Origin: Streptomyces mobaraensis
GTDB lineage: Bacteria; Actinomycetota; Actinomycetes; Streptomycetales; Streptomycetaceae
Assembly: GCF_020099395.1 (NCBI RefSeq)
Contig: NZ_CP083590.1
Span: 5,270,001 to 5,334,000, forward strand
DNA: 64,000 nt
Direction: 5' to 3'
Shown: one piece after another, positions 1 through 64,000 of the stretch
How positions within the stretch are numbered: the first letter of the stretch is position 1
How the letters are laid out: each line of letters begins with the position of its first letter
Program-made: the position numbers and the translations under genes
Notes under the pieces: model-generated
Seen by the model: only the letters and a program-made list of their open reading frames with translations
Database searches by the model: none
Told to the model about the DNA's origin: nothing

Positions 1-1536
1 GCGGTGGGCGAGCTCGGCGGCCAGTTCCACGTCGTGGGTGGCCAGGACGATCGCGTGGCCCTCGGCGGCCAGGCCGCGCAGGATCTCGACCAGGCGGGCC
101 TTCGCCGCGTAGTCCAGGCCGCGCGTCGGCTCGTCGAGGAGCAGCAGCGGCGGCCGGGCGGCGAGGACGACGGCGAGGGCGAGCGCGAGCCGCTGGCCCT
201 CGGAGAGGTCGCGCGGGTGGGCGTCGTCGGGGACGCCGGGGAGCAGGCCGGAGACGAGGTCGCGGCAGGTGCCGGGGGTGGCGGAGGCGTCGCGGTCGGC
301 GGCGGCGCACTCGGCGCCGACCGTGTCGGCGCAGAGCAGGTCGCGGGGTTCCTGCGGGACGAGGCCGACGTGCCGCAGCAGCTCGCGCGGGCCGGTGCGG
401 TGCGGGGCGGCACCGCCGACGGCGACCGTGCCGCGGGCCGGCTCGTGCATGCCGACGAGGGTGCGCAGCAGCGTGGACTTGCCGGCGCCGTTGCGGCCCA
501 TGAGGGCGATCGTCTCGCCCGGCCGGACGGTGAGGTCCACCCCGCGCAGGGCGTCCACCCGGCCGTGCCGGACGGCCAGGCCGGTCACCTGGGCGGCCGG
601 GGTGCCGGCCGGGGGCGCGGCCGGGGCGCCGCGCCGGAAGCGGCGGAAGTAACGGGAGGGACCGCGGGGCGCGTCCGCCGCGGCCGGGGCCGGCGGGGCG
701 GACGCGGCGGGCGGCGGGACGTCCGCGAGGCGCGCGCGGAGCGGCGCCGCGGCGCGCCGGGCGTCGCGCACGGTCAGCGGCGGCGGGGACCAGCCGGCGA
801 GCCGGCCGAGGGCGACGACGGGCGGGTGCACGGACGAGACGGCCATCACCTCGCCCGGCCCGCCGACGACGGGCGGCTCACCGGGCCCGGGCAGCAGCAC
901 CACCCGGTCCGCGTACTGCACCACCCGCTCCAGCCGGTGCTCGGCCAGCAGCACGGTGGTGCCGAGGTCGTGGACGAGCCGTTGCAGCACCGCGAGGACC
1001 TCCTCGGCGGCGGCCGGGTCGAGCGCGGACGTCGGCTCGTCGAGCACCAGGACGCGCGGGTGCGTCGTGAGCACCGAACCGATGGCGACGCGCTGCTGCT
1101 GGCCGCCGGAGAGGGTGCGCAGGGCGCGGTCGCGGAGGTCGGCGAGGCCGAGCAGGTCGAGGGTCTCCTCGACGCGGCGGCGCATGGTGTCGGCGGGCAG
1201 CCCCAACGACTCCATGCCGTACGCCAGTTCCTCCTCGACGGTGTCGGTGACGAAATGCGCGAGCGGGTCCTGCCCCACCGTGCCGACGACGTCGGCGAGT
1301 TCACGCGGCCGGTGGGTCCGGGTGTCGCGTCCGTCGACGGTGACCCGGCCGCGCAGCGTCCCGCCGGTGAAGTGCGGCACCAGCCCGCTCACGGCACCCA
1401 GCAGCGTCGACTTCCCGACCCCGGACGGCCCGACCAGCAGGCACAACTCCCCTTCGGGAACGGTCAGATCGAGATCCCGGAGGGTCGGCGCGGCGGCGTC
1501 GTGGTACGTCACCGTCACCTGCTCGAAGCGGATCAC
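1..1536 (-). CDS. ECF transporter double ATPase (EcfA-EcfA' fusion), cut by the window edge
   Basis: The ATP-hydrolysing subunit of an energy-coupling-factor importer, working at the inner face of the membrane. Two ABC modules are fused. The first has Walker A GPSGVGKST near residues 36-44, signature LSGGQQQR near 141 and Walker B VLVLDEP near 165. An Ala/Pro-rich linker follows, then a second module with Walker A GRNGAGKST near 345, signature LSEGQ near 443 and Walker B LLLLDEPTRGLD. The GTG start at 1536 overlaps the EcfT stop as GTGA, so the two are probably translationally coupled. The 3' end lies beyond base 1; 512 codons are visible. Fused EcfA1/A2 ATPases are common in actinobacteria. 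No substrate-binding S component is visible in the window; it may lie downstream, off the left edge. Confidence 0.95.
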   Translation of the reverse strand, partial: MIRFEQVTVTYHDAAAPTLRDLDLTVPEGELCLLVGPSGVGKSTLLGAVSGLVPHFTGGTLRGRVTVDGRDTRTHRPRELADVVGTVGQDPLAHFVTDTVEEELAYGMESLGLPADTMRRRVEETLDLLGLADLRDRALRTLSGGQQQRVAIGSVLTTHPRVLVLDEPTSALDPAAAEEVLAVLQRLVHDLGTTVLLAEHRLERVVQYADRVVLLPGPGEPPVVGGPGEVMAVSSVHPPVVALGRLAGWSPPPLTVRDARRAAAPLRARLADVPPPAASAPPAPAAADAPRGPSRYFRRFRRGAPAAPPAGTPAAQVTGLAVRHGRVDALRGVDLTVRPGETIALMGRNGAGKSTLLRTLVGMHEPARGTVAVGGAAPHRTGPRELLRHVGLVPQEPRDLLCADTVGAECAAADRDASATPGTCRDLVSGLLPGVPDDAHPRDLSEGQRLALALAVVLAARPPLLLLDEPTRGLDYAAKARLVEILRGLAAEGHAIVLATHDVELAAELAHR

Positions 1537-3158
1537 CGGGTGCGGCTCCTTCGGGGTGCTGCGGTGGGGGTGGCCGTGGGAGTGGCGGGGGCGGCGGCCG
1601 GACGTACCCGGGACGGCTCCGCGCCGGCGGCCGGGCGGCCCGGGGTGGGGGACGGATCCCCGCCGGTGCCGGGCCGGTTGCCGTCCCCGTCCGGCGCCGG
1701 ACGGCTCGGGGCCGCCTGCGGTCGGTCAGGGGTGCGCGGGTGCCGGTCGGAGGCCGGTGTGTGGTCCACCGGCCCCGGTGTGGCAGGGGCGGGGGCGGAG
1801 CCCGGCCGGCCCTCCGGGCTCGCGGACGGGTGGCCCGGGGCGAGGGACGGATTCCCGTCAGCGCCGGGCCGGTTGCCGTACCCGGACCCGTACCCGGACC
1901 CGTACTCGTATCCGTACGGAGACGGGTGGTCCCCCCGGTGCGAGGACGTGCCGCCGCGCCCGGCGGGCGGTGCCGCCGTGTCCCGGGCCGGGCCGTGGGC
2001 GGCGTCCGGGGCGGCCGGGTGGCCCGGGCCGGACGCCCGGGGTCCCGGGCCGGGTGAGGGCCGGCCCCGGTCGCGGGGCGCGCGCTCCCGGCCCTCCCCG
2101 CCACGCCGCCCGGGCAGGGGCAGGGCCGGCAGCAGGCCGACGAGGACGGAAAGCGCGGGCCACAAGGGCAGGGCCGGGGACGTCAGGGGGACGGCCGGGG
2201 GGTGGAGGGATTCCGGGGCGCGGGTGCCGGCCCACACCATCAGGGCCGTCACCGCCGCGCCCGAGCCCGCCACCAGCCACGCCGCCGCGTCCCAGCGGTC
2301 CGGGCGGTAGCGGGTGCGGACCGAGCGGCGGCCGCCCAGCCGCAGTCCGGCCAGGGCGGCGGCGACGCCGGCGAGCAGCAGGGGTGTCCCGTACCCGGCG
2401 CCCTCGTCGGCCAGCAGCCCGTACGTGCCGGCGCACACACCCAGCAGGCCGCCCAGGGTGAGGACGGCCGTGGTGCGCCGGACGGAGGGCGGGACCTGCG
2501 CGGTGCGGCCGTAGCCGCGCGCGTCCATGGCCGCCGCCAGGGCCACCGAACGTTCCAGAGCACCCTCCAGCACCGGCAGCCCCACCTGGAGCAGGCCGGC
2601 GAACCCCCGGTCCGGCCGGCCGCGCAACCGCCGCGCGGCGCGCACCCGTTGGACGTCCGCGACGAGGTTCGGCGCGAACGTCATGGCGACGACGACCGCG
2701 ACCCCCGCCTCGTACAGCGCCCCCGGCAGGGACTTCAACAGCCGCGCCGGGTTGGCGAGCGCGTTGGCGGCGCCCACGCAGACCAGCAGGGCGGCCAGCC
2801 GCAGGGCGTCGTACAGGGCGAACAGCAGACCCTCGGCCGTCACCCGGCCGCCGAGCCGCACACCCCGCGCCCAGTCGGGGAGCGGGACTTCGGGGAGGAC
2901 GACGACGGTGTGGGTGCCGGGGATCGGGGAGCCGAGGAAGAACGCGAACAGCAGCCGGATGCCGATCACCACGAGCCCGAGCTTGAGGAACGCCCCGTAA
3001 CTCCGCGCCCAGGGCGCGTCCGTGCGCCGGACCGCCACCACGTACCCGGCGACGGCCACCAGCAGCGCCAGCAGCAGCGGGTTGGTCGTCCGGGACGCGG
3101 CGGCGGCCAGCCCCAGCGCCCAGATCCACCACGCGCCGGGGTGCAGCGCCGGCGTCAC
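1533..3158 (-). CDS. EcfT-type transmembrane energy-coupling protein with a long low-complexity C-terminal tail
   Basis: The membrane coupling subunit of the ECF transporter. The first roughly 330 residues hold several hydrophobic segments and the EcfT coupling region that contacts the ATPases (ARRLRGR and, near residue 207, AMDARGYGR). The last 200 or so residues are Pro/Gly/Arg-rich with a Tyr-Gly stretch (YGYEYGSGYGSGYGN); EcfT proteins are usually about 250-330 aa, so this tail is unusual. The GTG start at 3158 is chosen because it makes a GTGA overlap with the upstream stop; an in-frame ATG at 3185 is possible. Third gene of a four-gene operon. Confidence 0.88.
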   Translation of the reverse strand: MTPALHPGAWWIWALGLAAAASRTTNPLLLALLVAVAGYVVAVRRTDAPWARSYGAFLKLGLVVIGIRLLFAFFLGSPIPGTHTVVVLPEVPLPDWARGVRLGGRVTAEGLLFALYDALRLAALLVCVGAANALANPARLLKSLPGALYEAGVAVVVAMTFAPNLVADVQRVRAARRLRGRPDRGFAGLLQVGLPVLEGALERSVALAAAMDARGYGRTAQVPPSVRRTTAVLTLGGLLGVCAGTYGLLADEGAGYGTPLLLAGVAAALAGLRLGGRRSVRTRYRPDRWDAAAWLVAGSGAAVTALMVWAGTRAPESLHPPAVPLTSPALPLWPALSVLVGLLPALPLPGRRGGEGRERAPRDRGRPSPGPGPRASGPGHPAAPDAAHGPARDTAAPPAGRGGTSSHRGDHPSPYGYEYGSGYGSGYGNRPGADGNPSLAPGHPSASPEGRPGSAPAPATPGPVDHTPASDRHPRTPDRPQAAPSRPAPDGDGNRPGTGGDPSPTPGRPAAGAEPSRVRPAAAPATPTATPTAAPRRSRTR

Positions 3159-3868
3159 CGCGCGCGCCGGCGGCGCGCCTGCCACACGCCGGCGGCGCCG
3201 AGGGCGACGACGGCCGCGACGCCGCCGATCAGGCCGGCGGAGGGGCCGCCTCCGTCATCCGCCGGTTCGGCCCTCGGCTTCTCGGACTTCGGCCTCTCGG
3301 ACTTCGGCGCGGTGGCGTCCGCCTTCTCGCCGCAGCCCGTCCGCGGGTAGCCCTCGATGCCGCACAGCAGGGCGGCCGAGTTGTAGCGCAGCGGCTTGGC
3401 GACGGCCGCGAGCGCGTCGGCGGCCGAGGCGTCGTCCGCGACCCGCGCGCAGGCGGTCCGGGCCGCGGGCGGGCGTTCGCCGCCGGGGGCGTCGGCGGGC
3501 GTGCCGAAGTCAAGGACGACGGCGATCCGCTTGCCGCCGCCCCGGGCGGGCGTCCGGTCGCAGACGGCGGCGAAGTCCGGTGCGGTACGCGGCTTCGTCG
3601 CGTCGGAGGAGTCCGCGCTGACGGCGAAGCGGAAGCCGACGGTGTCGCCGTCGCCGGGCCGGGCCGTGGACGGGCCCTGGGTGGCGTACGTCCAGCCGTG
3701 GCTCCCGTCCTTCCCGTCGGCCTGCTTCTTGCCGTCGGCCTGCCAGAACGACCAGTAGCGGTAGCCGGCCGCGTGCGCGGGCGCGGCGGCCGTCACCCCG
3801 GCGAGGACCGCCAGCAGGCCGGCGAGCAGCCGGGCCGCGGTGGTGCGGAAGGAGGGGACAGCGGTCAC
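3155..3868 (-). CDS. Exported, C-terminally anchored protein with a possible transcobalamin beta-like (DUF4430-like) domain
   Basis: The start is a GTG at 3868, overlapping the upstream stop as GTGA. Of 237 residues, the first 34 or so form a signal peptide ending AHA-A. The mature part begins with an aromatic block (YRYWSFW) followed by PGDGDTVGFRF, a pattern that recalls the C-terminal beta domain of transcobalamin/intrinsic factor (a W-rich strand, then P-x-D-G-E/D-T). Four cysteines are visible, the last pair in CGIEGYPRTGC. A Lys/Glu/Pro-rich linker and a C-terminal membrane helix (about 213-232) follow, with a basic tail. Location and coupling suggest it works with the alpha/alpha-barrel protein upstream and the ECF transporter downstream. 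The function is inferred, not shown. Confidence 0.75.
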   Translation of the reverse strand: MTAVPSFRTTAARLLAGLLAVLAGVTAAAPAHAAGYRYWSFWQADGKKQADGKDGSHGWTYATQGPSTARPGDGDTVGFRFAVSADSSDATKPRTAPDFAAVCDRTPARGGGKRIAVVLDFGTPADAPGGERPPAARTACARVADDASAADALAAVAKPLRYNSAALLCGIEGYPRTGCGEKADATAPKSERPKSEKPRAEPADDGGGPSAGLIGGVAAVVALGAAGVWQARRRRAR

Positions 3869-5199
3869 CGCTGCTTCTTCCGGCGGTTGCTGAAGAGGAA
3901 GCCCACGCCGACGGCGGCGACGAAGGCGACGGCCACGAACCACCAGTTACCGGACGACGAGTCCTTCTCGTCGTTCTTCTTCTCGTCGGACTTCGCGACG
4001 GACTCCGGGGCCGGGCCGGTCGCGTTCAGCTTCTGTACGAGGTCGGTGCCGCCGAAGTCGCGCGGGTCGGCGCCCGCCGCGCGGGCCGCGAGCACCAGCT
4101 TGGCCAGCCGGCCGGGGTCGCCCTTGCGGTTGTCGCCCTCGGCCCACGCCAGGGTCTTGCTGTCGGCCGACTTCAGCCAGTCCAGCGCCTTGCCGGCCGC
4201 CTCGCGGTGGCCGCCCGCGGCGAGCGCGGTGACCGCGTCGGCGGTGGTGCCGTAGTCGGGGCCCTTGGGGGCGCCGGGCATGGACGCCTCCAGGTGGCCG
4301 CGGCCGGCGTCGAGCTTCTTCGCCAGGTACGCGGCGGAGGCCGCGGCGGCGGCGGGCGCGTCCTTCGGCTTGGCCTTCTCGTCGCCGCCGGAGCAGGCGA
4401 GCGGCTGGACGGGCTTGTCCTCCTTGCCGACCGGTTCGACGAGGTAGCCCTTGCCGAGGGCGGCCGTGGCGGCCGTGGTGGCCGCGGCGGACGCGAAGTT
4501 GTCGGCGTTGAGCTTGCCCTTCTGCGGCGCCCACGCGAACGCGCCGCGCTCACCCTCCGGCGCGTCGCAGCCGAGCTGGAAGGTGAGGAGCGCGTCGTAG
4601 GGGCTCTTGCCGTCCTTGGACCGGACCTTCGCCGGGTCCTGGCCGGCCGCGGCGAACGCGCCGACGGCGGCGGCCGTGGAGTTGGCGTTGCTCTCGGCGC
4701 CGGGGTTCATGCCCCAGCCGCCGTCCCCGTTCTGGTGGCCTTTCAGCCAGGCCAGGCCCTTCTCGACCTGCTCGCCGCGCCCGCCGACCGCCGCGAGCGC
4801 CTGCACGGCGGCGGCGGTCTGGTCGGGGAACTCGTCCTTGGCCGCGTCGCACGGCTTCCCGGTGTCGGCCCGGAAGCCCGGGAACCCGCCGTCCGCGCAC
4901 TGCTGCCCGGCCAGCCAGTCGATCGCCGGCCTGGCCGGGGTGACGCCCATGGAGTGCTGGGCGAGGAACGCCAGCGACTGCCGGAAGACGCCGTCGAACT
5001 TCGGGTCGGCACTGCCGTAGAGGCCGGGGGCGGCACTTGAGGAGGAGGGGGCCGACGGGGACGCGTCGGCGAGGGCGGCCGGGACGGCGACGGCGCTCAG
5101 AACGGCCGCGCCGGCCAGGACCACGGCCCCCTTGCGGGCCAGGGCGCCGCTACGGGGACGGGTGGCCCTGCGGGTACGGGCGGCGGGGGAGGGAGCCAT
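3865..5199 (-). CDS. Exported, membrane-anchored prenyltransferase/squalene-cyclase-like repeat protein (transcobalamin alpha-like)
   Basis: First gene of the ECF operon; 444 aa from an ATG at 5199. An arginine-rich signal sequence ends around ALADASP and a Ser/Pro linker follows. The body has repeats of the alpha/alpha-barrel type seen in terpene cyclases, prenyltransferases and vertebrate cobalamin-binding proteins (QCADGGFPGF, HQNGDGGWGM). A Lys/Asp/Ser-rich spacer leads to a membrane helix (WWFVAVAFVAAVGVGFLF) and a basic tail, so it should sit outside the cell tethered to the membrane. No catalytic DDXX or DXDD motif is evident, so a ligand-binding role is more likely than an enzyme. I saw no cobalamin riboswitch in the bases upstream. 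Confidence 0.8.
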   Translation of the reverse strand: MAPSPAARTRRATRPRSGALARKGAVVLAGAAVLSAVAVPAALADASPSAPSSSSAAPGLYGSADPKFDGVFRQSLAFLAQHSMGVTPARPAIDWLAGQQCADGGFPGFRADTGKPCDAAKDEFPDQTAAAVQALAAVGGRGEQVEKGLAWLKGHQNGDGGWGMNPGAESNANSTAAAVGAFAAAGQDPAKVRSKDGKSPYDALLTFQLGCDAPEGERGAFAWAPQKGKLNADNFASAAATTAATAALGKGYLVEPVGKEDKPVQPLACSGGDEKAKPKDAPAAAAASAAYLAKKLDAGRGHLEASMPGAPKGPDYGTTADAVTALAAGGHREAAGKALDWLKSADSKTLAWAEGDNRKGDPGRLAKLVLAARAAGADPRDFGGTDLVQKLNATGPAPESVAKSDEKKNDEKDSSSGNWWFVAVAFVAAVGVGFLFSNRRKKQR

Positions 5200-5416
5200 G
5201 GGGGTGGGGTGCCTCTCGGGGTCGCGGCGGCGGCGTGGGCGCTCTTGTCGATTTGTGCCCACTTTAACCGGGCGGGGGGAGGGGGCCGGGGCTGCGGGCC
5301 GATCGGGGGCGGGGCCGGTCCAAGGCGCCCGTCGGCACCGCTCGGCGCCGCCGCGCGGTGCCGGCCACAAGGCGGCCGAGCCGCCGGTATTGCTCAGCGC
5401 CGCGCACCGGTACCGC

Positions 5417-6031
5417 TCAGCGTCGTCCGATCAAGCCGCACACCGTCTCGATGTCGATCTTCACCTGGGCGATGGACGCCCGCCCCGACAGCCAGGTGAT
5501 CAGTGCCGAGTGCCAGGTGTGCTCGATCACCCGGACCACCGACAGCTGTTCCGGGCCGGGCGGTACCGGCAGGTCCATCGCGTCGACGATGATCGCCGTG
5601 GTCAGCCGGGAGACCGCGTCCACTTCGGCGCTGACCGAGCGGTCGGCGAAGGTCAGGGCGCGGACCATGGCGTCGGCGAGGTGCGGTTCGCGCTGCATGG
5701 CGCGGAAGGCGCGCATCAGGGTGCCGGCGACGCGGGCGGCCGGGTCGGTCTCCGTCGGCGGGCGTTTGCGCAGCGTCTCGTGGAGCTGCTCCAACTGGTC
5801 CTGCATGGTGGCGACCAGCAGATGGATCTTGGAGGGGAAGTAGCGGTAGAGCGTGCCCAGGGCGACGTTCGACGACTCGGCCACCTCGCGCATCTGGACC
5901 GCGTCGAAGCCGCCGCGGCTCGCCAGCCGGGTGGTGGCGGCGAGGATGCTGCGCCGCCGTGCCTCCTGACGCTGGGTCAGCGGGGCGGCCGGGGCGGAGG
6001 CGGCTCTCGGGTCTGCGGTCTTCTGTCCCAC
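5417..6031 (-). CDS. TetR-family regulator, KstR-like
   Basis: 204 aa from a GTG at 6031, with GAGGAA 9 bases upstream. The N-terminal helix-turn-helix reads RRSILAATTRLASRGGFDAV then VALGTLYRYFPSKIHLLVAT. This closely matches the M. tuberculosis/Rhodococcus KstR DNA-binding region as I remember it, and the ligand domain keeps similar blocks (EPHLADAMVRALTFAD, WHSALITWLSGRAS). KstR represses sterol/fatty-acid-ring catabolism genes and is released by acyl-CoA thioester ligands. Two exact KstR-type sites lie between this gene and the divergent glycosyltransferase operon, suggesting autoregulation plus control of that operon. The true ligand here is unknown. Confidence 0.9.
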   Translation of the reverse strand: MGQKTADPRAASAPAAPLTQRQEARRRSILAATTRLASRGGFDAVQMREVAESSNVALGTLYRYFPSKIHLLVATMQDQLEQLHETLRKRPPTETDPAARVAGTLMRAFRAMQREPHLADAMVRALTFADRSVSAEVDAVSRLTTAIIVDAMDLPVPPGPEQLSVVRVIEHTWHSALITWLSGRASIAQVKIDIETVCGLIGRR

Positions 6032-6101
6032 GTCGGTGCGTTCCTCTGCAGGGGGCGGTCGCCAGCATGATGGCAGGGCGCGGTTCAGTGACGCGAATCA
6101 C

Positions 6102-6115
6102 TGGAACGTGTTCCA
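6102..6115. promoter_or_regulatory. KstR-type operator 1
   Basis: TGGAACGTGTTCCA fits the published KstR consensus TNNAACNNGTTNNA at every fixed position and is a 6-bp inverted repeat around GT. It lies about 70 bp upstream of the kstR-like start, so autoregulation is likely. Confidence 0.85.
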
Positions 6116-6326
6116 CATTAGCGGCCCGGCCGGCCCGCGCCCCAGGTCCGCGGCCGGACGGGGTGAGGCGCGGTGGGGGCGGGTCCAACCCGGCCGGGGC
6201 GCGCGAGAGTGCGTCGGGGGCGCGCTGTGGCCCGGGTGGGAGCGGTCCGTATCGCCGCCCGCCGGTGGCTCGGGTACGTTCTGGACTTGTCGGGCGTTCC
6301 GCCGGTTTCCCAGCCGGCCGGGATAG

Positions 6327-6340
6327 TGAAACTTGTTCTA
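6327..6340. promoter_or_regulatory. KstR-type operator 2, overlapping a promoter
   Basis: TGAAACTTGTTCTA also fits TNNAACNNGTTNNA exactly. It overlaps the putative -35 of the glycosyltransferase promoter (TTGTTC at 6333-6338, 17-base spacer, TTACGC at 6356-6361), the position expected for repression. Confidence 0.82.
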
Positions 6341-6395
6341 GAGAATCGGGAGCGGTTACGCTCCCGCTGAACCGCAGGAAGAATGGGGGCCGCGA

Positions 6396-7772
6396 GTGAC
6401 CGCTGAGACCGCCCAGGCAGTCGGGTCACGTCCGCTCCCCGCGGTGTCCCCGGCCGGGGACGACGCGCCGCTGCGCATCGCGCTGCTGTCGTACAAGGGC
6501 AACCCGTTCTGCGGCGGCCAGGGCGTCTACGTGCGCCACCTCTCCCGCGAACTGGCCCGGCTCGGCCACTCCGTCGAGGTGATCGGCGCCCAGCCGTACC
6601 CCGTCCTGGACGAGGGCGTCACCCTCACCGAGCTCCCCAGCCTGGACCTCTACCGGCAGCCCGACCCCTTCCGCACCCCGAAGCGCGACGAGTACCGCGA
6701 CTGGGTCGACGCGCTGGAGGTCGGCACCATGTGGACCGGCGGCTTCCCCGAGCCGCTCACCTTCTCGCTGCGCGCCCGGCGCCATCTGGCCGCCCGCCGC
6801 GGCGACTTCGACGTCGTCCACGACAACCAGACGCTCGGCTACGGCCTGCTCGCCGACCTCGGCGCCCCGCTGGTCACCACCGTCCACCACCCGGTCACCG
6901 TCGACCGACGGCTGGAGCTGGACGCCGCGGGGGACGACTGGAAGCGCCGGCTCTCCGTCCGCCGCTGGTACGGCTTCACCCGCATGCAGGAGCGGGTGGC
7001 CCGCTGCCTGCCGTCGATCGTCACCGTCTCCGGCTCGTCCCGGCAGGAGATCGTCGACCACCTCGGGGTGCGCCCGGAGCGCGTCCACGTGGTGCCGATA
7101 GGCGCCGACACCGACCTCTTCTCGCCCGACCCGTCGGTCCCCGTGATCCCGGGCCGGATCGTCACCACCTCCAGCGCCGACGTCCCGCTCAAGGGCCTGG
7201 TGTACCTGGTCGAGGCGCTGGCGAAGGTGCGGACGGAGAACCCGGACGCGCACCTCGTCGTCGTCGGCCGGCGCGCGGACGACGGGCCGGTGGCGCGGGC
7301 CATCGAGACGTACGGGCTGGAAGGCGCCGTGGAGTTCGTCAAGGGCATCAGCGACGCCGAGCTGGTGAACCTGGTGCGCGGCGCCCAGGTCGCCTGCGTG
7401 CCGTCGCTGTACGAGGGCTTCTCGCTGCCCGCCGCCGAGGCCATGGCCACCGGGACGCCGCTGGTGGCCACCACCGGCGGGGCGATCCCCGAGGTCGCCG
7501 GCCCCGACGGCGAGACCTGCCTCGCCGTCCCGCCGGGCGACGCGGACGCCCTCGCCGGCGCCCTGAAACGGCTCCTCGGCGACGGGGAACTGCGCCGCCG
7601 CCTCGGTGCCGCCGGACGCGAGCGGGTGCTCGCCCGCTTCACCTGGCGGCAGGCGGCCATCGGGACCGCCGAACGCTACCGGGCCTCGATCGAGCGGGCC
7701 GCGGCGGCGAGAGCCCGGGCCCGCAGCGGCGCGGGCCCGCTGCCCGTACGGACTTCCCGCGCCCGCCCGTAG
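6396..7772 (+). CDS. GT4-family glycosyltransferase
   Basis: 458 aa from a GTG at 6396. A retaining GT-B fold glycosyltransferase: the N-terminal acceptor domain opens with IALLSYKGNPFCGGQGVYV, the usual glycine-rich loop. The C-terminal nucleotide-sugar domain has the GT4 E-x7-E signature in PSLYEGFSLPAAEAMATG. It is the first gene of a plus-strand operon with a methyltransferase and a prenyltransferase-fold protein, and its promoter carries a KstR-type operator. The acceptor is not evident; cell-envelope glycolipid or lipid-linked sugar work is a reasonable guess. The C-terminal 25 residues are Arg/Ala-rich. Confidence 0.92.
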   Translation: MTAETAQAVGSRPLPAVSPAGDDAPLRIALLSYKGNPFCGGQGVYVRHLSRELARLGHSVEVIGAQPYPVLDEGVTLTELPSLDLYRQPDPFRTPKRDEYRDWVDALEVGTMWTGGFPEPLTFSLRARRHLAARRGDFDVVHDNQTLGYGLLADLGAPLVTTVHHPVTVDRRLELDAAGDDWKRRLSVRRWYGFTRMQERVARCLPSIVTVSGSSRQEIVDHLGVRPERVHVVPIGADTDLFSPDPSVPVIPGRIVTTSSADVPLKGLVYLVEALAKVRTENPDAHLVVVGRRADDGPVARAIETYGLEGAVEFVKGISDAELVNLVRGAQVACVPSLYEGFSLPAAEAMATGTPLVATTGGAIPEVAGPDGETCLAVPPGDADALAGALKRLLGDGELRRRLGAAGRERVLARFTWRQAAIGTAERYRASIERAAAARARARSGAGPLPVRTSRARP

Positions 7773-8259
7773 GGGGCGGGACAGCACCCGTAGGGGGACG
7801 GCCGCACCTGTGGGGAGAAACGATCCCGTAGGGGGACAGGCGCCCCCGCGGGGCGGATCCCCTCCGGGGCGCCGGACCCTCGGGGGCGAATCGGCCCGCA
7901 GGGGGCGGACCGCCCTTGAGGGATGCCGGTCCCCTGGGGACCACCGGCCCCTTGGGGACGCCCGAACCCCTAGGGTTCGAACGGCTCCTAGGGTCCGAAC
8001 GGCTCCTAGGGTCCGAACGGCTCCTAGGGGCCGAAGGACGGCCCCGGTTCGATCGGCTCCCAGGATCCCAACCACCCGGGTCCGAACGGCCCGGACCAGA
8101 ACGCCCTCCAGGGGCCGAACGCCCCTGGAACACCGGACGGTTCCCCCCGGGAACCGACCGACCGCCGCCCCCACGGGGCGGCACCGCTTCCGCGCGGCAG
8201 CCCGCCCGGGCGGGCGCCGACCGTCACTGACCTGCCCCGTCGGACGAAAGCAGACCTCC
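7773..8259. other. 487-bp repeat-rich spacer inside the glycosyltransferase operon
   Basis: No convincing gene. The stretch is rich in short G- and C-runs, CCTAGGG and CGTAGGGGG words, and holds the tandem repeat listed separately. An open frame at 7916-8230 exists only because the repeat unit is a multiple of three. Confidence 0.6.
7978..8031. repeat. 18-bp tandem repeat, three copies
   Basis: CGAACGGCTCCTAGGGTC at 7978-7995 and 7996-8013, then a copy differing by one base at 8014-8031. Degenerate relatives flank it on both sides. Each unit contains the palindrome CCTAGG. Confidence 0.9.
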
Positions 8260-9048
8260 GTGCTGACCGTCGATTTCTCCCGCTTCCCGCTCGCCGCCGG
8301 CGACCGCGTCCTCGACCTGGGCTGCGGTGCGGGCCGGCACGCCTTCGAGTGCTACCGGCGCGGCGCCCGGGTGGTCGCCCTCGACCGCAACGCGGACGAG
8401 ATCCGCGAGGTCGCCAAGTGGTTCGCCGCCATGAAGGAGGCCGGCGAGGCCCCGGCCGGCGCCACCGCCACCGCCATGGAGGGCGACGCCCTGGCCCTGC
8501 CCTTCCCCGACGAGAGCTTCGACGTCGTCATCATCTCCGAGGTCATGGAGCACATCCCCGACGACAAGGGCGTGCTCGCCGAGATGGTCCGCGTCCTGAA
8601 GCCGGGCGGCCGGATCGCCGTGACCGTGCCCCGCTACGGTCCCGAGAAGGTCTGCTGGGCGCTCAGCGACGCCTACCACGAGGTCGAGGGCGGCCACATC
8701 CGCATCTACAAGGCCGACGAACTGCTGCGCAAGATGGAGGAGGCCGGGCTCAAGCCGTACGGCACCCACCACGCGCACGGTCTGCACAGCCCCTACTGGT
8801 GGCTCAAGTGCGCCTTCGGCGTCGACAACGACAAGGCGCTGCCCGTCCGCGCGTACCACAAGCTGCTGGTCTGGGACATCATGAAGAAGCCGGCGGCCAC
8901 GCGCCTCGCCGAGCAGGTCCTCAACCCGGTCATCGGCAAGAGCTTCGTCGCCTACGCGACCAAGCCGCACCTGCCGGCCGACGCCGCGACGGGCGCCGAG
9001 GCCGCCGCCTCCGCAACCTCCGGCTCGTCCGCGGAGGACCGCGCGTGA
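8260..9048 (+). CDS. Class I SAM-dependent methyltransferase (UbiE/Methyltransf_11-like)
   Basis: 262 aa, GTG start at 8260 chosen where similarity to the fold begins (VLTVDFSRFPL). Motif I is VLDLGCGAGRHAFE near residue 17, followed by an acidic residue at the end of strand 2 (VVALDRN) and motif II FDVVIISEVMEHI. The tail (SATSGSSAEDRA) is low complexity. The stop overlaps the next gene as GTGA. Probable role: methylation of a lipid or quinone-like substrate in the same pathway as the flanking genes. The upstream ribosome-binding site is weak. Confidence 0.9.
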   Translation: MLTVDFSRFPLAAGDRVLDLGCGAGRHAFECYRRGARVVALDRNADEIREVAKWFAAMKEAGEAPAGATATAMEGDALALPFPDESFDVVIISEVMEHIPDDKGVLAEMVRVLKPGGRIAVTVPRYGPEKVCWALSDAYHEVEGGHIRIYKADELLRKMEEAGLKPYGTHHAHGLHSPYWWLKCAFGVDNDKALPVRAYHKLLVWDIMKKPAATRLAEQVLNPVIGKSFVAYATKPHLPADAATGAEAAASATSGSSAEDRA

Positions 9049-10142
9049 CCACCCACAGCCGCCGCCCCGGCCGGCTCGAACGCCTCGTCCTCCCCGGCGT
9101 CCTGACCGCCGAACAGCTCGACGCGACCGTCGCCGGCATCGCCGCCGGGCAGCGCGAGGACGGCGCCATACCCTGGTTCCGCGGCCACCACCTCGACCCC
9201 TGGGACCACGTCGAGGCCGCCATGGCCCTGGACACCGCGGGCGAGCACGGCCGCGCCGAGGCCGCCTACCGCTGGCTCGCCGAGCACCAGAACCCCGACG
9301 GCTCCTGGTACGCCGCGTACGCCGACGGCGACCACCGGGAGCCCACCGACCGCGCCCGCGAGACCAACTTCGTCGCGTACGTCGCCGTCGGCGTCTGGCA
9401 CCACTACCTCTCCACCGGCGACGACGCCTTCCTCGACCGCATGTGGCCGACGGTCTTCGCCGCCGTCGAGTTCGTCCTCACCCTCCAGCAGCCGGGCGGC
9501 CAGATCGGCTGGAAGCGGGAGGCGGCGGACGGTGAGGGGGGTGGCGCCGACGTCACCGACGCCCTGCTCACCGGCTCGTCCTCCATCCACCAGGCACTGC
9601 GCTGCGCCCTCGCCATCGCCGAGCACCGCGAGGAGCCGCAGCCGGACTGGGAGCTCGCCACGGGTCTGCTGGCGCACGCGATACGCCGGCACCCGGAGCG
9701 GTTTCTGGACAAAAGCCGTTACTCCATGGACTGGTACTACCCGGTGCTCGGCGGCGCGGTCACCGGCCCGGAGGCCGCGGCGCGCATCGCCGAGGGCTGG
9801 GACCGCTTCGTCGTCCCCGGCCTGGGCGTGCGCTGCGTCCTGCCCAACCCCTGGGTGACCGGCGGCGAGAGCTGCGAACTCGCCCTCGCCCTCTGGGTGA
9901 TGGGCGAGTCGGACCGGGCCCTGGAGATCCTCCGCTGGATCCAGCACCTGCGCGCCGACAACGGCATGTACTGGACGGGCTACGTCTTCGAGGACGACGC
10001 CGTGTGGCCCGAGGAGCTCACCACCTGGACGGCCGGTTCGCTGCTGCTGGCGGTGGCCGCGCTGGGCGGCGACGAGGCGACGACGGCGGTGTTCGGCGGC
10101 GAACGGCTGCCCCGCGGCCTGGAACCGGACTGCTGCGGCTGA
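9045..10142 (+). CDS. Prenyltransferase/terpene-cyclase-fold protein
   Basis: 365 aa from a GTG at 9045, coupled to the methyltransferase by a GTGA overlap. The sequence has alpha/alpha-barrel character, with repeats such as AYRWLAEHQNPDGSWYAAYADG and a conserved WIQHLRADNGMYWTGYVF block. Homologues are usually annotated prenyltransferase, but no metal-binding aspartate motif is obvious, so the annotation by fold may mislead; a six-hairpin glycosidase-like enzyme is an alternative. No signal peptide. Third gene of the KstR-controlled operon. Confidence 0.82.
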   Translation: MTTHSRRPGRLERLVLPGVLTAEQLDATVAGIAAGQREDGAIPWFRGHHLDPWDHVEAAMALDTAGEHGRAEAAYRWLAEHQNPDGSWYAAYADGDHREPTDRARETNFVAYVAVGVWHHYLSTGDDAFLDRMWPTVFAAVEFVLTLQQPGGQIGWKREAADGEGGGADVTDALLTGSSSIHQALRCALAIAEHREEPQPDWELATGLLAHAIRRHPERFLDKSRYSMDWYYPVLGGAVTGPEAAARIAEGWDRFVVPGLGVRCVLPNPWVTGGESCELALALWVMGESDRALEILRWIQHLRADNGMYWTGYVFEDDAVWPEELTTWTAGSLLLAVAALGGDEATTAVFGGERLPRGLEPDCCG

Positions 10143-10363
10143 CGCCGGCCGGGCCGTACGGGCGGGGGCCGAGGACCTACGGACGCGGGCCGAGGCGGTA
10201 CGGGCGGGGGCCGGGGGAGGAGCTGAGGTCCCCCGCCCGGATCTGGCCCGTTTCCGACGTGTACGTCCGCACCCGGTAGCCCGAACGATGCGGTCCGGAT
10301 GCGCCGGGCCGCCGCGCGGGCCACGCTGGTCCCGTACCGTGCCCGCCGGCCCCGGAGGCAAGC

Positions 10364-10915
10364 GTGTCCGACCGTGCCCGTGCCCGCCGCACCGTTGTCG
10401 TCCTGCCGCTGGTCTGCGGCCTGTTGCTGGCCGGTTCGGCCTGCGGCGGCGACAAGAAGGAGAAGAAGTCCGCCGGCGAGGCGAGTCCGACGAGCTCGAT
10501 CGAGAAGCAGAAATTCGCCAAGACCCGGTTCGTCGCCAACGCCGGGCTCGCGTCCGGCGCCGCCTACCAGTGGATCATCAAGCCGTACCGCAACGGCGCG
10601 TTCAAGAAGGGGGCGGACGGCCGTACGGGCGCCCTCGTCAAGGCGGGCCTGGCCGGGGTGTTCACCTACAACCGCCTCAAGGCCGCCACCCGCAATGCCC
10701 AGGGCGACCCGACGCTCTCCAAGGCCCTGGCCCCCGTCAACGCCGGCATCGACTCCCTCAAGGGGCTCGGCACCAAGCTCCGCAAGGGCGACGCCACCGA
10801 CGGCGACGTGAACTCCGTCGACAGCGTCATCAACAAGGTCAAGGACGCGGGCAAGAGCGCCGGAGCCCCCGTCACGGACAAGGTGCCGTCGGCGGGCGAG
10901 CTCCAGAAGGGCTGA
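10364..10915 (+). CDS. Lipoprotein of unknown function
   Basis: 183 aa from a GTG at 10364. The signal sequence ends in the lipobox LAGSAC, so the mature protein should be lipid-anchored at Cys. The mature part is Lys-rich, begins with a charged spacer (GGDKKEKKSAGEASP) and looks helical, with no domain I recognise. It lies 220 bp downstream of the prenyltransferase-fold gene; the gap holds two copies of a TACGGGCGGGGGCCG word. Probably its own transcript. Confidence 0.8.
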   Translation: MSDRARARRTVVVLPLVCGLLLAGSACGGDKKEKKSAGEASPTSSIEKQKFAKTRFVANAGLASGAAYQWIIKPYRNGAFKKGADGRTGALVKAGLAGVFTYNRLKAATRNAQGDPTLSKALAPVNAGIDSLKGLGTKLRKGDATDGDVNSVDSVINKVKDAGKSAGAPVTDKVPSAGELQKG

Positions 10916-10973
10916 CCGATAGCCGCCCGCCGGGGTTCCCGGCCCCGGCGGCCGGCCGGGAGCCGATGACAGC

Positions 10974-12470
10974 ATGGGGCCCATGAACCGGACGCCGGAA
11001 GCCGCCCCCCGCTCGGTGCCGTACCGGACGCCGCCCGCCGCTCTCGCCCTCCCGCTCGCCCTGGTCCTCGTGCTCGTCACGGGCTGCGACGGCGGGGGCG
11101 GGGGCGGCGGGGGCCCGGAGGAGGGCGGGACGGGCGTCGGCGACCCGGTCTTCCCCACCCTCGGCAACAGCGGCTACGACGTACGGCACTACGGCCTGAC
11201 CCTCGACTACCGGCCCGACGGCAACGCCCTCGACGGCAACGCCGTCATCACCGCCCGCGCGACGAAGGAACTGAGCGCGTTCACCCTCGACCTGACAGGA
11301 CTGAAGGTGACGTCCGCCAAGGTCGACGGGAAGCCCGCGAAGACCTCCCGCTCCGGCACCAAGCTCAGGATCGAACTGGCGCACCCGCTCGCCAGGGACC
11401 GGGAGTTCCGCGCGGAGATCGCCTACGAGGGCCGGCCGAAGACGATCCGCGACCGGGACGGCGCCACGGAGGGCTGGGTCGAGACGGACCACGGAGCGGT
11501 CGGACTCGGCGAGCCGGAGGGCTCGATGGCCTGGTTCCCGGGCAACCACCACCCGTCCGACAAGGCGGCGTACGACTTCACCGTCTCCGTTCCCAAGGGC
11601 TTCACCGCCGTCGCCAACGGCGAGTCGCGGGGCACGAAGACGGTCAAGGACGAGCACGGGGACGACTGGACCACCTTCCGCTGGCACAGCGGCGAGCCGA
11701 TGGCGAGCTATGTGGCGAGCGTGGCGATCGGCGAGTTCAAGACGCTGGAGACGACGGCCCCGGCGGGCGGGGGCAAGGGCGACGTGCCGGTGTACATCGC
11801 CTACGCGGCGGGGGAGGACGCGGCCGGGCGGCATATGAAGGAGATGGTGCCCAAGGTGCTGGCGTGGGAGGAGAAGCTGTTCGGCCCGTACCCCTTCGCG
11901 TCGTCCGGCGCGGTCATCGACCGGAACCCATACGTCCACTATCCGCTGGAGACCCAGACCAAGCCGTACTACGAGAAGCCGCCGAAGGACAAGATCATCG
12001 TCCATGAGCTGGCCCACCAGTGGTTCGGCAACTCCGTCACCCCGCGCACCTGGCGCGACATGTGGCTCAACGAGGGCTTCGCCCAGTACACCGAGTGGAT
12101 GTGGGAGGCGCAGCAGCAGAAGAAGCGCACGGAACGGCAGATCTTCGACGACTACTACGACGGCAGGGACCCCGAGAGCCGCGGCGAGGAGGGCGAGGAC
12201 ATCTGGGCCTTCCCGCCCGCCTATCCGACCGCCGAGACGATATCCGGCCGGCCCGTGTACGGCCGGGGCGCGATGGTGCTGCACAAGCTGCGCGAGACCG
12301 TCGGCGACGCGACGTTCTTCGACATCCTCCGCACCTGGGCGCGCGACCACCGGTACGGCAACGCCGGCACCGACGATTTCATCCGGCTCTGCGAGAAGAA
12401 GGCGGGCCGTGACCTGGGCGACCTCTTCGACACCTGGCTCTTCAAGGCGGCCAAGCCCGACCACCGCTAG
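10974..12470 (+). CDS. M1-family zinc metallopeptidase, predicted lipoprotein
   Basis: 498 aa. The signal peptide ends with lipobox LVTGC, followed by a Gly-rich linker. The catalytic motif is HELAHQWFGN with the downstream zinc ligand in WLNEGFA (HEXXH-x18-E). The usual GXMEN exopeptidase motif is altered here to YPLETQT, so substrate handling may differ from classic aminopeptidases. It lacks the long C-terminal HEAT-like domain of aminopeptidase N, giving about 500 aa, typical of secreted actinobacterial M1 enzymes. The ATG at 10974 sits 11 bases after GGGAG; an ATG at 10983 is possible. Confidence 0.92.
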   Translation: MGPMNRTPEAAPRSVPYRTPPAALALPLALVLVLVTGCDGGGGGGGGPEEGGTGVGDPVFPTLGNSGYDVRHYGLTLDYRPDGNALDGNAVITARATKELSAFTLDLTGLKVTSAKVDGKPAKTSRSGTKLRIELAHPLARDREFRAEIAYEGRPKTIRDRDGATEGWVETDHGAVGLGEPEGSMAWFPGNHHPSDKAAYDFTVSVPKGFTAVANGESRGTKTVKDEHGDDWTTFRWHSGEPMASYVASVAIGEFKTLETTAPAGGGKGDVPVYIAYAAGEDAAGRHMKEMVPKVLAWEEKLFGPYPFASSGAVIDRNPYVHYPLETQTKPYYEKPPKDKIIVHELAHQWFGNSVTPRTWRDMWLNEGFAQYTEWMWEAQQQKKRTERQIFDDYYDGRDPESRGEEGEDIWAFPPAYPTAETISGRPVYGRGAMVLHKLRETVGDATFFDILRTWARDHRYGNAGTDDFIRLCEKKAGRDLGDLFDTWLFKAAKPDHR

Positions 12471-12490
12471 CGCGGTGGCGGGGGAACGGC

Positions 12491-12521
12491 GAAGGCCCGC
12501 CGGGCTCCCCGGCGGGCCTTC
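12491..12521. terminator. Bidirectional hairpin terminator
   Basis: A perfect 14-bp stem (12491-12504 with 12508-12521) around a 3-base loop, between the convergent M1 peptidase and the DUF5336-like gene. Confidence 0.9.
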
Positions 12522-12544
12522 TCGTGCGACGGAGCGCGGGCGCG

Positions 12545-13427
12545 TCAGCCGCGCTGGATGCCCGAGGTGTCCTGGAGGACGCCGCGACGGCCGTCCTGCG
12601 TCTGCGCGACGAGCGCGGCGCCGCGCTGGTCCACGGCCAGGTACCAGGTGCCCGGCGCCAGCTCGGCGATCGGCGTCTGGCCGCCGTCCTCCGGGAACAG
12701 CGGACGGTTCACCGGCACCGCGAACCAGAACGGCGCGAAGTCCGAACCGCCCGCGGCCGGAGCCTGCGCACCCGCCGCCGGGACCCCCGCCCGTACCACC
12801 GGCGGCCGGCTGCGCGGCCGCCTGCTGCGGACCGGACTGGTCGGCCGGCTGCGGCGCGCCGTACGGCTGCCCCCCGAAGGAGCCGCCGGCCGGACCGCCG
12901 GGACCGCCCGGGCCCGGGTAGCCGTAGCCGGGGTGCGCGCCGGTGCCGTAGGGGGACTGGACCTGGGGGGTGGGGGCGCCGAGGAGGGGGGCCTTCAGGG
13001 CGGGGACGCGCTGGGTGAAGAGGGCGGCCGCGGCCATCACGAGGTTGGCGATCAGACCGAGGATCAGGCCGACACCGGCGGAACGGCCCTCACCGCCGCC
13101 ACCGAGCGCCCACAGGGAGGACCAGGCGGCGAAGACGGTGAACGCGGTGCCCCACTGGTCGAGGGCGAGGCCCCCGACCTTGCGGTCGGCCGGCTGGAAC
13201 CGCGCGGCGACGATCAACGCGGCGGCGATGACTCCGGAGAGGAAGATAGCGGGCAGCACCGGGAAGAGGTCGCTCTTCCAGCCGTTGTACTCGTACTTTT
13301 CCCTGATGGCACTGCATTCCAGACCGCTGCAGTCAAGGGAGTAGAAGCTGAGGAACGACGCGATGAACAGCAACACCGCTGCTCCGATCACCACGCCGTC
13401 GCCTCTAGTGAGGGAGCGGAAGTTCAC
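12545..13427 (-). pseudogene. DUF5336-like four-helix membrane protein with a frameshift
   Basis: The GTG start at 13427 lies 6 bases after AAAGGA. The first part encodes about four membrane helices (IGAAVLLFIASFLSFYSL, LPAIFLSGVIAAALIVAA, TAFTVFAAWSSLWAL, LILGLIANLVMAAAAL). A Pro/Gly/Gln-rich linker follows. The expected C-terminal globular end (FAPFWFAVPVNRPLF ... GTWYLAVDQRG ... LQDTSGIQRG, stop at 12545) is open only in another frame. The interval is 883 bases, one more than a multiple of three, and the shift falls in G/C runs near 12780-12800. Either the gene is broken or this is a sequencing error. Confidence 0.75.
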
Positions 13428-13628
13428 CTGAAATCCTTTGTCAGTGCCTTCAGAATCGGTCGGTCTCGTCGCTGTCGCCGGACGCGAGACGGGAGGGCGC
13501 GGACGAACGCGGCCCCCCATCGTACGGGGGAACCTATCGCCCCGGCGTCCAGGGCGCCTCTTCGTTTCGACCTCGTGACACGGCCGTGGCCTGCCGTTAT
13601 ACGGCTCGGTTGACGAGCCGGCGGCTCG

Positions 13629-14627
13629 CTACCGGCTCAGGACGAACTCCCGGATGCCGTCCGCGATCCCCTGCGCCGCCTTCTGGCGCCAGCCGTCGTC
13701 CGTGAGTTGGGCGGCGTCCTGCGGATCGCGCATGTTGCCGCACTCGATGAACACCTTCGGCACGGTGGAGAGGTTGAGGCCGCCGAGGTCGCTCCGGACG
13801 TCCAGGCCGGTGTTGTGGCCGATGTAGTTGGACGGGATGCTTCCGGTCGCCTGGACGAACCGGCCGAGGACGCGTTCGCCCAGCTCCTTCGACGGATCGA
13901 CGATCGGGGCGGTGTCCGCCCGGCCGCCCTTGACCTTGGCGGGCAGGATCACGTGGACTCCGCGCTGGCCGGGGGCGGCGCCGTCCGCGTGCACCGAGAG
14001 CGCGGCGTCGGCGTGCGCCTTGTTGCCGATCGCGGCCCGTTCGTCGACGCAGGGGCCGAACGGCCGGTCGCCGTCGTGGGTGAGGGTGACCGTCGCGCCC
14101 TGCGCCTGGAGGATCGACCGGATGCGGTGGGCGACGTCGAGACTGAACGTTGCCTCCGCGTAACCGGAGTTGGTGGAGGTGCCGGTGGTGTCGCACTCCT
14201 TGCGTCCGGTGCCGATGTCGACGGACCGGTCGATCTCCGCCGTGTGCTGCTGGTTGTGGATGTTGTGCCCCGGGTCGATGACGACGACCTTTCCGCGGAG
14301 CGGTCCGTCGCCGCCGCCGTCGCCCGCGGGTGGGGCGGAAGGTTTCGGCGGTTCCGGGGAGTCGGACGGGGACGGCGGTGCGTTCTTCGCCTCCGGTGGC
14401 GGCGACGACGGCGGGACGGCCGCGGGGGAGCGGCCGGCCGACGCGGACGGGGAACCACCGGGCGGCGCGGACGCCTTGGCGCCGTCGGCCGGGCCGTCAC
14501 CGTCGTCGCACCCCGCGGCCCCCGCCAGCAGCAGGGCGGTCAGGGCCGCGACGGCCGGACGGGCGCGGCGGGCGCGCCGGGCGGGCCGGAGGCGGCCGGA
14601 GTGACGAGAAGAGCTGCCGTAGGACAC
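13629..14627 (-). CDS. N-acetylmuramoyl-L-alanine amidase (Amidase_3), lipoprotein
   Basis: 332 aa from a GTG at 14627, with no strong ribosome-binding site. Signal peptide with lipobox LAGAAGC, then a Ser/Pro linker of about 75 residues and the amidase domain. Zinc-site motifs are visible: VVVIDPGHN (His), then YAEATFSLDVAHRI (Glu), then LSVHADGA (His) and the late VFIECGN (Glu). The enzyme cleaves the amide between MurNAc and the stem peptide in peptidoglycan. A short insertion with a Cys (RKECDTTGTS) follows the first motif. Confidence 0.9.
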   Translation of the reverse strand: MSYGSSSRHSGRLRPARRARRARPAVAALTALLLAGAAGCDDGDGPADGAKASAPPGGSPSASAGRSPAAVPPSSPPPEAKNAPPSPSDSPEPPKPSAPPAGDGGGDGPLRGKVVVIDPGHNIHNQQHTAEIDRSVDIGTGRKECDTTGTSTNSGYAEATFSLDVAHRIRSILQAQGATVTLTHDGDRPFGPCVDERAAIGNKAHADAALSVHADGAAPGQRGVHVILPAKVKGGRADTAPIVDPSKELGERVLGRFVQATGSIPSNYIGHNTGLDVRSDLGGLNLSTVPKVFIECGNMRDPQDAAQLTDDGWRQKAAQGIADGIREFVLSR

Positions 14628-14650
14628 TCGGGCGATGCTAGCGCCGCCCG

Positions 14651-15529
<879 letters not shown>

Positions 15530-16135
15530 CTACAACCACCCGTTCTGCCGAGCGGCCCGCACCGCCTCCATCCGGTTCCGCGTCTGCGTCTTGCCGATGG
15601 CGGCGGAGAGATAGTTCCGCACCGTCGCGGGCGACAAGTGCACCTTCGCCGCGATGTCCGCGACCGTCGCGCCGTCCACCGCCGCCGTCAGGACGTCCCG
15701 TTCCCGCTGTGTCAGCGGGTTCGGCCCGGCGCTCAGCGCCGCCGCGGCCAGCGCGGGGTCGATGACGCGTTCACCGGCGAGCACGCGCCGGATCGCGGCG
15801 GCGAGGTCCTCGACGGGGCCGTCCTTGACGAGGAAGCCGGAGGCACCGGCCTCCATGGCGCGGCGGAGGTAGCCGGGCCGCCCGAAGGTGGTGAGTATCA
15901 GCACCCGGCACTCGGGCAGCCGCTGCCGGAGGTCGGCCGCCGCGTCGAGGCCGCTGCGGCCGGGCAGTTCGATGTCGAGGAGGGCGATGTCGGGACGCGT
16001 TTCGAGGGCGGTGGGCACGATCTCGTCGCCGTTGCCGACCTGGGCGACGACCTCGATGTCGTCCTCCAGCCCGAGCAGCAGCGCGAGCGCGCCCCGCATC
16101 ATCCCCTGGTCCTCGGCCAGCAGTGTCCTGATCAC
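15530..16135 (-). CDS. NarL/FixJ-family response regulator
   Basis: 201 aa from a GTG at 16135, overlapping the kinase stop as GTGA. The receiver domain has the acidic pair in LLAEDQ, the phospho-acceptor Asp in IALLDIELPG near residue 54, and conserved Lys in FLVKDG. The C-terminal LuxR helix-turn-helix is LTQRERDVLTAAVDGATVAD. Together with the upstream kinase it forms a DesK/DesR-type pair, where the membrane kinase senses an envelope signal. The target genes are not evident. Confidence 0.94.
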   Translation of the reverse strand: MIRTLLAEDQGMMRGALALLLGLEDDIEVVAQVGNGDEIVPTALETRPDIALLDIELPGRSGLDAAADLRQRLPECRVLILTTFGRPGYLRRAMEAGASGFLVKDGPVEDLAAAIRRVLAGERVIDPALAAAALSAGPNPLTQRERDVLTAAVDGATVADIAAKVHLSPATVRNYLSAAIGKTQTRNRMEAVRAARQNGWL

Positions 16136-17322
16136 GCCGCTCGCTCCTTCTCGCCGCGCCTGTCGCCGCTCTGGTCGCTGTTCGCATTCGGGTCGCCTGG
16201 TTTGGCGTACGGCTCCTCGTCCACCGGGAGTTCGGCCACGAGCCGGAAGCCGCGCCGGCCGTCGGGCCCGGCGCTCAGGGAGCCGCCGGCGGTGGCCAGC
16301 CGCTCGGTGAGGCCCTTGAGGCCGTTGCCGCCCGTAGGCGTGGCCGAGGGCTCCGCCGAGCCTACGCCCGTGCCGTTGTCGGTGATTTCCAGGTGTACCC
16401 GGTCGGGTTTGCCGCGCACCTCTATCTCGCAGCGCGAGGCGCCGCTGTGCCGGACGACGTTGGTGACGCCCTCGCGCACCACCCAGCCCAGCAGCACCCC
16501 GGTCTGCGGGGGGAGCGGCGGGCCGGACTGCCGGATCTCGGCGGTGATGCCGGACGCGTCGAGCAGCGAACGGGCGTTGTCCAGCTCGGTGGTGAGGCTG
16601 CCCTCGCGGTAGCCGGTGACCGCCTCGCGGATCTCGGTGAGCGCCTGGCGGCCGACCGCCTCGATGTCGGCGGCCTGGCCGAGCGCGGCCTCCAGGTTCC
16701 GCGGGCCGAGCCGGCGTACCGCCTCCGCCTTGACGACGATCACGGACATGGTGTGCCCGAGGAGGTCGTGCAGGTCGCGGGAGAAGCGCAGGCGCTCGCG
16801 TTCGACGGCGGCGTGGGCCAGTTCCTCGCGGGTGTCGCGCAGGACGGCGATGGTCTCGAAGAGGTTGAGGACGGCCGCCGCGACCAGGCCGCCCAGGGCC
16901 GTCCCCCAGCTGACGGCGAGGACGCTGCCCGCGCTGTCGTCGTCGGGCCGGACCAGCCAGGACAGTCCGCAGGTGACTCCGAGCGTGCCCAGGGCGGCGG
17001 CCATCAGGCGCTGCCGGTGGCGCAGCACCATGCCGGTGGCGACGGACAGCAGAGGGAAGCACATCTGCCAGTAGGCGCCGTAGCCCATGTTGAGGGCGAA
17101 CGCGAGCGCGGCCAGCCCGATCAGGGCCAGGACCGGGACGCGGGTGTAGCGCCGGTGCTCGTCGAGGGCGGCGAAGACGGCGGTCACGTACAGGCCGGCG
17201 AAGGCCAGTTCGCCCAGTCCGGCGAGCCAGGGCAGCGGCATGTCGCCGAGGAGCATGTGCACGGTGTCGCCGCTGAGGGCGAAGAGCCACGGGATGAAGG
17301 CCCGCCTGCCGGGCGCCTTCAT
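16132..17322 (-). CDS. DesK-type sensor histidine kinase
   Basis: About five N-terminal membrane helices, then a HisKA_3 dimerisation domain with the phospho-acceptor His in FSRDLHDLLGHTMSVI, and an ATPase domain (N-box GVTNVVRHS, G-box ITDNGTGVG, GNGLKGLTERL). The ATG at 17322 is preceded by GAGGAA at a 9-base distance and is preferred; in-frame ATGs at 17361, 17352 and 17343 lack such a site. 396 aa from this start. Coupled to its response regulator. Confidence 0.92.
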   Translation of the reverse strand: MKAPGRRAFIPWLFALSGDTVHMLLGDMPLPWLAGLGELAFAGLYVTAVFAALDEHRRYTRVPVLALIGLAALAFALNMGYGAYWQMCFPLLSVATGMVLRHRQRLMAAALGTLGVTCGLSWLVRPDDDSAGSVLAVSWGTALGGLVAAAVLNLFETIAVLRDTREELAHAAVERERLRFSRDLHDLLGHTMSVIVVKAEAVRRLGPRNLEAALGQAADIEAVGRQALTEIREAVTGYREGSLTTELDNARSLLDASGITAEIRQSGPPLPPQTGVLLGWVVREGVTNVVRHSGASRCEIEVRGKPDRVHLEITDNGTGVGSAEPSATPTGGNGLKGLTERLATAGGSLSAGPDGRRGFRLVAELPVDEEPYAKPGDPNANSDQSGDRRGEKERAA

Positions 17323-17503
17323 CTGTTCGATTTCCTCGCCCATGCGCTTCATACGTCGCATCCTAGGCAGTGCCGTTGTGACCTGCGCAGATGCCGGATG
17401 TATGGGGAAGGCGGTGACATTTGTCCCGGGGTGGGCCGGGCAGGGGTGGTGGGCGCGGGAAGCTTCCCCTGCCGCGGCGGAGCGGTTATAAGGGACCGGT
17501 TGG

Positions 17504-17517
17504 TGGAACGTGTTCTC
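17504..17517. promoter_or_regulatory. KstR-like near-match operator
   Basis: TGGAACGTGTTCTC shares the first 12 bases' pattern of TNNAACNNGTTNNA and fails only at the last position (C for A). It lies just downstream of TTATAA, a possible -10 near 17487-17492, before a MaoC hydratase. Confidence 0.55.
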
Positions 17518-17600
17518 GTTGCCTTCTCAGTTCCCTTGCTCCGCTGTCCCGTTACCCCCTCTGTCCCCGTTGTCCCGTGCCGGCGAAGGAGTCCCTCTCC

Positions 17601-18467
17601 ATGCCCATCGACGCAGCCAAGGCCACGGCCGCCGAACCGCGGACCGTCTCCCTCTCCTGGGATCACAAGGACGTCCTCCTCTACCACCTCGGCATCGGCG
17701 CGGGCGTCCCCGCCACCGACCCCGCCGAGCTCCGCTACACCCTGGAGAGCGGGCTGCACGTCCTGCCCTCCTTCGCCACCGTGGCGGGCGGCGGGATGGC
17801 CCTCGCGGCCGGGCTCTCCACGCCCGGCATCGACGTCGACCTCGCCCGGGTGCTCCACGGTGGGCACCACATCACCCTGCACCGGCCGCTGCCCGTCCGC
17901 GCCGACGGCGTCACCCAGACCTCGCGCGTCGCCGCCGTGTACGACAAGGGCAAGGCGGCCGTCATCGTGCTGCGCACCGACGTCGACGACGTGGACGGGC
18001 CGCTCTGGCGCGGCGATGCGCGGATCTACGTCCGCGGGGAGGGCGGCTTCGGCGGTGAGCGCGGCGAGTCGGCGCGGCTCGGACTCCCCGGCCGCGCACC
18101 GGACCTGGTGGTGGAGCGGGCCGTCCGCGAGGACCAGGCGCTGCTCTACCGGCTGTCGGGGGACTGGAACCCCCTGCACGCCGACCCGGAGTTCGCCGCC
18201 CGCGCCGGTTTCCACCGGCCGATCCTGCACGGGCTCTGCACCTACGGGATGACCCTCAAGGCGGTCGTGGACACGGTGCTGGAGGGGCGGGTCGACCGGG
18301 TCCGCTCGTACGCCACCCGCTTCGCCGGGGTCGTCTACCCGGGGGAGACGCTGCGGGTGCGGATGTGGCGCGATACGCCCGGCCCCGGGCGGGTCCAGGT
18401 GTCCGTGACGGTCGTGGAGCGGGACGACGCGGAGGTGCTGGCGGACACGGTCGTCGACCACGTCTGA
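17601..18467 (+). CDS. MaoC-family enoyl-CoA hydratase 2
   Basis: 288 aa from an ATG at 17601, with GAAGGAG 9 bases upstream. It has a double hot-dog architecture: an N-terminal MaoC_N-like half and a C-terminal half with the hydratase-2 catalytic block (LSGDWNPLHADPEFAARAGF, then PILHGLC). In this family the Asp and His of that block add water to a trans-2-enoyl-CoA. Such enzymes act in fatty-acid or sterol side-chain beta-oxidation, which fits the KstR-like site upstream and the KstR-like regulator 11 kb away. Confidence 0.92.
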   Translation: MPIDAAKATAAEPRTVSLSWDHKDVLLYHLGIGAGVPATDPAELRYTLESGLHVLPSFATVAGGGMALAAGLSTPGIDVDLARVLHGGHHITLHRPLPVRADGVTQTSRVAAVYDKGKAAVIVLRTDVDDVDGPLWRGDARIYVRGEGGFGGERGESARLGLPGRAPDLVVERAVREDQALLYRLSGDWNPLHADPEFAARAGFHRPILHGLCTYGMTLKAVVDTVLEGRVDRVRSYATRFAGVVYPGETLRVRMWRDTPGPGRVQVSVTVVERDDAEVLADTVVDHV

Positions 18468-18515
18468 GACCGGGCCGCTGCCTGTCTCCCGCCTCCCGTC
18501 GCCCGGAGACGGCGC

Positions 18516-18563
18516 GGCCCCGGCGGGGAGCGGGCCGGTCGGGCCCGCCCCGCCGCCGGGGCC
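18516..18563. terminator. Hairpin terminator after the MaoC gene
   Basis: A long GC-rich, nearly perfect stem of about 21 bp, starting GGCCCCGGCGG and ending CCGCCGGGGCC, between convergent genes. Confidence 0.75.
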
Positions 18564-18604
18564 GTGCTGCTCTCGGGAGCCGCTGGTCTCCCGGGACCCG
18601 CTCG

Positions 18605-18763
18605 TCAGGCGGCTTCGGCGGTGCGCCGGTGCTTGCCGTGGGCGGGACCGCCGGCGTCGTCGGACGACGCCGGGCCGCGGTGCCTGCCGGAGCCGGCGGC
18701 TGCGGCCTGGGCGGACGCCTCCAGGGGGCGCGCCTCGGTCGTGTCGGTTCGGGCTTCGGACAT
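18605..18763 (-). CDS. Small hypothetical protein
   Basis: 52 aa, beginning MSEARTDTTEARPL and ending GKHRRTAEAA. GGAG lies 11 bases before the ATG. It is hydrophilic, rich in Ala, Gly and Glu, and probably disordered. Short proteins of this composition with a GRHRG core are common in Streptomyces, but I cannot name a function. Confidence 0.55.
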   Translation of the reverse strand: MSEARTDTTEARPLEASAQAAAAGSGRHRGPASSDDAGGPAHGKHRRTAEAA

Positions 18764-19293
18764 GTCGGGAGTCACTCCGTGGGATGTGGGTGCGTACTCT
18801 GCGCGTCGGGGGCTCGGCGCCGGCCGGCGCCCATGGACGCCGCCCTCGGGTGGCACCCGTAGGTGCCGTCCCTGGGTTCGGTCAACGCCCGTACCGCGCG
18901 CGGTCGTTCGGCGCACCGCGGTGCTCCGCCGGTACCACGTGCGCAACCCCCGGCCCCGAAGTCTAACGGGACCTTGATCGCGTGAGCCACCCCCCGGGCG
19001 GCCGCCGGGGCCGCCCCGGCTCCGCCCTTTCTCCCCCGGCCGCCGCTGGGCGGCGCCCCGGTTTCCGGCCGGGGCTCTACCGGCCTGCTTGGCGTTTACG
19101 GCCGGGGGTGCGCCCCTCCCGAGCGGCCGGCCTGAGCGGCCCCCGAGCGGCCGGCCTGAGCGGCACCCCCGAACGCCCGGCCGCCGCACCACCGCCGTCG
19201 TCGCACCACCGCCGTGGCGCCCGCACCACCGCCGTCGTCGCACCACCGCCGTGGCGCCCGCACCACCACCACACCCGGCCGCCGCGCCCGCCC
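18764..19293. other. 530-bp intergenic stretch
   Basis: No gene found. The right half (19119-19260) is filled by tandem repeats; the left half probably carries the promoter of the 52-aa gene. Confidence 0.55.
19119..19259. repeat. Two adjacent tandem duplications (22 bp and 37 bp)
   Basis: A 22-bp unit (GAGCGGCCGGCCTGAGCGGC core) at 19119-19140 and 19143-19164. A 37-bp unit made of CACCACCGCC words sits at 19186-19222 and 19223-19259, each unit itself a near-duplication. Confidence 0.88.
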
Positions 19294-20457
19294 CTACCGC
19301 ACCCGGGCGTGCGGCTGCGGTGCCTGCCGGAGCGGCGCCTGCTGGAGCGGCACCGGCCGGGGAGCCGAGGATCCCCCGTTCTCCGTCATCTCCCCCAGGG
19401 AGCCACCGATCCCGCTTCCTTCTCCCCCCTCCGGGTCCGGCAGGCGGAGGCGGGCCAGCCCGCAGGGGACGTGCGGGGTCGCGTACGGCAGGCGCAGCTC
19501 CCCGTCGGCGGTCCACAGTCCGGCGCCGGCCACCCAGCCCAGCGGGCCGGGGAACTGCCGCAACTGCCGTTCCGCGGGCCGCCAGACGCCCACCGACGTG
19601 CCCGACTCGCGGTCGACGCGGAACGCCACCGAGCACGCCTCGGGGGTCAGCGTCTGCCCCGGCTGGACGGCGAACGGCGTCACCGCCGCGCCGGGCTGCC
19701 GCAGGCACTCGGGGAAGCGGACCGGCCGCGCCGAGCCGAGCACCCCCCAGCCCAGCCGCTCCTCGCCGGGCGCGTCCGACCGGACGAGGAGCAGGCCGCT
19801 GTCGGGGTCGGCGAGCACCAACCGGTCGTTGCTCGTCTCGGCGATCTGCAGCAGCGGCGTGGTCTCCCCGCCGCGGCCGAGGTCGACGACGACGGCCTTG
19901 GTGAGCCCGTCCAGTTCGCGGTCGAGGGCGAGCAGCCGGCCCGGCCGGTCGAGCCAGGCGCCGCCGGAGCAGCGGCCGGGCACCCGGGCCAGCAGTTCGG
20001 GCCCGGCGGGCGAGCCGTACACGCGCCACAGCGTCGTCGTCCGCTCGCCGTGCACCAGGGCGTACGCGGAGAGGCCGTCCGGCGCGGGCGGCAGCAGCGA
20101 CAGGTAGGGGCACTCGATCGCGCCGAGCGGCAGCTCGCCGGTGCCGGGGCCGGTGGGGTAGAGCAGCGACAGGGCGTACCGCTCGGCCACCCGGCGCCGG
20201 ATGAGCACCCTCCCGTCGGTGAGCGGCAGCACCTCACTGTCCGGTTCCTCGGGCTGGGTGCCGGGCAGCGGGACCGCGTACGGCTCGGGGCCGTCGAGGG
20301 TCCAGCGCTCCGGGAACCAGCCGCCCGTGGCCCGGCTGAGCGCGAGCCACGCGGCGTACGAGCCGTCGGCCGCGATGGTGAACGCCGGGCGTCGGGAGTC
20401 CATCGGCGCACGCCGGGGAGTGGTCTCCGGAGTGCTCTGGGGGGCACAGACCGTCAT
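19294..20457 (-). CDS. Predicted beta-propeller (WD40-like) protein
   Basis: 387 aa from an ATG at 20457; GGAGG lies 11 bases upstream. No signal peptide. Repeating blocks of strand-like sequence with aromatic/Asp spacing (DGSYAAWLALSRATGGW, DGRVLIRRRVAERYAL, GPELLARVPGRCSGG, DPDSGLLLVRSD) suggest a propeller. The C-terminus is Gln/Pro-rich. I cannot assign a function; the gene is divergent from the iron-regulated siderophore-binding lipoprotein. Confidence 0.75.
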   Translation of the reverse strand: MTVCAPQSTPETTPRRAPMDSRRPAFTIAADGSYAAWLALSRATGGWFPERWTLDGPEPYAVPLPGTQPEEPDSEVLPLTDGRVLIRRRVAERYALSLLYPTGPGTGELPLGAIECPYLSLLPPAPDGLSAYALVHGERTTTLWRVYGSPAGPELLARVPGRCSGGAWLDRPGRLLALDRELDGLTKAVVVDLGRGGETTPLLQIAETSNDRLVLADPDSGLLLVRSDAPGEERLGWGVLGSARPVRFPECLRQPGAAVTPFAVQPGQTLTPEACSVAFRVDRESGTSVGVWRPAERQLRQFPGPLGWVAGAGLWTADGELRLPYATPHVPCGLARLRLPDPEGGEGSGIGGSLGEMTENGGSSAPRPVPLQQAPLRQAPQPHARVR

Positions 20458-20646
20458 GAGAAACGTCACCTCCGGCACAGAACGTAGTTTTCGCGCCGGG
20501 GGCCCCACCCTGCGAGTGAGACGGCTTCACGCGTAAGGGTGGAGGTTGTCCGATTCGCCGGAGGGAGGAGGGGTGGGTGTGCTTGCGGGGGTCTCGCCTC
20601 TCTTGCGCAGGTCCGTCCCCCTTGGTGGCGCGGCGCCCGGACCGTC

Positions 20647-20665
20647 TAAGGTAAGGGTGCCCTAA
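20647..20665. promoter_or_regulatory. Iron box (DmdR/DtxR-type operator)
   Basis: TAAGGTAAGGGTGCCCTAA matches the actinobacterial iron-box consensus TTAGGTTAGGCTCACCTAA, in the reverse orientation, at about 14 of 19 positions. It precedes the siderophore-binding gene, so that gene should be repressed by DmdR under iron-replete conditions. Confidence 0.8.
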
Positions 20666-20712
20666 CCGTCAGGCCGGTACCTCCGGCACCCCACAGCCCC
20701 AGGAGCGCTCTC

Positions 20713-21741
20713 ATGCCCCTCCGCCGCCGCGGTACGGCCGCCGCAGCCCTCGCCCTCGCCGCCGCGCTCTCGCTGACGGCCTGTGGATCGGACGGGGACG
20801 ACAAGGGGAAGGACGGCGGCGCCGGGTCGAAGGACGTGGCCCAGGGCGGCAAGGACTTCGGCAAGGCCGCCGACCTCACCAGGAACATGGGCACCGACGC
20901 CGCCGCCGGGCAGTTCCCCCGGACCGTCACCCACGCGCTCGGCAAGACCGAGATCAAGGCCAAGCCGAAGCGGGTCGTCGTCCTGGACGTCGGCGAGCTC
21001 GACAACGTCGTCTCGCTGGGCATCAAGCCCGTCGGCTACGCGCCCGCCGAGGGCGGCGACGGCATCCCGTCGTACCTGCGCAAGGACGCCGGCGACCCCA
21101 AGAGCGTCGGCACCATCAACGGCCTCAACCTGGAGGCGATCAACAACCTCCACCCCGACCTGATCCTTGGCAGCAAGCTCCGCGCGGAGAAGCACTACAA
21201 GGACCTGTCGAAGATCGCGCCGACCGTCTTCTCCGTCCGCCCCGGCTTCACCTGGAAGGAGAACTACCTCCTCAACGCCGCCGCCCTCGACGAGACGGCG
21301 AAGGCCAAGGCCAACCTCGCCGCGTACGAGGCGAAGGCGAAGAAGCTCGGCGAGGACGTCGGCGAGAAGAAGCCGACCATCAGCATGGTCCGCTACATGC
21401 CGCAGTTCACCCGGCTGTACGCGCAGAAGTCGTTCATCGGCACCGTCCTCAAGGACGCCGGCCTGCCCCGCCCCAAGAACCAGCAGGCCGACGAGCTCGC
21501 CGTGCAGATAGGCCCCGAGAAGATCGACCAGGCCGACGCCGACTGGATCTTCACCGGCGTCTACGGCGCCCCCGACCGCACCAAGCGCGACGTCGCCCGC
21601 GACAACCCGCTGTGGAAGAACCTGAAGGCGGTCAAGGAGGGGCGGGCCCGCGACGTCAGTGACGAGACGTGGTACCTGGGGCTGGGGGTCACGGCGGCGA
21701 ACAGCGTGCTGGACGATCTGCGGGGCTTCCTGGTGAAGTAA
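20713..21741 (+). CDS. Ferric-siderophore ABC transporter substrate-binding lipoprotein
   Basis: 342 aa from an ATG at 20713 with AGGAG 7 bases upstream. Lipobox LSLTACG, then a charged linker and a FecB/TroA-type bilobal domain (RVVVLDVGELDNVVSLGIKPVG, INNLHPDLILG). It should capture a ferric siderophore outside the cell and deliver it to a permease not present here. Iron-box control supports this. Confidence 0.93.
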   Translation: MPLRRRGTAAAALALAAALSLTACGSDGDDKGKDGGAGSKDVAQGGKDFGKAADLTRNMGTDAAAGQFPRTVTHALGKTEIKAKPKRVVVLDVGELDNVVSLGIKPVGYAPAEGGDGIPSYLRKDAGDPKSVGTINGLNLEAINNLHPDLILGSKLRAEKHYKDLSKIAPTVFSVRPGFTWKENYLLNAAALDETAKAKANLAAYEAKAKKLGEDVGEKKPTISMVRYMPQFTRLYAQKSFIGTVLKDAGLPRPKNQQADELAVQIGPEKIDQADADWIFTGVYGAPDRTKRDVARDNPLWKNLKAVKEGRARDVSDETWYLGLGVTAANSVLDDLRGFLVK

Positions 21742-21754
21742 GGGGGCGCCGATC

Positions 21755-21777
21755 CAGCCCGTCCGGCGTTTGAGGAC
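21755..21777. repeat. Half copy of the 15.4-kb palindromic repeat
   Basis: An exact 23-bp match to 15451-15473. The following bases, including an AGGGCGGGACAGGGGCACCC word, also resemble the right flank of the full repeat. The remaining 21778-21986 holds no gene. Confidence 0.88.
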
Positions 21778-21986
21778 AGCACGCGAAACGTGCTCGGGGG
21801 TGCGGGGGGGCGCCCCCCGCAAGAAACGGTGAAAGGGCGGGACAGGGGCACCCTCCCCGCGACGAAGTCGCGCCCGCCCCGGCACCCCCTACAGGCCGCA
21901 CCTCCCACGGACCGCACCCCACCCCCGTAAGGACCCCCCAACGGGACGCAAGCCCTCCGCCCCCGAAGGGCAGGTAGCCTTTCCCC

Positions 21987-22841
21987 GTGCCCGTACTGTC
22001 TGAAGTCATCGCCGCCCTCGACGCCCTCTGGCCCCCGGAGCGGGCCGAGCAGTGGGACGCCGTCGGTACGGTCTGCGGCGACCCCGACGCCCACGTCGGC
22101 CGGGTCCTCTTCGCCGTGGACCCCGTCCAGGACGTCGTCGACGAGGCCGTGAAGCTCGGCGCCGACCTGGTCGTCACCCACCACCCCCTCTATCTGCGCG
22201 GGACGACCACGGTCTCGGCCGGCACTTTCAAGGGCCGCGCCGTGCACACCCTGATCAAGAACGACATCGCGCTGCACGTCGCCCACACCAACGCCGACCG
22301 CGCGGACCCGGGTGTCTCCGACGCCCTCGCCGGCGCCCTCGACCTGCGGGTCATCGGCCCCCTGGTGCCGGATCCCACCGACCCCACGGGCCGCCGCGGC
22401 CTCGGCCGCATCTGCGAGCCGGTCACGCCGCTGACCCTCGCCGAGTTCGGCGAGCGCTGCGCGGCCCGGCTGCCCGCGACCGCGCAGGGCGTCCGCGTCG
22501 CCGGCGACCCGCGGCGGGTGCTGCGGACCGTCGCCGTCTGCGGCGGCTCCGGCGACTCCCTCTTCGACGAGGTCCGGGCCGCGGGCGTCGACGCGTACGT
22601 CACCGCCGACCTGCGGCACCACCCCGTCTCCGAGGCGCGGCAGCACAGCCCGCTCGCCCTCGTCGACGCCGCGCACTGGGCCACCGAGTGGCCCTGGGCC
22701 GAGCAGGCCGCCGCCCAGCTCGACGAGATCTCCGACCGGCACGGCTGGGGCCTGCGCACCCATGTCTCGCGCCTGGTCACCGACCCCTGGACCGCCCACG
22801 CGGCGTCCTCCGCCCCCACCGATCACTCCGATCACCAGTAA
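21987..22841 (+). CDS. Nif3-like dinuclear metal centre protein
   Basis: 284 aa from a GTG at 21987. Metal-ligand motifs of the Nif3/YbgI/DUF34 family are visible: LVVTHHPLYLRG and HVAHTNAD near the start, and DLRHHPVSEARQH plus VDAAHWATEW near the end. The family forms a hexameric ring and its true reaction is unsettled (GTP cyclohydrolase or metal insertion have been proposed). It heads a three-gene cluster conserved with the mycobacterial Rv2230c-Rv2228c order. Confidence 0.93.
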   Translation: MPVLSEVIAALDALWPPERAEQWDAVGTVCGDPDAHVGRVLFAVDPVQDVVDEAVKLGADLVVTHHPLYLRGTTTVSAGTFKGRAVHTLIKNDIALHVAHTNADRADPGVSDALAGALDLRVIGPLVPDPTDPTGRRGLGRICEPVTPLTLAEFGERCAARLPATAQGVRVAGDPRRVLRTVAVCGGSGDSLFDEVRAAGVDAYVTADLRHHPVSEARQHSPLALVDAAHWATEWPWAEQAAAQLDEISDRHGWGLRTHVSRLVTDPWTAHAASSAPTDHSDHQ

Positions 22842-22854
22842 GAGGAGCCCCCAA

Positions 22855-23598
22855 CTGAACGCCGCGCCCGCCGACCAGATCCGCCTCCTGGATCTCCAGG
22901 CCCTCGACACCCGCCTCGGTCAGCTCGCCCACAAGCGCCGGTCCCTGCCCGAGCACGCCGAGATCCAGGCCCTCGAAGGGGACCTCACCCAGCACCGTGA
23001 CCTCCTCGTCGCCGCGCAGACCGAGGAGAGCGACACCGCCCGCGAGCAGTCCAAGGCCGAGCAGGACGTCGACCAGGTCCGCAAGCGCGCCGCCCGCGAC
23101 CAGCAGCGGCTCGACTCCGGCGCCGGGATGACCCCCAAGGACCTGGAGAACCTCCAGCACGAGGTCGCCTCCCTCGCCAAGCGCCAGGGCGACCTGGAGG
23201 ACGTCGTCCTGGAGATCATGGAGCGCCGCGAGGCCGCCCAGGAGCGCGTCACCGAGCTGACCGCCCGGGTCGAGGCCGTCCAGGGCAAGGTCGACGCGGC
23301 CGTCGCGCGCCGCGACGAGGCCCTGGCCGAGATCGACGCCGAGGTCGCCAAGGTGACGAAGGAGCGCGGCCTCGTCGCCGACTCCGTCCCCGCCGACCTG
23401 CTGAAGCTCTACGACAAGCTGCGCGAGAAGGAGGGCGGCGTCGGCGCGGCCCGCCTCTACCAGCGCCGCTGTGAGGGCTGCCGCCTGGAGCTCAACATCA
23501 CCGAGGTCAACGAGGTGCGCGCCGCCGCCGCGGACGCGGTCGTCCGCTGTGAGAACTGCCGCCGGATCCTGGTCCGCACCCCCGAGTCGGGGCTGTAG
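22855..23598 (+). CDS. C4-type zinc-ribbon coiled-coil protein (Rv2229c-like)
   Basis: 247 aa. The reading frame, GAGGAG at 22842-22847 and a 7-base spacer point to a CTG start at 22855 (first residues xNAAPADQIRLLDLQ); no ATG, GTG or TTG is in a comparable place. A long coiled coil occupies residues about 10-190, then a zinc ribbon with CEGCRLELN and CENCRRIL. The family is thought to be RNA/ribosome-associated. It is placed between Nif3 and RNase H, as in other actinobacteria. Confidence 0.9.
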   Translation: MNAAPADQIRLLDLQALDTRLGQLAHKRRSLPEHAEIQALEGDLTQHRDLLVAAQTEESDTAREQSKAEQDVDQVRKRAARDQQRLDSGAGMTPKDLENLQHEVASLAKRQGDLEDVVLEIMERREAAQERVTELTARVEAVQGKVDAAVARRDEALAEIDAEVAKVTKERGLVADSVPADLLKLYDKLREKEGGVGAARLYQRRCEGCRLELNITEVNEVRAAAADAVVRCENCRRILVRTPESGL

Positions 23599-23605
23599 GC
23601 AGCAC

Positions 23606-24808
23606 ATGGCCCACCGCTTCGTCGTCGAGGCCGACGGCGGCTCCCGGGGCAACCCGGGTCCCGCCGGGTACGGCGCGGTCGTGCTCGACGCGGCGACCGG
23701 CGAGGTCGTCGCCGAGGCCGCCGAGTTCATCGGCACCGCCACCAACAACGTGGCCGAGTACAAGGGGCTGATCGCCGGTCTGGAGGCCGCGCGGGCGCTC
23801 GACCCGGACGCGGAGATCACCGTGCGGATGGACTCCAAGCTCGTCGTGGAGCAGATGTCCGGCCGCTGGAAGATCAAGCACCCGGACATGCGGCCGCTGG
23901 CCGCCCGGGCGCGGCTGGTCTTCCCCGTGGACCACGTCGTCTACGAGTGGATCCCGCGCGAGCGCAACAAGCACGCCGACCGGCTCGCCAACGAGGCCAT
24001 GGACGCGGGGAAGCGGGGGCTGCCCTGGGAGCCCTCGGGACGCCCGCGGCCGGATGTCAGTGCCTCGGACGCCGCGGCGCCGGTGGAGCCGGCGCCGGTC
24101 GGTCCGGCCCCTGCGGAACCGCTCGGGGAACCGCTCGGGGAACCGAAGGCCGCGCCCCTCGGCTGGGCCGCGCCCGCCGACCTCGGGGCGCCGACGACGT
24201 TCGTCCTGCTCCGGCACGGCGAGACCGCGCTCACCCCGCAGAAGCGATTCTCCGGAAGCGGCGGTTCCGACCCCGGACTGTCGCCCGCCGGCCGCCGCCA
24301 GGCCGAGGCCGTCGCCGCCGCGCTGGCCGCGCGCGGCACGATCCAGGCCGTCGTCAGCTCGCCCCTGCGCCGCTGCCGTGAGACGGCGGGCGCGGTGGCG
24401 TCCCGCCTCGGACTCGACGTCCACATCGAAGAGGGGCTGCGCGAGGCCGACTTCGGCGCCTGGGAGGGCCTGACGTTCGCCGAGGTCCAGGAACGTCACC
24501 CGGCCGACCTCGACGCCTGGCTCGCCTCCACCAAGGCGGCCCCCACCGGCGACGGCGAGAGCTTCGCGGCCGTCGCCCGCCGCGTCGCCCTCGCCCGCGA
24601 CCGCCTCCTCACCCGCTACGCGGGGCGGACGGTGCTGCTGGTGTCGCACGTGACCCCGATCAAGTCCCTGGTGCGGCTGGCACTTGGGGCCCCGCCGGAG
24701 TCGCTCTTCAAGATGGAGCTGTCGGCGGCGTCGCTGTCGGCAGTGGCCTATTACGCGGACGGGAACACGTCGCTGCGGCTGCTGAACGATACGTCGCACC
24801 TGCGCTGA
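23606..24808 (+). CDS. Bifunctional RNase HI / alpha-ribazole-type acid phosphatase
   Basis: 400 aa from an ATG at 23606. The N-terminal RNase HI domain starts RFVVEADGGSRGNPGPAG (catalytic Asp), with the Glu in NNVAEYKGL and Asp in VRMDSKL. An Ala/Pro-rich linker contains a short duplication (EPLGEPLGEP). The C-terminal histidine-phosphatase domain has the RHG motif in LLRHGETALT and SHVTPIK. The mycobacterial homologue Rv2228c has both activities. It degrades RNA in RNA-DNA hybrids and may dephosphorylate alpha-ribazole phosphate in B12 synthesis. Confidence 0.95.
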   Translation: MAHRFVVEADGGSRGNPGPAGYGAVVLDAATGEVVAEAAEFIGTATNNVAEYKGLIAGLEAARALDPDAEITVRMDSKLVVEQMSGRWKIKHPDMRPLAARARLVFPVDHVVYEWIPRERNKHADRLANEAMDAGKRGLPWEPSGRPRPDVSASDAAAPVEPAPVGPAPAEPLGEPLGEPKAAPLGWAAPADLGAPTTFVLLRHGETALTPQKRFSGSGGSDPGLSPAGRRQAEAVAAALAARGTIQAVVSSPLRRCRETAGAVASRLGLDVHIEEGLREADFGAWEGLTFAEVQERHPADLDAWLASTKAAPTGDGESFAAVARRVALARDRLLTRYAGRTVLLVSHVTPIKSLVRLALGAPPESLFKMELSAASLSAVAYYADGNTSLRLLNDTSHLR

Positions 24809-25284
24809 GACGGGGGGCCGCCGTCGGGACCGCCGCTTCGTATCACACCGGTCCCGACGACGGTCCGCCCCAACAGCCCGCCGTTACGGCGCCGTTGACG
24901 CTCCCGCTCCCGCTCCTCGATCTCCCGCGGCCCCTCGCCGGTGGCCGCGGTGCGGGGGCACTCGGGGCAGCACCACAGGTCCGGCGCCCCGGGCAGCGGC
25001 GGCTCCATGTCCACCGCGCAGTGCGGGCACTCCACCGTCACCCCCTCCACGTACCCGCAGGACCCGCACACCCACACGGGCCCGTCCCTGTCCTGCCGCC
25101 GCCACGCCGTCCCCCGGCACCGGGCACAGCCCGTGGTGACGATCCCCGCCCGGTCCATGATCGGCGGCTCGGGCGTGGCGTCCGCGTACGCGATGAGCCG
25201 CGCCCTCACCTCGTCGTCCGTCGTGTTGGCCATCCTGAGCAGGTGTGCGACGCGTGAGCGTGCCTCGTCAACGAATTCGTTCAT
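24751..25284 (-). CDS. Multi-zinc-ribbon hypothetical protein
   Basis: 177 aa. A short N-terminal helical region (MNEFVDEARSRVAHLLRMA) precedes four cysteine pairs (CARCRG, CGSCGY, CPHCAV, CCPEC), probably two zinc-binding ribbons. A basic Arg/Gly tail follows. The 3' end overlaps the RNase H/phosphatase gene by 58 bp in convergent orientation, so the last residues may be spurious. Function unknown. Confidence 0.72.
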   Translation of the reverse strand: MNEFVDEARSRVAHLLRMANTTDDEVRARLIAYADATPEPPIMDRAGIVTTGCARCRGTAWRRQDRDGPVWVCGSCGYVEGVTVECPHCAVDMEPPLPGAPDLWCCPECPRTAATGEGPREIEERERERQRRRNGGLLGRTVVGTGVIRSGGPDGGPPSQRRCDVSFSSRSDVFPSA

Positions 25285-25456
25285 GGCATGGGGCAGGTTA
25301 TCGCCGTTCCGGCCCGATGATCACCGTTGGCACGGCGGCGAGTTGACGCCGGGGAAGCGCGAGGGGACCGGCACGCTCCATGTAGGCCACCTCCTGTCCG
25401 CCATCCCCCCTACGCTCGGCCGAACACGGCAGACGGCAAGGAAAGAGGAGGCGGCG

Positions 25457-26200
25457 ATGGCCGAGATCGTTCTCATCCCCGGGTTCTGGCTGGGCGCATG
25501 GGTCTGGGAGGACGTGGCACGGGCACTGCGGGCGGCGGGACACCGCGTCCACCCGGTCACCCTGACCGGCCTGGCCGAACGGGCGGCCGAGGCGACGCCG
25601 GAGGTGGACGTCCACACGCACACCGACGACGTCGTCCGCGTCATCGAGGACGGTGACCTCTGGGACGTGGTGCTGGTGGGGCACAGCGGGGCGTGCGTGC
25701 CGGTCGCCGGAGCGGCGGCCCGGATCCCGGACCGGATCGCGCGGATCGTGTACGTGGACACGGGCGCACTGCCGGCGGACATGGCGGTGATCGACTTCAA
25801 CGACCCGCAGACGCAGTCCGATTGGCGCGACCAGGTCACGAAGGAGGGCGACGGCTGGCGGCTCCCGCCCCCGCCGTTCGACCCGGCGACGGCCCCAGAC
25901 GACCTGGCCGGCCTCTCCGACGACCACCTCACCCGCCTCCGCGCACTGTCCACCCCCCAGCCCTTCGCGACGGTGACCGGCACCCTGGACCGCCCCGCGA
26001 ACCCCGCGGAGGTCCCCGCCACGGTCATCACCTGCACCTTCACCCCCGACCAGGCCCGCACCCTGGCCGCCACCGGCAACCCGGTCTTCGCCCCCATGGC
26101 CCGCATGGACCTCCACCACCTCCCGACGGGCCACTGGCCGATGCTCTCGCGTCCCGCGGACTTGGCGGCGCTGCTGGACAAGGCGGCCGGCTCGATCTGA
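25457..26200 (+). CDS. Alpha/beta hydrolase
   Basis: 247 aa from an ATG at 25457, with GAGGAG 6 bases upstream. The oxyanion region is IVLIPGFWLGAWVW, the nucleophile elbow GHSGA, and the catalytic His is in LPTGHWPML. It is similar to salicylate-esterase/EstC-like hydrolases; the substrate is unknown. It is the last chromosomal gene before the integrated element; GGCGGAC...GTCCGCC at 26227-26250 could be its terminator. Confidence 0.92.
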   Translation: MAEIVLIPGFWLGAWVWEDVARALRAAGHRVHPVTLTGLAERAAEATPEVDVHTHTDDVVRVIEDGDLWDVVLVGHSGACVPVAGAAARIPDRIARIVYVDTGALPADMAVIDFNDPQTQSDWRDQVTKEGDGWRLPPPPFDPATAPDDLAGLSDDHLTRLRALSTPQPFATVTGTLDRPANPAEVPATVITCTFTPDQARTLAATGNPVFAPMARMDLHHLPTGHWPMLSRPADLAALLDKAAGSI

Positions 26201-26227
26201 CCGGGGGAGCACGGAAGTTCTGCGAGG

Positions 26228-26264
26228 GCGGACGAGCCGGCCTGTCCGCCGGGGATAGTCTCCC
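26228..26264. other. Putative left attachment site (diverged rnpB 3' end)
   Basis: Aligned with 36957-36993 it matches at 28 of 37 positions, including CGGACGAG, CGCCGGG and GTCTCCC blocks. It also forms a hairpin and could instead be the hydrolase terminator. Confidence 0.5.
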
Positions 26265-26342
26265 TATGGGGTCTGACCTGCTGCTTCATCCCCCTGGGCT
26301 GCCTGATCGCCACTGAATCGCCACATGTCTGAGGACCGCCAC

Positions 26343-27569
26343 TCATGCCGCCTCCTCGTACTCCTCCACCTCCACCACGGCGGGCGGCGGCACGAAGTGG
26401 GTACCGGTGAGGGTGAAGACGCTGTCCAGGAACTTCCGCCCGGCCGCAGCAGACCCGGGCACCTGGTGCTTATACGTCCCCTCGGTCTCGGCCTCGGACG
26501 CGTGCCCTACCCACAGGCTCACCTCCGACAGCGGCGCGCCCTCCTTGAGCGCCGTCGAGATGAACGTGTGCCGGAGGTCGTGGAACCTGAACCCGTCCGG
26601 CAGCCCGACGGCTGCCCTGGCCTTGTTCCACTGCTTGTAGAAGGCGTCCCGTCGGATGAGGTTGCCCCGGGAGGTCACGAAGAGAAGGTCCCGACCGCTG
26701 GGAACGTTCTCCTCAACGTGCTTGAGGACGACGGCCTTGGCCAGGTTGGGGAACGGAACCTCGCGGCCGAACGACGTCTCCGTCTTTGCACCGTCCACCA
26801 GTACCGCTTTGGACCTGACTTTGATCACCTGGCGCTTCACCACGAGGGTCCCACCATCGAAGTCGATGGCGTCCCGGCAGAGCCCGAACGCTTCACCCGA
26901 ACGGAGTCCGCAGCATGCGCCGATCAGGACCAAGGCTCGGTAGTGCTTGGGCAGCTCCTCGTAGAGACCCATGACCTGGGCCAGGGAGGCGGGTATGACG
27001 CGTCTCTTCGTGAGCTTGGGAAGGTCGATGTCGACGCACGGAGAGAAGGGGATGACCCGTTTCCTGACCGCCGAGTTGATGCAGGCCCGGAACGTCTTGT
27101 AGACGAGGTGGACTGTTGCAGGCGCAAGACCCTTGGCTGTCAGGCCGTTGATCCAGCGCTGAACGTCGGTGGGCTCTATCTTGTGGAGCCGCATCCCGCC
27201 GAACTCGGGGGAGATGTGGTTCCGCATGTTCCGCTCGTACGAGTCCTGTGTGCCGGGCTTCCGTTCCTTGGCCACGAGCCATTCGGCCGACCACTGCTTG
27301 AACGTGGTCTTCAGGTGCCGGGGCCGAACAGCGATCCCCTGCGACTTGGCTTCGCGTACCTTCCGCTCGTACGCCTGGGCTTCCGACTTCTTCTCAAAGG
27401 TCATGTCGGCCGTGTCGCCGTTGGCGTCGCGGACTCGGGCCGTCCAGCCGTGGGAGCAGCCTTTCCGCTCGCACTGGCACCGTCCCCGACACATGCACTT
27501 GGCGGGGTCCTTGTGTCGGCACTGGTCAGCGCACAGGCAGGGGCACTTGCACCGCTTGGTGACCGCCAT
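26343..27569 (-). CDS. Tyrosine-family site-specific integrase with a Cys-rich N-terminus
   Basis: 408 aa from an ATG at 27569. The C-terminal catalytic domain has the first Arg in GLRSGEAFGL, the HxLRHT box (FHDLRHTFISTALKEG), H in WVGHASE and the nucleophile Tyr in TEGTYKHQ. A core-binding (SAM-like) domain spans about 90-180. The first 40 residues hold about a dozen cysteines (KCPCLCADQC, CMCRGRCQCERKGC), an unusual extension that may bind zinc. It should recombine the element into and out of the rnpB 3' end. It starts 5 bp after the winged-helix gene. Confidence 0.95.
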   Translation of the reverse strand: MAVTKRCKCPCLCADQCRHKDPAKCMCRGRCQCERKGCSHGWTARVRDANGDTADMTFEKKSEAQAYERKVREAKSQGIAVRPRHLKTTFKQWSAEWLVAKERKPGTQDSYERNMRNHISPEFGGMRLHKIEPTDVQRWINGLTAKGLAPATVHLVYKTFRACINSAVRKRVIPFSPCVDIDLPKLTKRRVIPASLAQVMGLYEELPKHYRALVLIGACCGLRSGEAFGLCRDAIDFDGGTLVVKRQVIKVRSKAVLVDGAKTETSFGREVPFPNLAKAVVLKHVEENVPSGRDLLFVTSRGNLIRRDAFYKQWNKARAAVGLPDGFRFHDLRHTFISTALKEGAPLSEVSLWVGHASEAETEGTYKHQVPGSAAAGRKFLDSVFTLTGTHFVPPPAVVEVEEYEEAA

Positions 27570-27574
27570 GTTGA

Positions 27575-28138
27575 TTAGTTGCCTTCCTGGTCGTCGAAGA
27601 GGGCCGCCGCGCGAGCCTCCAAGATGGCTTGGCACCGCGCGGTGATCTGGTTGTCGTCGTCGATGAGTCCGGCCTTGCGCAGCTTCGCGATGCGGGTGGA
27701 GACCGTGGACTGAGCCAGCCCCGTCCGCTCTGTCAGCGCCTTGACGGGGGAGGTCTTGCTGATGCGGTTGATCAGCATCCAGGCCACCGCCCAGACCGCG
27801 TAGTCGGCATCATGGCGGCACCGCTGGGGCAGGTCGTCGAACGGCGTTCCCCACACCTCGGACAGCGCCAAGTCTTCCTTCACCCTGGCCAGCAGACTGC
27901 GGGCCTGAGCTTTGACCTCTCTCAGTGGAAAGGTCCGCAGGGCATCCACGGGCACCCCGCCGGCTGCTTCATCGTCCGGGCCTTTCAGAAGGACTGACAC
28001 CTTCCCTGGCCCTTCGTAGGGCGCCCACAGCGGACAGGTTGCACGCAGCAGCCAAGGGCCGCGTCGCTCCTCCCAAACGAGAGTCTGTGGGTCGTTCGGA
28101 TCGTCGAGCCGCCAACCAGGCGGCAGGTTTGTCTTCAC
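27575..28138 (-). CDS. Winged-helix regulator upstream of the integrase
   Basis: 187 aa. The start is a GTG at 28138 without a ribosome-binding site; TTACCT 11-16 bases upstream could be a -10, so a leaderless start is possible. The C-terminal 60 residues are a MarR-like winged helix (LTERTGLAQSTVSTRIAKL). The N-terminal half (PPGWRLDDPNDPQTLVWEE) is not recognised. It is divergent from xis and cotranscribed with int, so it may set the integrase/excisionase balance. Confidence 0.78.
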   Translation of the reverse strand: MKTNLPPGWRLDDPNDPQTLVWEERRGPWLLRATCPLWAPYEGPGKVSVLLKGPDDEAAGGVPVDALRTFPLREVKAQARSLLARVKEDLALSEVWGTPFDDLPQRCRHDADYAVWAVAWMLINRISKTSPVKALTERTGLAQSTVSTRIAKLRKAGLIDDDNQITARCQAILEARAAALFDDQEGN

Positions 28139-28252
28139 GTCGGCAAGGTAACACGATTCGAATTGGCAGAGTGCATCGACATGCGCGTAATCTCTGAACT
28201 CTCGGGCGGCGGGCTTGAACCCGTGCCCGGCAACTGAGCCCAGAGGAGGACG

Positions 28253-28426
28253 ATGCAGCCCAAGCTGATGACCGTTGACGAGGTGGCCGACTACCTGACC
28301 AAGCCCCGGTCCTGGGTGTATGGGAACTGGAAGCGTGAGCGGATCCCGTTCCGGAAGGTCGGGCAGTCCCTCCGGTGCCGGCCGGTGGACCTGGATCGCT
28401 GGCTGGACGAGCAGGGGGCGGAGTGA
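28253..28426 (+). CDS. Excisionase-like MerR/HTH_17 protein
   Basis: 57 aa, starting MQPKLMTVDEVADYL and ending RWLDEQGAE, with a GAGGAGG site directly before the ATG at 28253. The winged helix pattern (MTVDEVADYLTKPRSWVYGN, IPFRKVGQSLRC, VDLDRWLD) is that of DNA-binding excisionases. It is coupled to the next gene by a GTGA overlap. It probably directs excision and may act as a repressor of int. Confidence 0.87.
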   Translation: MQPKLMTVDEVADYLTKPRSWVYGNWKRERIPFRKVGQSLRCRPVDLDRWLDEQGAE

Positions 28427-28950
28427 GCCGCCGATTCGTCAAGGTCTACCGGCCGGAGCACACGAACCCGGCCATCGGATGCGCGACGCTCCACCTGGAG
28501 CTGCGCATGTGGTTGCTGGCCATGGACCGGATGCAGCGGGGCGGGCACGCTCCGCTCGGCTCGGGGGAGTTGCAGGCCATCCTGACGAACGAGAAAGGCG
28601 AGCCCTACAGCGCGGGGCGCTACCGGCAGGCGCGCCTGTCCCTCATCAAGGCCGGACAACTCGCACCCTCGGCATCGGCGCGGTGCCTGCTGGTGCCGCA
28701 CGGGGTGGCCTCGCTGGATGCCAGGTCGGTCCGTAAGCGGGAGGAGTGCGCTACGCACGGGCACAACATCGCCTGGGACGACGCTCAAGAGGACTGGATG
28801 TTCGGCACGATGGAGGAGGCGCAGCAGTGGGAGGCGGAGTGCGACAACATCGCCCGCCGCGGCGGCGCCTTCGCTTCGGCAGCCTGGGCCCGTGGTGTGC
28901 GGAACCGCCTGAGTCGGGGCGTTAACGGAGTGACGACCTCGGCCGCTTGA
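28423..28950 (+). CDS. Element-encoded protein of unknown function
   Basis: 175 aa from a GTG at 28423, overlapping the xis stop. The first 90 residues look like a winged-helix or replication-type domain (HLELRMWLLAMDRMQRGGHAPLGSGEL, YSAGRYRQARLSLIKAGQL); the rest is charged (CATHGHNIAWDDAQEDWMF). It probably acts with xis in control or replication of the excised form; no firm assignment. Confidence 0.72.
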   Translation: MSRRFVKVYRPEHTNPAIGCATLHLELRMWLLAMDRMQRGGHAPLGSGELQAILTNEKGEPYSAGRYRQARLSLIKAGQLAPSASARCLLVPHGVASLDARSVRKREECATHGHNIAWDDAQEDWMFGTMEEAQQWEAECDNIARRGGAFASAAWARGVRNRLSRGVNGVTTSAA

Positions 28951-28971
28951 TATCAAGAGCGAGTTCTACGG

Positions 28972-28989
28972 CCCCTCTTAATAGAGGGG
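28972..28989. terminator. Hairpin after the xis operon
   Basis: CCCCTCT-TAAT-AGAGGGG, a perfect 7-bp stem, 21 bp after the stop of the 175-aa gene. Confidence 0.7.
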
Positions 28990-29087
28990 TGAAGGCCTTG
29001 GCCGAACCCCGTGCAGGTGGGCCGCTGTGAGGCGGCCCCCTACAGTGACATGCGCCACATCTCCAAGCGGTACCGTCACCAACCCCA

Positions 29088-29138
29088 GTAGGTGACACCT
29101 ACGTACTTAATGAAGAGAAAAGTTAGTTCAGTTCTCTT
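29088..29138. promoter_or_regulatory. Two short palindromes, candidate operators
   Basis: GTAGGTG-A-CACCTAC at 29088-29102, and AAGAGAA (29113-29119) with TTCTCTT (29132-29138). They lie in AT-rich DNA upstream of the XRE gene and are candidate sites for that regulator. Confidence 0.55.
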
Positions 29139-29148
29139 GAGTTGAAGA

Positions 29149-29183
29149 TTGAGTCACCCCCCCTTTAAGGGGGGGTGACTCAA
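29149..29183. repeat. Long perfect palindrome upstream of XRE
   Basis: A 15-bp stem, TTGAGTCACCCCCCC with its complement, around TTTAA. It could act as a transcription terminator insulating xis from the capsid operon, as an operator, or as an origin element. Confidence 0.85.
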
Positions 29184-29215
29184 CTTCTCACTGAGACTTC
29201 TTGCTTGGAGAGTGA

Positions 29216-29587
29216 GTGAATCTCTATGACCCTGTGCGCGGCAAGGCGCGCCGAAAGGAACTGGGCCTGTCTGCCGCTCGCCTCGCCAATCTCTGTGGTG
29301 TCTCGGCAACGGCCATCTACAAGTATGAGAGCGGGGAACTCCGTCCGAGTTTCCTCACTTCCGTCAGGCTTGCTCACCACCTACGCGTCAGCATCGCTGA
29401 GCTAGTGGAGCAAGTAGTTCAGGATCCGGCCGATGACAACGACGGTCGGGCCGTGCTTATCAAGGCCATTTATGCAGCCGAGGCACTGCGCCACGAGACG
29501 CAGGGATCGGGTCGAATCCTGATGGCCAAGGCTGACGCCAATGCGGCGGAGAAAGATCGAGCCGCTTTCGAGGCCAGGGGCCTCTAG
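29216..29587 (+). CDS. XRE-family regulator
   Basis: 123 aa from a GTG at 29216 with GGAG just upstream. The helix-turn-helix spans about residues 14-63 (KELGLSAARLANLCGVSATA, IYKYESGELRPS). The remaining 55 residues are helical, with an Ala/Glu-rich end. It directly precedes the scaffold and capsid genes and probably controls them, as a phage repressor or activator would. GC is lower than in the chromosomal genes. Confidence 0.87.
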   Translation: MNLYDPVRGKARRKELGLSAARLANLCGVSATAIYKYESGELRPSFLTSVRLAHHLRVSIAELVEQVVQDPADDNDGRAVLIKAIYAAEALRHETQGSGRILMAKADANAAEKDRAAFEARGL

Positions 29588-29638
29588 GTCATCTACCCCA
29601 AAGAGCCCTTCGAATCACGACACTTAGGAGGTGTCGCT

Positions 29639-30007
29639 ATGAGCGACGAAAACCCCACCACCGATGTGACCGAGGTCCAGCCGGCTGACGCCATCGATCC
29701 CTTCGAGGCTGTTCGCGCCGAGGCTCGTGCCGAGGTGCAGCGCGAGTATGCCGCCAGGCTGGCGCTGGTTGAGTTCAAGGCCCAAGCAGCCCATGACGGT
29801 GTAAACGTATCCCACGTCCTTGAGTACATAGACGCCCCAAAGCTTCTTGGCGAGGACGGTTGGCCTTCGGCGGAGAACATCCGTGAGGCGGTGCGGGTGC
29901 ACGGGGAGCCGACAGGGCTGGACCTCCCCAAGCTGATGGGAGCGGGCCACTACAGCGGCCGTGGCGTTGGCGTACCCGTACCGTCCCTTGACGGTCGTCG
30001 CCGATAA
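29639..30007 (+). CDS. Scaffold-like protein
   Basis: 122 aa from an ATG at 29639, with a near-perfect ribosome-binding site (TTAGGAGGTGT). Acidic, coiled-coil rich N-terminal half (EAVRAEARAEVQREYAARLA), then a short Gly-rich basic C-terminus. Size, composition and position 17 bp before the capsid gene match phage scaffolding proteins, which line the inside of the procapsid and interact through a basic tail. The assignment rests mainly on context. Confidence 0.62.
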   Translation: MSDENPTTDVTEVQPADAIDPFEAVRAEARAEVQREYAARLALVEFKAQAAHDGVNVSHVLEYIDAPKLLGEDGWPSAENIREAVRVHGEPTGLDLPKLMGAGHYSGRGVGVPVPSLDGRRR

Positions 30008-30024
30008 CAAGATAGGAGATTTGC

Positions 30025-30939
30025 TTGACTTACAGCTATCAGAATCAGTTCAGCCACTCTTTTGTTCCGGAGGTTTGGAACACTGAGCTACTGACACAGT
30101 TTGACTCACAATTGGTGTGGGCCTCCCGTATCGTGTGCAACAGGGCCTACGAGGGAGACATTCGCAAGCAGGGCGACGTTGTTCATGTTAACTCGCTGAT
30201 GCGACCCACTGTGGGGGATTACAAGCTCCCGGACGGGATGACTTCTCAGCGGCCGGAGACTGTTGACCAGGAACTTCAGATCACCGAAGCGAAGTACCTT
30301 CAGGTGCTCGTGGAGGACGTCGAAAAGGTTCAGTCAGCCGGGGGGCTGCGCTCCCCGATTAACCAGGAGATGATCCGGGCTCTAGCTCGCGAGGCCGATG
30401 CTTTCATGGGCAACGTGATCGCGAAGGGGGCCACGCCGCTCCCCAATGTCAAGGCCGTCCCTGGGAATGCCCCCCAAGCGCTCTATGGGACTGTCCTAGA
30501 CATGATGCTGGCCCTGGATGAAAACGACGTCCCCCCGAATTTCAGGTATGTGGTGGTCTCGCCGCGTGTTAAACGCTACCTGATTGAACATCCGGCTATT
30601 GCCAACGCTGGAGCCTACGGTGAAGCCGGTGTGACGATTAATGGGGTCGTGGCGCGTCTCGCTGGCTTCACGGTGCTGTCTACCACGGCTATGCCCAAGG
30701 GAGTGGACATGGTGGCAGGGCAGCTAGGTTTTGCCACTTACGCCAGTCAGTTCATCGGGTTCCGCCTGGGGCAGTCAGAGAAGTACCGGGGCGACTATAT
30801 GGATACACTCCACCTCTATGGCGGAAAGATCGTTCGGTACCCGGGAATGGACACCCAGAAGCCAGGCAACGTGTTCGATGAATCGAAGCCGACCAAGGGA
30901 ATCGTGAAGGCCGCTGTGGAGTGGCCGACTGCTGCTTGA
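30025..30939 (+). CDS. Phage major capsid protein (P22-coat/HK97-fold type)
   Basis: 304 aa from a TTG at 30025, with AGGAG 7 bases upstream. The N-terminal FVPEVWNTELLTQFDSQLVW and YEGDIRKQGDVVHV blocks, followed by VDQELQITEAKYLQVLVEDV, are typical of actinophage capsid proteins. The length is complete and the frame intact. Codon usage is less GC-rich than in the host. No protease, portal or terminase gene is nearby, so assembly would need a helper phage or yield an empty shell. An encapsulin role is possible but no cargo is evident. Confidence 0.82.
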   Translation: MTYSYQNQFSHSFVPEVWNTELLTQFDSQLVWASRIVCNRAYEGDIRKQGDVVHVNSLMRPTVGDYKLPDGMTSQRPETVDQELQITEAKYLQVLVEDVEKVQSAGGLRSPINQEMIRALAREADAFMGNVIAKGATPLPNVKAVPGNAPQALYGTVLDMMLALDENDVPPNFRYVVVSPRVKRYLIEHPAIANAGAYGEAGVTINGVVARLAGFTVLSTTAMPKGVDMVAGQLGFATYASQFIGFRLGQSEKYRGDYMDTLHLYGGKIVRYPGMDTQKPGNVFDESKPTKGIVKAAVEWPTAA

Positions 30940-30956
30940 TTTTGTAGAGATGATGT

Positions 30957-30994
30957 GGGGCCTCTGCCAATTCGGCGGAGGCCCCCCTTTTTTT
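30957..30994 (+). terminator. Rho-independent terminator after the capsid gene
   Basis: A 12-bp stem (30957-30968 with 30974-30985, one G-T pair) followed by CC and seven T residues. Confidence 0.95.
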
Positions 30995-31558
30995 GTTGAG
31001 TCAGGACTAACCCGGGGGATGCTGCTCAGCTTCTTCTCGCTTTCCGTCCTGCAAGGAGTCAGCCGGCCATCGGCACACCGTGACAATGGGCTTGGCCATC
31101 TTGGGTGGACGGCTTCCCGCGCCTAGGTGTTCGAGTAGATGTCATTTCGCCATTCCGTGAGGTTGAGGCCGCAGATGGGGCGCGACTCACACTCAAAGGC
31201 CCACATTCCATTCCTTATTGCCTCTGTTGAGCCGCCCCACATCTCATTCTTCAACCCTGAAATGCAGTAGAGGTTGAGACTTCTGAATGTTTGATACCCG
31301 TACACGGTCGGAAAGAGGCACCCCCGGTGGGTCCTTTTTCTTTCAATCTAATGATATCCCCCGGATGCATTAAGCGGGAAGAGTTTTGGGCGTGTTAGTG
31401 TCTATGAATTGATTCACGGCCCAATTTGGATTGAGTTAGTTCGTTTGCAGGGCATGATGATTTCGGTTCCGCCGACCGGCGATCGTGCGGACCGGGAAGG
31501 GTCGCCAAGAAGGATCCGGCTCTCCTCGCCTCTCAGTCCCAACGAACTAAGGAATGCC
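30995..31558. other. AT-rich intergenic stretch after the capsid operon
   Basis: No strong gene. One weak minus-strand frame is listed separately. A T-rich segment (TTTTTCTTTC near 31337-31346) and AT-rich DNA around 31350-31440 may hold the promoter of the BRCT-Lsr2 gene. Confidence 0.5.
31123..31305 (-). CDS. Doubtful small ORF
   Basis: 60 aa from a GTG at 31305, with no clear ribosome-binding site. Composition is protein-like (three Cys, several Trp/Tyr: FECESRPICGLNLTEW), but nothing is recognised. It may be a degraded phage gene fragment. Confidence 0.25.
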   Translation of the reverse strand: MYGYQTFRSLNLYCISGLKNEMWGGSTEAIRNGMWAFECESRPICGLNLTEWRNDIYSNT

Positions 31559-32320
31559 ATGCGCAAGACGGTTCTGGTCCCCGTAGAAAAGGTTCTGTGC
31601 GATGCCCACATCGCGAAGGACGGAACCGAGGTGGAAGCGTCATCGACTCTGGCATTGGGAAGGTACTCGTGGGACCTGTGCTTGGAGCACGACGTTGTGT
31701 TCGGCCGCTACCTGTGCGATGCACTGGGCACCCCTGCCGAGGGGGAAGCAACCGAGTCGGAGCCCCTGAGCGCGCCGGTTCCTGAGTTTGATCCCGCACC
31801 TGTGGTTGAGCCGTCACCTGTCGTGGCGGAGTGCGAAGCGCAGGACGCGAGCGAGGAAGCGAATGAGCCTGAGCCTGTGCGGTCCGTGATGATCGCGGGT
31901 GAGGTGCCGGGATACGACTGGGACACCGCACGAGAAGCCGTGCGCAACCTGGGGTACGAGGTGGTGGGGCGTGCCGATGACTCCACGGTTCTTCTGATCC
32001 TTGGTGAGCGTGGGGAGCATGCTGGGCACAAGCTTCGGGACGCCGCTGAACGTGGGTTGCCGGTGATGGATGTCCAGGCCCCGGGCCGGTTCAAAGATGC
32101 CGTAAGAGCGGGGGAGTTGGTTGGTGGTGACCCGATTCCTGAGCCGGTGAAGACCGGTCGGTCGGGGATGAGTGAGCGGGAGCGGAACCGGTTGGTTCGC
32201 TCGTGGGCCCGTGAGAACGGATACAAGGTGCCCGACAAGGGACGCATACCGATGCACGTGCGGCACGCCTACGAACTGAGCCGCAAGACCATGCCCGAGG
32301 GAAAAGCGGTAGCGGCCTGA
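31559..32320 (+). CDS. BRCT-like / Lsr2 C-terminal domain fusion protein
   Basis: 253 aa from an ATG at 31559, with AAGGA 5 bases upstream. Residues 1-60 contain two cysteines (LCDAHIAKDG, DLCLEHD) and may form a small metal site. An acidic linker (about 60-115) follows. Residues about 115-185 resemble a BRCT fold (VMIAGEVPGYDWD, VLLILGERGEHAGHKLRDA, LPVMDVQ). The end matches the Lsr2 DNA-binding domain (RLVRSWARENGYKVPDKGR then IPMHVRHAYE), which binds the minor groove of AT-rich DNA. It probably silences or organises element or phage DNA. Confidence 0.8.
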   Translation: MRKTVLVPVEKVLCDAHIAKDGTEVEASSTLALGRYSWDLCLEHDVVFGRYLCDALGTPAEGEATESEPLSAPVPEFDPAPVVEPSPVVAECEAQDASEEANEPEPVRSVMIAGEVPGYDWDTAREAVRNLGYEVVGRADDSTVLLILGERGEHAGHKLRDAAERGLPVMDVQAPGRFKDAVRAGELVGGDPIPEPVKTGRSGMSERERNRLVRSWARENGYKVPDKGRIPMHVRHAYELSRKTMPEGKAVAA

Positions 32321-32408
32321 AGGTCGCCCCCGCTGCGGCGGGCGCTCCATGCGCCCGCCCTCCCCGGTTGCCTCACCTTCAACTCTCACTCATGGACTTC
32401 GAGGAAGC

Positions 32409-33743
32409 ATGACCACCCCCGCCTTCTACGGTCCGATCGGCCGTGCCGTCCGTAAGCTCGCCCCGTTTACGGAAACCGATCCCCTCGGCATCTACGTGGC
32501 TCTCCTGTCGATGTGGTCGGCCGCGATCGGCGGCACGGTCAAGGTGTCGTCCCGTGGCTCTGCCCGCCCTGTGCTGCTGTGGTCGGCCCTGGTGGCCGGA
32601 ACGGGACGCGGTAAGGGAACCGCGCTCCGGGCCGCTCATCACGCCCTGGACAAGTCCCTGGGCCGCTTCTTGGCCACCCACACCACTTCTGGGATCACCT
32701 CCGGGGCCAGCCTCGTCAACCACCTGTGGGACCAGCAGGAAGCCACCGCCGAGACCGAGCATGGTCGGGACGTGCGGGCCCTGGTGGTGGAAGAGGAATG
32801 GACCGAGGTACTGAAGCGGGTCAAGCGCGATCCGTCGTTTACGACCAAACTCCGGGCCGCGTGGGACGGGGCCACCCTCCGGAACACCACCAAGGAAGAG
32901 GCGCAGGAGGTCCGCGATCCCGCAATGGTGCTGCACTCCCACATCACCCCGTCCGACTGGGCCAAGTACGTGGGCGAGTCGGAAGCGGCCGGGGGGTCGT
33001 ACAACCGCATCCTGCCCTTTCTCCTGGGGTCGGTTCCGATGCTGGACGACGACCGAGTGAGCCTGCCGAAGGTTGACGGCGCCGAACTGGCCGACGCCTA
33101 CGGCTGGGCCACGGCCCGCCCCCGCGTGATCACCCTTGCCGAGGACGCCCGGCCACTGTGGCGAATTGTGCGACGGTACGCCCGCATCCTTGGTGAGACG
33201 CTCCCGGAGACACAGGCAGTCTTCATCGAACGGACCGCAGAGCAGACGCTCAGAGTCGGGGCCTGCCTTGCCGCGTCCGAGTGCTCCGAAACCATCACGG
33301 AAGAGATGCTGTGGGCGGCGCTCACCCTGGTGCGCCGCTCCGTCCAGGATGCTGTCCGGATCAGCAAGGGGGCCGACGCGCCCAAAGTGAAGCGGCAGCC
33401 GCTCAGCCTTGCGGACAAGGTCCGGGCCCGGATCGAAATGCACGGTGGTCGGGCTACGTCGTCCCAGATACTTCCGTACGTGGGTGCTACGGCCGCCGAG
33501 GTCAAGGCGTTGCCTGGCATCGTCGTGAGCAGAGAGAAGAAGGGGAACGGGGGGCGCCCCGCCAACGTCTTCCGCCTGGCCGAAGTGGAGACGCATTCTC
33601 CCCCTGCGAGGCAGCTGGCCCGCGTGGAGGATGAGAACGGTCCCGCGACGGTCGTCCGACTGGACGCCTATCGGTCCACGCCCGAGCCGATCACTCGGCC
33701 CGGTCCGGACCCGGAGGGGAACCCGTTCCTAGCCCTGCTCTGA
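32409..33743 (+). CDS. DUF3987-like P-loop ATPase (replication-type)
   Basis: 444 aa from an ATG at 32409 with GAGGAAG adjacent. Walker A is AGTGRGKGTAL and a Walker B-like acidic run is ALVVEEEWTEV. The order of conserved blocks (AVRKLAPFTETDP, GRGKGTA, WDGATLRNTTKEEAQEV, GGSYNRILPFLLG) matches the DUF3987/primase-helicase-like proteins found on phages and integrative elements. Such proteins are thought to help replicate the excised element. A C-terminal winged-helix-like segment (GRATSSQILPYVGATAAEVK) is visible. Confidence 0.8.
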   Translation: MTTPAFYGPIGRAVRKLAPFTETDPLGIYVALLSMWSAAIGGTVKVSSRGSARPVLLWSALVAGTGRGKGTALRAAHHALDKSLGRFLATHTTSGITSGASLVNHLWDQQEATAETEHGRDVRALVVEEEWTEVLKRVKRDPSFTTKLRAAWDGATLRNTTKEEAQEVRDPAMVLHSHITPSDWAKYVGESEAAGGSYNRILPFLLGSVPMLDDDRVSLPKVDGAELADAYGWATARPRVITLAEDARPLWRIVRRYARILGETLPETQAVFIERTAEQTLRVGACLAASECSETITEEMLWAALTLVRRSVQDAVRISKGADAPKVKRQPLSLADKVRARIEMHGGRATSSQILPYVGATAAEVKALPGIVVSREKKGNGGRPANVFRLAEVETHSPPARQLARVEDENGPATVVRLDAYRSTPEPITRPGPDPEGNPFLALL

Positions 33744-33762
33744 CCGGTAGCCCGAACAAACG

Positions 33763-33794
33763 AAGTCCCCCACCCAAAGACGGGTGGGGGACTT
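33763..33794. terminator. Bidirectional terminator
   Basis: A perfect 13-bp stem (AAGTCCCCCACCC with its complement) around AAAGAC, between the convergent ATPase and hemC genes. Confidence 0.92.
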
Positions 33795-33863
33795 TGCCGT
33801 GACCGTTCACGCTTCGGGTGACTCCGCCCGGTCGTCAGCCTTCACCGGGAATCCGGATGGGGT

Positions 33864-34829
33864 CTAGTGAGGGATGCCCTCGATGATGTCCCGGGCACCC
33901 TGCCGGAGTAGTTCGGCGGAGACACGGGCACCGAGGGTGCCGGGGTCGTTCGATGCCTCGCCCCAGATGTGGGCGTGAACGAACTTCGAGCCATCGCGGG
34001 AGAACACCATGCCACGCAGGCTGAGTTGTCCATCGGGATCGGTAGTGCAGTACCCAGCAATGGGGCTGTTGCAGTGGCCCCGAAGGCCGTGCAGCATGAC
34101 CCGCTCGGCAGTGGCCTCGGTCTGCGTCTTGGGGTCGTTCAGGCGTTCCAGCAGGGCTGCGACGGGGCCGTCGTCGCGGCGACATTCCAGGGCGAGGACG
34201 CCGGCGCCCACGGCCGGAAGGATTTCGTGCACCGAGAACTCGTGGCGGATCCGGCTTTCGATGCCGAGTCGTTCCAGTCCGGCGCGGGCGAGCACCATGG
34301 CTTCTGCCTGAAGATCACCCTTCTTGCGGTCGAGCTTCTCGACGCGGGTCCCGACCGCGCCGCGCACCCTGATCACGTTCAGGTCGGGGCGCACCTTGAG
34401 GATCTGGGCCTTGCGACGTACAGCTGTGGTGGCCACGGCGGCGCCGGGGGGAAGATCTGCCAGTGTCTTGACCGTCGATCCCTCGGGGACCAAGAGAACG
34501 TCCCGGACGTCTGCCCGCGGGAGCATGGCGGCGAACACGAGGCCCTGCGGCATCGGGACGTCACCGGGCACGTCCTTGAGGCAGTGGATCGCCATGTCAA
34601 TGTCTCCGCGCTGAAGTTGCGCGTCGATGTCCTTGACGAACAGGCCCTTGCCGCCGAGCCGTGCAAGGTCCCCCTGCCAGAGGTCCGCCTCCGTCGTAGT
34701 GGGCTTCACCTGGATCGCAAGGCCGGGCACCAGTTCGCGGAGGAGCTGGGAGACGTGTTCGGTCTGAGCGAGTGCCATGGGTGAACTGCGGGTGCCGATG
34801 CGCAGGGGGCGGTCGGCGAAGTCGGTCAT
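33864..34829 (-). CDS. hemC: Hydroxymethylbilane synthase (porphobilinogen deaminase) paralogue carried by the element
   Basis: 321 aa from an ATG at 34829, the usual HemC length. N-terminal IGTRSSPMALAQT, catalytic Asp in CLKDVPGDVP (usually HSMKDVP), Arg residues in VRGAVGTRVEKL, and the dipyrromethane-cofactor Cys in LRGHCNSPIAGYC (usually GGCQVPI). HemC joins four porphobilinogens into hydroxymethylbilane in tetrapyrrole synthesis. Streptomyces normally has a chromosomal hemACDB cluster, so this is probably a second copy, with no other hem gene beside it. It is translationally coupled to a NUDIX gene (ATGA). Whether it makes tetrapyrrole or has another role is unknown. Confidence 0.92.
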   Translation of the reverse strand: MTDFADRPLRIGTRSSPMALAQTEHVSQLLRELVPGLAIQVKPTTTEADLWQGDLARLGGKGLFVKDIDAQLQRGDIDMAIHCLKDVPGDVPMPQGLVFAAMLPRADVRDVLLVPEGSTVKTLADLPPGAAVATTAVRRKAQILKVRPDLNVIRVRGAVGTRVEKLDRKKGDLQAEAMVLARAGLERLGIESRIRHEFSVHEILPAVGAGVLALECRRDDGPVAALLERLNDPKTQTEATAERVMLHGLRGHCNSPIAGYCTTDPDGQLSLRGMVFSRDGSKFVHAHIWGEASNDPGTLGARVSAELLRQGARDIIEGIPH

Positions 34830-35299
34830 GAGGTTCCTTCCGGGTGCCTTGTCTCGCGGTATGAGGTGCTGTTGGGCTGATGGAGCCACGGGACGATGCG
34901 GGCCGCGATGCGGGGGTACTGCGAGATCAAGTCGCCGACAGGCATCCAGCGCCAGAAGGCGATCTCGTCGTGCTGCAAGATGATGCTCTCCTCTTCGTCG
35001 GGCCGGAGTTGGGGGCCTGCGAAGACGAACACGAGCCGGTCGCGTCGCCCGGGTCGGGTGGCAGCAAGCCATTCGACGGCTGCCAGTTCGCGGATGCGCT
35101 CGCCGAGGTCGAGGTTCAGTTCTTCGCGGACTTCCCGCCGAGCGGCGTCAAGAGGGGACTCCCCCTGCTCGACGAGCCCGCCGGGAAGCATCCACGGCGC
35201 GTTCTGCTTCGCAGGAGTAACAACGAGCGCATGCCCCTGGGAGTTAGTGATCAGCACGCAGGACCTCATCGGGTGTCCCGGTGCGGGAGTGACGGTCAT
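34826..35299 (-). CDS. NUDIX hydrolase
   Basis: 157 aa from an ATG at 35299. The Nudix box runs GGLVEQGESPLDAARREVRE then ELNLDL; the usual Gly of EExG is Asn. Nudix enzymes hydrolyse nucleoside-diphosphate-linked compounds. The gene overlaps hemC and is its likely operon leader. Substrate unknown. A 9-bp stem at 35351-35376 lies in the upstream region. Confidence 0.9.
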   Translation of the reverse strand: MTVTPAPGHPMRSCVLITNSQGHALVVTPAKQNAPWMLPGGLVEQGESPLDAARREVREELNLDLGERIRELAAVEWLAATRPGRRDRLVFVFAGPQLRPDEEESIILQHDEIAFWRWMPVGDLISQYPRIAARIVPWLHQPNSTSYRETRHPEGTS

Positions 35300-35509
35300 A
35301 CGGCTTGACCTTGTCGTGGAAGTCGGTGTGTTCGCACGTGGGGTTCCTGTCCCTCCGCTCCCCTCGTAGCGGAGGGGCCGGAAGCAAGGGCAAGGAGCGT
35401 TGCCGGTCGCTGTGGCGCCACCAGGTGGACGGTGGGGCCCGCTCTCCGCCGGCCCCGCGTTGCGGAGCGCTGCGCGGGAGTACAGGAGTCGCCATCGGAG
35501 AGCGGAAGA

Positions 35510-35638
35510 TCAGGAGTGGTGCGGGTTGCCGAGAATCGCCAGGGAGACCGCCATCGCCGTGGAAAGGACGACGGTCAAGGCCCAGATGGGCCCCGCCCAG
35601 CGGAGGATCTTCCGCCGGATCACGACTGCCTCATCCAT
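35510..35638 (-). CDS. Small single-pass membrane protein
   Basis: 42 aa, starting MDEAVVIRRKILRWAG, with one hydrophobic helix (PIWALTVVLSTAMAVSLAIL). It overlaps the end of the DUF7848 gene by 19 bp. Such small membrane proteins recur in Streptomyces integrative elements; function unknown. Confidence 0.55.
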   Translation of the reverse strand: MDEAVVIRRKILRWAGPIWALTVVLSTAMAVSLAILGNPHHS

Positions 35639-35859
35639 GCGCGCCAACCGCGCTTGACGATCTCCGTGTAGGAGTTGTGCGACGGGTTGGTCTTCACGTG
35701 GTGGAAGATCCACTGCGTCGCCTCGTCCTCGTCGGTGCCCCTTGGAGACCCCTCGCCGCAGATGTCGCATTCCAGGGCGTACGTGGGCCGTTTGGCGTCC
35801 GGCTCCCCGTCGAGTTGGACGGTCCAGTTGGCCATCCGGATCACAGTGCGTACAGCCAT
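35620..35859 (-). CDS. DUF7848-family protein
   Basis: 79 aa from an ATG at 35859, with AAGGG upstream. It follows the family pattern: VIRMANWTVQLDGEPDA, then CDICGEGSP, then HHVKTNPSHNSYTEIVKRGW. One CxxC pair. These proteins are common beside XRE regulators in Streptomyces mobile regions; function unknown. Confidence 0.8.
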   Translation of the reverse strand: MAVRTVIRMANWTVQLDGEPDAKRPTYALECDICGEGSPRGTDEDEATQWIFHHVKTNPSHNSYTEIVKRGWRAWMRQS

Positions 35860-35974
35860 GCAGTTCGTCCCTTCTCCATGGCCCCCGTCGTGGAGATAGG
35901 TCTACCGGCGGTTTCTGTAGTGGCGCGGCGACCGTCAAGGCGTCATATCGGCGTCATTCATCGGTCAAAAGCCA

Positions 35975-36003
35975 TGACGGACTGTCGCCTTCGGGCCTAC
36001 TGT
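35975..36003 (+). promoter_or_regulatory. Promoter of a leaderless XRE gene
   Basis: TGACGG (-35, 35975-35980), 17-base spacer, TACTGT (-10, 35998-36003), with the GTG start 6 bases later, so the transcript probably begins at the start codon. Two CGTCAT words at 35941-35946 and 35952-35957 may be operator half-sites. Confidence 0.65.
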
Positions 36004-36009
36004 CGAAGC

Positions 36010-36789
36010 GTGGCCGAACCGAACACGATCCTTCGCGCCGTGAGAGTCAGCCTGCGTATGTCCCAGGATGATCTTGCCCGGGCTATACGTGAGGCCGGTC
36101 AGGAGATTGGGCAACCGAATGAGTGTGCAAAGCGCAACGTTCAGCGGTGGGAGTCGGGAGCGGTCGGGATGCCCCGGCCCGTCTACGTGAGACCCCTGGA
36201 ACGAGTGACCGGCTTGCCGATTGAGGCCCTAGGGTTCGCCCTACCGGTGCCGAACGCTCGATCGAAAAATCCGGCCGTGATGAACGGCCACGGGCCGGTG
36301 CAAGGAGAGGTGGTAGAGGTGGGAGCCGCAACAGCCCCGGAAGGCACTGCCCCCATGCCCAAACAAAGCAACCACGGGACACTGTCGGGTATCTGGCTTT
36401 CCCGGTACGAGTACCACTCGTCCGGCCGGGGATCCGACTTCACCGGCGAACACTTCGTCGTCATCATCCAGCACGGCAACAAGCTGACCGTGCGGTCCCT
36501 GCCGGAAGGTTCCTCCAACCCGGATTCCCCGCTGACGATGGACCTGACCGTGGACGGCAACGTCGTCACGGGTACGTGGCGGGAGGAGACCGCTCAGTGC
36601 GGTTACTACGCCGGGGCGGTCTACCACGGGGCGCTGCAACTGCTCGTCGAACCTACTGGCCGAAAGATGATCGGCAAGTGGGTCGGCTTCGGGAAGGACT
36701 TCGATGTGAACACCGGCCCGTGGGAGCTGACGTTCAAGGACGCGTCCACTTCCAAGACCACCATGGCCGAGTACAACCGGCGCCCCTGA
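36010..36789 (+). CDS. XRE-family regulator with a C-terminal beta domain
   Basis: 259 aa from a GTG at 36010. N-terminal helix-turn-helix (ILRAVRVSLRMSQDDLARAI, CAKRNVQRWESGAVGMPRP). A linker follows, then a C-terminal domain of about 140 residues rich in beta strands (LSGIWLSRYEYHSSGRGSDF, GNVVTGTWREETAQ, KMIGKWVGFGKDFDVNTGPW) found in many actinobacterial XRE proteins; it may bind a small ligand. Probably leaderless. It is the rightmost gene of the element. Confidence 0.85.
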   Translation: MAEPNTILRAVRVSLRMSQDDLARAIREAGQEIGQPNECAKRNVQRWESGAVGMPRPVYVRPLERVTGLPIEALGFALPVPNARSKNPAVMNGHGPVQGEVVEVGAATAPEGTAPMPKQSNHGTLSGIWLSRYEYHSSGRGSDFTGEHFVVIIQHGNKLTVRSLPEGSSNPDSPLTMDLTVDGNVVTGTWREETAQCGYYAGAVYHGALQLLVEPTGRKMIGKWVGFGKDFDVNTGPWELTFKDASTSKTTMAEYNRRP

Positions 36790-36899
36790 CAGCCTTCGCT
36801 CCGGCCTCCACCGCCGCCACACCATCGCCACACGATGCCCGGAAACGGGCTGGAACGGCCATGATCACCCAGGAATGACGCGGTGGGCGGCTCAGCAGC

Positions 36900-36938
36900 A
36901 AAAGGCCCCCTGACCTGCTGTTTAAGCAGATCAGGGGG
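36900..36938 (-). terminator. rnpB terminator (reads on the minus strand)
   Basis: A 14-bp stem with one mismatch (36906-36919 and 36925-36938), followed on the minus strand by CCTTTT. It lies on the element side of the junction. Confidence 0.85.
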
Positions 36939-36956
36939 TCTGTCGCAAGATGGCCG

Positions 36957-36993
36957 ACGGACGAGTCGGCTTATACGCCGGGTTCTGTCTCCC
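36957..36993. other. Putative right attachment site (3' end of rnpB)
   Basis: The last 37 bases of rnpB, similar to 26228-26264. Integration here would leave the RNA gene intact. Confidence 0.5.
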
Positions 36994-37369
36994 GGGGCCC
37001 TTGCGGGCCCTGGGGAGGCGGCCATCCATCTAGGCCTGCCGTTGCCGGCAGGCTCGTGCGGTCTACCCGCGGACTCGGGCGGGCAGCCCTCGATCGTCCG
37101 CGCAGGGCCGCCGGTGAAGGCGGCCCCTCTTGACCTTGCTCCGGGTGGGGTTTACCTAGCCGCCTGGGTCACCCCAGGCGCTGGTGGTCTCTTACACCAC
37201 CGTTTCACCCTTACCGGGAATCCGAAGATCCCCGGCGGTCTGTTTTCTGTGGCACTGTCCCGCGGGTCACCCCGGGTGGGCGTTACCCACCACCCTGCCG
37301 TGTGGAGCCCGGACGTTCCTCGGGGGATCCGAAGATCCCACGCGGCCGCCCGGCCGGCTCGTCCGCCGT
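36957..37369 (-). ncRNA. rnpB: RNase P RNA (bacterial type A)
   Basis: On the minus strand the conserved blocks are in order: GAGGAACGTCCGGGCTCCAC near the start, CCACAGAAAACAGACCGCC in the middle, GGTAAGGGTGAAACGGTGG, and ACAGAACCCGGCGTATAAGC near the end. The 5' GGACGAG pairs with the 3' CTCGTCC (P1). The RNA is the catalytic subunit that matures tRNA 5' ends. Ends are approximate. Confidence 0.94.
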
Positions 37370-37471
37370 GTCGACCATGGTACCGGGCGGTCGGGGGAGG
37401 CGGTCACGCCGGGCGTCGGGACGGCTGCCCGGCGGGAGCGGGTGCCGGCGGGGGCCCCGGCGGAGGTGGTG

Positions 37472-38938
37472 TCACGCCGGGGCGAACCAGACCTTGTCGC
37501 GGCCCGGGTTCGCCTCGATCAGGCGGACGCGCGTCCGGTGGCCGAGGTGGAGCGGCGGGCCGTCGGGGTCGCCTTCGACGTGGCCCACGACGGCGGGTTC
37601 GTAGAGGTGGACCGTGCCCGCGGTCGGGCGGCGGTCGATCACGTCGACCACGTACGCGTCGAAGACCTCGCCGATGCGGTCGCGGAGCAGCGCCGCCTCC
37701 ACCAGGTCGACGCACTCGCGCTCCGCCTCCGCGGCCCGGCGGGAGCCGGCGGCCATCTCGGCGGGGAGGGCGTCGAGGGCGGTGCGGACCCACTCGGGGG
37801 CGGAGGCGCCGGTCACCGCCGCCACGCAGCACTCCAGCGTGTAGCGGTCGGCCAGGCGGCGCAGCGGGGCGGTGCAGTGGGCGTACGGGGCGGCGACGGC
37901 CGCGTGGACGGGGTCGGCGGGCGGGGGGCGCTCGGCGGGGCGTTCGCGGTCGAAGACCGCGTAGCCCGCGCCGCGCAGCAGGGCCGTGCACTCCTGGAGG
38001 AACGCCGCGTGCTGCGGGTGCGCCGGGTCCAGGGCCCGCAGGACGACGGCGTACGGCATGTCGTCCGGCCAGTTCACGCCCAGCGCGCGGGCCGCCCGGC
38101 GCAGGGCCGCGACCGCGGGTCCGGGCGCGGCCGGCAGGGTGCGGAGGACGCCGGTGCCCGCCGCGAGCATCAGATCGGCGGCGGCCATGCCCGTCAGCAG
38201 GGAGAGCTGCGCGTTCCAGCCCTCCACGGGCGGTGGCGTCCGGTACTCCAGGACGTAGCGGCCGTCCTGCCGGACGATCTCCTGCTCGGGGACGTTCAGC
38301 GAGACGCCGCCGCGTTCCCGTTCCCGCTCCTGCCGGAGCAGGCCCGTCTCGCGGAGCAGGACCAGAGGCTCGTCGGCGGTGCCGGTGTCGAGGGCCCGCT
38401 GGACGCCCGGGTAGTCCAGGCGGGCGCGGCTGCGGACGAGGGCCCGGCGCAGGTCCGTACGGACGACGGCCCCGTCCGCGTCCAGGTCGAACTCCCACAG
38501 CAGCGCCGGCCGGTCGTGGTCGGGCAGCAGGCTCGCCGCGTCCTCGGAGAGGACGGCGGGGTGGAGGGGGACGCGGGTGTCCGGGTAGTAGACGGTCACC
38601 GCGCGGCGGTGCGTCTCGGCGTCCAGCGGGCCGCCGGGGGTGACGAAGGACGCGACGTCGGCGATGGCGTAGTGGAGGCGGTAGCCGCCCTTCGCGCGGC
38701 GGGCCAGGTGCAGGGCTTGGTCGAGGTCCTTCGACCCGGGCGGGTCGATCGTGAACAGGGGCAGCGCCGTCGCGTCGTACGCCGGGACGCGGGGCCGCCG
38801 CCGCGCGGCACGGTCCGCCTCCGCCCGGACGTCCGCGGGGAACCCGGCGGGGGCGTGCGTCCGCTCGCGCAGCTCGCGCAGCGCTCTCTGCAGCGGGGCG
38901 CGGTCCTCGTCCGTCACCCGCATCGTGCGGCGGGGCAT
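37472..38938 (-). CDS. RNB-domain exoribonuclease (RNase II/R family)
   Basis: 488 aa from an ATG at 38938. The RNB catalytic core is TIDPPGSKDLDQALHLAR, whose Asp residues bind magnesium, with YYPDTRVPLHPAVLSE and PYAHCTAPLRRLADRY further on. Cold-shock and S1 domains typical of RNase R are reduced. It degrades RNA 3'-to-5'. It lies just downstream of rnpB on the same strand. Confidence 0.93.
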   Translation of the reverse strand: MPRRTMRVTDEDRAPLQRALRELRERTHAPAGFPADVRAEADRAARRRPRVPAYDATALPLFTIDPPGSKDLDQALHLARRAKGGYRLHYAIADVASFVTPGGPLDAETHRRAVTVYYPDTRVPLHPAVLSEDAASLLPDHDRPALLWEFDLDADGAVVRTDLRRALVRSRARLDYPGVQRALDTGTADEPLVLLRETGLLRQERERERGGVSLNVPEQEIVRQDGRYVLEYRTPPPVEGWNAQLSLLTGMAAADLMLAAGTGVLRTLPAAPGPAVAALRRAARALGVNWPDDMPYAVVLRALDPAHPQHAAFLQECTALLRGAGYAVFDRERPAERPPPADPVHAAVAAPYAHCTAPLRRLADRYTLECCVAAVTGASAPEWVRTALDALPAEMAAGSRRAAEAERECVDLVEAALLRDRIGEVFDAYVVDVIDRRPTAGTVHLYEPAVVGHVEGDPDGPPLHLGHRTRVRLIEANPGRDKVWFAPA

Positions 38939-39082
38939 GATCCGAGCGTAGGGGCGGGCCGGGCGGGTGGCGCGGTGAGTGTGGCGTACGGCGTTAGGCT
39001 CGCCGGGGCCGCCGCGAGAACCTCGCCGGGGCGGCCGTCGGAACAGGGACACAGGAACACAGGGATACAAGGAGAACCGATC

Positions 39083-39880
39083 GTGCTCGTGCTGCTGCCG
39101 CCGTCCGAGGGGAAGGCCACCGGCGGGACCGGGGCCCCGGTGGACACCGGCGCCCTCTCCCTTCCGGGGCTCGCCGCCGCGCGGGACGCCGTGCTCGCCG
39201 AGCTGGTGGAGCTGTGCTCGGGCGACGAGGAGAAGGCGGCCGGCGTGCTGGGGCTGAGCCCCGGGCTGCGGGGGGAGGTCGCCAAGAACGCCGGGCTGCG
39301 GACGGCCGGCACCCGGCCCGCCGCCGAGGTCTACACCGGCGTCCTCTACGACGCGCTCGGTCTGACCACGCTCCCGGCGGCCGCCCGGCGCGCCGCCGAG
39401 CGGTCGTTGCTGGTCTTCTCCGGGCTGTGGGGCGCGGTGGGCGTCGGGGACGCCATCCCGTCCTACCGGTGTTCGATGGGCGTGAAGCTGCCGGGGCTGG
39501 GCGCGCTCGGCGCGTTCTGGCGCGGGCCGATGGCGGAGGCGCTGCCCGCCGCCGCGGGGGAGGGCCTCGTCCTGGACCTGCGCTCGGCCGCCTACGCGAC
39601 GGCCTGGAAGCCGAAGGGGGACGTGGCGGAGCGCACGGTGACGGTGCGGGTGCTGCAGTCGCGGGTCGTGGGCGGGGTCGAGAAGCGGTCCGTGGTCAGT
39701 CACTTCAACAAGGCGACCAAGGGGCGGATGGTCCGCGACCTGCTCGTGGCCGGGGCCGTGCCCGCGGGCCCGGGGGAGCTGGTCGTGGCGTTGCGGGACC
39801 TGGGGTACGTGGTGGAGGGCGGCGCTCCGGAGAGGGCGGGGCGGCCGTGGGCGGTGGACGTGGTGGTGACCGAGCTCTGA
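39083..39880 (+). CDS. yaaA: YaaA-family peroxide-stress protein
   Basis: 265 aa from a GTG at 39083, with AAGGAG 8 bases upstream. Family blocks: LLPPSEGKATGG, YTGVLYDALG, FSGLWGAVGVGDAIPSYRCS, WKPKG and VSHFNKATKGRMVRDLL. In E. coli YaaA lowers free iron and protects DNA during peroxide stress; it binds DNA. The bacterial family is about 250 aa, so this is full length. Confidence 0.92.
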   Translation: MLVLLPPSEGKATGGTGAPVDTGALSLPGLAAARDAVLAELVELCSGDEEKAAGVLGLSPGLRGEVAKNAGLRTAGTRPAAEVYTGVLYDALGLTTLPAAARRAAERSLLVFSGLWGAVGVGDAIPSYRCSMGVKLPGLGALGAFWRGPMAEALPAAAGEGLVLDLRSAAYATAWKPKGDVAERTVTVRVLQSRVVGGVEKRSVVSHFNKATKGRMVRDLLVAGAVPAGPGELVVALRDLGYVVEGGAPERAGRPWAVDVVVTEL

Positions 39881-39994
39881 GGGCCGCCCGGGGGTCAGGC
39901 GCCCAACGGGCCCTGCTGTCCGGTGGGTTGGGCGACGGATATGTGCGCGGGGTGACCGGGGCCGTCGTCCGGGCGGCGGCCCCGGCCCGGCCGG

Positions 39995-40330
39995 CTACAG
40001 GAACTTCACGCTGTGGAAGTCGTCGAGCGTGACCGTCTTCGTACCGCCCTTCGGGATGTCCGCGAAACCGCCTTCGCCGCAGTTGCCGCCGAGGTAGACC
40101 CGGGCCGTCCTGTTCGTGCTGTTGACCATCTTGTTGGCGCCGAACTCGAAGAAGAGACAGACGTTGTTCATCGGGTCCACGAAGGTGCGGGTGAACCCTG
40201 TGGCGCGGCTCTGGTAGATGAACTCGCCGGAGGCGGCCGGTGCGGTGGTGGCCAGGCCGGCGGTCAGGGCCAGGGCCGCCGCGAGGACCAGGGCCGGTCT
40301 CGCCGCCCGGCGCCGTGAGGATGTGGACAC
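39995..40330 (-). CDS. Small secreted protein
   Basis: 111 aa from a GTG at 40330, with AAGGGGG upstream. Signal peptide ending near TTAPAASG. The mature part is about 75 residues with two cysteines (NNVCLFFEFG, GGNCGEGG), which could form a disulfide, and reads as a small beta protein. Divergent from the giant-protein pair. Function unknown. Confidence 0.75.
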   Translation of the reverse strand: MSTSSRRRAARPALVLAAALALTAGLATTAPAASGEFIYQSRATGFTRTFVDPMNNVCLFFEFGANKMVNSTNRTARVYLGGNCGEGGFADIPKGGTKTVTLDDFHSVKFL

Positions 40331-40466
40331 TGCGTACCCCCTTCGTGGGCGGAGGGCCGCCGGTCTCCGGGACCGGTGGCACGGGCACCGCGTGGACGCC
40401 GCCCGGTCCGCCCTTCCACAGGAGAATTCGCCCCCTCCGTCCGCAAGGGAAGAGCCCTGTCCCGGT

Positions 40467-40508
40467 ATCACCTGTTCGGAGTATCACGTTCCGCCATCAC
40501 CCGTTCGG
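40467..40508. promoter_or_regulatory. Three ATCAC...GTTCSG direct repeats
   Basis: ATCAC at 40467, 40483 and 40496, each followed within 0-2 bases by GTTCGG or GTTCCG. They lie between the divergent secreted protein and the first giant gene; probably activator sites. Confidence 0.6.
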
Positions 40509-40570
40509 GCCATACACCTGCCGCTCCCACGGGAGTATCCAGGGGGTTGGGCAGCGCGATAGGGGGCGGC

Positions 40571-43500
40571 ATGAGCACTCCGGCACCGATCCGGGTACTG
40601 CGCGGAACCGACCTGCTGGACCTGAGCTTCGGGTTCGTCGGGCTCAAGTTCGACGACCGGCCGGGGAGCCGGCGGCTGGTCCGCGCCGATCCACAGCAGG
40701 ACGGGCTGCTCGTCGTCACGCTCGGGCCGCAGCACGTCACGGAGCACGCGCTGCTGGAGGAGGGCACCGATCCGGATCCGCGGGACGCGCCCGTCGGCTC
40801 GCTCGTCAGCGGGCGGAGCGTCCTCGTCTTCGAGGTCGGGGCACAGGACGCGGTCGGGTACTCCGAGGCGGGGCTGCTGGCGGCCATGCGGGTGCTGCCG
40901 CTGCGCGTCGTCGACGCCGCCCGGGAGGCCGACCCGGCGGTGGTGGCGGTCCGGCCACCGCCCGGTGCGGAGGCGGACGGGGCGGGCGGGGCGAGTGGGA
41001 CGGGACCGGAGGGGGCGGACGGCGCGGGGGTGCGCGGGGGAGCGGAGGCGGACGGTGACGCCACGGACCGGGCCCTCGCCCTCGTGCGGCTGCTGCGCAC
41101 CACCGCCCAGCTCACGGCGCGGTACGGCGTGGACGCCACCCTCGCCGCCGCGGCCGAGGCGGCCGGCGCACCGCCCGTCCCCCGTACCCCCGAGAACCCG
41201 CTCGCCGACCCCGCCCACCCCCGCACCGGCATCGAACTGCCGTACAGGCTCCTGCTGTCGCCCCCGGGGCAGGCCCGCTGGATCCACCGGGACGCGGTGG
41301 ACGACCCCGGGCCGGGCGAGCGGGTGGCGCTCTGGCACACCCGGCTGTCCGGGGGGACGGTCCGCGCGGTGTGGAACCGCGACCGCGACCCGGGGACGCC
41401 CGCCCCCGAGGTGACTCGGCTGCCGCTGACCCCGCGCGACCGCACCGACCTCGTCGATCTCACCGCGCACGACGGGCTGTCCACGGTGGAGGGCAAGCCG
41501 TTCACACCGCTGCCGGTGAGAGCCCGCACACTGATGCTGTCGGCGCTCGGCGGCTGGCTGGAGAGCGTCGGGCAGTGGCCCGAGCGGCCGGCGGGCATCG
41601 ACCTGTCGGACTGGCGGCAGCACACCACCCTCGGCCGGGACCACTACGTGCGGGTGATGCACGAGGGGTACCTGTGCCCCTTCGGGCACCGCGCGGCCGT
41701 CGTGACGGTCACCGAACGGAAGTTCAAGGACCCCCGGACCGCCTTCCTCTTCCAGCGCTTCTACGTCCTCGTCCGGCAGCCCCTGCGCACCTACGACCCG
41801 GGGCGGCCGCTGCCCGCCAAGGACGGCGACCCGGCCGCCGACCTCACCAACCTCCTCTTCCCCTTCACCAGCGTCCGGCTGGACACCCTCGTCACCCCGA
41901 ACCTCGTCCACCTGCCCGATCCGCCCACCTCCGCCTCGTTCTTCCCGGCGACGGCCACCGAGGACCCCTTCCTGTTCAAGGCCACGGCGGTGGACCACCA
42001 GGGGCGGATCATCGAGTTCCGCACCCCGCTGCTCTTCGTCCCCGAGCACCTGAGCCGGGGGGACCGACTCGCCGCCGTGCTCGCCGAGTACAACCGCCCG
42101 TCCCTGCCCCCGGTGCCGGCACCCGACGGCTCCCGGACCGCCGCCACCGTCGACCCGCCCACGTTCACCAGCGCCGCGCTGCTCGGCCAGTCCGTGGCCC
42201 TGGCGCCGCCCGTCAAACCGGACGACACCAGCGTCGACGTGGCCCACCTCGTCTGGGCCGCCGCCGCGCCGCCCGCCCTCGCCGTCCCGGACCCGGCCCA
42301 TCCGGCGCCCGGCGAGGCGCAGTTCATCCCACAGCTGAGCTGGGCCACCGCCGCCGTCCCCGCCGTCGGCGCGCTGACGGGAGGCGGTGCCGCCGCCGTA
42401 CCCGTGACGTACGCGCGGCGGTACGCCCTGTCCGGCTTCGCGGCGGCGACCCAGGGGGCCAGGAAGGGCAACCCGGGCGAGGTCTTCCTCAGCCTGCTGC
42501 ACACCGGGGCCCCCGCGCTCGCCATGGACTTCGGCAGCCAACGCGACCGCTCCGGCGCGCTCGTCGCGCCCAGCTTCGACATCGCGGGACTGTCCCGCGC
42601 CACCGGCCCGGTCTCCGGGACCGGACCCGTCGCCACGGCCGTGGACCGCATCGCCGGCGGGGAGTTCGACCCCGCCGACTTCTTCGGCACCCTCGACATC
42701 AACTTCCTCGGCGTCCTCTCGCTCGCCGACGTCATCCGGCACATCCTGCCCGGCGACCCGCTGCCGGCCCTGCACGTCCCCAACTTCATCACCCAGACCG
42801 TCAGTTCGGTCACCGGGTTCCTCACCGACCTGCGCCGCGTCCGCGACCTGGCCGACAACGCCGCGCCCGGCCTGCCGCCCGCCGCACGGCAGGTGGCCGA
42901 CACCGCCCGTCGGCTCGCCGAACTCGTCGCCGCCTACCTCGCCGAACACCTCTCCCATCCCTCCCTTCCCACCGCCGTGCCGCTGACGGGCGGTTCGCCC
43001 GCAGCCGGTCCCGCGGCGGGCACCGGTCCGCCGGCGGCAGCCGCGCCGCCCACCGGCCCGCCGCCACCGAGCGCCGCGCCTTCCACCAGTACGCCGCCAC
43101 CGAGCACCGCGCCCGCCGCCGGCCCGCCCGTCACCCTCCAGCAGATCGACGACGCCTTCGCCGCCTTCTCCACCGCCCTCACCAGCCTCCTCACCTCCCT
43201 CCCGGCCACCGCCGACCCTGGCCTCCGCACCCTGCTCACCCGGGTCCGGGAACAGGCCGACACCTGGACCACCGCCGCCGGGCAACTGCCCTCCCTCCGC
43301 GACGCGCTCCAGCAGGCCGCCCGGGGCCTGAAGCTCCCCGAGACGGTCAGCACCCGCATCGAGTGGAGCCCGCAGATCAAGCCCTGGCCCGACACCGGCG
43401 ACCCGGTCTTCGTCCCGCACACCGAGGGCACCCGGACCGTCGGGCGGCTCTCCCTCGTCGTCGACCTGCGCGGCTCGCTGCGCCCGGACGTGTCCTCCGG

Positions 43501-44431
43501 GGCCGACGTCACGTGCTCGCTGGAGAAGTTCGACCTCGTCCTCATCCCCTCCTTCCAGGCCATGCGGCTGACCTTCGACCGCGTCCGCTTCCGGATGCGC
43601 GCGGGCGAGAAGCCGGACATCGACGTCGGCTTCCGGAAGGTCGAGTTCATCGGCCCGCTGTCCTTCGTCGAGACGCTGCGGCAGCTCATCCCCATCGACG
43701 GTTTCAGCGACCCGCCCGGCATCCAGGTCACCACGGCCGGCATCACCGCCCGCTACGGCATCCCCCTCCCCAATCTCGCCGTCGGCGTATTCAGCCTGGA
43801 GAACATCCGCCTGGACGCCTATCTGGACCTGCCGTTCATCGGCCGGCCGCTGGAGATCGGCTTCTCCTTCTGCAGCCGCCAGGCCCCCTTCCGGCTCACC
43901 GTGTCCCTGCTCGGCGGCGGCGGCTTCTTCGGCATCGTCATCACGCCCAAGCACGTCGCCGTCCTGGAGGCCGCCCTGGAGTTCGGGGCCGCCGTCTCCA
44001 TGAACCTCGGGGTGGCGAGCGGGAGCCTGTCCGTGATGGCCGGCATCTACTTCCGGCTCGAACTCGCCACCTCCGAATGCCGGATCACCGGCTACTTCCG
44101 CGCCCGCGGCGAGGTCGACGTCCTCGGTATCGTCTCCGCCTCCATCGAACTCCTCCTGGAACTCACCTACGACAGCGGCAGCGGAACCGTCTACGGCCGG
44201 GCCCGGATCTCGATCAGCGTCCACATCGGGTTCTGGTCCCAGTCGGTCACCATCGAGTGCGAGAAGCGGTTCCTGGGCGCCGGGCACTCCCCGAGCCCGC
44301 TCAGCGCGTCCGACGACGCCGTCCGGCCCCCCACGTTCGCCCAGATGATGGCGCCCTACCCCGACCCGGTGACCGGGCTGCCGCGCGACCCGGTCGACGA
44401 GTACTGCACCGCCTTCGCGGAAGTGAGCTGA
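40571..44431 (+). CDS. Giant protein A, unknown function
   Basis: 1286 aa from an ATG at 40571. No signal peptide or membrane anchor at the start (MSTPAPIRVLRGTDLLDLSF). Residues about 1-430 are mixed alpha/beta, with HEGYLCPFGHRAAVVTVTER around 360. About 430-800 contains long low-homology stretches. A Pro/Ser-rich hinge (PPPPSAAPSTSTPPPSTAP) lies near 800-856. Residues about 930-1240 are strongly amphipathic beta (LSLVVDLRGSLRPDV, GFFGIVITPKHVAVL, VSMNLGVASGSLSVM, ARISISVHIGFWSQSV), as in a barrel or tube. Only 4 bp separate it from gene B. I do not recognise the family; a resemblance to DUF6603-like proteins is possible. Confidence 0.85.
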   Translation: MSTPAPIRVLRGTDLLDLSFGFVGLKFDDRPGSRRLVRADPQQDGLLVVTLGPQHVTEHALLEEGTDPDPRDAPVGSLVSGRSVLVFEVGAQDAVGYSEAGLLAAMRVLPLRVVDAAREADPAVVAVRPPPGAEADGAGGASGTGPEGADGAGVRGGAEADGDATDRALALVRLLRTTAQLTARYGVDATLAAAAEAAGAPPVPRTPENPLADPAHPRTGIELPYRLLLSPPGQARWIHRDAVDDPGPGERVALWHTRLSGGTVRAVWNRDRDPGTPAPEVTRLPLTPRDRTDLVDLTAHDGLSTVEGKPFTPLPVRARTLMLSALGGWLESVGQWPERPAGIDLSDWRQHTTLGRDHYVRVMHEGYLCPFGHRAAVVTVTERKFKDPRTAFLFQRFYVLVRQPLRTYDPGRPLPAKDGDPAADLTNLLFPFTSVRLDTLVTPNLVHLPDPPTSASFFPATATEDPFLFKATAVDHQGRIIEFRTPLLFVPEHLSRGDRLAAVLAEYNRPSLPPVPAPDGSRTAATVDPPTFTSAALLGQSVALAPPVKPDDTSVDVAHLVWAAAAPPALAVPDPAHPAPGEAQFIPQLSWATAAVPAVGALTGGGAAAVPVTYARRYALSGFAAATQGARKGNPGEVFLSLLHTGAPALAMDFGSQRDRSGALVAPSFDIAGLSRATGPVSGTGPVATAVDRIAGGEFDPADFFGTLDINFLGVLSLADVIRHILPGDPLPALHVPNFITQTVSSVTGFLTDLRRVRDLADNAAPGLPPAARQVADTARRLAELVAAYLAEHLSHPSLPTAVPLTGGSPAAGPAAGTGPPAAAAPPTGPPPPSAAPSTSTPPPSTAPAAGPPVTLQQIDDAFAAFSTALTSLLTSLPATADPGLRTLLTRVREQADTWTTAAGQLPSLRDALQQAARGLKLPETVSTRIEWSPQIKPWPDTGDPVFVPHTEGTRTVGRLSLVVDLRGSLRPDVSSGADVTCSLEKFDLVLIPSFQAMRLTFDRVRFRMRAGEKPDIDVGFRKVEFIGPLSFVETLRQLIPIDGFSDPPGIQVTTAGITARYGIPLPNLAVGVFSLENIRLDAYLDLPFIGRPLEIGFSFCSRQAPFRLTVSLLGGGGFFGIVITPKHVAVLEAALEFGAAVSMNLGVASGSLSVMAGIYFRLELATSECRITGYFRARGEVDVLGIVSASIELLLELTYDSGSGTVYGRARISISVHIGFWSQSVTIECEKRFLGAGHSPSPLSASDDAVRPPTFAQMMAPYPDPVTGLPRDPVDEYCTAFAEVS

Positions 44432-44435
44432 CGCC

Positions 44436-47400
44436 ATGCCCGAGACGATCCGGTGGACCGTACTGCCCGACGGAACCGCCGCCGACGGCCGGCTCCGCCT
44501 CACCGTCCTGGTCAGCCCCCGCCTCACCGGGGGGACCACGCTCGACGCCTTCCCCGCCTTCCACGACTGGCCCGGCACCCTCGGCCGCTACGCGACCGCC
44601 CTGCGGATCGAGTTCCGCGCGCCCGGCACCACCGGGCCTGGGGCCGCGGTGCCCGTCGCCCCGCGGCAGGACCGCTATCCGCCCGCCGACAGCGACCTGT
44701 GGAAGGCCCTCTTCCCGACCACCTCCCCCGTACGCCCGCCCGCCGGCGCCTTCGCCGCCGCCGCGGCCGTGCCGCCCACCCTGCGCTCCTATCCGGCCCG
44801 GGACGTCCACGACCGGATCGGCACCCTCTACGAGGCCGTCGCCACGGCCACCGCCCGCCGCCGCGCCTTCCCGTCCGGGGGAGAGGGTGCGGTCCCGGGC
44901 GGGGGAGAGGGTGCGGTCCCGTCCGGCGGCGAGGGCGCGGTCCCGGGTGGGGGCGAAGGAGCGGTCCTGCCCGGCGGCGAGGGTGCCGCCGCCGCGCGGC
45001 CCGCCACCTGGGACCACCCCACCACCGGCGACCTCCGCGCCCCGCTCCCGCCGCCGCTGCTGGAGCTGGCCCGCGGCGTCGCCGCCTCCTACCCCGGCCT
45101 CGACCAGCTGATCGAACACGGCACGGGCGGGCCCGCGGCCGTCGCCGCCAACCCGTTCCGCCCCCGGTACATGGACCGCACCGGCGACGCCTACCGGGCC
45201 AACGCCGCCGCCCACAACCTCGCGGAGGCGTACCGCTTCTACGACCGCCCCCAGGTGGCCACGCCGCCCCCGCCCACGGCACCCGACGTCGACTTCCACA
45301 CCGCCTGCGCGCTGCTCGCGGACTACCCGGAACTCCTGCGCCGCTTCGGCCTCGCCGTGGACCTGCTGGTCACCCCGCCACCGGGGCTCGCCGACCGCTG
45401 GCAGGCGCGGGTGGTGTTCACCGCGGACCGGCAGCCGCTCAACGACGACGAGGGCCTGCGGCCGTGGACGGACCTGCGCTACGTCGCCGGGAGCCGCTTC
45501 GAGCCGTACGCCCCGGACGACGGCCCGTACGGGCGTCGGATGCTCCGGCTCGGCGGGGACGGGATCCTGGTCACCGACCTGGACATGGACGGCGCCGCGA
45601 TGAAGTTCGTGGAGTTCTCCCGGATCGTGGACCAGACGCTCGCCGCGCTGGCCGACCCCAAGCTGTCCGTCGCCCCGGACAGCACGGCCCCGCCCGCCCT
45701 GCACGGCGCCGGCCTCACCGTCTTCCGGGAGGGCCGGGACGTGGAGCTCGCCGACCGGATGGAGGCCGACGCCCGGCACACGGCCGGCGTCGGCCCGGTG
45801 GGCCAGACGCCCGCCGTCGCCGTCCTCGACGCCTCCGACCTCGTCCGCGGGTACCGCGTCGACGTGGGCGTGGTCGAGGAGGCGGGGGAGGCGGGAGCAG
45901 CAGGGGCCGATGGAGAGACTGGTGATGCCGATGCCGCCGCGCCCGTCACCGTCTGGCGTCCGCTGTTCGCGCGGACCGGCCGCTACGCGATCCGCCGCCC
46001 TGGACAGCCCGTCCTGCCGCTGACCGTCGCCCCCGACGAGGGGCACGTCAAGGCCACCGCCGTCACCCACGACAAGAAGGACGGCAACCAGCTCTACGTC
46101 CACCAGGCCCTCTGCGGCTGGCACGGCTGGAGCCTGGCCGCGCCGCCGCCCGGCCGGACCCTCGGGCCGGACGACCGGCCCCGGGTGCCCGCGCCCGAGG
46201 TGTCGCCGGTCTTCCCGCTGGACACCGCGTTCCGCCCGGTCAAGGGGTCGCTGCCCGCCCTTCGCTTCGGCCGGACGTACCGGCTGCGCGCCCGGCTCTG
46301 CGACCTCGCCGGCAACGGCCCCGGCCTCGACGCCGACACCCCGGACGGCACCGCCTCCGCACCCGTCACCTACCGGCGCTGGGAACCCGTGCCGCCGCCC
46401 GCGCTCGTCCCCCGGTGGCCCTTCCTGGAGGGCGAGTCGGAGCCACGGCTGGTCATCCGCAGCACCGTGCGCGACGACGGGACGCCCGTGCCGCCCGACG
46501 CCTGGGCGGCGATGCGCAACGGGCAGGTCCCCGACCACCGCGCGGAATCCCCCGTCGACGGACTCGACCGCCGCTACCGCGCCTGGGACGAACGGCACGT
46601 CAGCCCGCCCAAGACACCGCTCCAGACGGCCGAGCAGCACGGCATGTACGACACCGTGTTCGGGCCCGACAAGGCGGACCTGGTCCGCCGCCGCTACTTC
46701 ACCGCCGCGTCCCGCGAGGCCGGCAGTTACCTGGACACCGTCGTCAGCCTTCCCGAGAACCCCGACATCACCACCGACCTCAAACTCCTCGGCGAGATCA
46801 AGGTCGCGAAGCACGACGTCCACGACACCGAACCGCCGACCGAACTTCCCGTCCCTCGGGGGCAGGGCCTCCGGCCCGGCGAGTACGTCGTCCACCGGGG
46901 GGCGCAGCTCCTGCTGCCGTACCTGCCGGACGTCCCGGCCCGGGGCGTCTCCCTGCGCGGCCTGCCGGGAGCGCCGCCCAACGCCACCTACGACTTCCCC
47001 GGGCCCTGGCCGCAGGCCCGGCCGCTGCGGCTGAAGATCGTCGAAGGGGACGGGCCGCCCGCCTGGAGCGGCCTCCTGGAGCGCGAACTGACCGTCCGGC
47101 TGCCCAAGGCCGCCGTCGCCACCGTCCGGATGAGCTGCCGCCTCGACCCCGCCGACCTCACCCTCTTCCGCGCCTGGGAACTGCTGACCGCCTCCAAGCT
47201 GTGGAACGACCCGGACCCGACCACCGGGCTGCCGCAGGCGAAGAAGGACGAGCTCACCGCCGCGGCCGCGAACGGCGAGAACTGGATGATCACCCCCTGG
47301 GTCGAACTCACCCTCGTCCACGCCGTGGAGAAGCCGCTCGCCGCACCGGAGCTCGGCCCGCTCACCTTCCCCCGCCAGGAGGAACAGACCTTCACCCCGT

Positions 47401-48782
47401 TCTCCGGAAACCTCCGCAGCCACGCCCGCAGCACCGGCCGCGTCGACATCGACGCGAGCTGGCAGGAGTGGACGGACGACGTGGCTCAGGACGCGCCCCA
47501 GCGCACCGAACGGCACGCGCGGATCGGCCACTTCACCCTCGAACGCTTCGAGGACGACCACTCCCTCTTCGGCCTCCGCCACGAGTTCCGCGACACCCTG
47601 CACCGGGCCGTCACCTACACCCCGACCGCGACCACCCGGTTCCGCGAGTACTTCCCCCCGGCCATCACCGACCAGACCGATCTGATCACCCGCAAGGGCC
47701 CGGCGAGCGCGGGGCCCGACGGCCGCGGCTGGCACGTCCCCAGCTCCCGCCGGCCCGAACCGCCCGACGTCAGCCACCTCGTCCCGACCGTCCGCTGGGA
47801 GCAGACCGTCGACCACGAACGGCACCGGGTGGCCCGCACCCGCCGGCACGCCGGCTTCCGGGTGCACCTGCGCCGCCCCTGGTTCTCGTCGGGCGACGAC
47901 GAACTCCTCGCCGTCGTCCTCGATCCCGGCACCGGTACCGGTGGCCCGGGAACCGGTACCCCGCTGCCCGACGAGCTCGTCAGCCGCTGCGCCACCGACC
48001 CGGTCTGGGCCGATCCCACGGCCCCGCCCCGGCTCACCCCGGCGAACTTCCCGGGCGCCGTGCTCACCGCCGACGGGCGGGTGCTCGCGGAACCGGTGGG
48101 CGGCGCGCCCGCGACCGCCTCGGTCGCCGCGTTCGCCGCCGACTACGACCACGAACTGCGGTTGTGGACCAGCGACATCGACGTCGACCTCGGGCCGGCC
48201 GCCGGCGCCACGGCCTACTTCCCCTACCTGCGCCTGGCCCTGGCCCGCTACCAGCCGTACTCCGTCGACCCGCTGCACCTGTCCAAGGTCGTGACCGCGG
48301 ACTTCCTCCAACTGCTGCCCGACCGGACGGTCACCGCCACCATGACGTCCGCCGGTGCCGTCCGGCTGGAGCTGAGCGGCCCGGTCGCGCTGAACGCCCT
48401 GGGCAAGCGGGTCGGCACCGGCCAGGCCGCGATGGCCGCGAGCCGCCGCGTCCTCGCCTCCGTGGAACGGCGGGCCGTCGGCAGCGGCGATCTGGACTGG
48501 GCCGGGACCGGCACCGTCCTCGAACTCACCTGCGTCCCCAAGGGATCGTCCTTCGTCTGGTCCGGCGACCTGGTGCCACCGGCGCCGCAACTGCTGCCGC
48601 TCTCGGAGTACCGGCTGGTCGTGGAGGAGCACGAGGTTTACGCGACGGACAGCACGACGGCGACGGGCACGGTGACCCCCACCGGCGGCGGCACGGCGGT
48701 GCCCGTGGGCCGCCGGCTGATCCACGCGGACCGGTTCGGGCTGCTCGTGACGCCGCTGGGCCGGATCGTCCTCCGCGAGTGA
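44436..48782 (+). CDS. Giant protein B, unknown function
   Basis: 1448 aa from an ATG at 44436, 4 bp after gene A stops; surely one operon. No signal peptide. A repeat of EGAVPGGG-type units (residues about 146-185) forms a flexible linker. The rest contains many Ig/Fn3-like strand patterns (YRLRARLCDLAGNGPGLDAD, ELTVRLPKAAVATVRMSCRL, WMITPWVELTLVHAVEKP) and a conserved region around HGMYDTVFGPDKADLVRRRY. It could be a large multi-domain scaffold or assembly partner of A. No catalytic motif is evident, and I do not recognise the family. Confidence 0.85.
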   Translation: MPETIRWTVLPDGTAADGRLRLTVLVSPRLTGGTTLDAFPAFHDWPGTLGRYATALRIEFRAPGTTGPGAAVPVAPRQDRYPPADSDLWKALFPTTSPVRPPAGAFAAAAAVPPTLRSYPARDVHDRIGTLYEAVATATARRRAFPSGGEGAVPGGGEGAVPSGGEGAVPGGGEGAVLPGGEGAAAARPATWDHPTTGDLRAPLPPPLLELARGVAASYPGLDQLIEHGTGGPAAVAANPFRPRYMDRTGDAYRANAAAHNLAEAYRFYDRPQVATPPPPTAPDVDFHTACALLADYPELLRRFGLAVDLLVTPPPGLADRWQARVVFTADRQPLNDDEGLRPWTDLRYVAGSRFEPYAPDDGPYGRRMLRLGGDGILVTDLDMDGAAMKFVEFSRIVDQTLAALADPKLSVAPDSTAPPALHGAGLTVFREGRDVELADRMEADARHTAGVGPVGQTPAVAVLDASDLVRGYRVDVGVVEEAGEAGAAGADGETGDADAAAPVTVWRPLFARTGRYAIRRPGQPVLPLTVAPDEGHVKATAVTHDKKDGNQLYVHQALCGWHGWSLAAPPPGRTLGPDDRPRVPAPEVSPVFPLDTAFRPVKGSLPALRFGRTYRLRARLCDLAGNGPGLDADTPDGTASAPVTYRRWEPVPPPALVPRWPFLEGESEPRLVIRSTVRDDGTPVPPDAWAAMRNGQVPDHRAESPVDGLDRRYRAWDERHVSPPKTPLQTAEQHGMYDTVFGPDKADLVRRRYFTAASREAGSYLDTVVSLPENPDITTDLKLLGEIKVAKHDVHDTEPPTELPVPRGQGLRPGEYVVHRGAQLLLPYLPDVPARGVSLRGLPGAPPNATYDFPGPWPQARPLRLKIVEGDGPPAWSGLLERELTVRLPKAAVATVRMSCRLDPADLTLFRAWELLTASKLWNDPDPTTGLPQAKKDELTAAAANGENWMITPWVELTLVHAVEKPLAAPELGPLTFPRQEEQTFTPFSGNLRSHARSTGRVDIDASWQEWTDDVAQDAPQRTERHARIGHFTLERFEDDHSLFGLRHEFRDTLHRAVTYTPTATTRFREYFPPAITDQTDLITRKGPASAGPDGRGWHVPSSRRPEPPDVSHLVPTVRWEQTVDHERHRVARTRRHAGFRVHLRRPWFSSGDDELLAVVLDPGTGTGGPGTGTPLPDELVSRCATDPVWADPTAPPRLTPANFPGAVLTADGRVLAEPVGGAPATASVAAFAADYDHELRLWTSDIDVDLGPAAGATAYFPYLRLALARYQPYSVDPLHLSKVVTADFLQLLPDRTVTATMTSAGAVRLELSGPVALNALGKRVGTGQAAMAASRRVLASVERRAVGSGDLDWAGTGTVLELTCVPKGSSFVWSGDLVPPAPQLLPLSEYRLVVEEHEVYATDSTTATGTVTPTGGGTAVPVGRRLIHADRFGLLVTPLGRIVLRE

Positions 48783-49232
48783 CCGTCGGGGCTCGGGCGG
48801 GGGAGGGTCCGGCGGGCGCCCCGTGACCGACGCGTACCTGGTCGGCCCCCGCCGCACGGGCCCGTGGCCGACGGCCGTCATCATCGCCCCACGCGCCGTC
48901 GGCCGTCCGCCCCGGACACTCCGGAGCGCGTGGCCGAGCCGGCCGGCCGCCGCACGGCACAGGCGGGACACCGGACTTCGGGGCTCGCGCGGTCGGAGGG
49001 GACGGCGCGAGCCCTGGACACGGGCGGCGACCCGGCCGAGCGGGGCGGCCCCGTCGAGCAGGCCGACCCGGTCGAGCCGGCCGGGCAAGCCGAGTCGGCT
49101 GAGCCGGCCAAGGGGGTGGAGGCGGCCGAAGACGCGGGGCCGGAGCCGCCGGAGGGAGCCGGGCGCGCGCGGACGCCGGGAAGTCGGTCCGTTCGAAGTC
49201 GGTCCGTTCATGGTCACCGGCACCTGCGCCAT
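48783..49232. other. Intergenic stretch after the giant-protein operon
   Basis: No gene found. A perfect 15-bp tandem duplication (GAAGTCGGTCCGTTC) occurs near 49179-49209. Confidence 0.5.
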
Positions 49233-49799
49233 CTATGTGAAGTCGGAGTAGGCCAGGTGCGCTTCGCACACCCGGCAGCGGAAGAGGTAGGCGGTCGGCT
49301 GGCCCTCCCGGTCGAACGAGCCGAGGTAGCGCTCGATCTCGTCGGCGGACCACTGCCAGGCGACGGCCTCGCGGCGCAGGGCGTCCACCGCGTCCGGATA
49401 CGCGGCCAGCTCGGCGCTGCCGACCGGGCCGAGGAAGGCGGCGGCGTCCCCGCAGTGGGTGAGCCAGACCGACTCCTGCCAGGCCGTGAAGCCGGGGGTG
49501 CGCCGCTCGACCGTCCGACGGACGGCATCGGGCACCTCGCCCGCCACGACCTCGCTGAAGCAGGCCCCGTACCGCTCGGCGGCGCTGCCGTCCGCTATGC
49601 ACCAGGGGCAGAGCCGGCCGCGCAGATCCTCGTCCGCCTCGGCGTACACCGGACCCGCGTAGACATGGCCGCGGACGCGGCCGCAGCACGCGCAGGCGGT
49701 GTGCGGGTCGGGGGCGACGGAGCCCGTGGCCAGGGGGTCGGGGTGGTAGGGGAAGACGGGGAGGGCGGTGCTCACGGTGTCGTTCACGAGATCGTCCAC
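49233..49799 (-). CDS. CbrC-family (UPF0167) protein
   Basis: 188 aa from a GTG at 49799, with GGAG 8 bases upstream. An ATG at 49928 would add 43 residues spanning a repeated AYGERP motif and does not fit the family length. The family core is FPYHPDPLATGSV, then CACCGRVRG, then LCPWCIADGSAAERY and FRCRVCEAHLAY, with paired cysteines. The E. coli homologue affects colicin E2 tolerance. Function in Streptomyces unknown. Confidence 0.85.
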   Translation of the reverse strand: MDDLVNDTVSTALPVFPYHPDPLATGSVAPDPHTACACCGRVRGHVYAGPVYAEADEDLRGRLCPWCIADGSAAERYGACFSEVVAGEVPDAVRRTVERRTPGFTAWQESVWLTHCGDAAAFLGPVGSAELAAYPDAVDALRREAVAWQWSADEIERYLGSFDREGQPTAYLFRCRVCEAHLAYSDFT

Positions 49800-50348
49800 G
49801 GGTCGTTCTCCGTACGCTGCGGGTCGTTCTCCGTACGCTGCTTGGCCGGGCGCGCGCTCGGACGCGGGGGCCGGACGGCGTGCTGCCGCACCGTCCGTTC
49901 CCCCGTTCCTCCGCACGTCGTTGTCCATGAGAAGAGCATGGCACCCACCACTGACAACGGGCCTCCTAGTGATCGACTCCGGTCGCTACGGCGGTCGTTG
50001 GACCTTCTCGCGGAGGGGGTGCCCTGCCACCGGCAAGAGCCGGTCGGGGAATGTGATTTAGGTGACGGGCGTCAGGGGAACTGGCACTCCGCATCGCCGT
50101 GCCCCTCGGTAACCGCCCTGGTGGGAAGCGTGATTCGAGCGACCGTTCCATCGAACACGCGGATGTCGCGGCACTCGGTGCCCGTCGAGGCGGCCTGATG
50201 GGCGCTTGTGGTGGGACGGCGGTGGGGTCCCACCGTCAACTCCGACCGCTAGGGTGATGCGTTACCAGCCACCCCTCCGGGGAAGCGACGGCTTCGTGGA
50301 GCACTCCATGGGGTCCACGAACGCTGGACCCCGGAAGGGGGTGGCCCG

Positions 50349-50465
50349 ATGGCCACGCGTCCGGAGGGTCACCGCGGCGGCAGCAGGTGGGACCGGCTTT
50401 ACCGCCGCGTCCGCTGGATCGGTCCGCTCTACGCCGTCTTCAGGATGGTGTGGGACTGGATGTGA
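50349..50465 (+). CDS. Possible 38-aa basic/hydrophobic peptide
   Basis: From an ATG at 50349 with GGAAGGGGG upstream. It begins MATRPEGHRGGSRWDRL and ends PLYAVFRMVWDWM: a basic half, then an aromatic amphipathic half. A terminator hairpin follows 20 bp later, which supports a transcription unit. Confidence 0.45.
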   Translation: MATRPEGHRGGSRWDRLYRRVRWIGPLYAVFRMVWDWM

Positions 50466-50484
50466 TCCGCCTGCGCATGGCACA

Positions 50485-50512
50485 GGGCCCCGGTCCGTGA
50501 AGACCGAGGCCC
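50485..50512. terminator. Hairpin after the 38-aa ORF
   Basis: GGGCCCCGGTC and GACCGAGGCCC form an 11-bp stem with one mismatch around CGTGAA. Confidence 0.65.
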
Positions 50513-50772
50513 CGCTGCGGTGGGTGGTAGAGGGCCTCATCCCCACGGCTTCGCGGGCTCAGGGATGGGGCTCTCGCCCTTCCGCAGTACAAGTGTCACC
50601 AAGAGCGCAAGCCGATCCGCAGGATTGTGATCTACGTCACCCCTGCGCTGCTGCAACGGGTCCATCTTGCCCGTTATTCAAGATCGATTTCGACAAGCGG
50701 TCAGATCTCGATCGACGTGAGGTGAAGGTGACTCGCCGTCATGGGTGCAGGTGGCACGCTTTGCGAGCATGT

Positions 50773-50796
50773 GAAAGTGATGCACCTCACACTTTC
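50773..50796. promoter_or_regulatory. GAAAGTG/CACTTTC inverted repeat
   Basis: 7-bp arms (50773-50779 and 50790-50796) separated by 10 bases, in AT-rich DNA 135 bp before the phosphatase-like gene. Candidate operator. Confidence 0.45.
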
Positions 50797-50929
50797 TGTG
50801 CACTGTTGTCGTGACGCAAGCGACAGTAAACGCACTCTTTCGATGGGGAGTTCAGTCCTTTCGGTCGCCCGTGAGGGTGGACCGGTCGGCCGCCGGGACG
50901 GCATGGGCATCGCCACCTAAGGTGGTCGC

Positions 50930-51364
50930 GTGAATCCCCCATGGCCCGAGAACACCCCTGGTCTCCTCCGCCTCCCCTCCGGGCGGCTGGTGCGGGGACG
51001 GGCGCTGCGGCGGCCCGTGCCGGACGGGCCGGTTCCGGAGTACGCCGTGTATCTGCTGGGGAAGCGGCCTCCCGAAGTGGCCTGGGAGGTGGAGTGGTTG
51101 CGCTGGCCCGACTTCCGGCTGCCGGCCGATCCGGAACGGGCCCGGACGGTGTTCCGGACGGCATGGGAACGGGCCGGGGCCGAACGGGTGGAACTGGCCT
51201 GCGGCGGGGGACGCGGGCGAACGGGCACCGCGCTGGCCTGCCTCGCGGTGCTCGACGGGGTGCCGGCGGGGGAGGCGGTGGCGTACGTGCGGCGGCACTA
51301 CGATCCGCACGCCGTCGAGACGCCTTGGCAGAAGCGTTTCGTCCGCCGCTTCGACGGGAGTTGA
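50930..51364 (+). CDS. Protein-tyrosine-phosphatase-like protein
   Basis: 144 aa from a GTG at 50930, with AAGGTGG upstream. The P-loop is LACGGGRGRTGTALAC: the C-x5-R signature is kept, but the His normally before the Cys is Ala. A later ETPWQKRFVRRF block is conserved in Streptomyces homologues. It may be active on small or phospho-protein substrates, or be a binding-only family member. No partner is evident. Confidence 0.82.
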   Translation: MNPPWPENTPGLLRLPSGRLVRGRALRRPVPDGPVPEYAVYLLGKRPPEVAWEVEWLRWPDFRLPADPERARTVFRTAWERAGAERVELACGGGRGRTGTALACLAVLDGVPAGEAVAYVRRHYDPHAVETPWQKRFVRRFDGS

Positions 51365-51440
51365 GGGGCGGGGAAGACCGCGAGAGGCGCGGGGTCTGTG
51401 ACCTGTGTGAGGGGTGTGAGGGGGCGGCGGGGCCGGTGAC

Positions 51441-51752
51441 TTAGGACGTCCGGCCCGCCCCGTCCGCCCGGACCGCCGCCTCCGGCTGATCCGGCTGCTC
51501 CGGGAAGAGGTCCGTCAGCAGCCGGTGCGGCTTGCGCCACAGCGCCTCGCTCACCCGGTCGTCCCGCAGCGTCGGATCGGCGCCTGGCCCCTGCCGGATG
51601 ACGAGGCCGGCCGGGGGAGGGACGGTGTCGCAGGTGGGGCAGAGGCTGACCGGAGTGACGTCCGTGCCGCAGGACGCGTGGCTGAAGAGGCGGCGCGCGC
51701 CGTCCGGAGTGAGCCAGCGCTCACCCCACTGCGCCAGGGCATAGACCGTCAT
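51441..51752 (-). pseudogene. C-terminal remnant of an HxlR-type regulator
   Basis: Residues MTVYALAQWGERWLTPDGAR match the last helix and tail of HxlR-family winged-helix regulators, followed by a cysteine-containing tail (CPTCDTVPP). The DNA-binding half is missing: on the other side of the start lies a plus-strand MFS gene that begins at the same CATG. Confidence 0.68.
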
Positions 51753-52319
51753 GACGGTGGCCGTCGAACCCGAAGGACCGGCCGAACCCGCCCAGCCCGC
51801 CGAACCGGCCGCGCCCCCGCGGCCCTCGGCCCGTAGGACCCTCGCCGTCTCCTGCGCGGCGACCCTGCTCGTCCTCATGAACTTCACCGCGACCCTGCCC
51901 ACCGCCGGGCTCGTCGCCGCCGACCTCGACTCGGGCCCCTCCGGGCGGACCTGGATCCTCGGCGCCATCGGCGTCGGCCTCGCCGCCAGCCTGATGGCGG
52001 CGGGCGGCCTGGCCGACGACCGGGGCCGCAAACGGACGTTCACGGCCGGCGGCCTGCTGCTCGTCCTGGCGAGCGCGGTGTGCGCGGCGGCGCCCGGCAC
52101 CCTCGTCTTCGTGTGTGGCCGGCTCGTCCAGGGCGCGGTCGGTACCTCGGTTCGTCGGTGGGCGTCGCCCTGATCGCCGCCGTCATGGCGGCTGTCCCGC
52201 ACGGCGGCGGGGCCGCCCACGAGGCCGGGCTCGGCCTGAGCCGCGCCGCGCTCGCGGCGGGCGGGCTGACGCTGGCGGGGGCGGTCGCCGTCGCGCTGTG
52301 CCGGGAGCGGGGGGAGTAG
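51751..52319 (+). pseudogene. MFS transporter (DHA2-like) with an internal deletion
   Basis: The N-terminal part (membrane helices 1-3, with the motif A-like LADDRGRKRTF) runs to about 52145. The next stretch encodes only the C-terminal helices (YLGSSVGVALIAAVMAAVP, stop at 52319) in another frame. Several hundred residues are missing, so the gene is inactive. Confidence 0.8.
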
Positions 52320-52335
52320 GGGGACGGGAGCGGCG

Positions 52336-52557
52336 GTGCCTCCTGGTCCGACGGGGACGGGAGTGCTGTGAACGGAAGGGGTGTGAGGGGGCCGTCCCCC
52401 GTTCGGAGGACGAGCCGTCCCCCGGCACCCCGCCCGCCCTCCCGGGGGCGGGCGGCGCCGCGCGGTCGGATGCTGGGGGGGGAGGGAGGGGCGAGGAGCG
52501 CGCCGGGCGGCTCCGGCCCCGCACCAGCACCACCGTCCCCGTCGGACCAGGAGGCAC
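52336..52557. repeat. 25-bp perfect inverted repeat flanking about 170 bp
   Basis: Arms at 52336-52360 and 52533-52557, including GGTCCGACGGGGACGG and its complement. The inner bases contain a GC-rich low-complexity stretch. It lies exactly between two broken MFS genes and could be a small inverted-repeat element or a rearrangement scar. Confidence 0.85.
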
Positions 52558-52589
52558 GCCGTGCCCGCGCCACCCCCTCGGCACCGGTC

Positions 52590-52730
52590 GGCGACCGTCG
52601 GAGCGTCGTCCTGGCGGTCTGCTGCGTCGCCCTGCTGATGATCGGCATCGATGTGACCGCCCTGAACGTCGCCCTCCCCGCGATGGAACGGGAGCTCGGC
52701 TCCTCGGTGGCGGGCATGCGGTGGGCCGTC
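52590..52730 (+). pseudogene. N-terminal fragment of a second MFS transporter
   Basis: Encodes only the first helix and loop (VVLAVCCVALLMIGIDVTAL, ALPAMERELGSS) and stops matching after MRWAV, just before the minus-strand TetR gene. The start was not found. Confidence 0.72.
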
Positions 52731-52742
52731 CACCGTCCCGCT

Positions 52743-53471
52743 TCAGCGAGCCCCCGGCGGTACGAGCCCCAGCGACACGACCAGGTCGTGCAGTTCCGCC
52801 TCGTAGAGCGCTCCCGGATCGGTCAGGCTCGGGCGGAGGTGGCCGTAGACCTCCAGTCCGATCAGCCCGTACATCCGGCCCCAGACGCGGAAGGCCAGCG
52901 CGACCGCGCCGGGGGACACGTCCGGCAGGTGCCCGCGGATCTCCTCGGCGAGCTCGGGCGTGAAGTCGGACCACGCGTGGTCGCCGGGCGGCTGCCGGGG
53001 CGCGGCCTGCGGCCAGGCGGCGGCGATGAGTTCGACGAGGCCCAGGCAGGCGCGCTTGGAGGGGCGGGGTGCCGGGCCGCCGGCCGGCGCGACGTACCCG
53101 GCCACCGGATCGCCGTAGACGAGCCGGAAACCGTCCGGCTCGGCGAGCGCCCAGTCGCGCAGCGCCCGCCACCAGGCCTGGATCCGGCCGGCCGTGTCGT
53201 CGGCGGGGCAGGCGTCGCGCGCGGCCTCCGCGCGGTCGACGAGCGCCGAGTAGACGTCGTTGATCAGCGTGGTGATCAGGTCGTCCCGGGTGGCGAAGTA
53301 GCTGTAGACGGCGCTGGCGCTCATGCCCATCTCGCGGGCGATGGCGCGCAGCGAGATGGCGTCCGGTCCGCCCTCGGACATCAGCCGGAGCGCCGTCGCC
53401 TTGATCTCCGCCGTGGTCTGGGCGCGGAGCCGGGCCCGTCTGCCCTGGGTCTGTGGGATCACGCTTGACAC
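52743..53471 (-). CDS. TetR-family regulator (TetR_C_13-like)
   Basis: Start uncertain: GTG at 53471 or 53462; neither has a clear ribosome-binding site. N-terminal helix-turn-helix (ALRLMSEGGPDAISLRAIAR, SASAVYSYFATRDDLI). The C-terminal domain has the WRALRDWALAEPDGFRLVYG block seen in WHG/TetR_C_13 regulators. It is divergent from the oxidoreductase gene with a palindromic operator between, so it probably represses that gene and itself. Confidence 0.9.
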   Translation of the reverse strand: MSSVIPQTQGRRARLRAQTTAEIKATALRLMSEGGPDAISLRAIAREMGMSASAVYSYFATRDDLITTLINDVYSALVDRAEAARDACPADDTAGRIQAWWRALRDWALAEPDGFRLVYGDPVAGYVAPAGGPAPRPSKRACLGLVELIAAAWPQAAPRQPPGDHAWSDFTPELAEEIRGHLPDVSPGAVALAFRVWGRMYGLIGLEVYGHLRPSLTDPGALYEAELHDLVVSLGLVPPGAR

Positions 53472-53478
53472 TTTACAG

Positions 53479-53498
53479 CGCTGCATTACAGTGCAGCG
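53479..53498. promoter_or_regulatory. Palindromic operator of the TetR/oxidoreductase pair
   Basis: CGCTGCA-TTACAG-TGCAGCG, perfect 7-bp arms, in the divergent promoter region. Confidence 0.75.
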
Positions 53499-53574
53499 AG
53501 TGAAAACTGAACGGTGCACGGAAAACGTGCGGCGTCAGTCCGGAGGCGCCGCGGGCGCGACGAAGGGCGGGGCG

Positions 53575-54570
53575 ATGAAGGCCAAAACGGTGCTGTTCGA
53601 CGAGGTGGGCGCCCCTGAGGTGCTGCGGATCGAGGAAGTGGAGCTCGGCGCGCCGGGGCCGGGCGAGGTCCGCGTCCGGGTGGAGGCGGTGGGCCTCAAC
53701 CGGTCGGAGGCCCTGTTCCGGGCGGGGGCGTACTACTACGCGCCCGACCTGCCCGCGTCCCGCATCGGTGCCGAGGCGGCGGGCGTGATCGAGGAGGTGG
53801 GTCCGGAGGTCGAGGGGTTCGCCGCCGGCGACCCGGTGGCCGTGCTGGCGACGGCCATGGGCGCGATGTCCGCCTACGGCGTCTACGCGGAGCGCGTCAA
53901 CGTCCCGGCGAGCACGCTGTTCCGGCGGCCCCCGTCGGTGGACGCGGTCACCGGAGCCGCGACCTGGCTGTCGTACCTCACCGCGTACGGGGCCCTCGTG
54001 GAGATCGGCGGGCTGCGCCCGGGCGACACGGTGCTGATCACCGCCGCCTCCAGCAGCGTCGGCATCGCGGCGATCCAGGTGGCGAACCTCGTCGGGGCCG
54101 TCCCGATCGCCGTCACCCGCACCGCCGCCAAGAGGGAGCAGCTCCTCAAGGCCGGCGCCGCGCGGGTGATCACCCTGGACGAGGACGATCTCGTCGCGGT
54201 GATGGACGAGTTGACGGACGGCGCGGGCGCCCGCGTGGTCTTCGACGCGGTGGGCGGACCCGAACTCAGCCGCCTCGCCGGGATGGTGGCCCGGGACGGC
54301 ATGCTGATCGTCTACGGCTCGCTCGACGGACGCCCCACTCCACTGCCCCCGCACTGGCCGCTCGCCGTCTACGGCTTCGCCCTGCCCGCCGTCCTCGACC
54401 ACGACGACCGCCGGCGGCGCGCGACCGCCTTCATCGAGTCGGGTCTCCGCTCCGGAGCCCTCGCCCCGCTGATCGACCGCACCTTCCCCCTGGAGGCCAT
54501 CGCCGACGCCCACCGCCATATGGAGGGAAACGGACAGGTGGGCAAGATCGTGGTCACGGTGGGGCAGTAG
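53575..54570 (+). CDS. Zinc-independent MDR oxidoreductase (quinone-reductase-like)
   Basis: 331 aa from an ATG at 53575, with GAAGG upstream. GroES-like N-terminal half (EVRVRVEAVGLNRSEALFRA) and a Rossmann domain (VLITAASSSVGIAAIQVANL). Zinc ligands of true alcohol dehydrogenases are absent, so an NADPH-dependent quinone/enone reductase is likely. Probably controlled by the adjacent TetR. Confidence 0.92.
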   Translation: MKAKTVLFDEVGAPEVLRIEEVELGAPGPGEVRVRVEAVGLNRSEALFRAGAYYYAPDLPASRIGAEAAGVIEEVGPEVEGFAAGDPVAVLATAMGAMSAYGVYAERVNVPASTLFRRPPSVDAVTGAATWLSYLTAYGALVEIGGLRPGDTVLITAASSSVGIAAIQVANLVGAVPIAVTRTAAKREQLLKAGAARVITLDEDDLVAVMDELTDGAGARVVFDAVGGPELSRLAGMVARDGMLIVYGSLDGRPTPLPPHWPLAVYGFALPAVLDHDDRRRRATAFIESGLRSGALAPLIDRTFPLEAIADAHRHMEGNGQVGKIVVTVGQ

Positions 54571-54588
54571 GGCGGTGAGGGGGCCGGG

Positions 54589-55059
54589 TCACCGCAACAC
54601 GAGCTCTCCGAATCTGTACACCGCTTTGAACACAGGGGTCAGCATCCATGCGCAGGTCGCTCCGATGAGCAGTGTGGCGAGCCCGTACCGGAACGGGCGG
54701 GCGACCCAGTCGTGCTGGACGACGATGATGTTCTCCGGATCCTCCGGCTCGTAGATGACCTCCGTTTCGTCTCCCGGGGCCAGAGCGCACCTGTGCGGCG
54801 AACCGGTCGCCGATCTCGTCTCGACCGTGGTGTGCGGTGGGTCTTTGAGGGTGAACGACACGACGGGGTAGTGCTGGAGGTCCCCGTCGCCGTCCGTGGT
54901 GGTCCATATGCGGATCACCGTGCCTGTCACGCGGGGCCCGTGAGCACGCAGCCGGTAAACCTTCACGGTCTGGCAGGCAAGCCACCACGGTATGTAGAAG
55001 AGAAACCACACGGCCAAGAAGCACGCGCAGATGAGGAGTGGCGCCGCCCAGAGCGTCAT
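54589..55059 (-). CDS. DUF3592-like membrane protein
   Basis: 156 aa. Two membrane helices (LLICACFLAVWFLFYIPWWL and GLATLLIGATCAWMLTPVFK) flank a beta domain (GTVIRIWTTTDG, YPVVSFTLKDP). Arrangement and length fit DUF3592. Function unknown; convergent with the oxidoreductase gene. Confidence 0.8.
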   Translation of the reverse strand: MTLWAAPLLICACFLAVWFLFYIPWWLACQTVKVYRLRAHGPRVTGTVIRIWTTTDGDGDLQHYPVVSFTLKDPPHTTVETRSATGSPHRCALAPGDETEVIYEPEDPENIIVVQHDWVARPFRYGLATLLIGATCAWMLTPVFKAVYRFGELVLR

Positions 55060-55208
55060 GCCCGGATGCTATCGGCGCCTGTGAGGCGCGTTCCGGTCTG
55101 CTGAGAGGCCGGAGCGGTATGCGAGCCGGGCAGGTGCAGAAAACTGCACCTCCGAGGCGTAGTCGGCCGGATTACGGGAAGCGTGCGCCGCTTCGTAGCG
55201 TCGACGGC

Positions 55209-56147
55209 ATGACGATTTCGACGGGGGGAACGCCCCTTCTCAGGCGTGCGCGGAAGGTGTCGTCGGTGAGCCGGCGACGGGGCCTGTGGCTCTATCTCGG
55301 GGTGGCATACGCCGGCATGTGGCTGGCGATGCTGCCGCTGCTGGTGAGCGGGTACCGGCGGGGTGACGCCCGCGAGGGGACGGGCGCGCTGGCGGAAGTG
55401 TGCATCGCCTTCGCGATGTTCGCGCCCGCGCTCGGCGCGGTCGTCGCCGTGCGGTACGTACGCGGGGGAGGGCGTCTGCGGGAGGCGTTGGCCCTGCGGT
55501 GGCCGAGGCCGTGGGGGCGGGCGGTGCGGGAGTGCCTGACGGCCGTCGCCGTGCCGGCGGGGCTCACCGTGGCGGCCCTGACCCTCGGGGCCCTCGTCGG
55601 GCGGTATCCCGTCGTTCCCGTCGGCGAGTTGGACGCCGCGAGCGTGACCGGCCGGCTGGCCGGCGGACTGGTGGGGATGGTGGTGTCGCTGCCGCTGTTC
55701 TTCGGCGAGGAACTGGGCTGGCAGGGCTACCTGTTCCCCCGCCTGCTGCGGGACGGCCACCGGACCCGCCCGCTCCGGGCGTACCTGCTGACCGGCGCCG
55801 CCTTCGCCCTGTGGCACCTGCCCACACTGATCATGGGCGGCCAGTACCCCGGCCGGCCCTGGTACGTGTCCGTGCCCGCGATGGTGGTGAGCTGCACGCT
55901 GGTCCTGCCGGTCTTCACCTGGCTGCGGCTGCGCTCCGGCTCGGTGGTGCCCGCCGTCGTCGCCCACGCCTTCGTCAGCTCCCTGAGCGTGGGCATGGTC
56001 AAGGAGTTCGCCGACCCGGACGCCGCCCTCGATCCGCTCCACATGGGGCTCACCGGGTGGCCCGGCTGGATCGTCATGGCCGCGTTCGTCGCCTTCCTGG
56101 CCCGGACGGGGCGGCTCCGGCCGACGGACGGTCACGATCGGCTCTGA
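55209..56147 (+). CDS. CPBP-family intramembrane metalloprotease
   Basis: 312 aa from an ATG at 55209. About eight membrane helices. Motif 1 is FFGEELGWQGYLFPRL (the EExxxR motif altered to EELGWQGY), motif 2 FALWHLPTL, motif 3 VVAHAFVSS. Such proteins process membrane substrates or prenylated peptides. The substrate is unknown. Confidence 0.9.
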   Translation: MTISTGGTPLLRRARKVSSVSRRRGLWLYLGVAYAGMWLAMLPLLVSGYRRGDAREGTGALAEVCIAFAMFAPALGAVVAVRYVRGGGRLREALALRWPRPWGRAVRECLTAVAVPAGLTVAALTLGALVGRYPVVPVGELDAASVTGRLAGGLVGMVVSLPLFFGEELGWQGYLFPRLLRDGHRTRPLRAYLLTGAAFALWHLPTLIMGGQYPGRPWYVSVPAMVVSCTLVLPVFTWLRLRSGSVVPAVVAHAFVSSLSVGMVKEFADPDAALDPLHMGLTGWPGWIVMAAFVAFLARTGRLRPTDGHDRL

Positions 56148-56312
56148 TCGGGCCGGTCGGCTCTGATCGGCTCTGATCGGGGCCGGTAGGGGCCGGTCGG
56201 TCGGCGGCGCGTTTCGCGTCGAACCGCGGCCGGGCGGCCGCCACCGCCCGCCGAAGAAACCACCGGCCGGGTAACGGAGTCCGGAACCCGGCCGCTCGGA
56301 CGGAGGAGAACC

Positions 56313-56623
56313 ATGCCCGCGTACGTGATCGTCGAGGCCGACGTGCTGGACGCCGAGGCCGCCGGCAGGTACCACCAGGCGGGGAGCCGTCCATCCGTGC
56401 CCACGGCGGCCGTTACCTCGTGAAAGGCGGGACGCCCGAGGCCGTCGAGGGGGACTGGCCGTCGTCCCGCCTGATCGTCATCGAGTTTCCGGACATGGAA
56501 CGGATCAGACGGTGGTACGCCTCGCCCGAGTACACCCGGGCGCGGGAGATCCGGCGGACGGCGGTGCGGCTGCGGATGGTCTTCGCCGAGGGCGCCGAGG
56601 GCGCCGCGGACGCCACCGGGTAG
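56313..56623 (+). pseudogene. DUF1330 protein with a one-base frameshift
   Basis: The ATG at 56313 follows GGAGGAG. It reads MPAYVIVEADVLDAEAAGRY, then shifts frame at a G-run near 56382-56386; the expected C-terminal half (SIRAHGGRYLVKGGTPEAVE) continues in the next frame to 56623. The interval is 311 bases, one short of 312. Either a real lesion or a homopolymer sequencing error. Confidence 0.85.
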
Positions 56624-56797
56624 GGGCGGGAGCCGTGGGTCCACCGGCCGGCCCGGGGCGAATGGTCCGTGTCGGACGGCCCGCGGCGAGCGGTCCGCGT
56701 CGGCCGTCCGGTGCCGAACGGCTCGCGCTGAACCGTCCTCGTCGAACCGCCCCCGTCGAGCGCTCGCGCCGAACCGCCCGCGCCCGGACGGCCCGCG

Positions 56798-57718
56798 TCA
56801 GGCGATGCGCGCCGCCGTGCCCGACACCCGGACGCGGGAGTCGCCCGGCCGGAGGGTGACCTCCAGGAGGCCGGGGCGGCCGAGGTCGGCGCCCTGGTGG
56901 AGGGTGAGCGTCGCGTCGTCGCCGACGAGTCCGCGTTCCCGCAGGTACGCGCCGAGGGCGGCGGCCGCCGCGCCCGTCGCGGGGTCCTCGACCACGCCGC
57001 CGACGGGGAACGGGTCGCGGACGTGGAACACGGACTCGTCCTCCCGCCACACCAGTTGCACCGTCGTGAGGCCCAGCTTCCGCATCAGGGCGGTCAGCCG
57101 GTCGAAGTCGTAGTCCAGGGCGGCGAGCCGCTCCCGGGTGGCCGCGCCGAGGACGAGGTGGCGGGCGCCCGCGTAGGCGATGCGCGGCGGGAAGGCCGGG
57201 TCGAGGTCGGCGGCGGGCCAGTCCAGGGCGGCCAGCGCTTCGGCGACGTCTTCCGGAGCGGCGTCCTCCGTGTGCGGCTCGACGGAGGTCAACGTGGCGC
57301 GCAGGACGCCGTCGTGCTCCGCGACGGAGACCGGGACCGTCCCCGCCGGGGTGACGAAGACGAACTCCCCGGGGCCGCGCCGCTCGGCCAGGGCCACGGC
57401 GGTGGCGACGGTGGCGTGGCCGCAGAAGGAGACCTCGGCCAGCGGGCTGAAGAAGCGGAGGGTGAACGACCGGTCCGGCTCGGCGGCGCCCTCGGGCGGC
57501 GCGGTGAGGAATGCGGTCTCGCTGTAACCGACTTCGGCGGCGATCCGCAGCAGGTCCGCGTCGTCGAGCCCGGCCGCGTCCAGGACGACGCCGGCGGGGT
57601 TGCCGCCCGCCGGGTCGGCGGAGAAGGCGGTGTAGCGCAGGACCTCGGGTGTGCCGGGGGCTGCGGGGGTGGCGGGTGCGGCGGAGGCGGCGGTGCCGTC
57701 GGTGATCGTCATGGCCAC
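56798..57718 (-). CDS. PhzF-family isomerase/epimerase
   Basis: 306 aa. The family motifs are visible: GYSETAFL with the catalytic Glu, FSPLAEVSFCGHATVATAVA and VEDPATGAAAAALGAYLRE. PhzF enzymes shift a double bond in phenazine precursors; most homologues have unknown substrates. Starts at 57718 and 57712 are both possible. Confidence 0.92.
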   Translation of the reverse strand: MAMTITDGTAASAAPATPAAPGTPEVLRYTAFSADPAGGNPAGVVLDAAGLDDADLLRIAAEVGYSETAFLTAPPEGAAEPDRSFTLRFFSPLAEVSFCGHATVATAVALAERRGPGEFVFVTPAGTVPVSVAEHDGVLRATLTSVEPHTEDAAPEDVAEALAALDWPAADLDPAFPPRIAYAGARHLVLGAATRERLAALDYDFDRLTALMRKLGLTTVQLVWREDESVFHVRDPFPVGGVVEDPATGAAAAALGAYLRERGLVGDDATLTLHQGADLGRPGLLEVTLRPGDSRVRVSGTAARIA

Positions 57719-57800
57719 CCCAACCGAGCGGAGGCGGGCGGTTATTCCGGTCCTGTTGGGTTCGGTTCGTTACGCCGTTCCCGTATATGGAACCGCGCTG

Positions 57801-57843
57801 TACCCGTACCCGTACGCGTGCTTGTACCCGTACCCGTACCCGA
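57801..57843. repeat. TACCCG hexamer repeats
   Basis: Runs of TACCCG at 57801-57815 and 57825-57843 in the upstream region of the PhzF gene. A related TACCCGGACCCG run occurs inside the EcfT tail at about 1878-1910. Confidence 0.8.
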
Positions 57844-57901
57844 GGCCCCGCCCGGCCGGCCGCCGGAACAGGGCCTCGGAAGGAATGCCGTGCGCGTCGC
57901 C

Positions 57902-58336
57902 TCAGCGCACAGTGACGTAGATCGGCTCGGAGACCGCGCCGCCGCCCGTCACCCGCAGGGCGTTCTTGCCCTTGATGCCGAGCTTGACGCGCATGGAGTA
58001 GGCCGAGTTCTTGTTGACGGCGACCTTCGCGGGCAGGGAGACCCACTTGGCGCCCTGCTGCTGCTGGAGGACGACCGTGGTGCCCGCCTTGATGCCGGTG
58101 GCCTTGCCACTGACGCGGAACTCCTGCCAGGCGCCGATCGTGGCGACGCTCGCCTGGGCGGTGAGCGCGGGCTTGGCCGCCGGGGTGGCCGGAGTGGCCG
58201 GGGCGGCCGTGGCGACGGACGCGACGGGGGCGGCCGCGGGTGCGGGCACCGGAGCGGCGAAGGCGGTGGCAGCGCCTCCGGCGGCGAGGCCGGCGGCGAG
58301 GGCACCGGCTATGGCGAAGCGGTAGGCACGGTTCAT
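57902..58336 (-). CDS. Secreted protein with an Ala/Pro linker and a beta domain
   Basis: 144 aa from an ATG at 58336, with GGGAGGAAT upstream. Signal peptide ends ATAFAAPVP. An Ala/Pro/Thr linker leads to a beta-rich Ig-like domain (FRVSGKATGIKAGTTVVLQQ, YSMRVKLGIKGKNAL). Probably an exported surface or binding protein; function unknown. Confidence 0.8.
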   Translation of the reverse strand: MNRAYRFAIAGALAAGLAAGGAATAFAAPVPAPAAAPVASVATAAPATPATPAAKPALTAQASVATIGAWQEFRVSGKATGIKAGTTVVLQQQQGAKWVSLPAKVAVNKNSAYSMRVKLGIKGKNALRVTGGGAVSEPIYVTVR

Positions 58337-58575
58337 GACGTATTCCTCCCTGATGGACCCGTTGGGTCTCGATGACCCGATGGCGGGGCTTCACTGGGGA
58401 ATACGGGAAAAGCGCGATGTCGGTTGCACAGGGCATCGAACTCTTTTCCGAAGTGTGCGACGGAAGTGCCCTCAGGGGTCAAAACGCGCCAAACTCAGCC
58501 CCCGCCCCCGTCGCGTACCGCCAGTACCACCTGTCCCACTCGTACCACCTGTACGGCCCTGCATTGCCGACGCCG

Positions 58576-59217
58576 TCACGAAGAGAACGTGAAGTTCGAG
58601 TGGTTCGTGGCGAGTTGGGTGCCGTCCGGCCCGTAGGCCGTCACCTGGAGCTGCCAGTGCACGGCGGGGTTGATGACGACGAAGGTCGGGTGCCAGTTGG
58701 TGATGTCCCAGCTGAGGACCGGCGACCGGATGGTGCTGTCGAGGCTCAGGGACTGTTTGGTCAGGTCGTTGTACGTGTGCCACCTGATGGAGACGATCTT
58801 GCCCTTCAGCCCGTTGAACGTGATGTTCGCCTGCACCTTGGTGAGGCCGACGCCGGCCGGCCCCTGGGAGAGGACGCTGGTGACACTGGCCGAGACCCGT
58901 AGGGTCGCCGGCGCCGTCGTGTACGGCGGCGGGACGGGCTGGGGCAGGGTGGCCGTCGGGCCGGAGGCCGGGGGCGTCCAGGGGGTGCTGCTCGTCGGAC
59001 CGCCGGTCGGGCCGGTCGTGGGGCCGGTGGTCGGGCCGCCGGTCGGCGGGGGCGTCGGCGGGTCCGCCTTGTCGTTCGAGGAGTGCCCCTGGAGCAGGAT
59101 GGGCAGGAGCGACCCGAGCACGATGGCCAGCCCGCCGGTGACCCAGTAGGCCCAGACGCGGCGCCACAGCGGGGTCCCCGGTGGATCGGGCAGGTGTGGT
59201 GGATCTCCGGCGCTCAT
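58576..59217 (-). CDS. Membrane-anchored protein with a Pro/Thr linker and a beta domain
   Basis: 213 aa. One N-terminal membrane helix (VTGGLAIVLGSLLPILL), then a Pro/Thr/Gly-rich linker (about 50 residues), then an outer beta domain (LRVSASVTSVLSQGPAG, ITFNGLKGKIVSIRWHTYN). Likely faces outside the cell. Function unknown. Confidence 0.75.
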   Translation of the reverse strand: MSAGDPPHLPDPPGTPLWRRVWAYWVTGGLAIVLGSLLPILLQGHSSNDKADPPTPPPTGGPTTGPTTGPTGGPTSSTPWTPPASGPTATLPQPVPPPYTTAPATLRVSASVTSVLSQGPAGVGLTKVQANITFNGLKGKIVSIRWHTYNDLTKQSLSLDSTIRSPVLSWDITNWHPTFVVINPAVHWQLQVTAYGPDGTQLATNHSNFTFSS

Positions 59218-59523
59218 GTCCGTCCCCCTCGGTATGGCCCCGGCGAGTGCCTGCGTGCCTCATGCCCCCGTACGCGCCTGTACGCCTGGGTACCGGTACG
59301 CCTGCATACCCGCATGCCTGCGTGCCCGGTGCCCGCGCGCCCGCATGAAGCCTGCCTTTGGGCCGAGCGTGACGGGACGCTACTCCCGGAATCAGCCATT
59401 CAGGGAGGCGTATGAGGCGCAGGGGCAGGCGCGCTCCCCGCGGCGTGCGCCCTTGTAAGGGACGGGTTCGGGATGCGTCCATGACACGATGGACGGATAC
59501 CTGTACGAGCCATGGAGTAACGC
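59218..59523. other. Intergenic stretch before the Bcr/CflA gene
   Basis: No gene found. It contains GCCTG/GTACGCCTG-rich sequence and, close to the transporter gene, the palindrome listed separately. Confidence 0.5.
59476..59495. promoter_or_regulatory. Candidate operator before the Bcr/CflA transporter
   Basis: CGTCCAT-GACACG-ATGGACG, perfect 7-bp arms, 28 bp before the start codon. Confidence 0.65.
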
Positions 59524-60903
59524 ATGAAGGAGCCCGCACCCGCGGCGGTCGACACGCCCGGGGACACCGCGTCCGACCAGCACATATCCTCCTCGGCCGG
59601 GACGTCGCCCGGCCGCCGGAACCGGCTGTTCGTCACCCTCGCCCTGGGCGGGCTCACGGCCGTGGCCCCGCTGTCCATGGACATGTACCTCCCGGCACTC
59701 CCTGAGGTGACGGATTCCCTGAGAAGTCCCGCGGCCACCGTGCAGCTCACCCTCACCGGCTGCCTCATGGGCATGGCGCTGGGGCAGCTCGTCGTCGGCC
59801 CGATGAGCGACAAGTGGGGCCGCCGCCGGCCGCTGCTCGTCGGCATGGCGCTCTACGTCGTCGCCACCGTCCTCTGCGCGGTCGCCCCCAACGCGGCCCT
59901 GCTCATCGCGTTCCGCCTGGTCCAGGGCCTGGCCGGCGCCGCGGGCATCGTGATCGCGCGCGCCGTGGTGCGCGACCTGTACGACGGCGTGGCCATGGCC
60001 CGTTTCTTCTCCACCCTGATGCTGATCTCGGGCGTGGCCCCGGTCGTCGCGCCGCTCATCGGCGGCCAGTTGCTGCGCTTCACGGACTGGCGCGGCGTCT
60101 TCGCCGTGCTCACCGCCGTCGGTCTCGCCCTGACGTTCCTCGTGTACCGCTACCTCGACGAGACCCTGCCGCCCGGCCGCCGGCAGTCCGGCGGCCTCGG
60201 CGAGACGCTGCGCGCGATGCGCGGCCTGCTCGCCGACCGCGCCTTCACCGGCTACATGCTCTCCGGCGGCTTCGCCTTCGCCGCCCTCTTCTCCTACATC
60301 TCGGCGTCGCCGTTCGTCGTCCAGGACATCTACGGCGCCTCGCCGCAGACGTTCAGCCTGCTGTTCGGCCTCAACTCGGTCGGCCTCGTCCTCGTCGGCC
60401 AGATCAACGGCAAGGTGCTGGTCGGCCGCGTCAGCCTGGACAAGGCCCTCGGCTGGGGCCTCGCCGTGATCACCCTGGCCGCGGCGGCCCTGCTGGTGCT
60501 GACGACGGGCGTCCTCGGCGAGCCGGGCCTGGCCCCGGTCGCCGCCGGCCTGTTCGTCCTGATGGCCGCCATGGGTCTGGCCATGCCCAACACCAACGCC
60601 CAGGCCCTGATGCGCTCCGGCAACGCGGCCGGCTCCGCCTCCGCCCTGCTGGGCACCTCCACCTACCTGCTCGGCGCCATCGCCTCCCCGCTCGTCGGCA
60701 TCGCGGGCGAGCACACGGCCGTCCCCATGGCCACCGTCCAGCTCGGCTGCGCGGTGGCGGCGGTGCTCAGCTTCGTCCTGCTGTGCGGGCGGCGCGGCGG
60801 CGCGGGGTCGTCGGATTCATCGGATTCGTCGGCCTCGGCGGGTGAGAGCCCCGAGAGCCGCACGCGCGTGACGGGCGCGGAGGCCGCGGAGGCCGCGGAG
60901 TAG
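59524..60903 (+). CDS. Bcr/CflA-type multidrug efflux MFS transporter
   Basis: 459 aa from an ATG at 59524, with GGAG upstream. Twelve membrane helices. The family signature is APLSMDMYLPALP in helix 1, with MSDKWGRRRPLL in the first cytoplasmic loop and VARFFSTLMLISGVAPVVAPLI-like helices near 150. A Ser/Glu/Ala tail ends the protein. It exports small hydrophobic drugs by proton antiport. Confidence 0.94.
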   Translation: MKEPAPAAVDTPGDTASDQHISSSAGTSPGRRNRLFVTLALGGLTAVAPLSMDMYLPALPEVTDSLRSPAATVQLTLTGCLMGMALGQLVVGPMSDKWGRRRPLLVGMALYVVATVLCAVAPNAALLIAFRLVQGLAGAAGIVIARAVVRDLYDGVAMARFFSTLMLISGVAPVVAPLIGGQLLRFTDWRGVFAVLTAVGLALTFLVYRYLDETLPPGRRQSGGLGETLRAMRGLLADRAFTGYMLSGGFAFAALFSYISASPFVVQDIYGASPQTFSLLFGLNSVGLVLVGQINGKVLVGRVSLDKALGWGLAVITLAAAALLVLTTGVLGEPGLAPVAAGLFVLMAAMGLAMPNTNAQALMRSGNAAGSASALLGTSTYLLGAIASPLVGIAGEHTAVPMATVQLGCAVAAVLSFVLLCGRRGGAGSSDSSDSSASAGESPESRTRVTGAEAAEAAE

Positions 60904-61055
60904 CCCGGCCCGCGCGGGCCGGCCGTGCGGTACGCCGGGGGCGACGGGTTCGTCGCGGCGCGCCCGGGGGACGTCCGCGGTGCCGGCGCGTCCGCGGGCG
61001 GCGCACTGCGCGGGCGCAGGGGGGTACAGGAGCCGTGCCGGTACGCACGATCGCG

Positions 61056-61103
61056 GCAGCCCCGCAGCCCCGCAGCCCCGCAGCCCCGCAGCCCCGCAGC
61101 CCC
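61056..61103. repeat. 8-bp tandem repeat, six copies
   Basis: Six perfect copies of GCAGCCCC. Confidence 0.95.
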
Positions 61104-61160
61104 GCAGGACGGCGGACGGCTGCTCTCTCCTCCTCCGCCACGTATGCAGCGGTCGGCTCC

Positions 61161-61196
61161 GCACGGCGGGCACGGCGGGCACGGCGGGCACGGCGG
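61161..61196. repeat. 9-bp tandem repeat, four copies
   Basis: Four perfect copies of GCACGGCGG. Confidence 0.95.
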
Positions 61197-61497
61197 CGAT
61201 GCCGGCAGCGGGACGTGCCGGCCCCGCCTCAGGCGCCGACACTCGGCCGGCGCCCGATCCGGAGAGCGGCCAGGACCGGTCCGATCGGACGACGGACACC
61301 CGGCGCGCGCCCGCGACCCGGCCGCGCTCACGCCGGGCGCCGCGCCGCCCGCGTGACGCCCGCCCGCGCCGCGCCCGCCGCGTGGCCCGACAGGCCGTGC
61401 CGTCGCGCGGCGGCCCGCGCTCGTCACGCCGCCCGCTGAACGGGCAAGCGGCGGCCACTCCGGCCCCACCCCGACCCCACCCCGTAAAATCCACCCA

Positions 61498-62535
61498 ATG
61501 CACGCCCCCGAGAACACGCCGCCGACCGGCGAGAACCTCCGCGCCGCGCTCGCCGGACTGCTCGACGGTCTGCCGCCCCGGCAGGCCGCCCGGGCCGTCG
61601 AGCGGCTGATCGCCAACTACCGGGGGCGGACCCCGACCGACGCGCCGGTCCTGCGCGACCGTTCCGACGTCGCCGCCTACGCCGCCTACCGCATGCCCGC
61701 GACCTTCGAGGCCGTCCGGCACGCGCTGGAGGCGTTCCGGGACCGGCTGCCCGACTGGTCGCCCGGCACGCACGTGGACCTCGGCGGCGGTACGGGCGCG
61801 GCGACCTGGGCCGTCGCGGCGGCCTGGCCGGAGGGCGAGCGGACGACGACCGTCCTGGACTGGGCGGAACCCGCCCTCGCCCTCGGCGCCGAACTCGCCG
61901 GCGCCGCCGCCTCGCCCGCGCTGCGCGCCGCGCGCTGGCAGCGGCAGGTCATCGGCGGCGGCCCGGCCGTCCCCGAGGGCACCGACCTCGTCACCGTCTC
62001 CTACGTCCTCGGCGAACTCACCGACGACGCCCGGCGGTCCGTCGTCGACCAAGCCGCCCGCGCCCGCGCCGCCGTGATCGTCGAACCGGGCACCCCCGAG
62101 GGCTACCGCCGGGTGATCGAGGCCCGCGACCGGCTGATCGCGGCGGGTTTCGAGGTCGTCGCCCCCTGCCCGCACAGCGCCGCCTGCCCGATAGAGCCGG
62201 GCACGGACTGGTGCCACTTCTCCGCCCGCGTCAGCCGCTCCTCCCTGCACCGGCAGGTCAAGGGCGGCTCGCTGGCGTACGAGGACGAGAAGTTCTCGTA
62301 CGTGGCCGCTGTGCGGACCGGCGACGGCACGGACGACCCGAGCGGCCTCCCCGCCGCCCGCGCCCGCGTCGTACGCCGCCCGCAGATCCGCAAGGGCCAG
62401 GTGCTCCTGGAACTGTGCACCCGTGACGAGGGGCTGCGCCGCGAGACGGTCACCAAGCGCCACGGCGGCCTCTACCGCGCCGCGCGGGACGCGGACTGGG
62501 GCGACGCGTGGCCGCCGGAGGACGGCGAGGGCTGA
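61498..62535 (+). CDS. Rsm22/METTL17-like ribosomal small-subunit methyltransferase family protein
   Basis: 345 aa from an ATG at 61498. SAM-binding motif HVDLGGGTGAATWAV, a DxVTVSYVLGEL block, and four cysteines in APCPHSAACPIEPGTDWCHF that in METTL17/Rsm22 bind an iron-sulfur cluster or zinc. Probably methylates or checks small-subunit rRNA assembly. Confidence 0.9.
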   Translation: MHAPENTPPTGENLRAALAGLLDGLPPRQAARAVERLIANYRGRTPTDAPVLRDRSDVAAYAAYRMPATFEAVRHALEAFRDRLPDWSPGTHVDLGGGTGAATWAVAAAWPEGERTTTVLDWAEPALALGAELAGAAASPALRAARWQRQVIGGGPAVPEGTDLVTVSYVLGELTDDARRSVVDQAARARAAVIVEPGTPEGYRRVIEARDRLIAAGFEVVAPCPHSAACPIEPGTDWCHFSARVSRSSLHRQVKGGSLAYEDEKFSYVAAVRTGDGTDDPSGLPAARARVVRRPQIRKGQVLLELCTRDEGLRRETVTKRHGGLYRAARDADWGDAWPPEDGEG

Positions 62536-62752
62536 CGCCCCACGCTCCACGCCTCACGCCGCGCACCCCACGCCCCCCCGGTCGTCGGCGCCCGCCCGGC
62601 GCTCCGGGCGGCCGGCGCGTCCGGATGGTCCGCGCGCCCGGCGGCCCCGTGCCCGTACCCCCACCGGACGGCTGCCCCGGCCGGTGCCCGGCCCGCCCGC
62701 TGCGGCCGGGCGTCCCGGATAGTCCGGCAGCACGGGCCAACGCGTCAACCCG

Positions 62753-63577
62753 TCAACGCAGTTCCTGCGTGCAGCACTTCACGCTGCCGCCCCCCTTCAG
62801 CAGCTCGCCCAGGTCCATCCCGATCGGCTCGAAGCCGCGCTCCCGGAGCGGCCCGAAGAGGCCGACGGCCGCCTGGGGGAGGAGGACGTGGCGGCCGTCG
62901 CTGACCGCGTTCAGGCCGAGCGCCGCCGCGTCCTCCGCGTCGGCGACGAGGGCGTCGGGGAAGAGGCGTTCCAGGACGGCCCGGCTGCCGGGGGAGAAGG
63001 CGCCGGGGTAGTACATGATCTCGTCTTCGGCGGCGTCGAGGACGCACAGGGCCGTGTCGAGGTGGTAGTAGCGGGGGTCGATCAGGTCCAGGCCGATGAC
63101 GGGGCGGCCGAAGAACTCCTGTGCCTCGGGGTGCGACAGCGGGCTGCTGCGGAAGCCCCGGCCGGCGAGCAGCCAGGAGTCGGTGACGGCGAAGTCGCCC
63201 TCGCCCTCGTTGATGTGCTCGGGTTCGCGGACCACGGAGTAGCCGTGCGACCGGAACCACTCCACGTGCACGGCCGCCTCGGCGGCGCGCTGCGGGTGGG
63301 CGAAGCGGGCGCCGAGGACGCGGCCGTCGACGACGGTGGCGCCGTTCGCCGCGTACACCATGTCGGGCAGTTCCGGGCGGGGTTCGAGCTCCTCCACGGT
63401 GTGGCCGAGGGCGCGGTAGCGGTCGCGGAGGGTTTCCCACTGCGTGAGGGCGAGCGGCAGATCGACCGGCTTGGCCGGGTCCATCCACGGGTTGATCGAG
63501 TAGGTGACCTTGAAGTGGGCGGGCGGGCACATCAGATAATGACGGGGGCTCGCCGCCCGTGGTGCTGCGGTACGCAA
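62753..63577 (-). CDS. Dimethylargininase (DDAH) / amidinotransferase-fold
   Basis: 274 aa from a TTG at 63577, with GAGGAG 6 bases upstream; an ATG at 63640 would put the operator inside the coding region. Family blocks: MCPPAHFKVTYSINPWMD, PDMVYAANGATVVDG, EGEGDFAVT, HLDTALCVLD and the catalytic Cys in GGGSVKCCTQELR. The reaction is hydrolysis of dimethylarginine (or a related guanidine) to citrulline. Confidence 0.92.
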   Translation of the reverse strand: MRTAAPRAASPRHYLMCPPAHFKVTYSINPWMDPAKPVDLPLALTQWETLRDRYRALGHTVEELEPRPELPDMVYAANGATVVDGRVLGARFAHPQRAAEAAVHVEWFRSHGYSVVREPEHINEGEGDFAVTDSWLLAGRGFRSSPLSHPEAQEFFGRPVIGLDLIDPRYYHLDTALCVLDAAEDEIMYYPGAFSPGSRAVLERLFPDALVADAEDAAALGLNAVSDGRHVLLPQAAVGLFGPLRERGFEPIGMDLGELLKGGGSVKCCTQELR

Positions 63578-63598
63578 GTCGCGCTCCTCACGGTGGTG

Positions 63599-63631
63599 TT
63601 GGGCACGTACGCGGCGAGCGTACGTGCCCAA
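63599..63631. promoter_or_regulatory. Perfect 14-bp inverted repeat before the DDAH gene
   Basis: TTGGGCACGTACGC and its exact complement around GGCGA, ending 22 bp before the TTG start. Candidate operator or leader hairpin. Confidence 0.8.
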
Positions 63632-63690
63632 ATCGTCCACGCTGGGCGCTGTTCGCGCATGAACCGTACGGGTGGTTTACGCACGGCCTT

Positions 63691-63867
63691 TCACGCCCCC
63701 GTGGTACCGCTCCTTCCTTCCCGCAACGCGCGCAGCAGTTCCCGCTTCTGTGCGAGCGGGTCGGCGCCCCGGCCGGCCCCGCCGGACGCGTTGCCGCGCA
63801 GCGCCTTGCGCGAGAGGTTGCTGCGGGTCCCGCCCACGCCGAGCATCCTGCCGTTTCCCCGGGTCAT
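63691..63867 (-). CDS. DUF6243-family small protein
   Basis: 58 aa, starting MTRGNGRMLGVGGTRSNLSR and ending RSGTTGA, with GAAGGAG upstream. The family pattern is LGVGGTRxNLSRxALRG then ADPLAQKRELLR. Function unknown; common in Streptomyces. Confidence 0.85.
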   Translation of the reverse strand: MTRGNGRMLGVGGTRSNLSRKALRGNASGGAGRGADPLAQKRELLRALREGRSGTTGA

Positions 63868-63901
63868 GGGGGCTCCTTCCGTCGGTGTCTCGCATGTGCC
63901 T

Positions 63902-63989
63902 GAGACGAGACGTCTCGTCTCGCGATGACTCCGTTATTACGCCATGCGCCACCCCGCCCCGTCAACCCCCAACGAGACGAAACGTCTCG
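63902..63989. promoter_or_regulatory. Two GAGACG palindromes (TetR-type operators)
   Basis: GAGACGAGACGTCTCGTCTC at 63902-63921 is a perfect 20-bp palindrome. CGAGACG-AAA-CGTCTCG lies at 63973-63989. Between them, on the minus strand, TTGACG and CGTAAT are spaced about 18 bases apart. A regulator gene probably starts just beyond the window. Confidence 0.8.
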
Positions 63990-64000
63990 CCTCACTGAAC

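Follow-up and report, generated by a model that had tools for sequence, protein, structure and literature searches.

A candidate actinobacterial family of 11-kb integrative phage satellites with coat and scaffold genes of their own

The genome of Streptomyces mobaraensis carries an integrated element with genes for a scaffold and a major capsid protein (MCP), and we consider it probable, from the comparison of sequences, that this element belongs to an actinobacterial family of integrative phage satellites, ~11 kb long, which would supply their own coat and scaffold and borrow the portal, the motor and the tail. As judged from the related loci, a capsid-and-scaffold element with no large terminase (TerL), portal or tail genes is a conserved and repeated architecture, not a one-off deletion. 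Since near relatives of the same layout are found in other species, the element in the window (the whole 64,000-nucleotide stretch of DNA that was analyzed) is probably a virus hitch-hiker with its own shell.

The element beside rnpB

The element lies beside rnpB at 26.27–36.92 kb of the window and is ~10.6 kb long (~10.64 kb from the repeat positions). The GC content, ~0.72–0.77 in the flanks, falls to 0.57–0.68 over 26–37 kb. At its right edge the insertion adjoins the full-length host RNase P RNA gene (rnpB; 36,958–37,361, minus strand; RF00010, 284.5 bits, model positions 1–367 of 367). The longest direct repeat between the ends has 11 nt: the candidate attL, CTGACCTGCTG, at 26,273–26,283 (plus strand), and a second copy at 36,910–36,920, the candidate attR, inside a terminator-like hairpin on the rnpB side (36,906–36,938, minus strand; 14-pair stem). 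The exact junction is provisional because this best end repeat is so short; even so, the element has what marks a mobile element, a recombinase and direct repeats that flank it at its target site. Among the rnpB loci of 19 relatives, the left-flank gene was found in one (G012), ~750 bp from rnpB, and a search of 295 genomes for integrase relatives that might confirm an rnpB att site gave only one other, at 35%.

The genes are arranged in the order integrase, winged HTH, excisionase, XRE regulator, scaffold, MCP, Lsr2-like gene and DUF3987 gene, followed by cargo (HemC, Nudix). On the minus strand are the tyrosine integrase (26,343–27,569; 408 aa; PF00589, E = 5e-19; phrog_1, E = 7.5e-65) and a winged-HTH regulator (27,575–28,138; 187 aa; HTH_24, E = 2e-5), whose family occurs in 19 of the 26 rows of the comparison below. 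The plus strand carries an excisionase-like HTH_17 protein (28,253–28,426; 57 aa; PF12728, E = 3.5e-10; TIGR01764 above cut-off), orf4 (28,423–28,950; 175 aa), which has relatives in several elements and no confident family match in Pfam, PHROG and NCBIfam scans, and XRE regulator 1 (29,216–29,587; 123 aa; PF01381, E = 6e-13). Also on the plus strand, the Lsr2-like protein (31,559–32,320; 253 aa; Lsr2_DNA-bd PF23359, E = 6e-13), with a weak BRCT-like stretch (BRCT, E = 0.057; NAD-ligase C-terminal phrog_3869, E = 6e-5), precedes a DUF3987 primase/helicase-like protein (32,409–33,743; 444 aa; PF13148, E = 2e-14; phrog_3022 DNA primase, E = 1e-5). The cargo, on the minus strand, consists of the porphobilinogen deaminase HemC (33,864–34,829; 321 aa; PF01379, E = 1e-64), with two hemC-like places (39–40%) elsewhere in the same genome, a Nudix hydrolase (34,826–35,299; 157 aa; PF00293, E = 1e-22) and a DUF7848 protein (35,620–35,859; 79 aa; PF25232, E = 5e-28). 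XRE regulator 2 (36,010–36,789, plus strand; 259 aa) has an NsdA-family N-terminus (E = 5e-11, below cut-off) and a 54% relative in locus L042. All the genes named in an earlier note on this DNA (integrase, excisionase, two XRE regulators, DUF3987, scaffold-like protein and MCP) are thus present with open frames; its list had omitted the winged HTH, Lsr2-like, HemC, Nudix and DUF7848 genes and rnpB. The absence of terminase, portal, protease, tail and lysis genes, which it had also claimed, is borne out by the family scans, in which none of the 14 window ORFs matched TerL or any of the other four classes, and TerL or portal similarity was likewise not found in the element, which therefore does not have the TerL, portal and tail genes of a complete temperate phage.

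The scaffold protein (29,639–30,007, plus strand; 122 aa, C-terminus SLDGRRR) is by itself a weak PHROG match (phrog_4708, E = 0.012), and its identity is backed by its alignment with prophage scaffolds that are sited between portal and MCP. Where the prophage scaffolds have their C-terminal part, that of the element has a short LDxRxR tail instead. The MCP (30,025–30,939, plus strand; 304 aa) matches the major head protein family phrog_267 (E = 7.3e-46), and its AlphaFold2 model (pLDDT 79, pTM 0.80) has the HK97 fold, with phage Che8 (8e16, E = 2.3e-13) as the best PDB match. Of the “strong promoters/terminators” described earlier, the terminator stands, as a terminator-like hairpin at 30,957–30,985 (plus strand; 12-pair stem plus T run) that ends the scaffold–MCP unit 3' of the MCP; no promoter was found in a sigma-70 scan, where shuffled sequences gave a mean of 1.1.

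Encapsulins are HK97-fold shells with a cargo-targeting peptide and no scaffold. They are among the structural matches of the MCP (e.g., EncA, E = 6e-8, rank 24), which, together with the HemC and Nudix genes inside the element, could suggest a domesticated encapsulin-like host compartment with these two as client enzymes. We find this extremely unlikely, since the scaffold is kept and counts against an encapsulin, tblastn matches HemC in none of the 25 other loci and few of them have Nudix-type genes, and the flanking repeats of the relatives lie at different sites.

A recurrent architecture and its length

The comparison covered 26 rows, made up of 25 fetched loci and the window. The same gene order, for which the earlier note had proposed a search, is found in 24 of the 26, where recombinase, scaffold, MCP and DUF3987 follow one another in Streptomyces, Nonomuraea and Acrocarpospora; Lsr2 is absent from all seven loci of the latter two genera. 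Two elements share one genome in S. capoamus and three in N. roseoviolacea. The suggestion of a distinct satellite strategy is upheld in part: the capsid-and-scaffold architecture recurs, and satellite status is what we infer from it.

The MCPs of the 26 element rows form one clade in the tree (100/100), for which the program warned of long branches meeting. From their coding sequences they are under purifying selection (median dN/dS 0.15; 235 pairs, each with dS < 1.5). Stop codons or frameshifts in homologues, named earlier as a possible refutation, do not bear it out: 295 genomes hold 13 close MCP places, and 12 of these are free of internal stops; the MCP of G187 carries a TGA. All 353 matching records, of 50,697, lie below 60% identity; the best-ranked coat from outside the elements is the phrog_267-type coat of phiSASD1 (33%). 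Unlike the element, phiSASD1 is a complete phage that encodes TerL, a portal and a protease, and both TerL and portal occur in the related prophage loci.

TerL and portal similarity is absent in 31 of 32 element loci, and both are present in 9 of 9 prophage loci, those with the nearest other MCPs (TerL and portal of L095 were named by our own reading, and L099 was matched to L095). “No packaging genes” holds for the window and fails for the family, since a small terminase (TerS) lies behind the MCP in 9 of 25 relatives and belongs to two unrelated families. Of the 18 Streptomyces loci, seven have a TerS-like gene (Terminase_7, E = 6.6e-6), of the same PHROG as TerL-adjacent TerS, directly 3' of the MCP, and an unrelated one occurs in two of the seven Nonomuraea/Acrocarpospora loci (phrog_1496, E = 6e-19). 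No recognized TerS was found in the window copy or in 16 of 25 relatives; such absences of small genes are lower bounds, because the genes were called with a custom codon-usage script instead of a published caller, and it overlooked an L028 scaffold that tblastn shows. In a PHROG scan of the 121 element ORFs, 35 families were matched, of which 25 are listed. The name “minor tail protein” (phrog_226), on seven ORFs, is misleading because the same family matches TerS sited before TerL. A “portal” label (phrog_15528, E = 2.5e-10) fell on two ORFs; follow-up scans of 30 of the 121 did not trace it, and all 121 are at most 308 aa, against ~490 for a portal. A phrog_2 terminase probe had no match in 14 viral records, which is uninformative, since two of the 14 have TerL by position and similarity.

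Flanking repeats of 18–41 nt were found in 13 other elements, at different sites. Together with the window, which was kept despite its 11-nt repeat, these elements measure 11,101 ± 256 bp (n = 14). L045 (13.1 kb, with a transposase-like ORF) and L027, L030, L046, L049 and L105 (best repeat 14–16 nt) were left out, no end repeats were found for L036, L037, L040, L041, L047, L051 and L102, and a second possible repeat in L050 would give 11.6 kb. Core and cargo lengths compensate for one another (r = −0.80, permutation p = 0.00015, n = 14; by contrasts r = −0.89, p = 4e-5; without the window r = −0.85, n = 13), and it looks as if a shell limits the size. All this bears on whether the element is a decaying prophage remnant whose capsid gene was kept by chance. 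Several modules are common to complete prophages, and some copies are decayed: L103 is an isolated MCP with a short scaffold, L045 holds a 41-aa TerL-like fragment, and L043 retains connector-like ORFs. A remnant is nevertheless very unlikely in view of the reduced layout repeated across three genera, the single MCP clade, the low dN/dS and the uniform ~11 kb.

Related prophages and a possible division of labor

Streptomyces prophages of ~50 kb have the scaffold, the Lsr2–DUF3987 pair and a conserved noncoding site in common with the elements; the coat is not shared. A related complete prophage had been named as a further possible refutation; such prophages were found, with a coat of another lineage, and they do not reduce the element to a simple remnant. 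One of them is G302, which compared with members of the element family has 62% identity in the integrase, 73% in the excisionase (73–76% across the family), 51% in the winged HTH, 57% in the scaffold (L031) and 60% in Lsr2; against the window, the conserved site is 96.6% identical over 58 bp and the DUF3987 gene agrees in 69% of DNA letters. G302 is the one prophage in which the integrase and excisionase are also shared. Siphophages of this type (the IMG/VR contigs behind L055–L070) differ from the elements in their coat, and in having full packaging genes and, by our own reading, genes for tail and lysis.

The conserved site (31,285–31,360, plus strand; core GCACCCCCGGTGGGTCC at 31,318–31,334) recurs in elements and prophages, and its exact 17-mers are present in the ~50-kb viral contigs. 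Its reading as a cos site shared with the prophages was rejected, because in them ~30 kb separate it from the portal and it is placed upstream of the early operon with Lsr2–DUF3987 at its end, not next to the terminase. It is predicted to be an early promoter or an origin. Its RNA folding was no better than that of shuffles, its covariation term was near zero, and it had no Rfam match. Among motifs conserved near the prophage TerS, none matched convincingly in the 26 elements, and no common cos or pac was found there.

The comparison shows three things: an 11-kb unit is moved into tRNA or other sites by a recombinase, paired with an excisionase in the case of the tyrosine integrases; an early/replication module (the conserved site, the Lsr2-like gene in Streptomyces, and DUF3987) is common to elements and ~50-kb temperate Streptomyces siphophages; and the element encodes a scaffold of its own together with a coat protein specific to the elements. 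We propose that induction of, or infection by, such a siphophage would lead to excision and replication of the element, whose scaffold and coat would form a small shell that sets the ~11-kb length. The helper would provide the portal, large terminase, head-tail connectors, tail and lysis. The scaffold, with its helper-like body and its own LDxRxR tail, may link the helper portal to the element coat, and the TerS of some relatives, which the window copy does not have, may redirect the helper motor. The model requires a coat of another lineage to accept the helper portal. On its most specific form, which we regard as possible rather than probable, virion genetics would be split: the parasite supplies the shell only (coat and hybrid scaffold), the helper its portal, motor and tail, the procapsids are chimeric, and the coat lineage, not a resizing factor, sets the ~11 kb.

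Satellites often interfere with their helpers, and coat and scaffold could instead be an anti-phage cassette that poisons the assembly of an incoming related phage, with packaging of the element secondary or absent. The scaffold is homologous to that of the prophage, and its exchanged LDxRxR tail could be dominant-negative; length compensation and the TerS beside the MCP point to packaging, and we hold interference to be unlikely. Co-assembly with the prophage coat is itself unlikely, since the element coat is only ~22–35% identical to prophage coats, in pieces. To our knowledge, no known capsid-resizing factor amounts to a full-length HK97-fold coat, and the element coat, under purifying selection, exceeds such factors. 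This makes it quite unlikely that the satellite travels in the helper's capsid with its MCP and scaffold as remodeling factors or minor coat, even though the scaffold resembles the helper type and P4 and PLE shrink helper capsids, as the available part of PMC11389934 describes. To return to the proposed satellite with its own shell, no G302-like portal was found at E ≤ 1e-60 in the window's own genome, which therefore has no resident helper of this type. Element and G302-like portal co-occur weakly: at ≥58% identity, a threshold chosen post hoc, in 2 of 6 genomes, against 12 of 295 (p = 0.021), and with the cut-off of the search itself in 2 of 13 (p = 0.09). One element-bearing genome, G035, contains a G302-like portal with the conserved site 30 kb away from it.

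Relation to known satellites

PICI/SaPI and P4-like satellites carry an integrase, excisionase, regulators, a primase-like replication gene and sometimes TerS, in all of which the element family resembles them, and P4 is of similar size. The P4 marker genes are sid, psu, delta and alpha; none surfaced in general-purpose Pfam, PHROG and NCBIfam scans of the window ORFs. Capsid-forming PICIs (cfPICIs) borrow tails and carry a fuller packaging set (terminase, portal); the element is like them in its own capsid genes (MCP and scaffold) and differs in having no terminase or portal of its own, the family holding only coat and scaffold, with TerS in the nine relatives. PICI/SaPI and P4-like satellites use the helper coat, often resized; the element, with its own MCP, encodes a full coat. 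The available part of PMC11389934 describes cfPICIs as satellites that make their own capsid.

MulchRoom and MiniFlayer (OQ784832, OQ357865), as far as the available part of PMC10690885 describes them, are small Streptomyces satellites with their own scaffold (133/158 aa) and MCP (311/296 aa). MulchRoom, whose capsid is ~44 nm, also shares an integrase and an Lsr2-like protein with the element. Both encode TerS, TerL, portal and adaptors; the element has no TerL, portal or adaptors and no similarity to their TerL or portal, and its MCP has no BLAST similarity to theirs. That part of PMC10690885 gives neither satellite a primase, whereas the element has its DUF3987 gene.

In the available part of PMC10023795, an integrase together with one or more capsid, tail or portal domains is enough for an element to count as an intact prophage, and experimental validation of satellites is noted to lag in Actinobacteria. 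If particles are made, the elements would close the gap that separates satellites resizing a helper capsid from those whose packaging set is complete. If our reading is true, one genome can provide the coat and another the portal, and the elements would be a natural system for testing how a scaffold fits a portal to a coat of foreign origin. They would also constitute a widespread satellite family of Actinobacteria, with a close MCP in 12 of the 295 genomes sampled from the genus, including that of the window.

The window element and its relatives

The GC content falls across ~26.27-~36.92 kb of the window, where a compact element adjoins the full-length rnpB of the 7.67-Mb source genome. Its genes run in the order of integrase (-), winged HTH (-), excisionase (+), orf4, XRE1, scaffold, major capsid protein (MCP) and a terminator, followed by a conserved noncoding site, an Lsr2-like gene, DUF3987, and the cargo HemC (-), Nudix (-), DUF7848 (-) and XRE2 (+). 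The MCP is a coat protein with the HK97 fold (phrog_267, E=7e-46), and its AlphaFold2 model (pLDDT 79) has the capsid of mycobacteriophage Che8 as the top match among solved structures. An earlier note had described a coat and scaffold unaccompanied by terminase, portal, protease, tail or lysis genes, and this was borne out: the scan of 14 window ORFs gave no family match to the large terminase (TerL), portal, protease, tail or lysis proteins, and TerL and portal queries from several phage lineages gave no tblastn match in the element. The cargo HemC (porphobilinogen deaminase, window 33864-34829) has no match in the 25 other element loci; two further hemC-like places, at 39-40% identity, are found in the genome.

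MCP matches at E<=1e-10 are present in 24 of 295 genomes of the genus and fall into two clear sets: one, at 69-100% identity, comprises 13 places in 12 genomes, and the other, at 29-35%, another 13 places. A scan of the genome collection yielded 25 element loci, 18 of them in Streptomyces, six in Nonomuraea and one in Acrocarpospora. The gene order that the note had proposed to look for in other Streptomyces was found there and in the other two genera: in 24 of 26 rows (the 25 loci and the window) DUF3987 lies 0.4-2.6 kb after the MCP gene, with a recombinase and a scaffold ahead of it, the scaffold of locus L028 being counted from tblastn alone. The two exceptions are L029, where the contig ends, and L043 of Streptomyces endophytica, which lacks Lsr2 and DUF3987. 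The latter is a divergent relative with, at 9490-12080, head-connector-like ORFs after the MCP (PF05521 at E=0.001 for one) and, by manual reading, an HNH-like ORF; it may represent a stage intermediate between a phage and an element. Lsr2 is found in 17 of the 26 rows, which include every complete Streptomyces row but one, and in none of the seven Nonomuraea and Acrocarpospora loci. Seven loci carry a serine recombinase in place of the tyrosine integrase, winged HTH and excisionase, and the downstream cargo differs between loci.

Nine of the 13 places with the 29-35% MCPs were fetched for comparison, and in every one of them TerL as well as portal is present within ~20 kb; neither similarity was seen in 31 of 32 element loci, the remaining one (L045) having a 41-aa TerL-like fragment only. 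On an MCP tree that covered 26 element rows and 15 others, with two identical rows in each group and a program warning of long branches, the element coats group together beyond one branch with support of 100/100. The median dN/dS of the MCP is 0.15 (range 0-0.53; 235 of 276 pairs, dS below 1.5), with L032 and L043 excluded before pairing and most window pairs near saturation. A search of 50,697 phage records gave 353 matches, none of which reaches 60% identity; the MCP ranked first has 33%. Decay is also seen: one TGA interrupts the MCP in genome G187, and L103 (9171-10336 in G090) is a decayed copy, a lone MCP with a shortened scaffold that has neither an integrase nor replication genes beside it; a full element, L102, is present in that genome as well. 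Judged from these sequence comparisons, the window element is a member of a family and not a remnant; the decayed copies count against this.

No description of the family was found in the openly accessible literature; subscription papers and preprints fell largely outside this search, so its absence is unproven. MulchRoom and MiniFlayer are described as Streptomyces satellites with their own capsids (PMC10690885). These have TerL and portal, whereas the window element has neither, and their MCPs show no similarity to its MCP. Another publication describes cfPICIs as producing their own capsids and names the tycheposons (PMC11389934).

Ends, length and movement

Direct flanking repeats were sought at all loci, and 14 elements went into the length set, 13 with repeats of 18-41 nt and the window with 11 nt. 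The repeat is the 3' end of tRNA-Leu(GAG) in eight of the 14; ARAGORN detected the tRNA in seven of these, and L104 was assigned through the same repeat. The elements are 10,628-11,427 bp long (mean 11,101, sd 256), while the core (left repeat to the end of DUF3987) and the cargo each vary with an sd of ~410 bp. The two compensate for each other (r=-0.80, p=0.0005, permutation p=0.00015, n=14), as they do in contrasts on the MCP tree (r=-0.89, p=4e-5; 13 elements, 12 contrasts) and in the plain correlation with the window omitted (r=-0.85). The simplest reading, among other possible causes, is a limit on total element length, as from a capsid.

Two or three elements can occur in one genome, as in S. 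capoamus and N. roseoviolacea, which points to movement. Among the rnpB loci of 19 relatives, G012 alone shows the gene of the left flank, at a distance from rnpB of ~750 bp as against ~12 kb in the window, a spacing that fits an insertion beside rnpB. The att core of the window is provisional, since the intervening sequence aligns too poorly between the two to place the junction. Several of the MCP-bearing contigs listed (P0005, P0016, P0017, P0021, P0117) are 10.5-11.8 kb, near the element length, and could be excised circles.

A noncoding site and modules in common with prophages

The MCP-Lsr2 intergenic stretch carries a conserved site, GCACCCCCGGTGGGTCC, with a ATTACCCC block ~20 nt further. 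The window and 14 of the 18 Streptomyces loci have it at this position with no more than 5 mismatches in 19; it has diverged in L032 and L042, there is none in L043, and the sequence of L029 stops short of it. Five of the seven Nonomuraea and Acrocarpospora loci have an altered form. By manual reading, one frame of the site (window 31285-31360) gives a short conserved peptide, TRTxSEEGTPGGS...HYP; its near-invariant third positions suggest constraint at the DNA level, though a small ORF is possible.

The exact site occurs once in the window's own genome, within the element. In the viral collection it was found in 19 stretches: L053 and L069 are copies of elements, L054 and L071 are chance occurrences with no flank match, and the other 15 are on 32-60-kb contigs with an extended site, two being near-identical around it. 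Five such contigs were fetched in slices: G296 and G302, which were read gene by gene, and G298, G301 and G304, known through similarity alone. The former two have HNH, small terminase (TerS), TerL, portal, scaffold and MCP genes, which by manual reading are followed by genes for tail and lysis; in G302, a prophage of the complete ~50-kb temperate type, TerS, portal, scaffold and MCP were assigned by Pfam/PHROG. In the prophages the site is located upstream of an early operon whose last genes are Lsr2 and DUF3987. G302 matches genes of family elements for the integrase at 62%, excisionase at 73%, winged HTH at 51% and scaffold at 57%, and the window site at 96.6% over 58 bp; its MCP belongs to another lineage than the element MCPs.

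A 2518-aa open frame in a slice of G302 (L086, 752-8308) resembles the Lsr2-like protein at its end; it may represent a giant fusion with Lsr2, or a calling or assembly artefact. Three prophages share a conserved hairpin-like stretch of ~35 bp upstream of HNH-TerS, in which changes in one arm are matched in the other (L084, 12606-12640; L075, 13554-13588; L072, 10776-10811); it was not found in the elements and is a candidate cos or terminator of the phages.

Scaffold tail, small terminase and a possible helper

The body of the element scaffold aligns along the prophage scaffolds, and its C-terminus is a short basic tail instead. The motif [LR]DxRxR stands at or near this end in 23 of 24 elements (L041 is shortened by the gene call; in L033 an N follows the tail) and in none of seven phage scaffolds, which retain a longer C-terminal segment. 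The coat is different as well, so the tail may serve to bind the coat, with the body retained for the portal of a helper.

A TerS-like gene lies directly 3' of the MCP gene in seven of 18 Streptomyces loci (Terminase_7 at E=6.6e-6, just under the cut-off; phrog_226) and in two more elements, L104 and L105, and an unrelated TerS (phrog_1496, E=6e-19) takes that place in two of the seven Nonomuraea and Acrocarpospora loci. No reading frame in the window's post-MCP gap resembles the TerS-like gene. The phrog_226 family is named 'minor tail protein' yet matches TerS genes ahead of TerL, so the name is likely misleading.

In the whole genomes G035, G146, G025 and G259 the distance between the site (at most one mismatch) and a G302-like portal is ~30 kb; G031 lacks the site, and G167 has the two on separate contigs. 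No G302-like portal was found in the window's own genome. Co-occurrence of elements with such portals amounts to 2 of 6 genomes at a portal identity of at least 58%, a threshold set after the list was seen, as against 12 of 295 (p=0.021), and to 2 of 13 at the search's own cut-off (p=0.09); it weakly supports the helper link.

Gene content, conservation, repeats, length compensation and the modules in common with prophages are established, and with these in view we consider it rather probable that the element is a phage satellite with its own excision, replication and small shell. We infer each dynamic step of its cycle: the element would excise, its own Lsr2-DUF3987 module would replicate it, its coat and scaffold would assemble a small shell, and a G302-like phage would provide the portal, TerL, connectors, tail and lysis.
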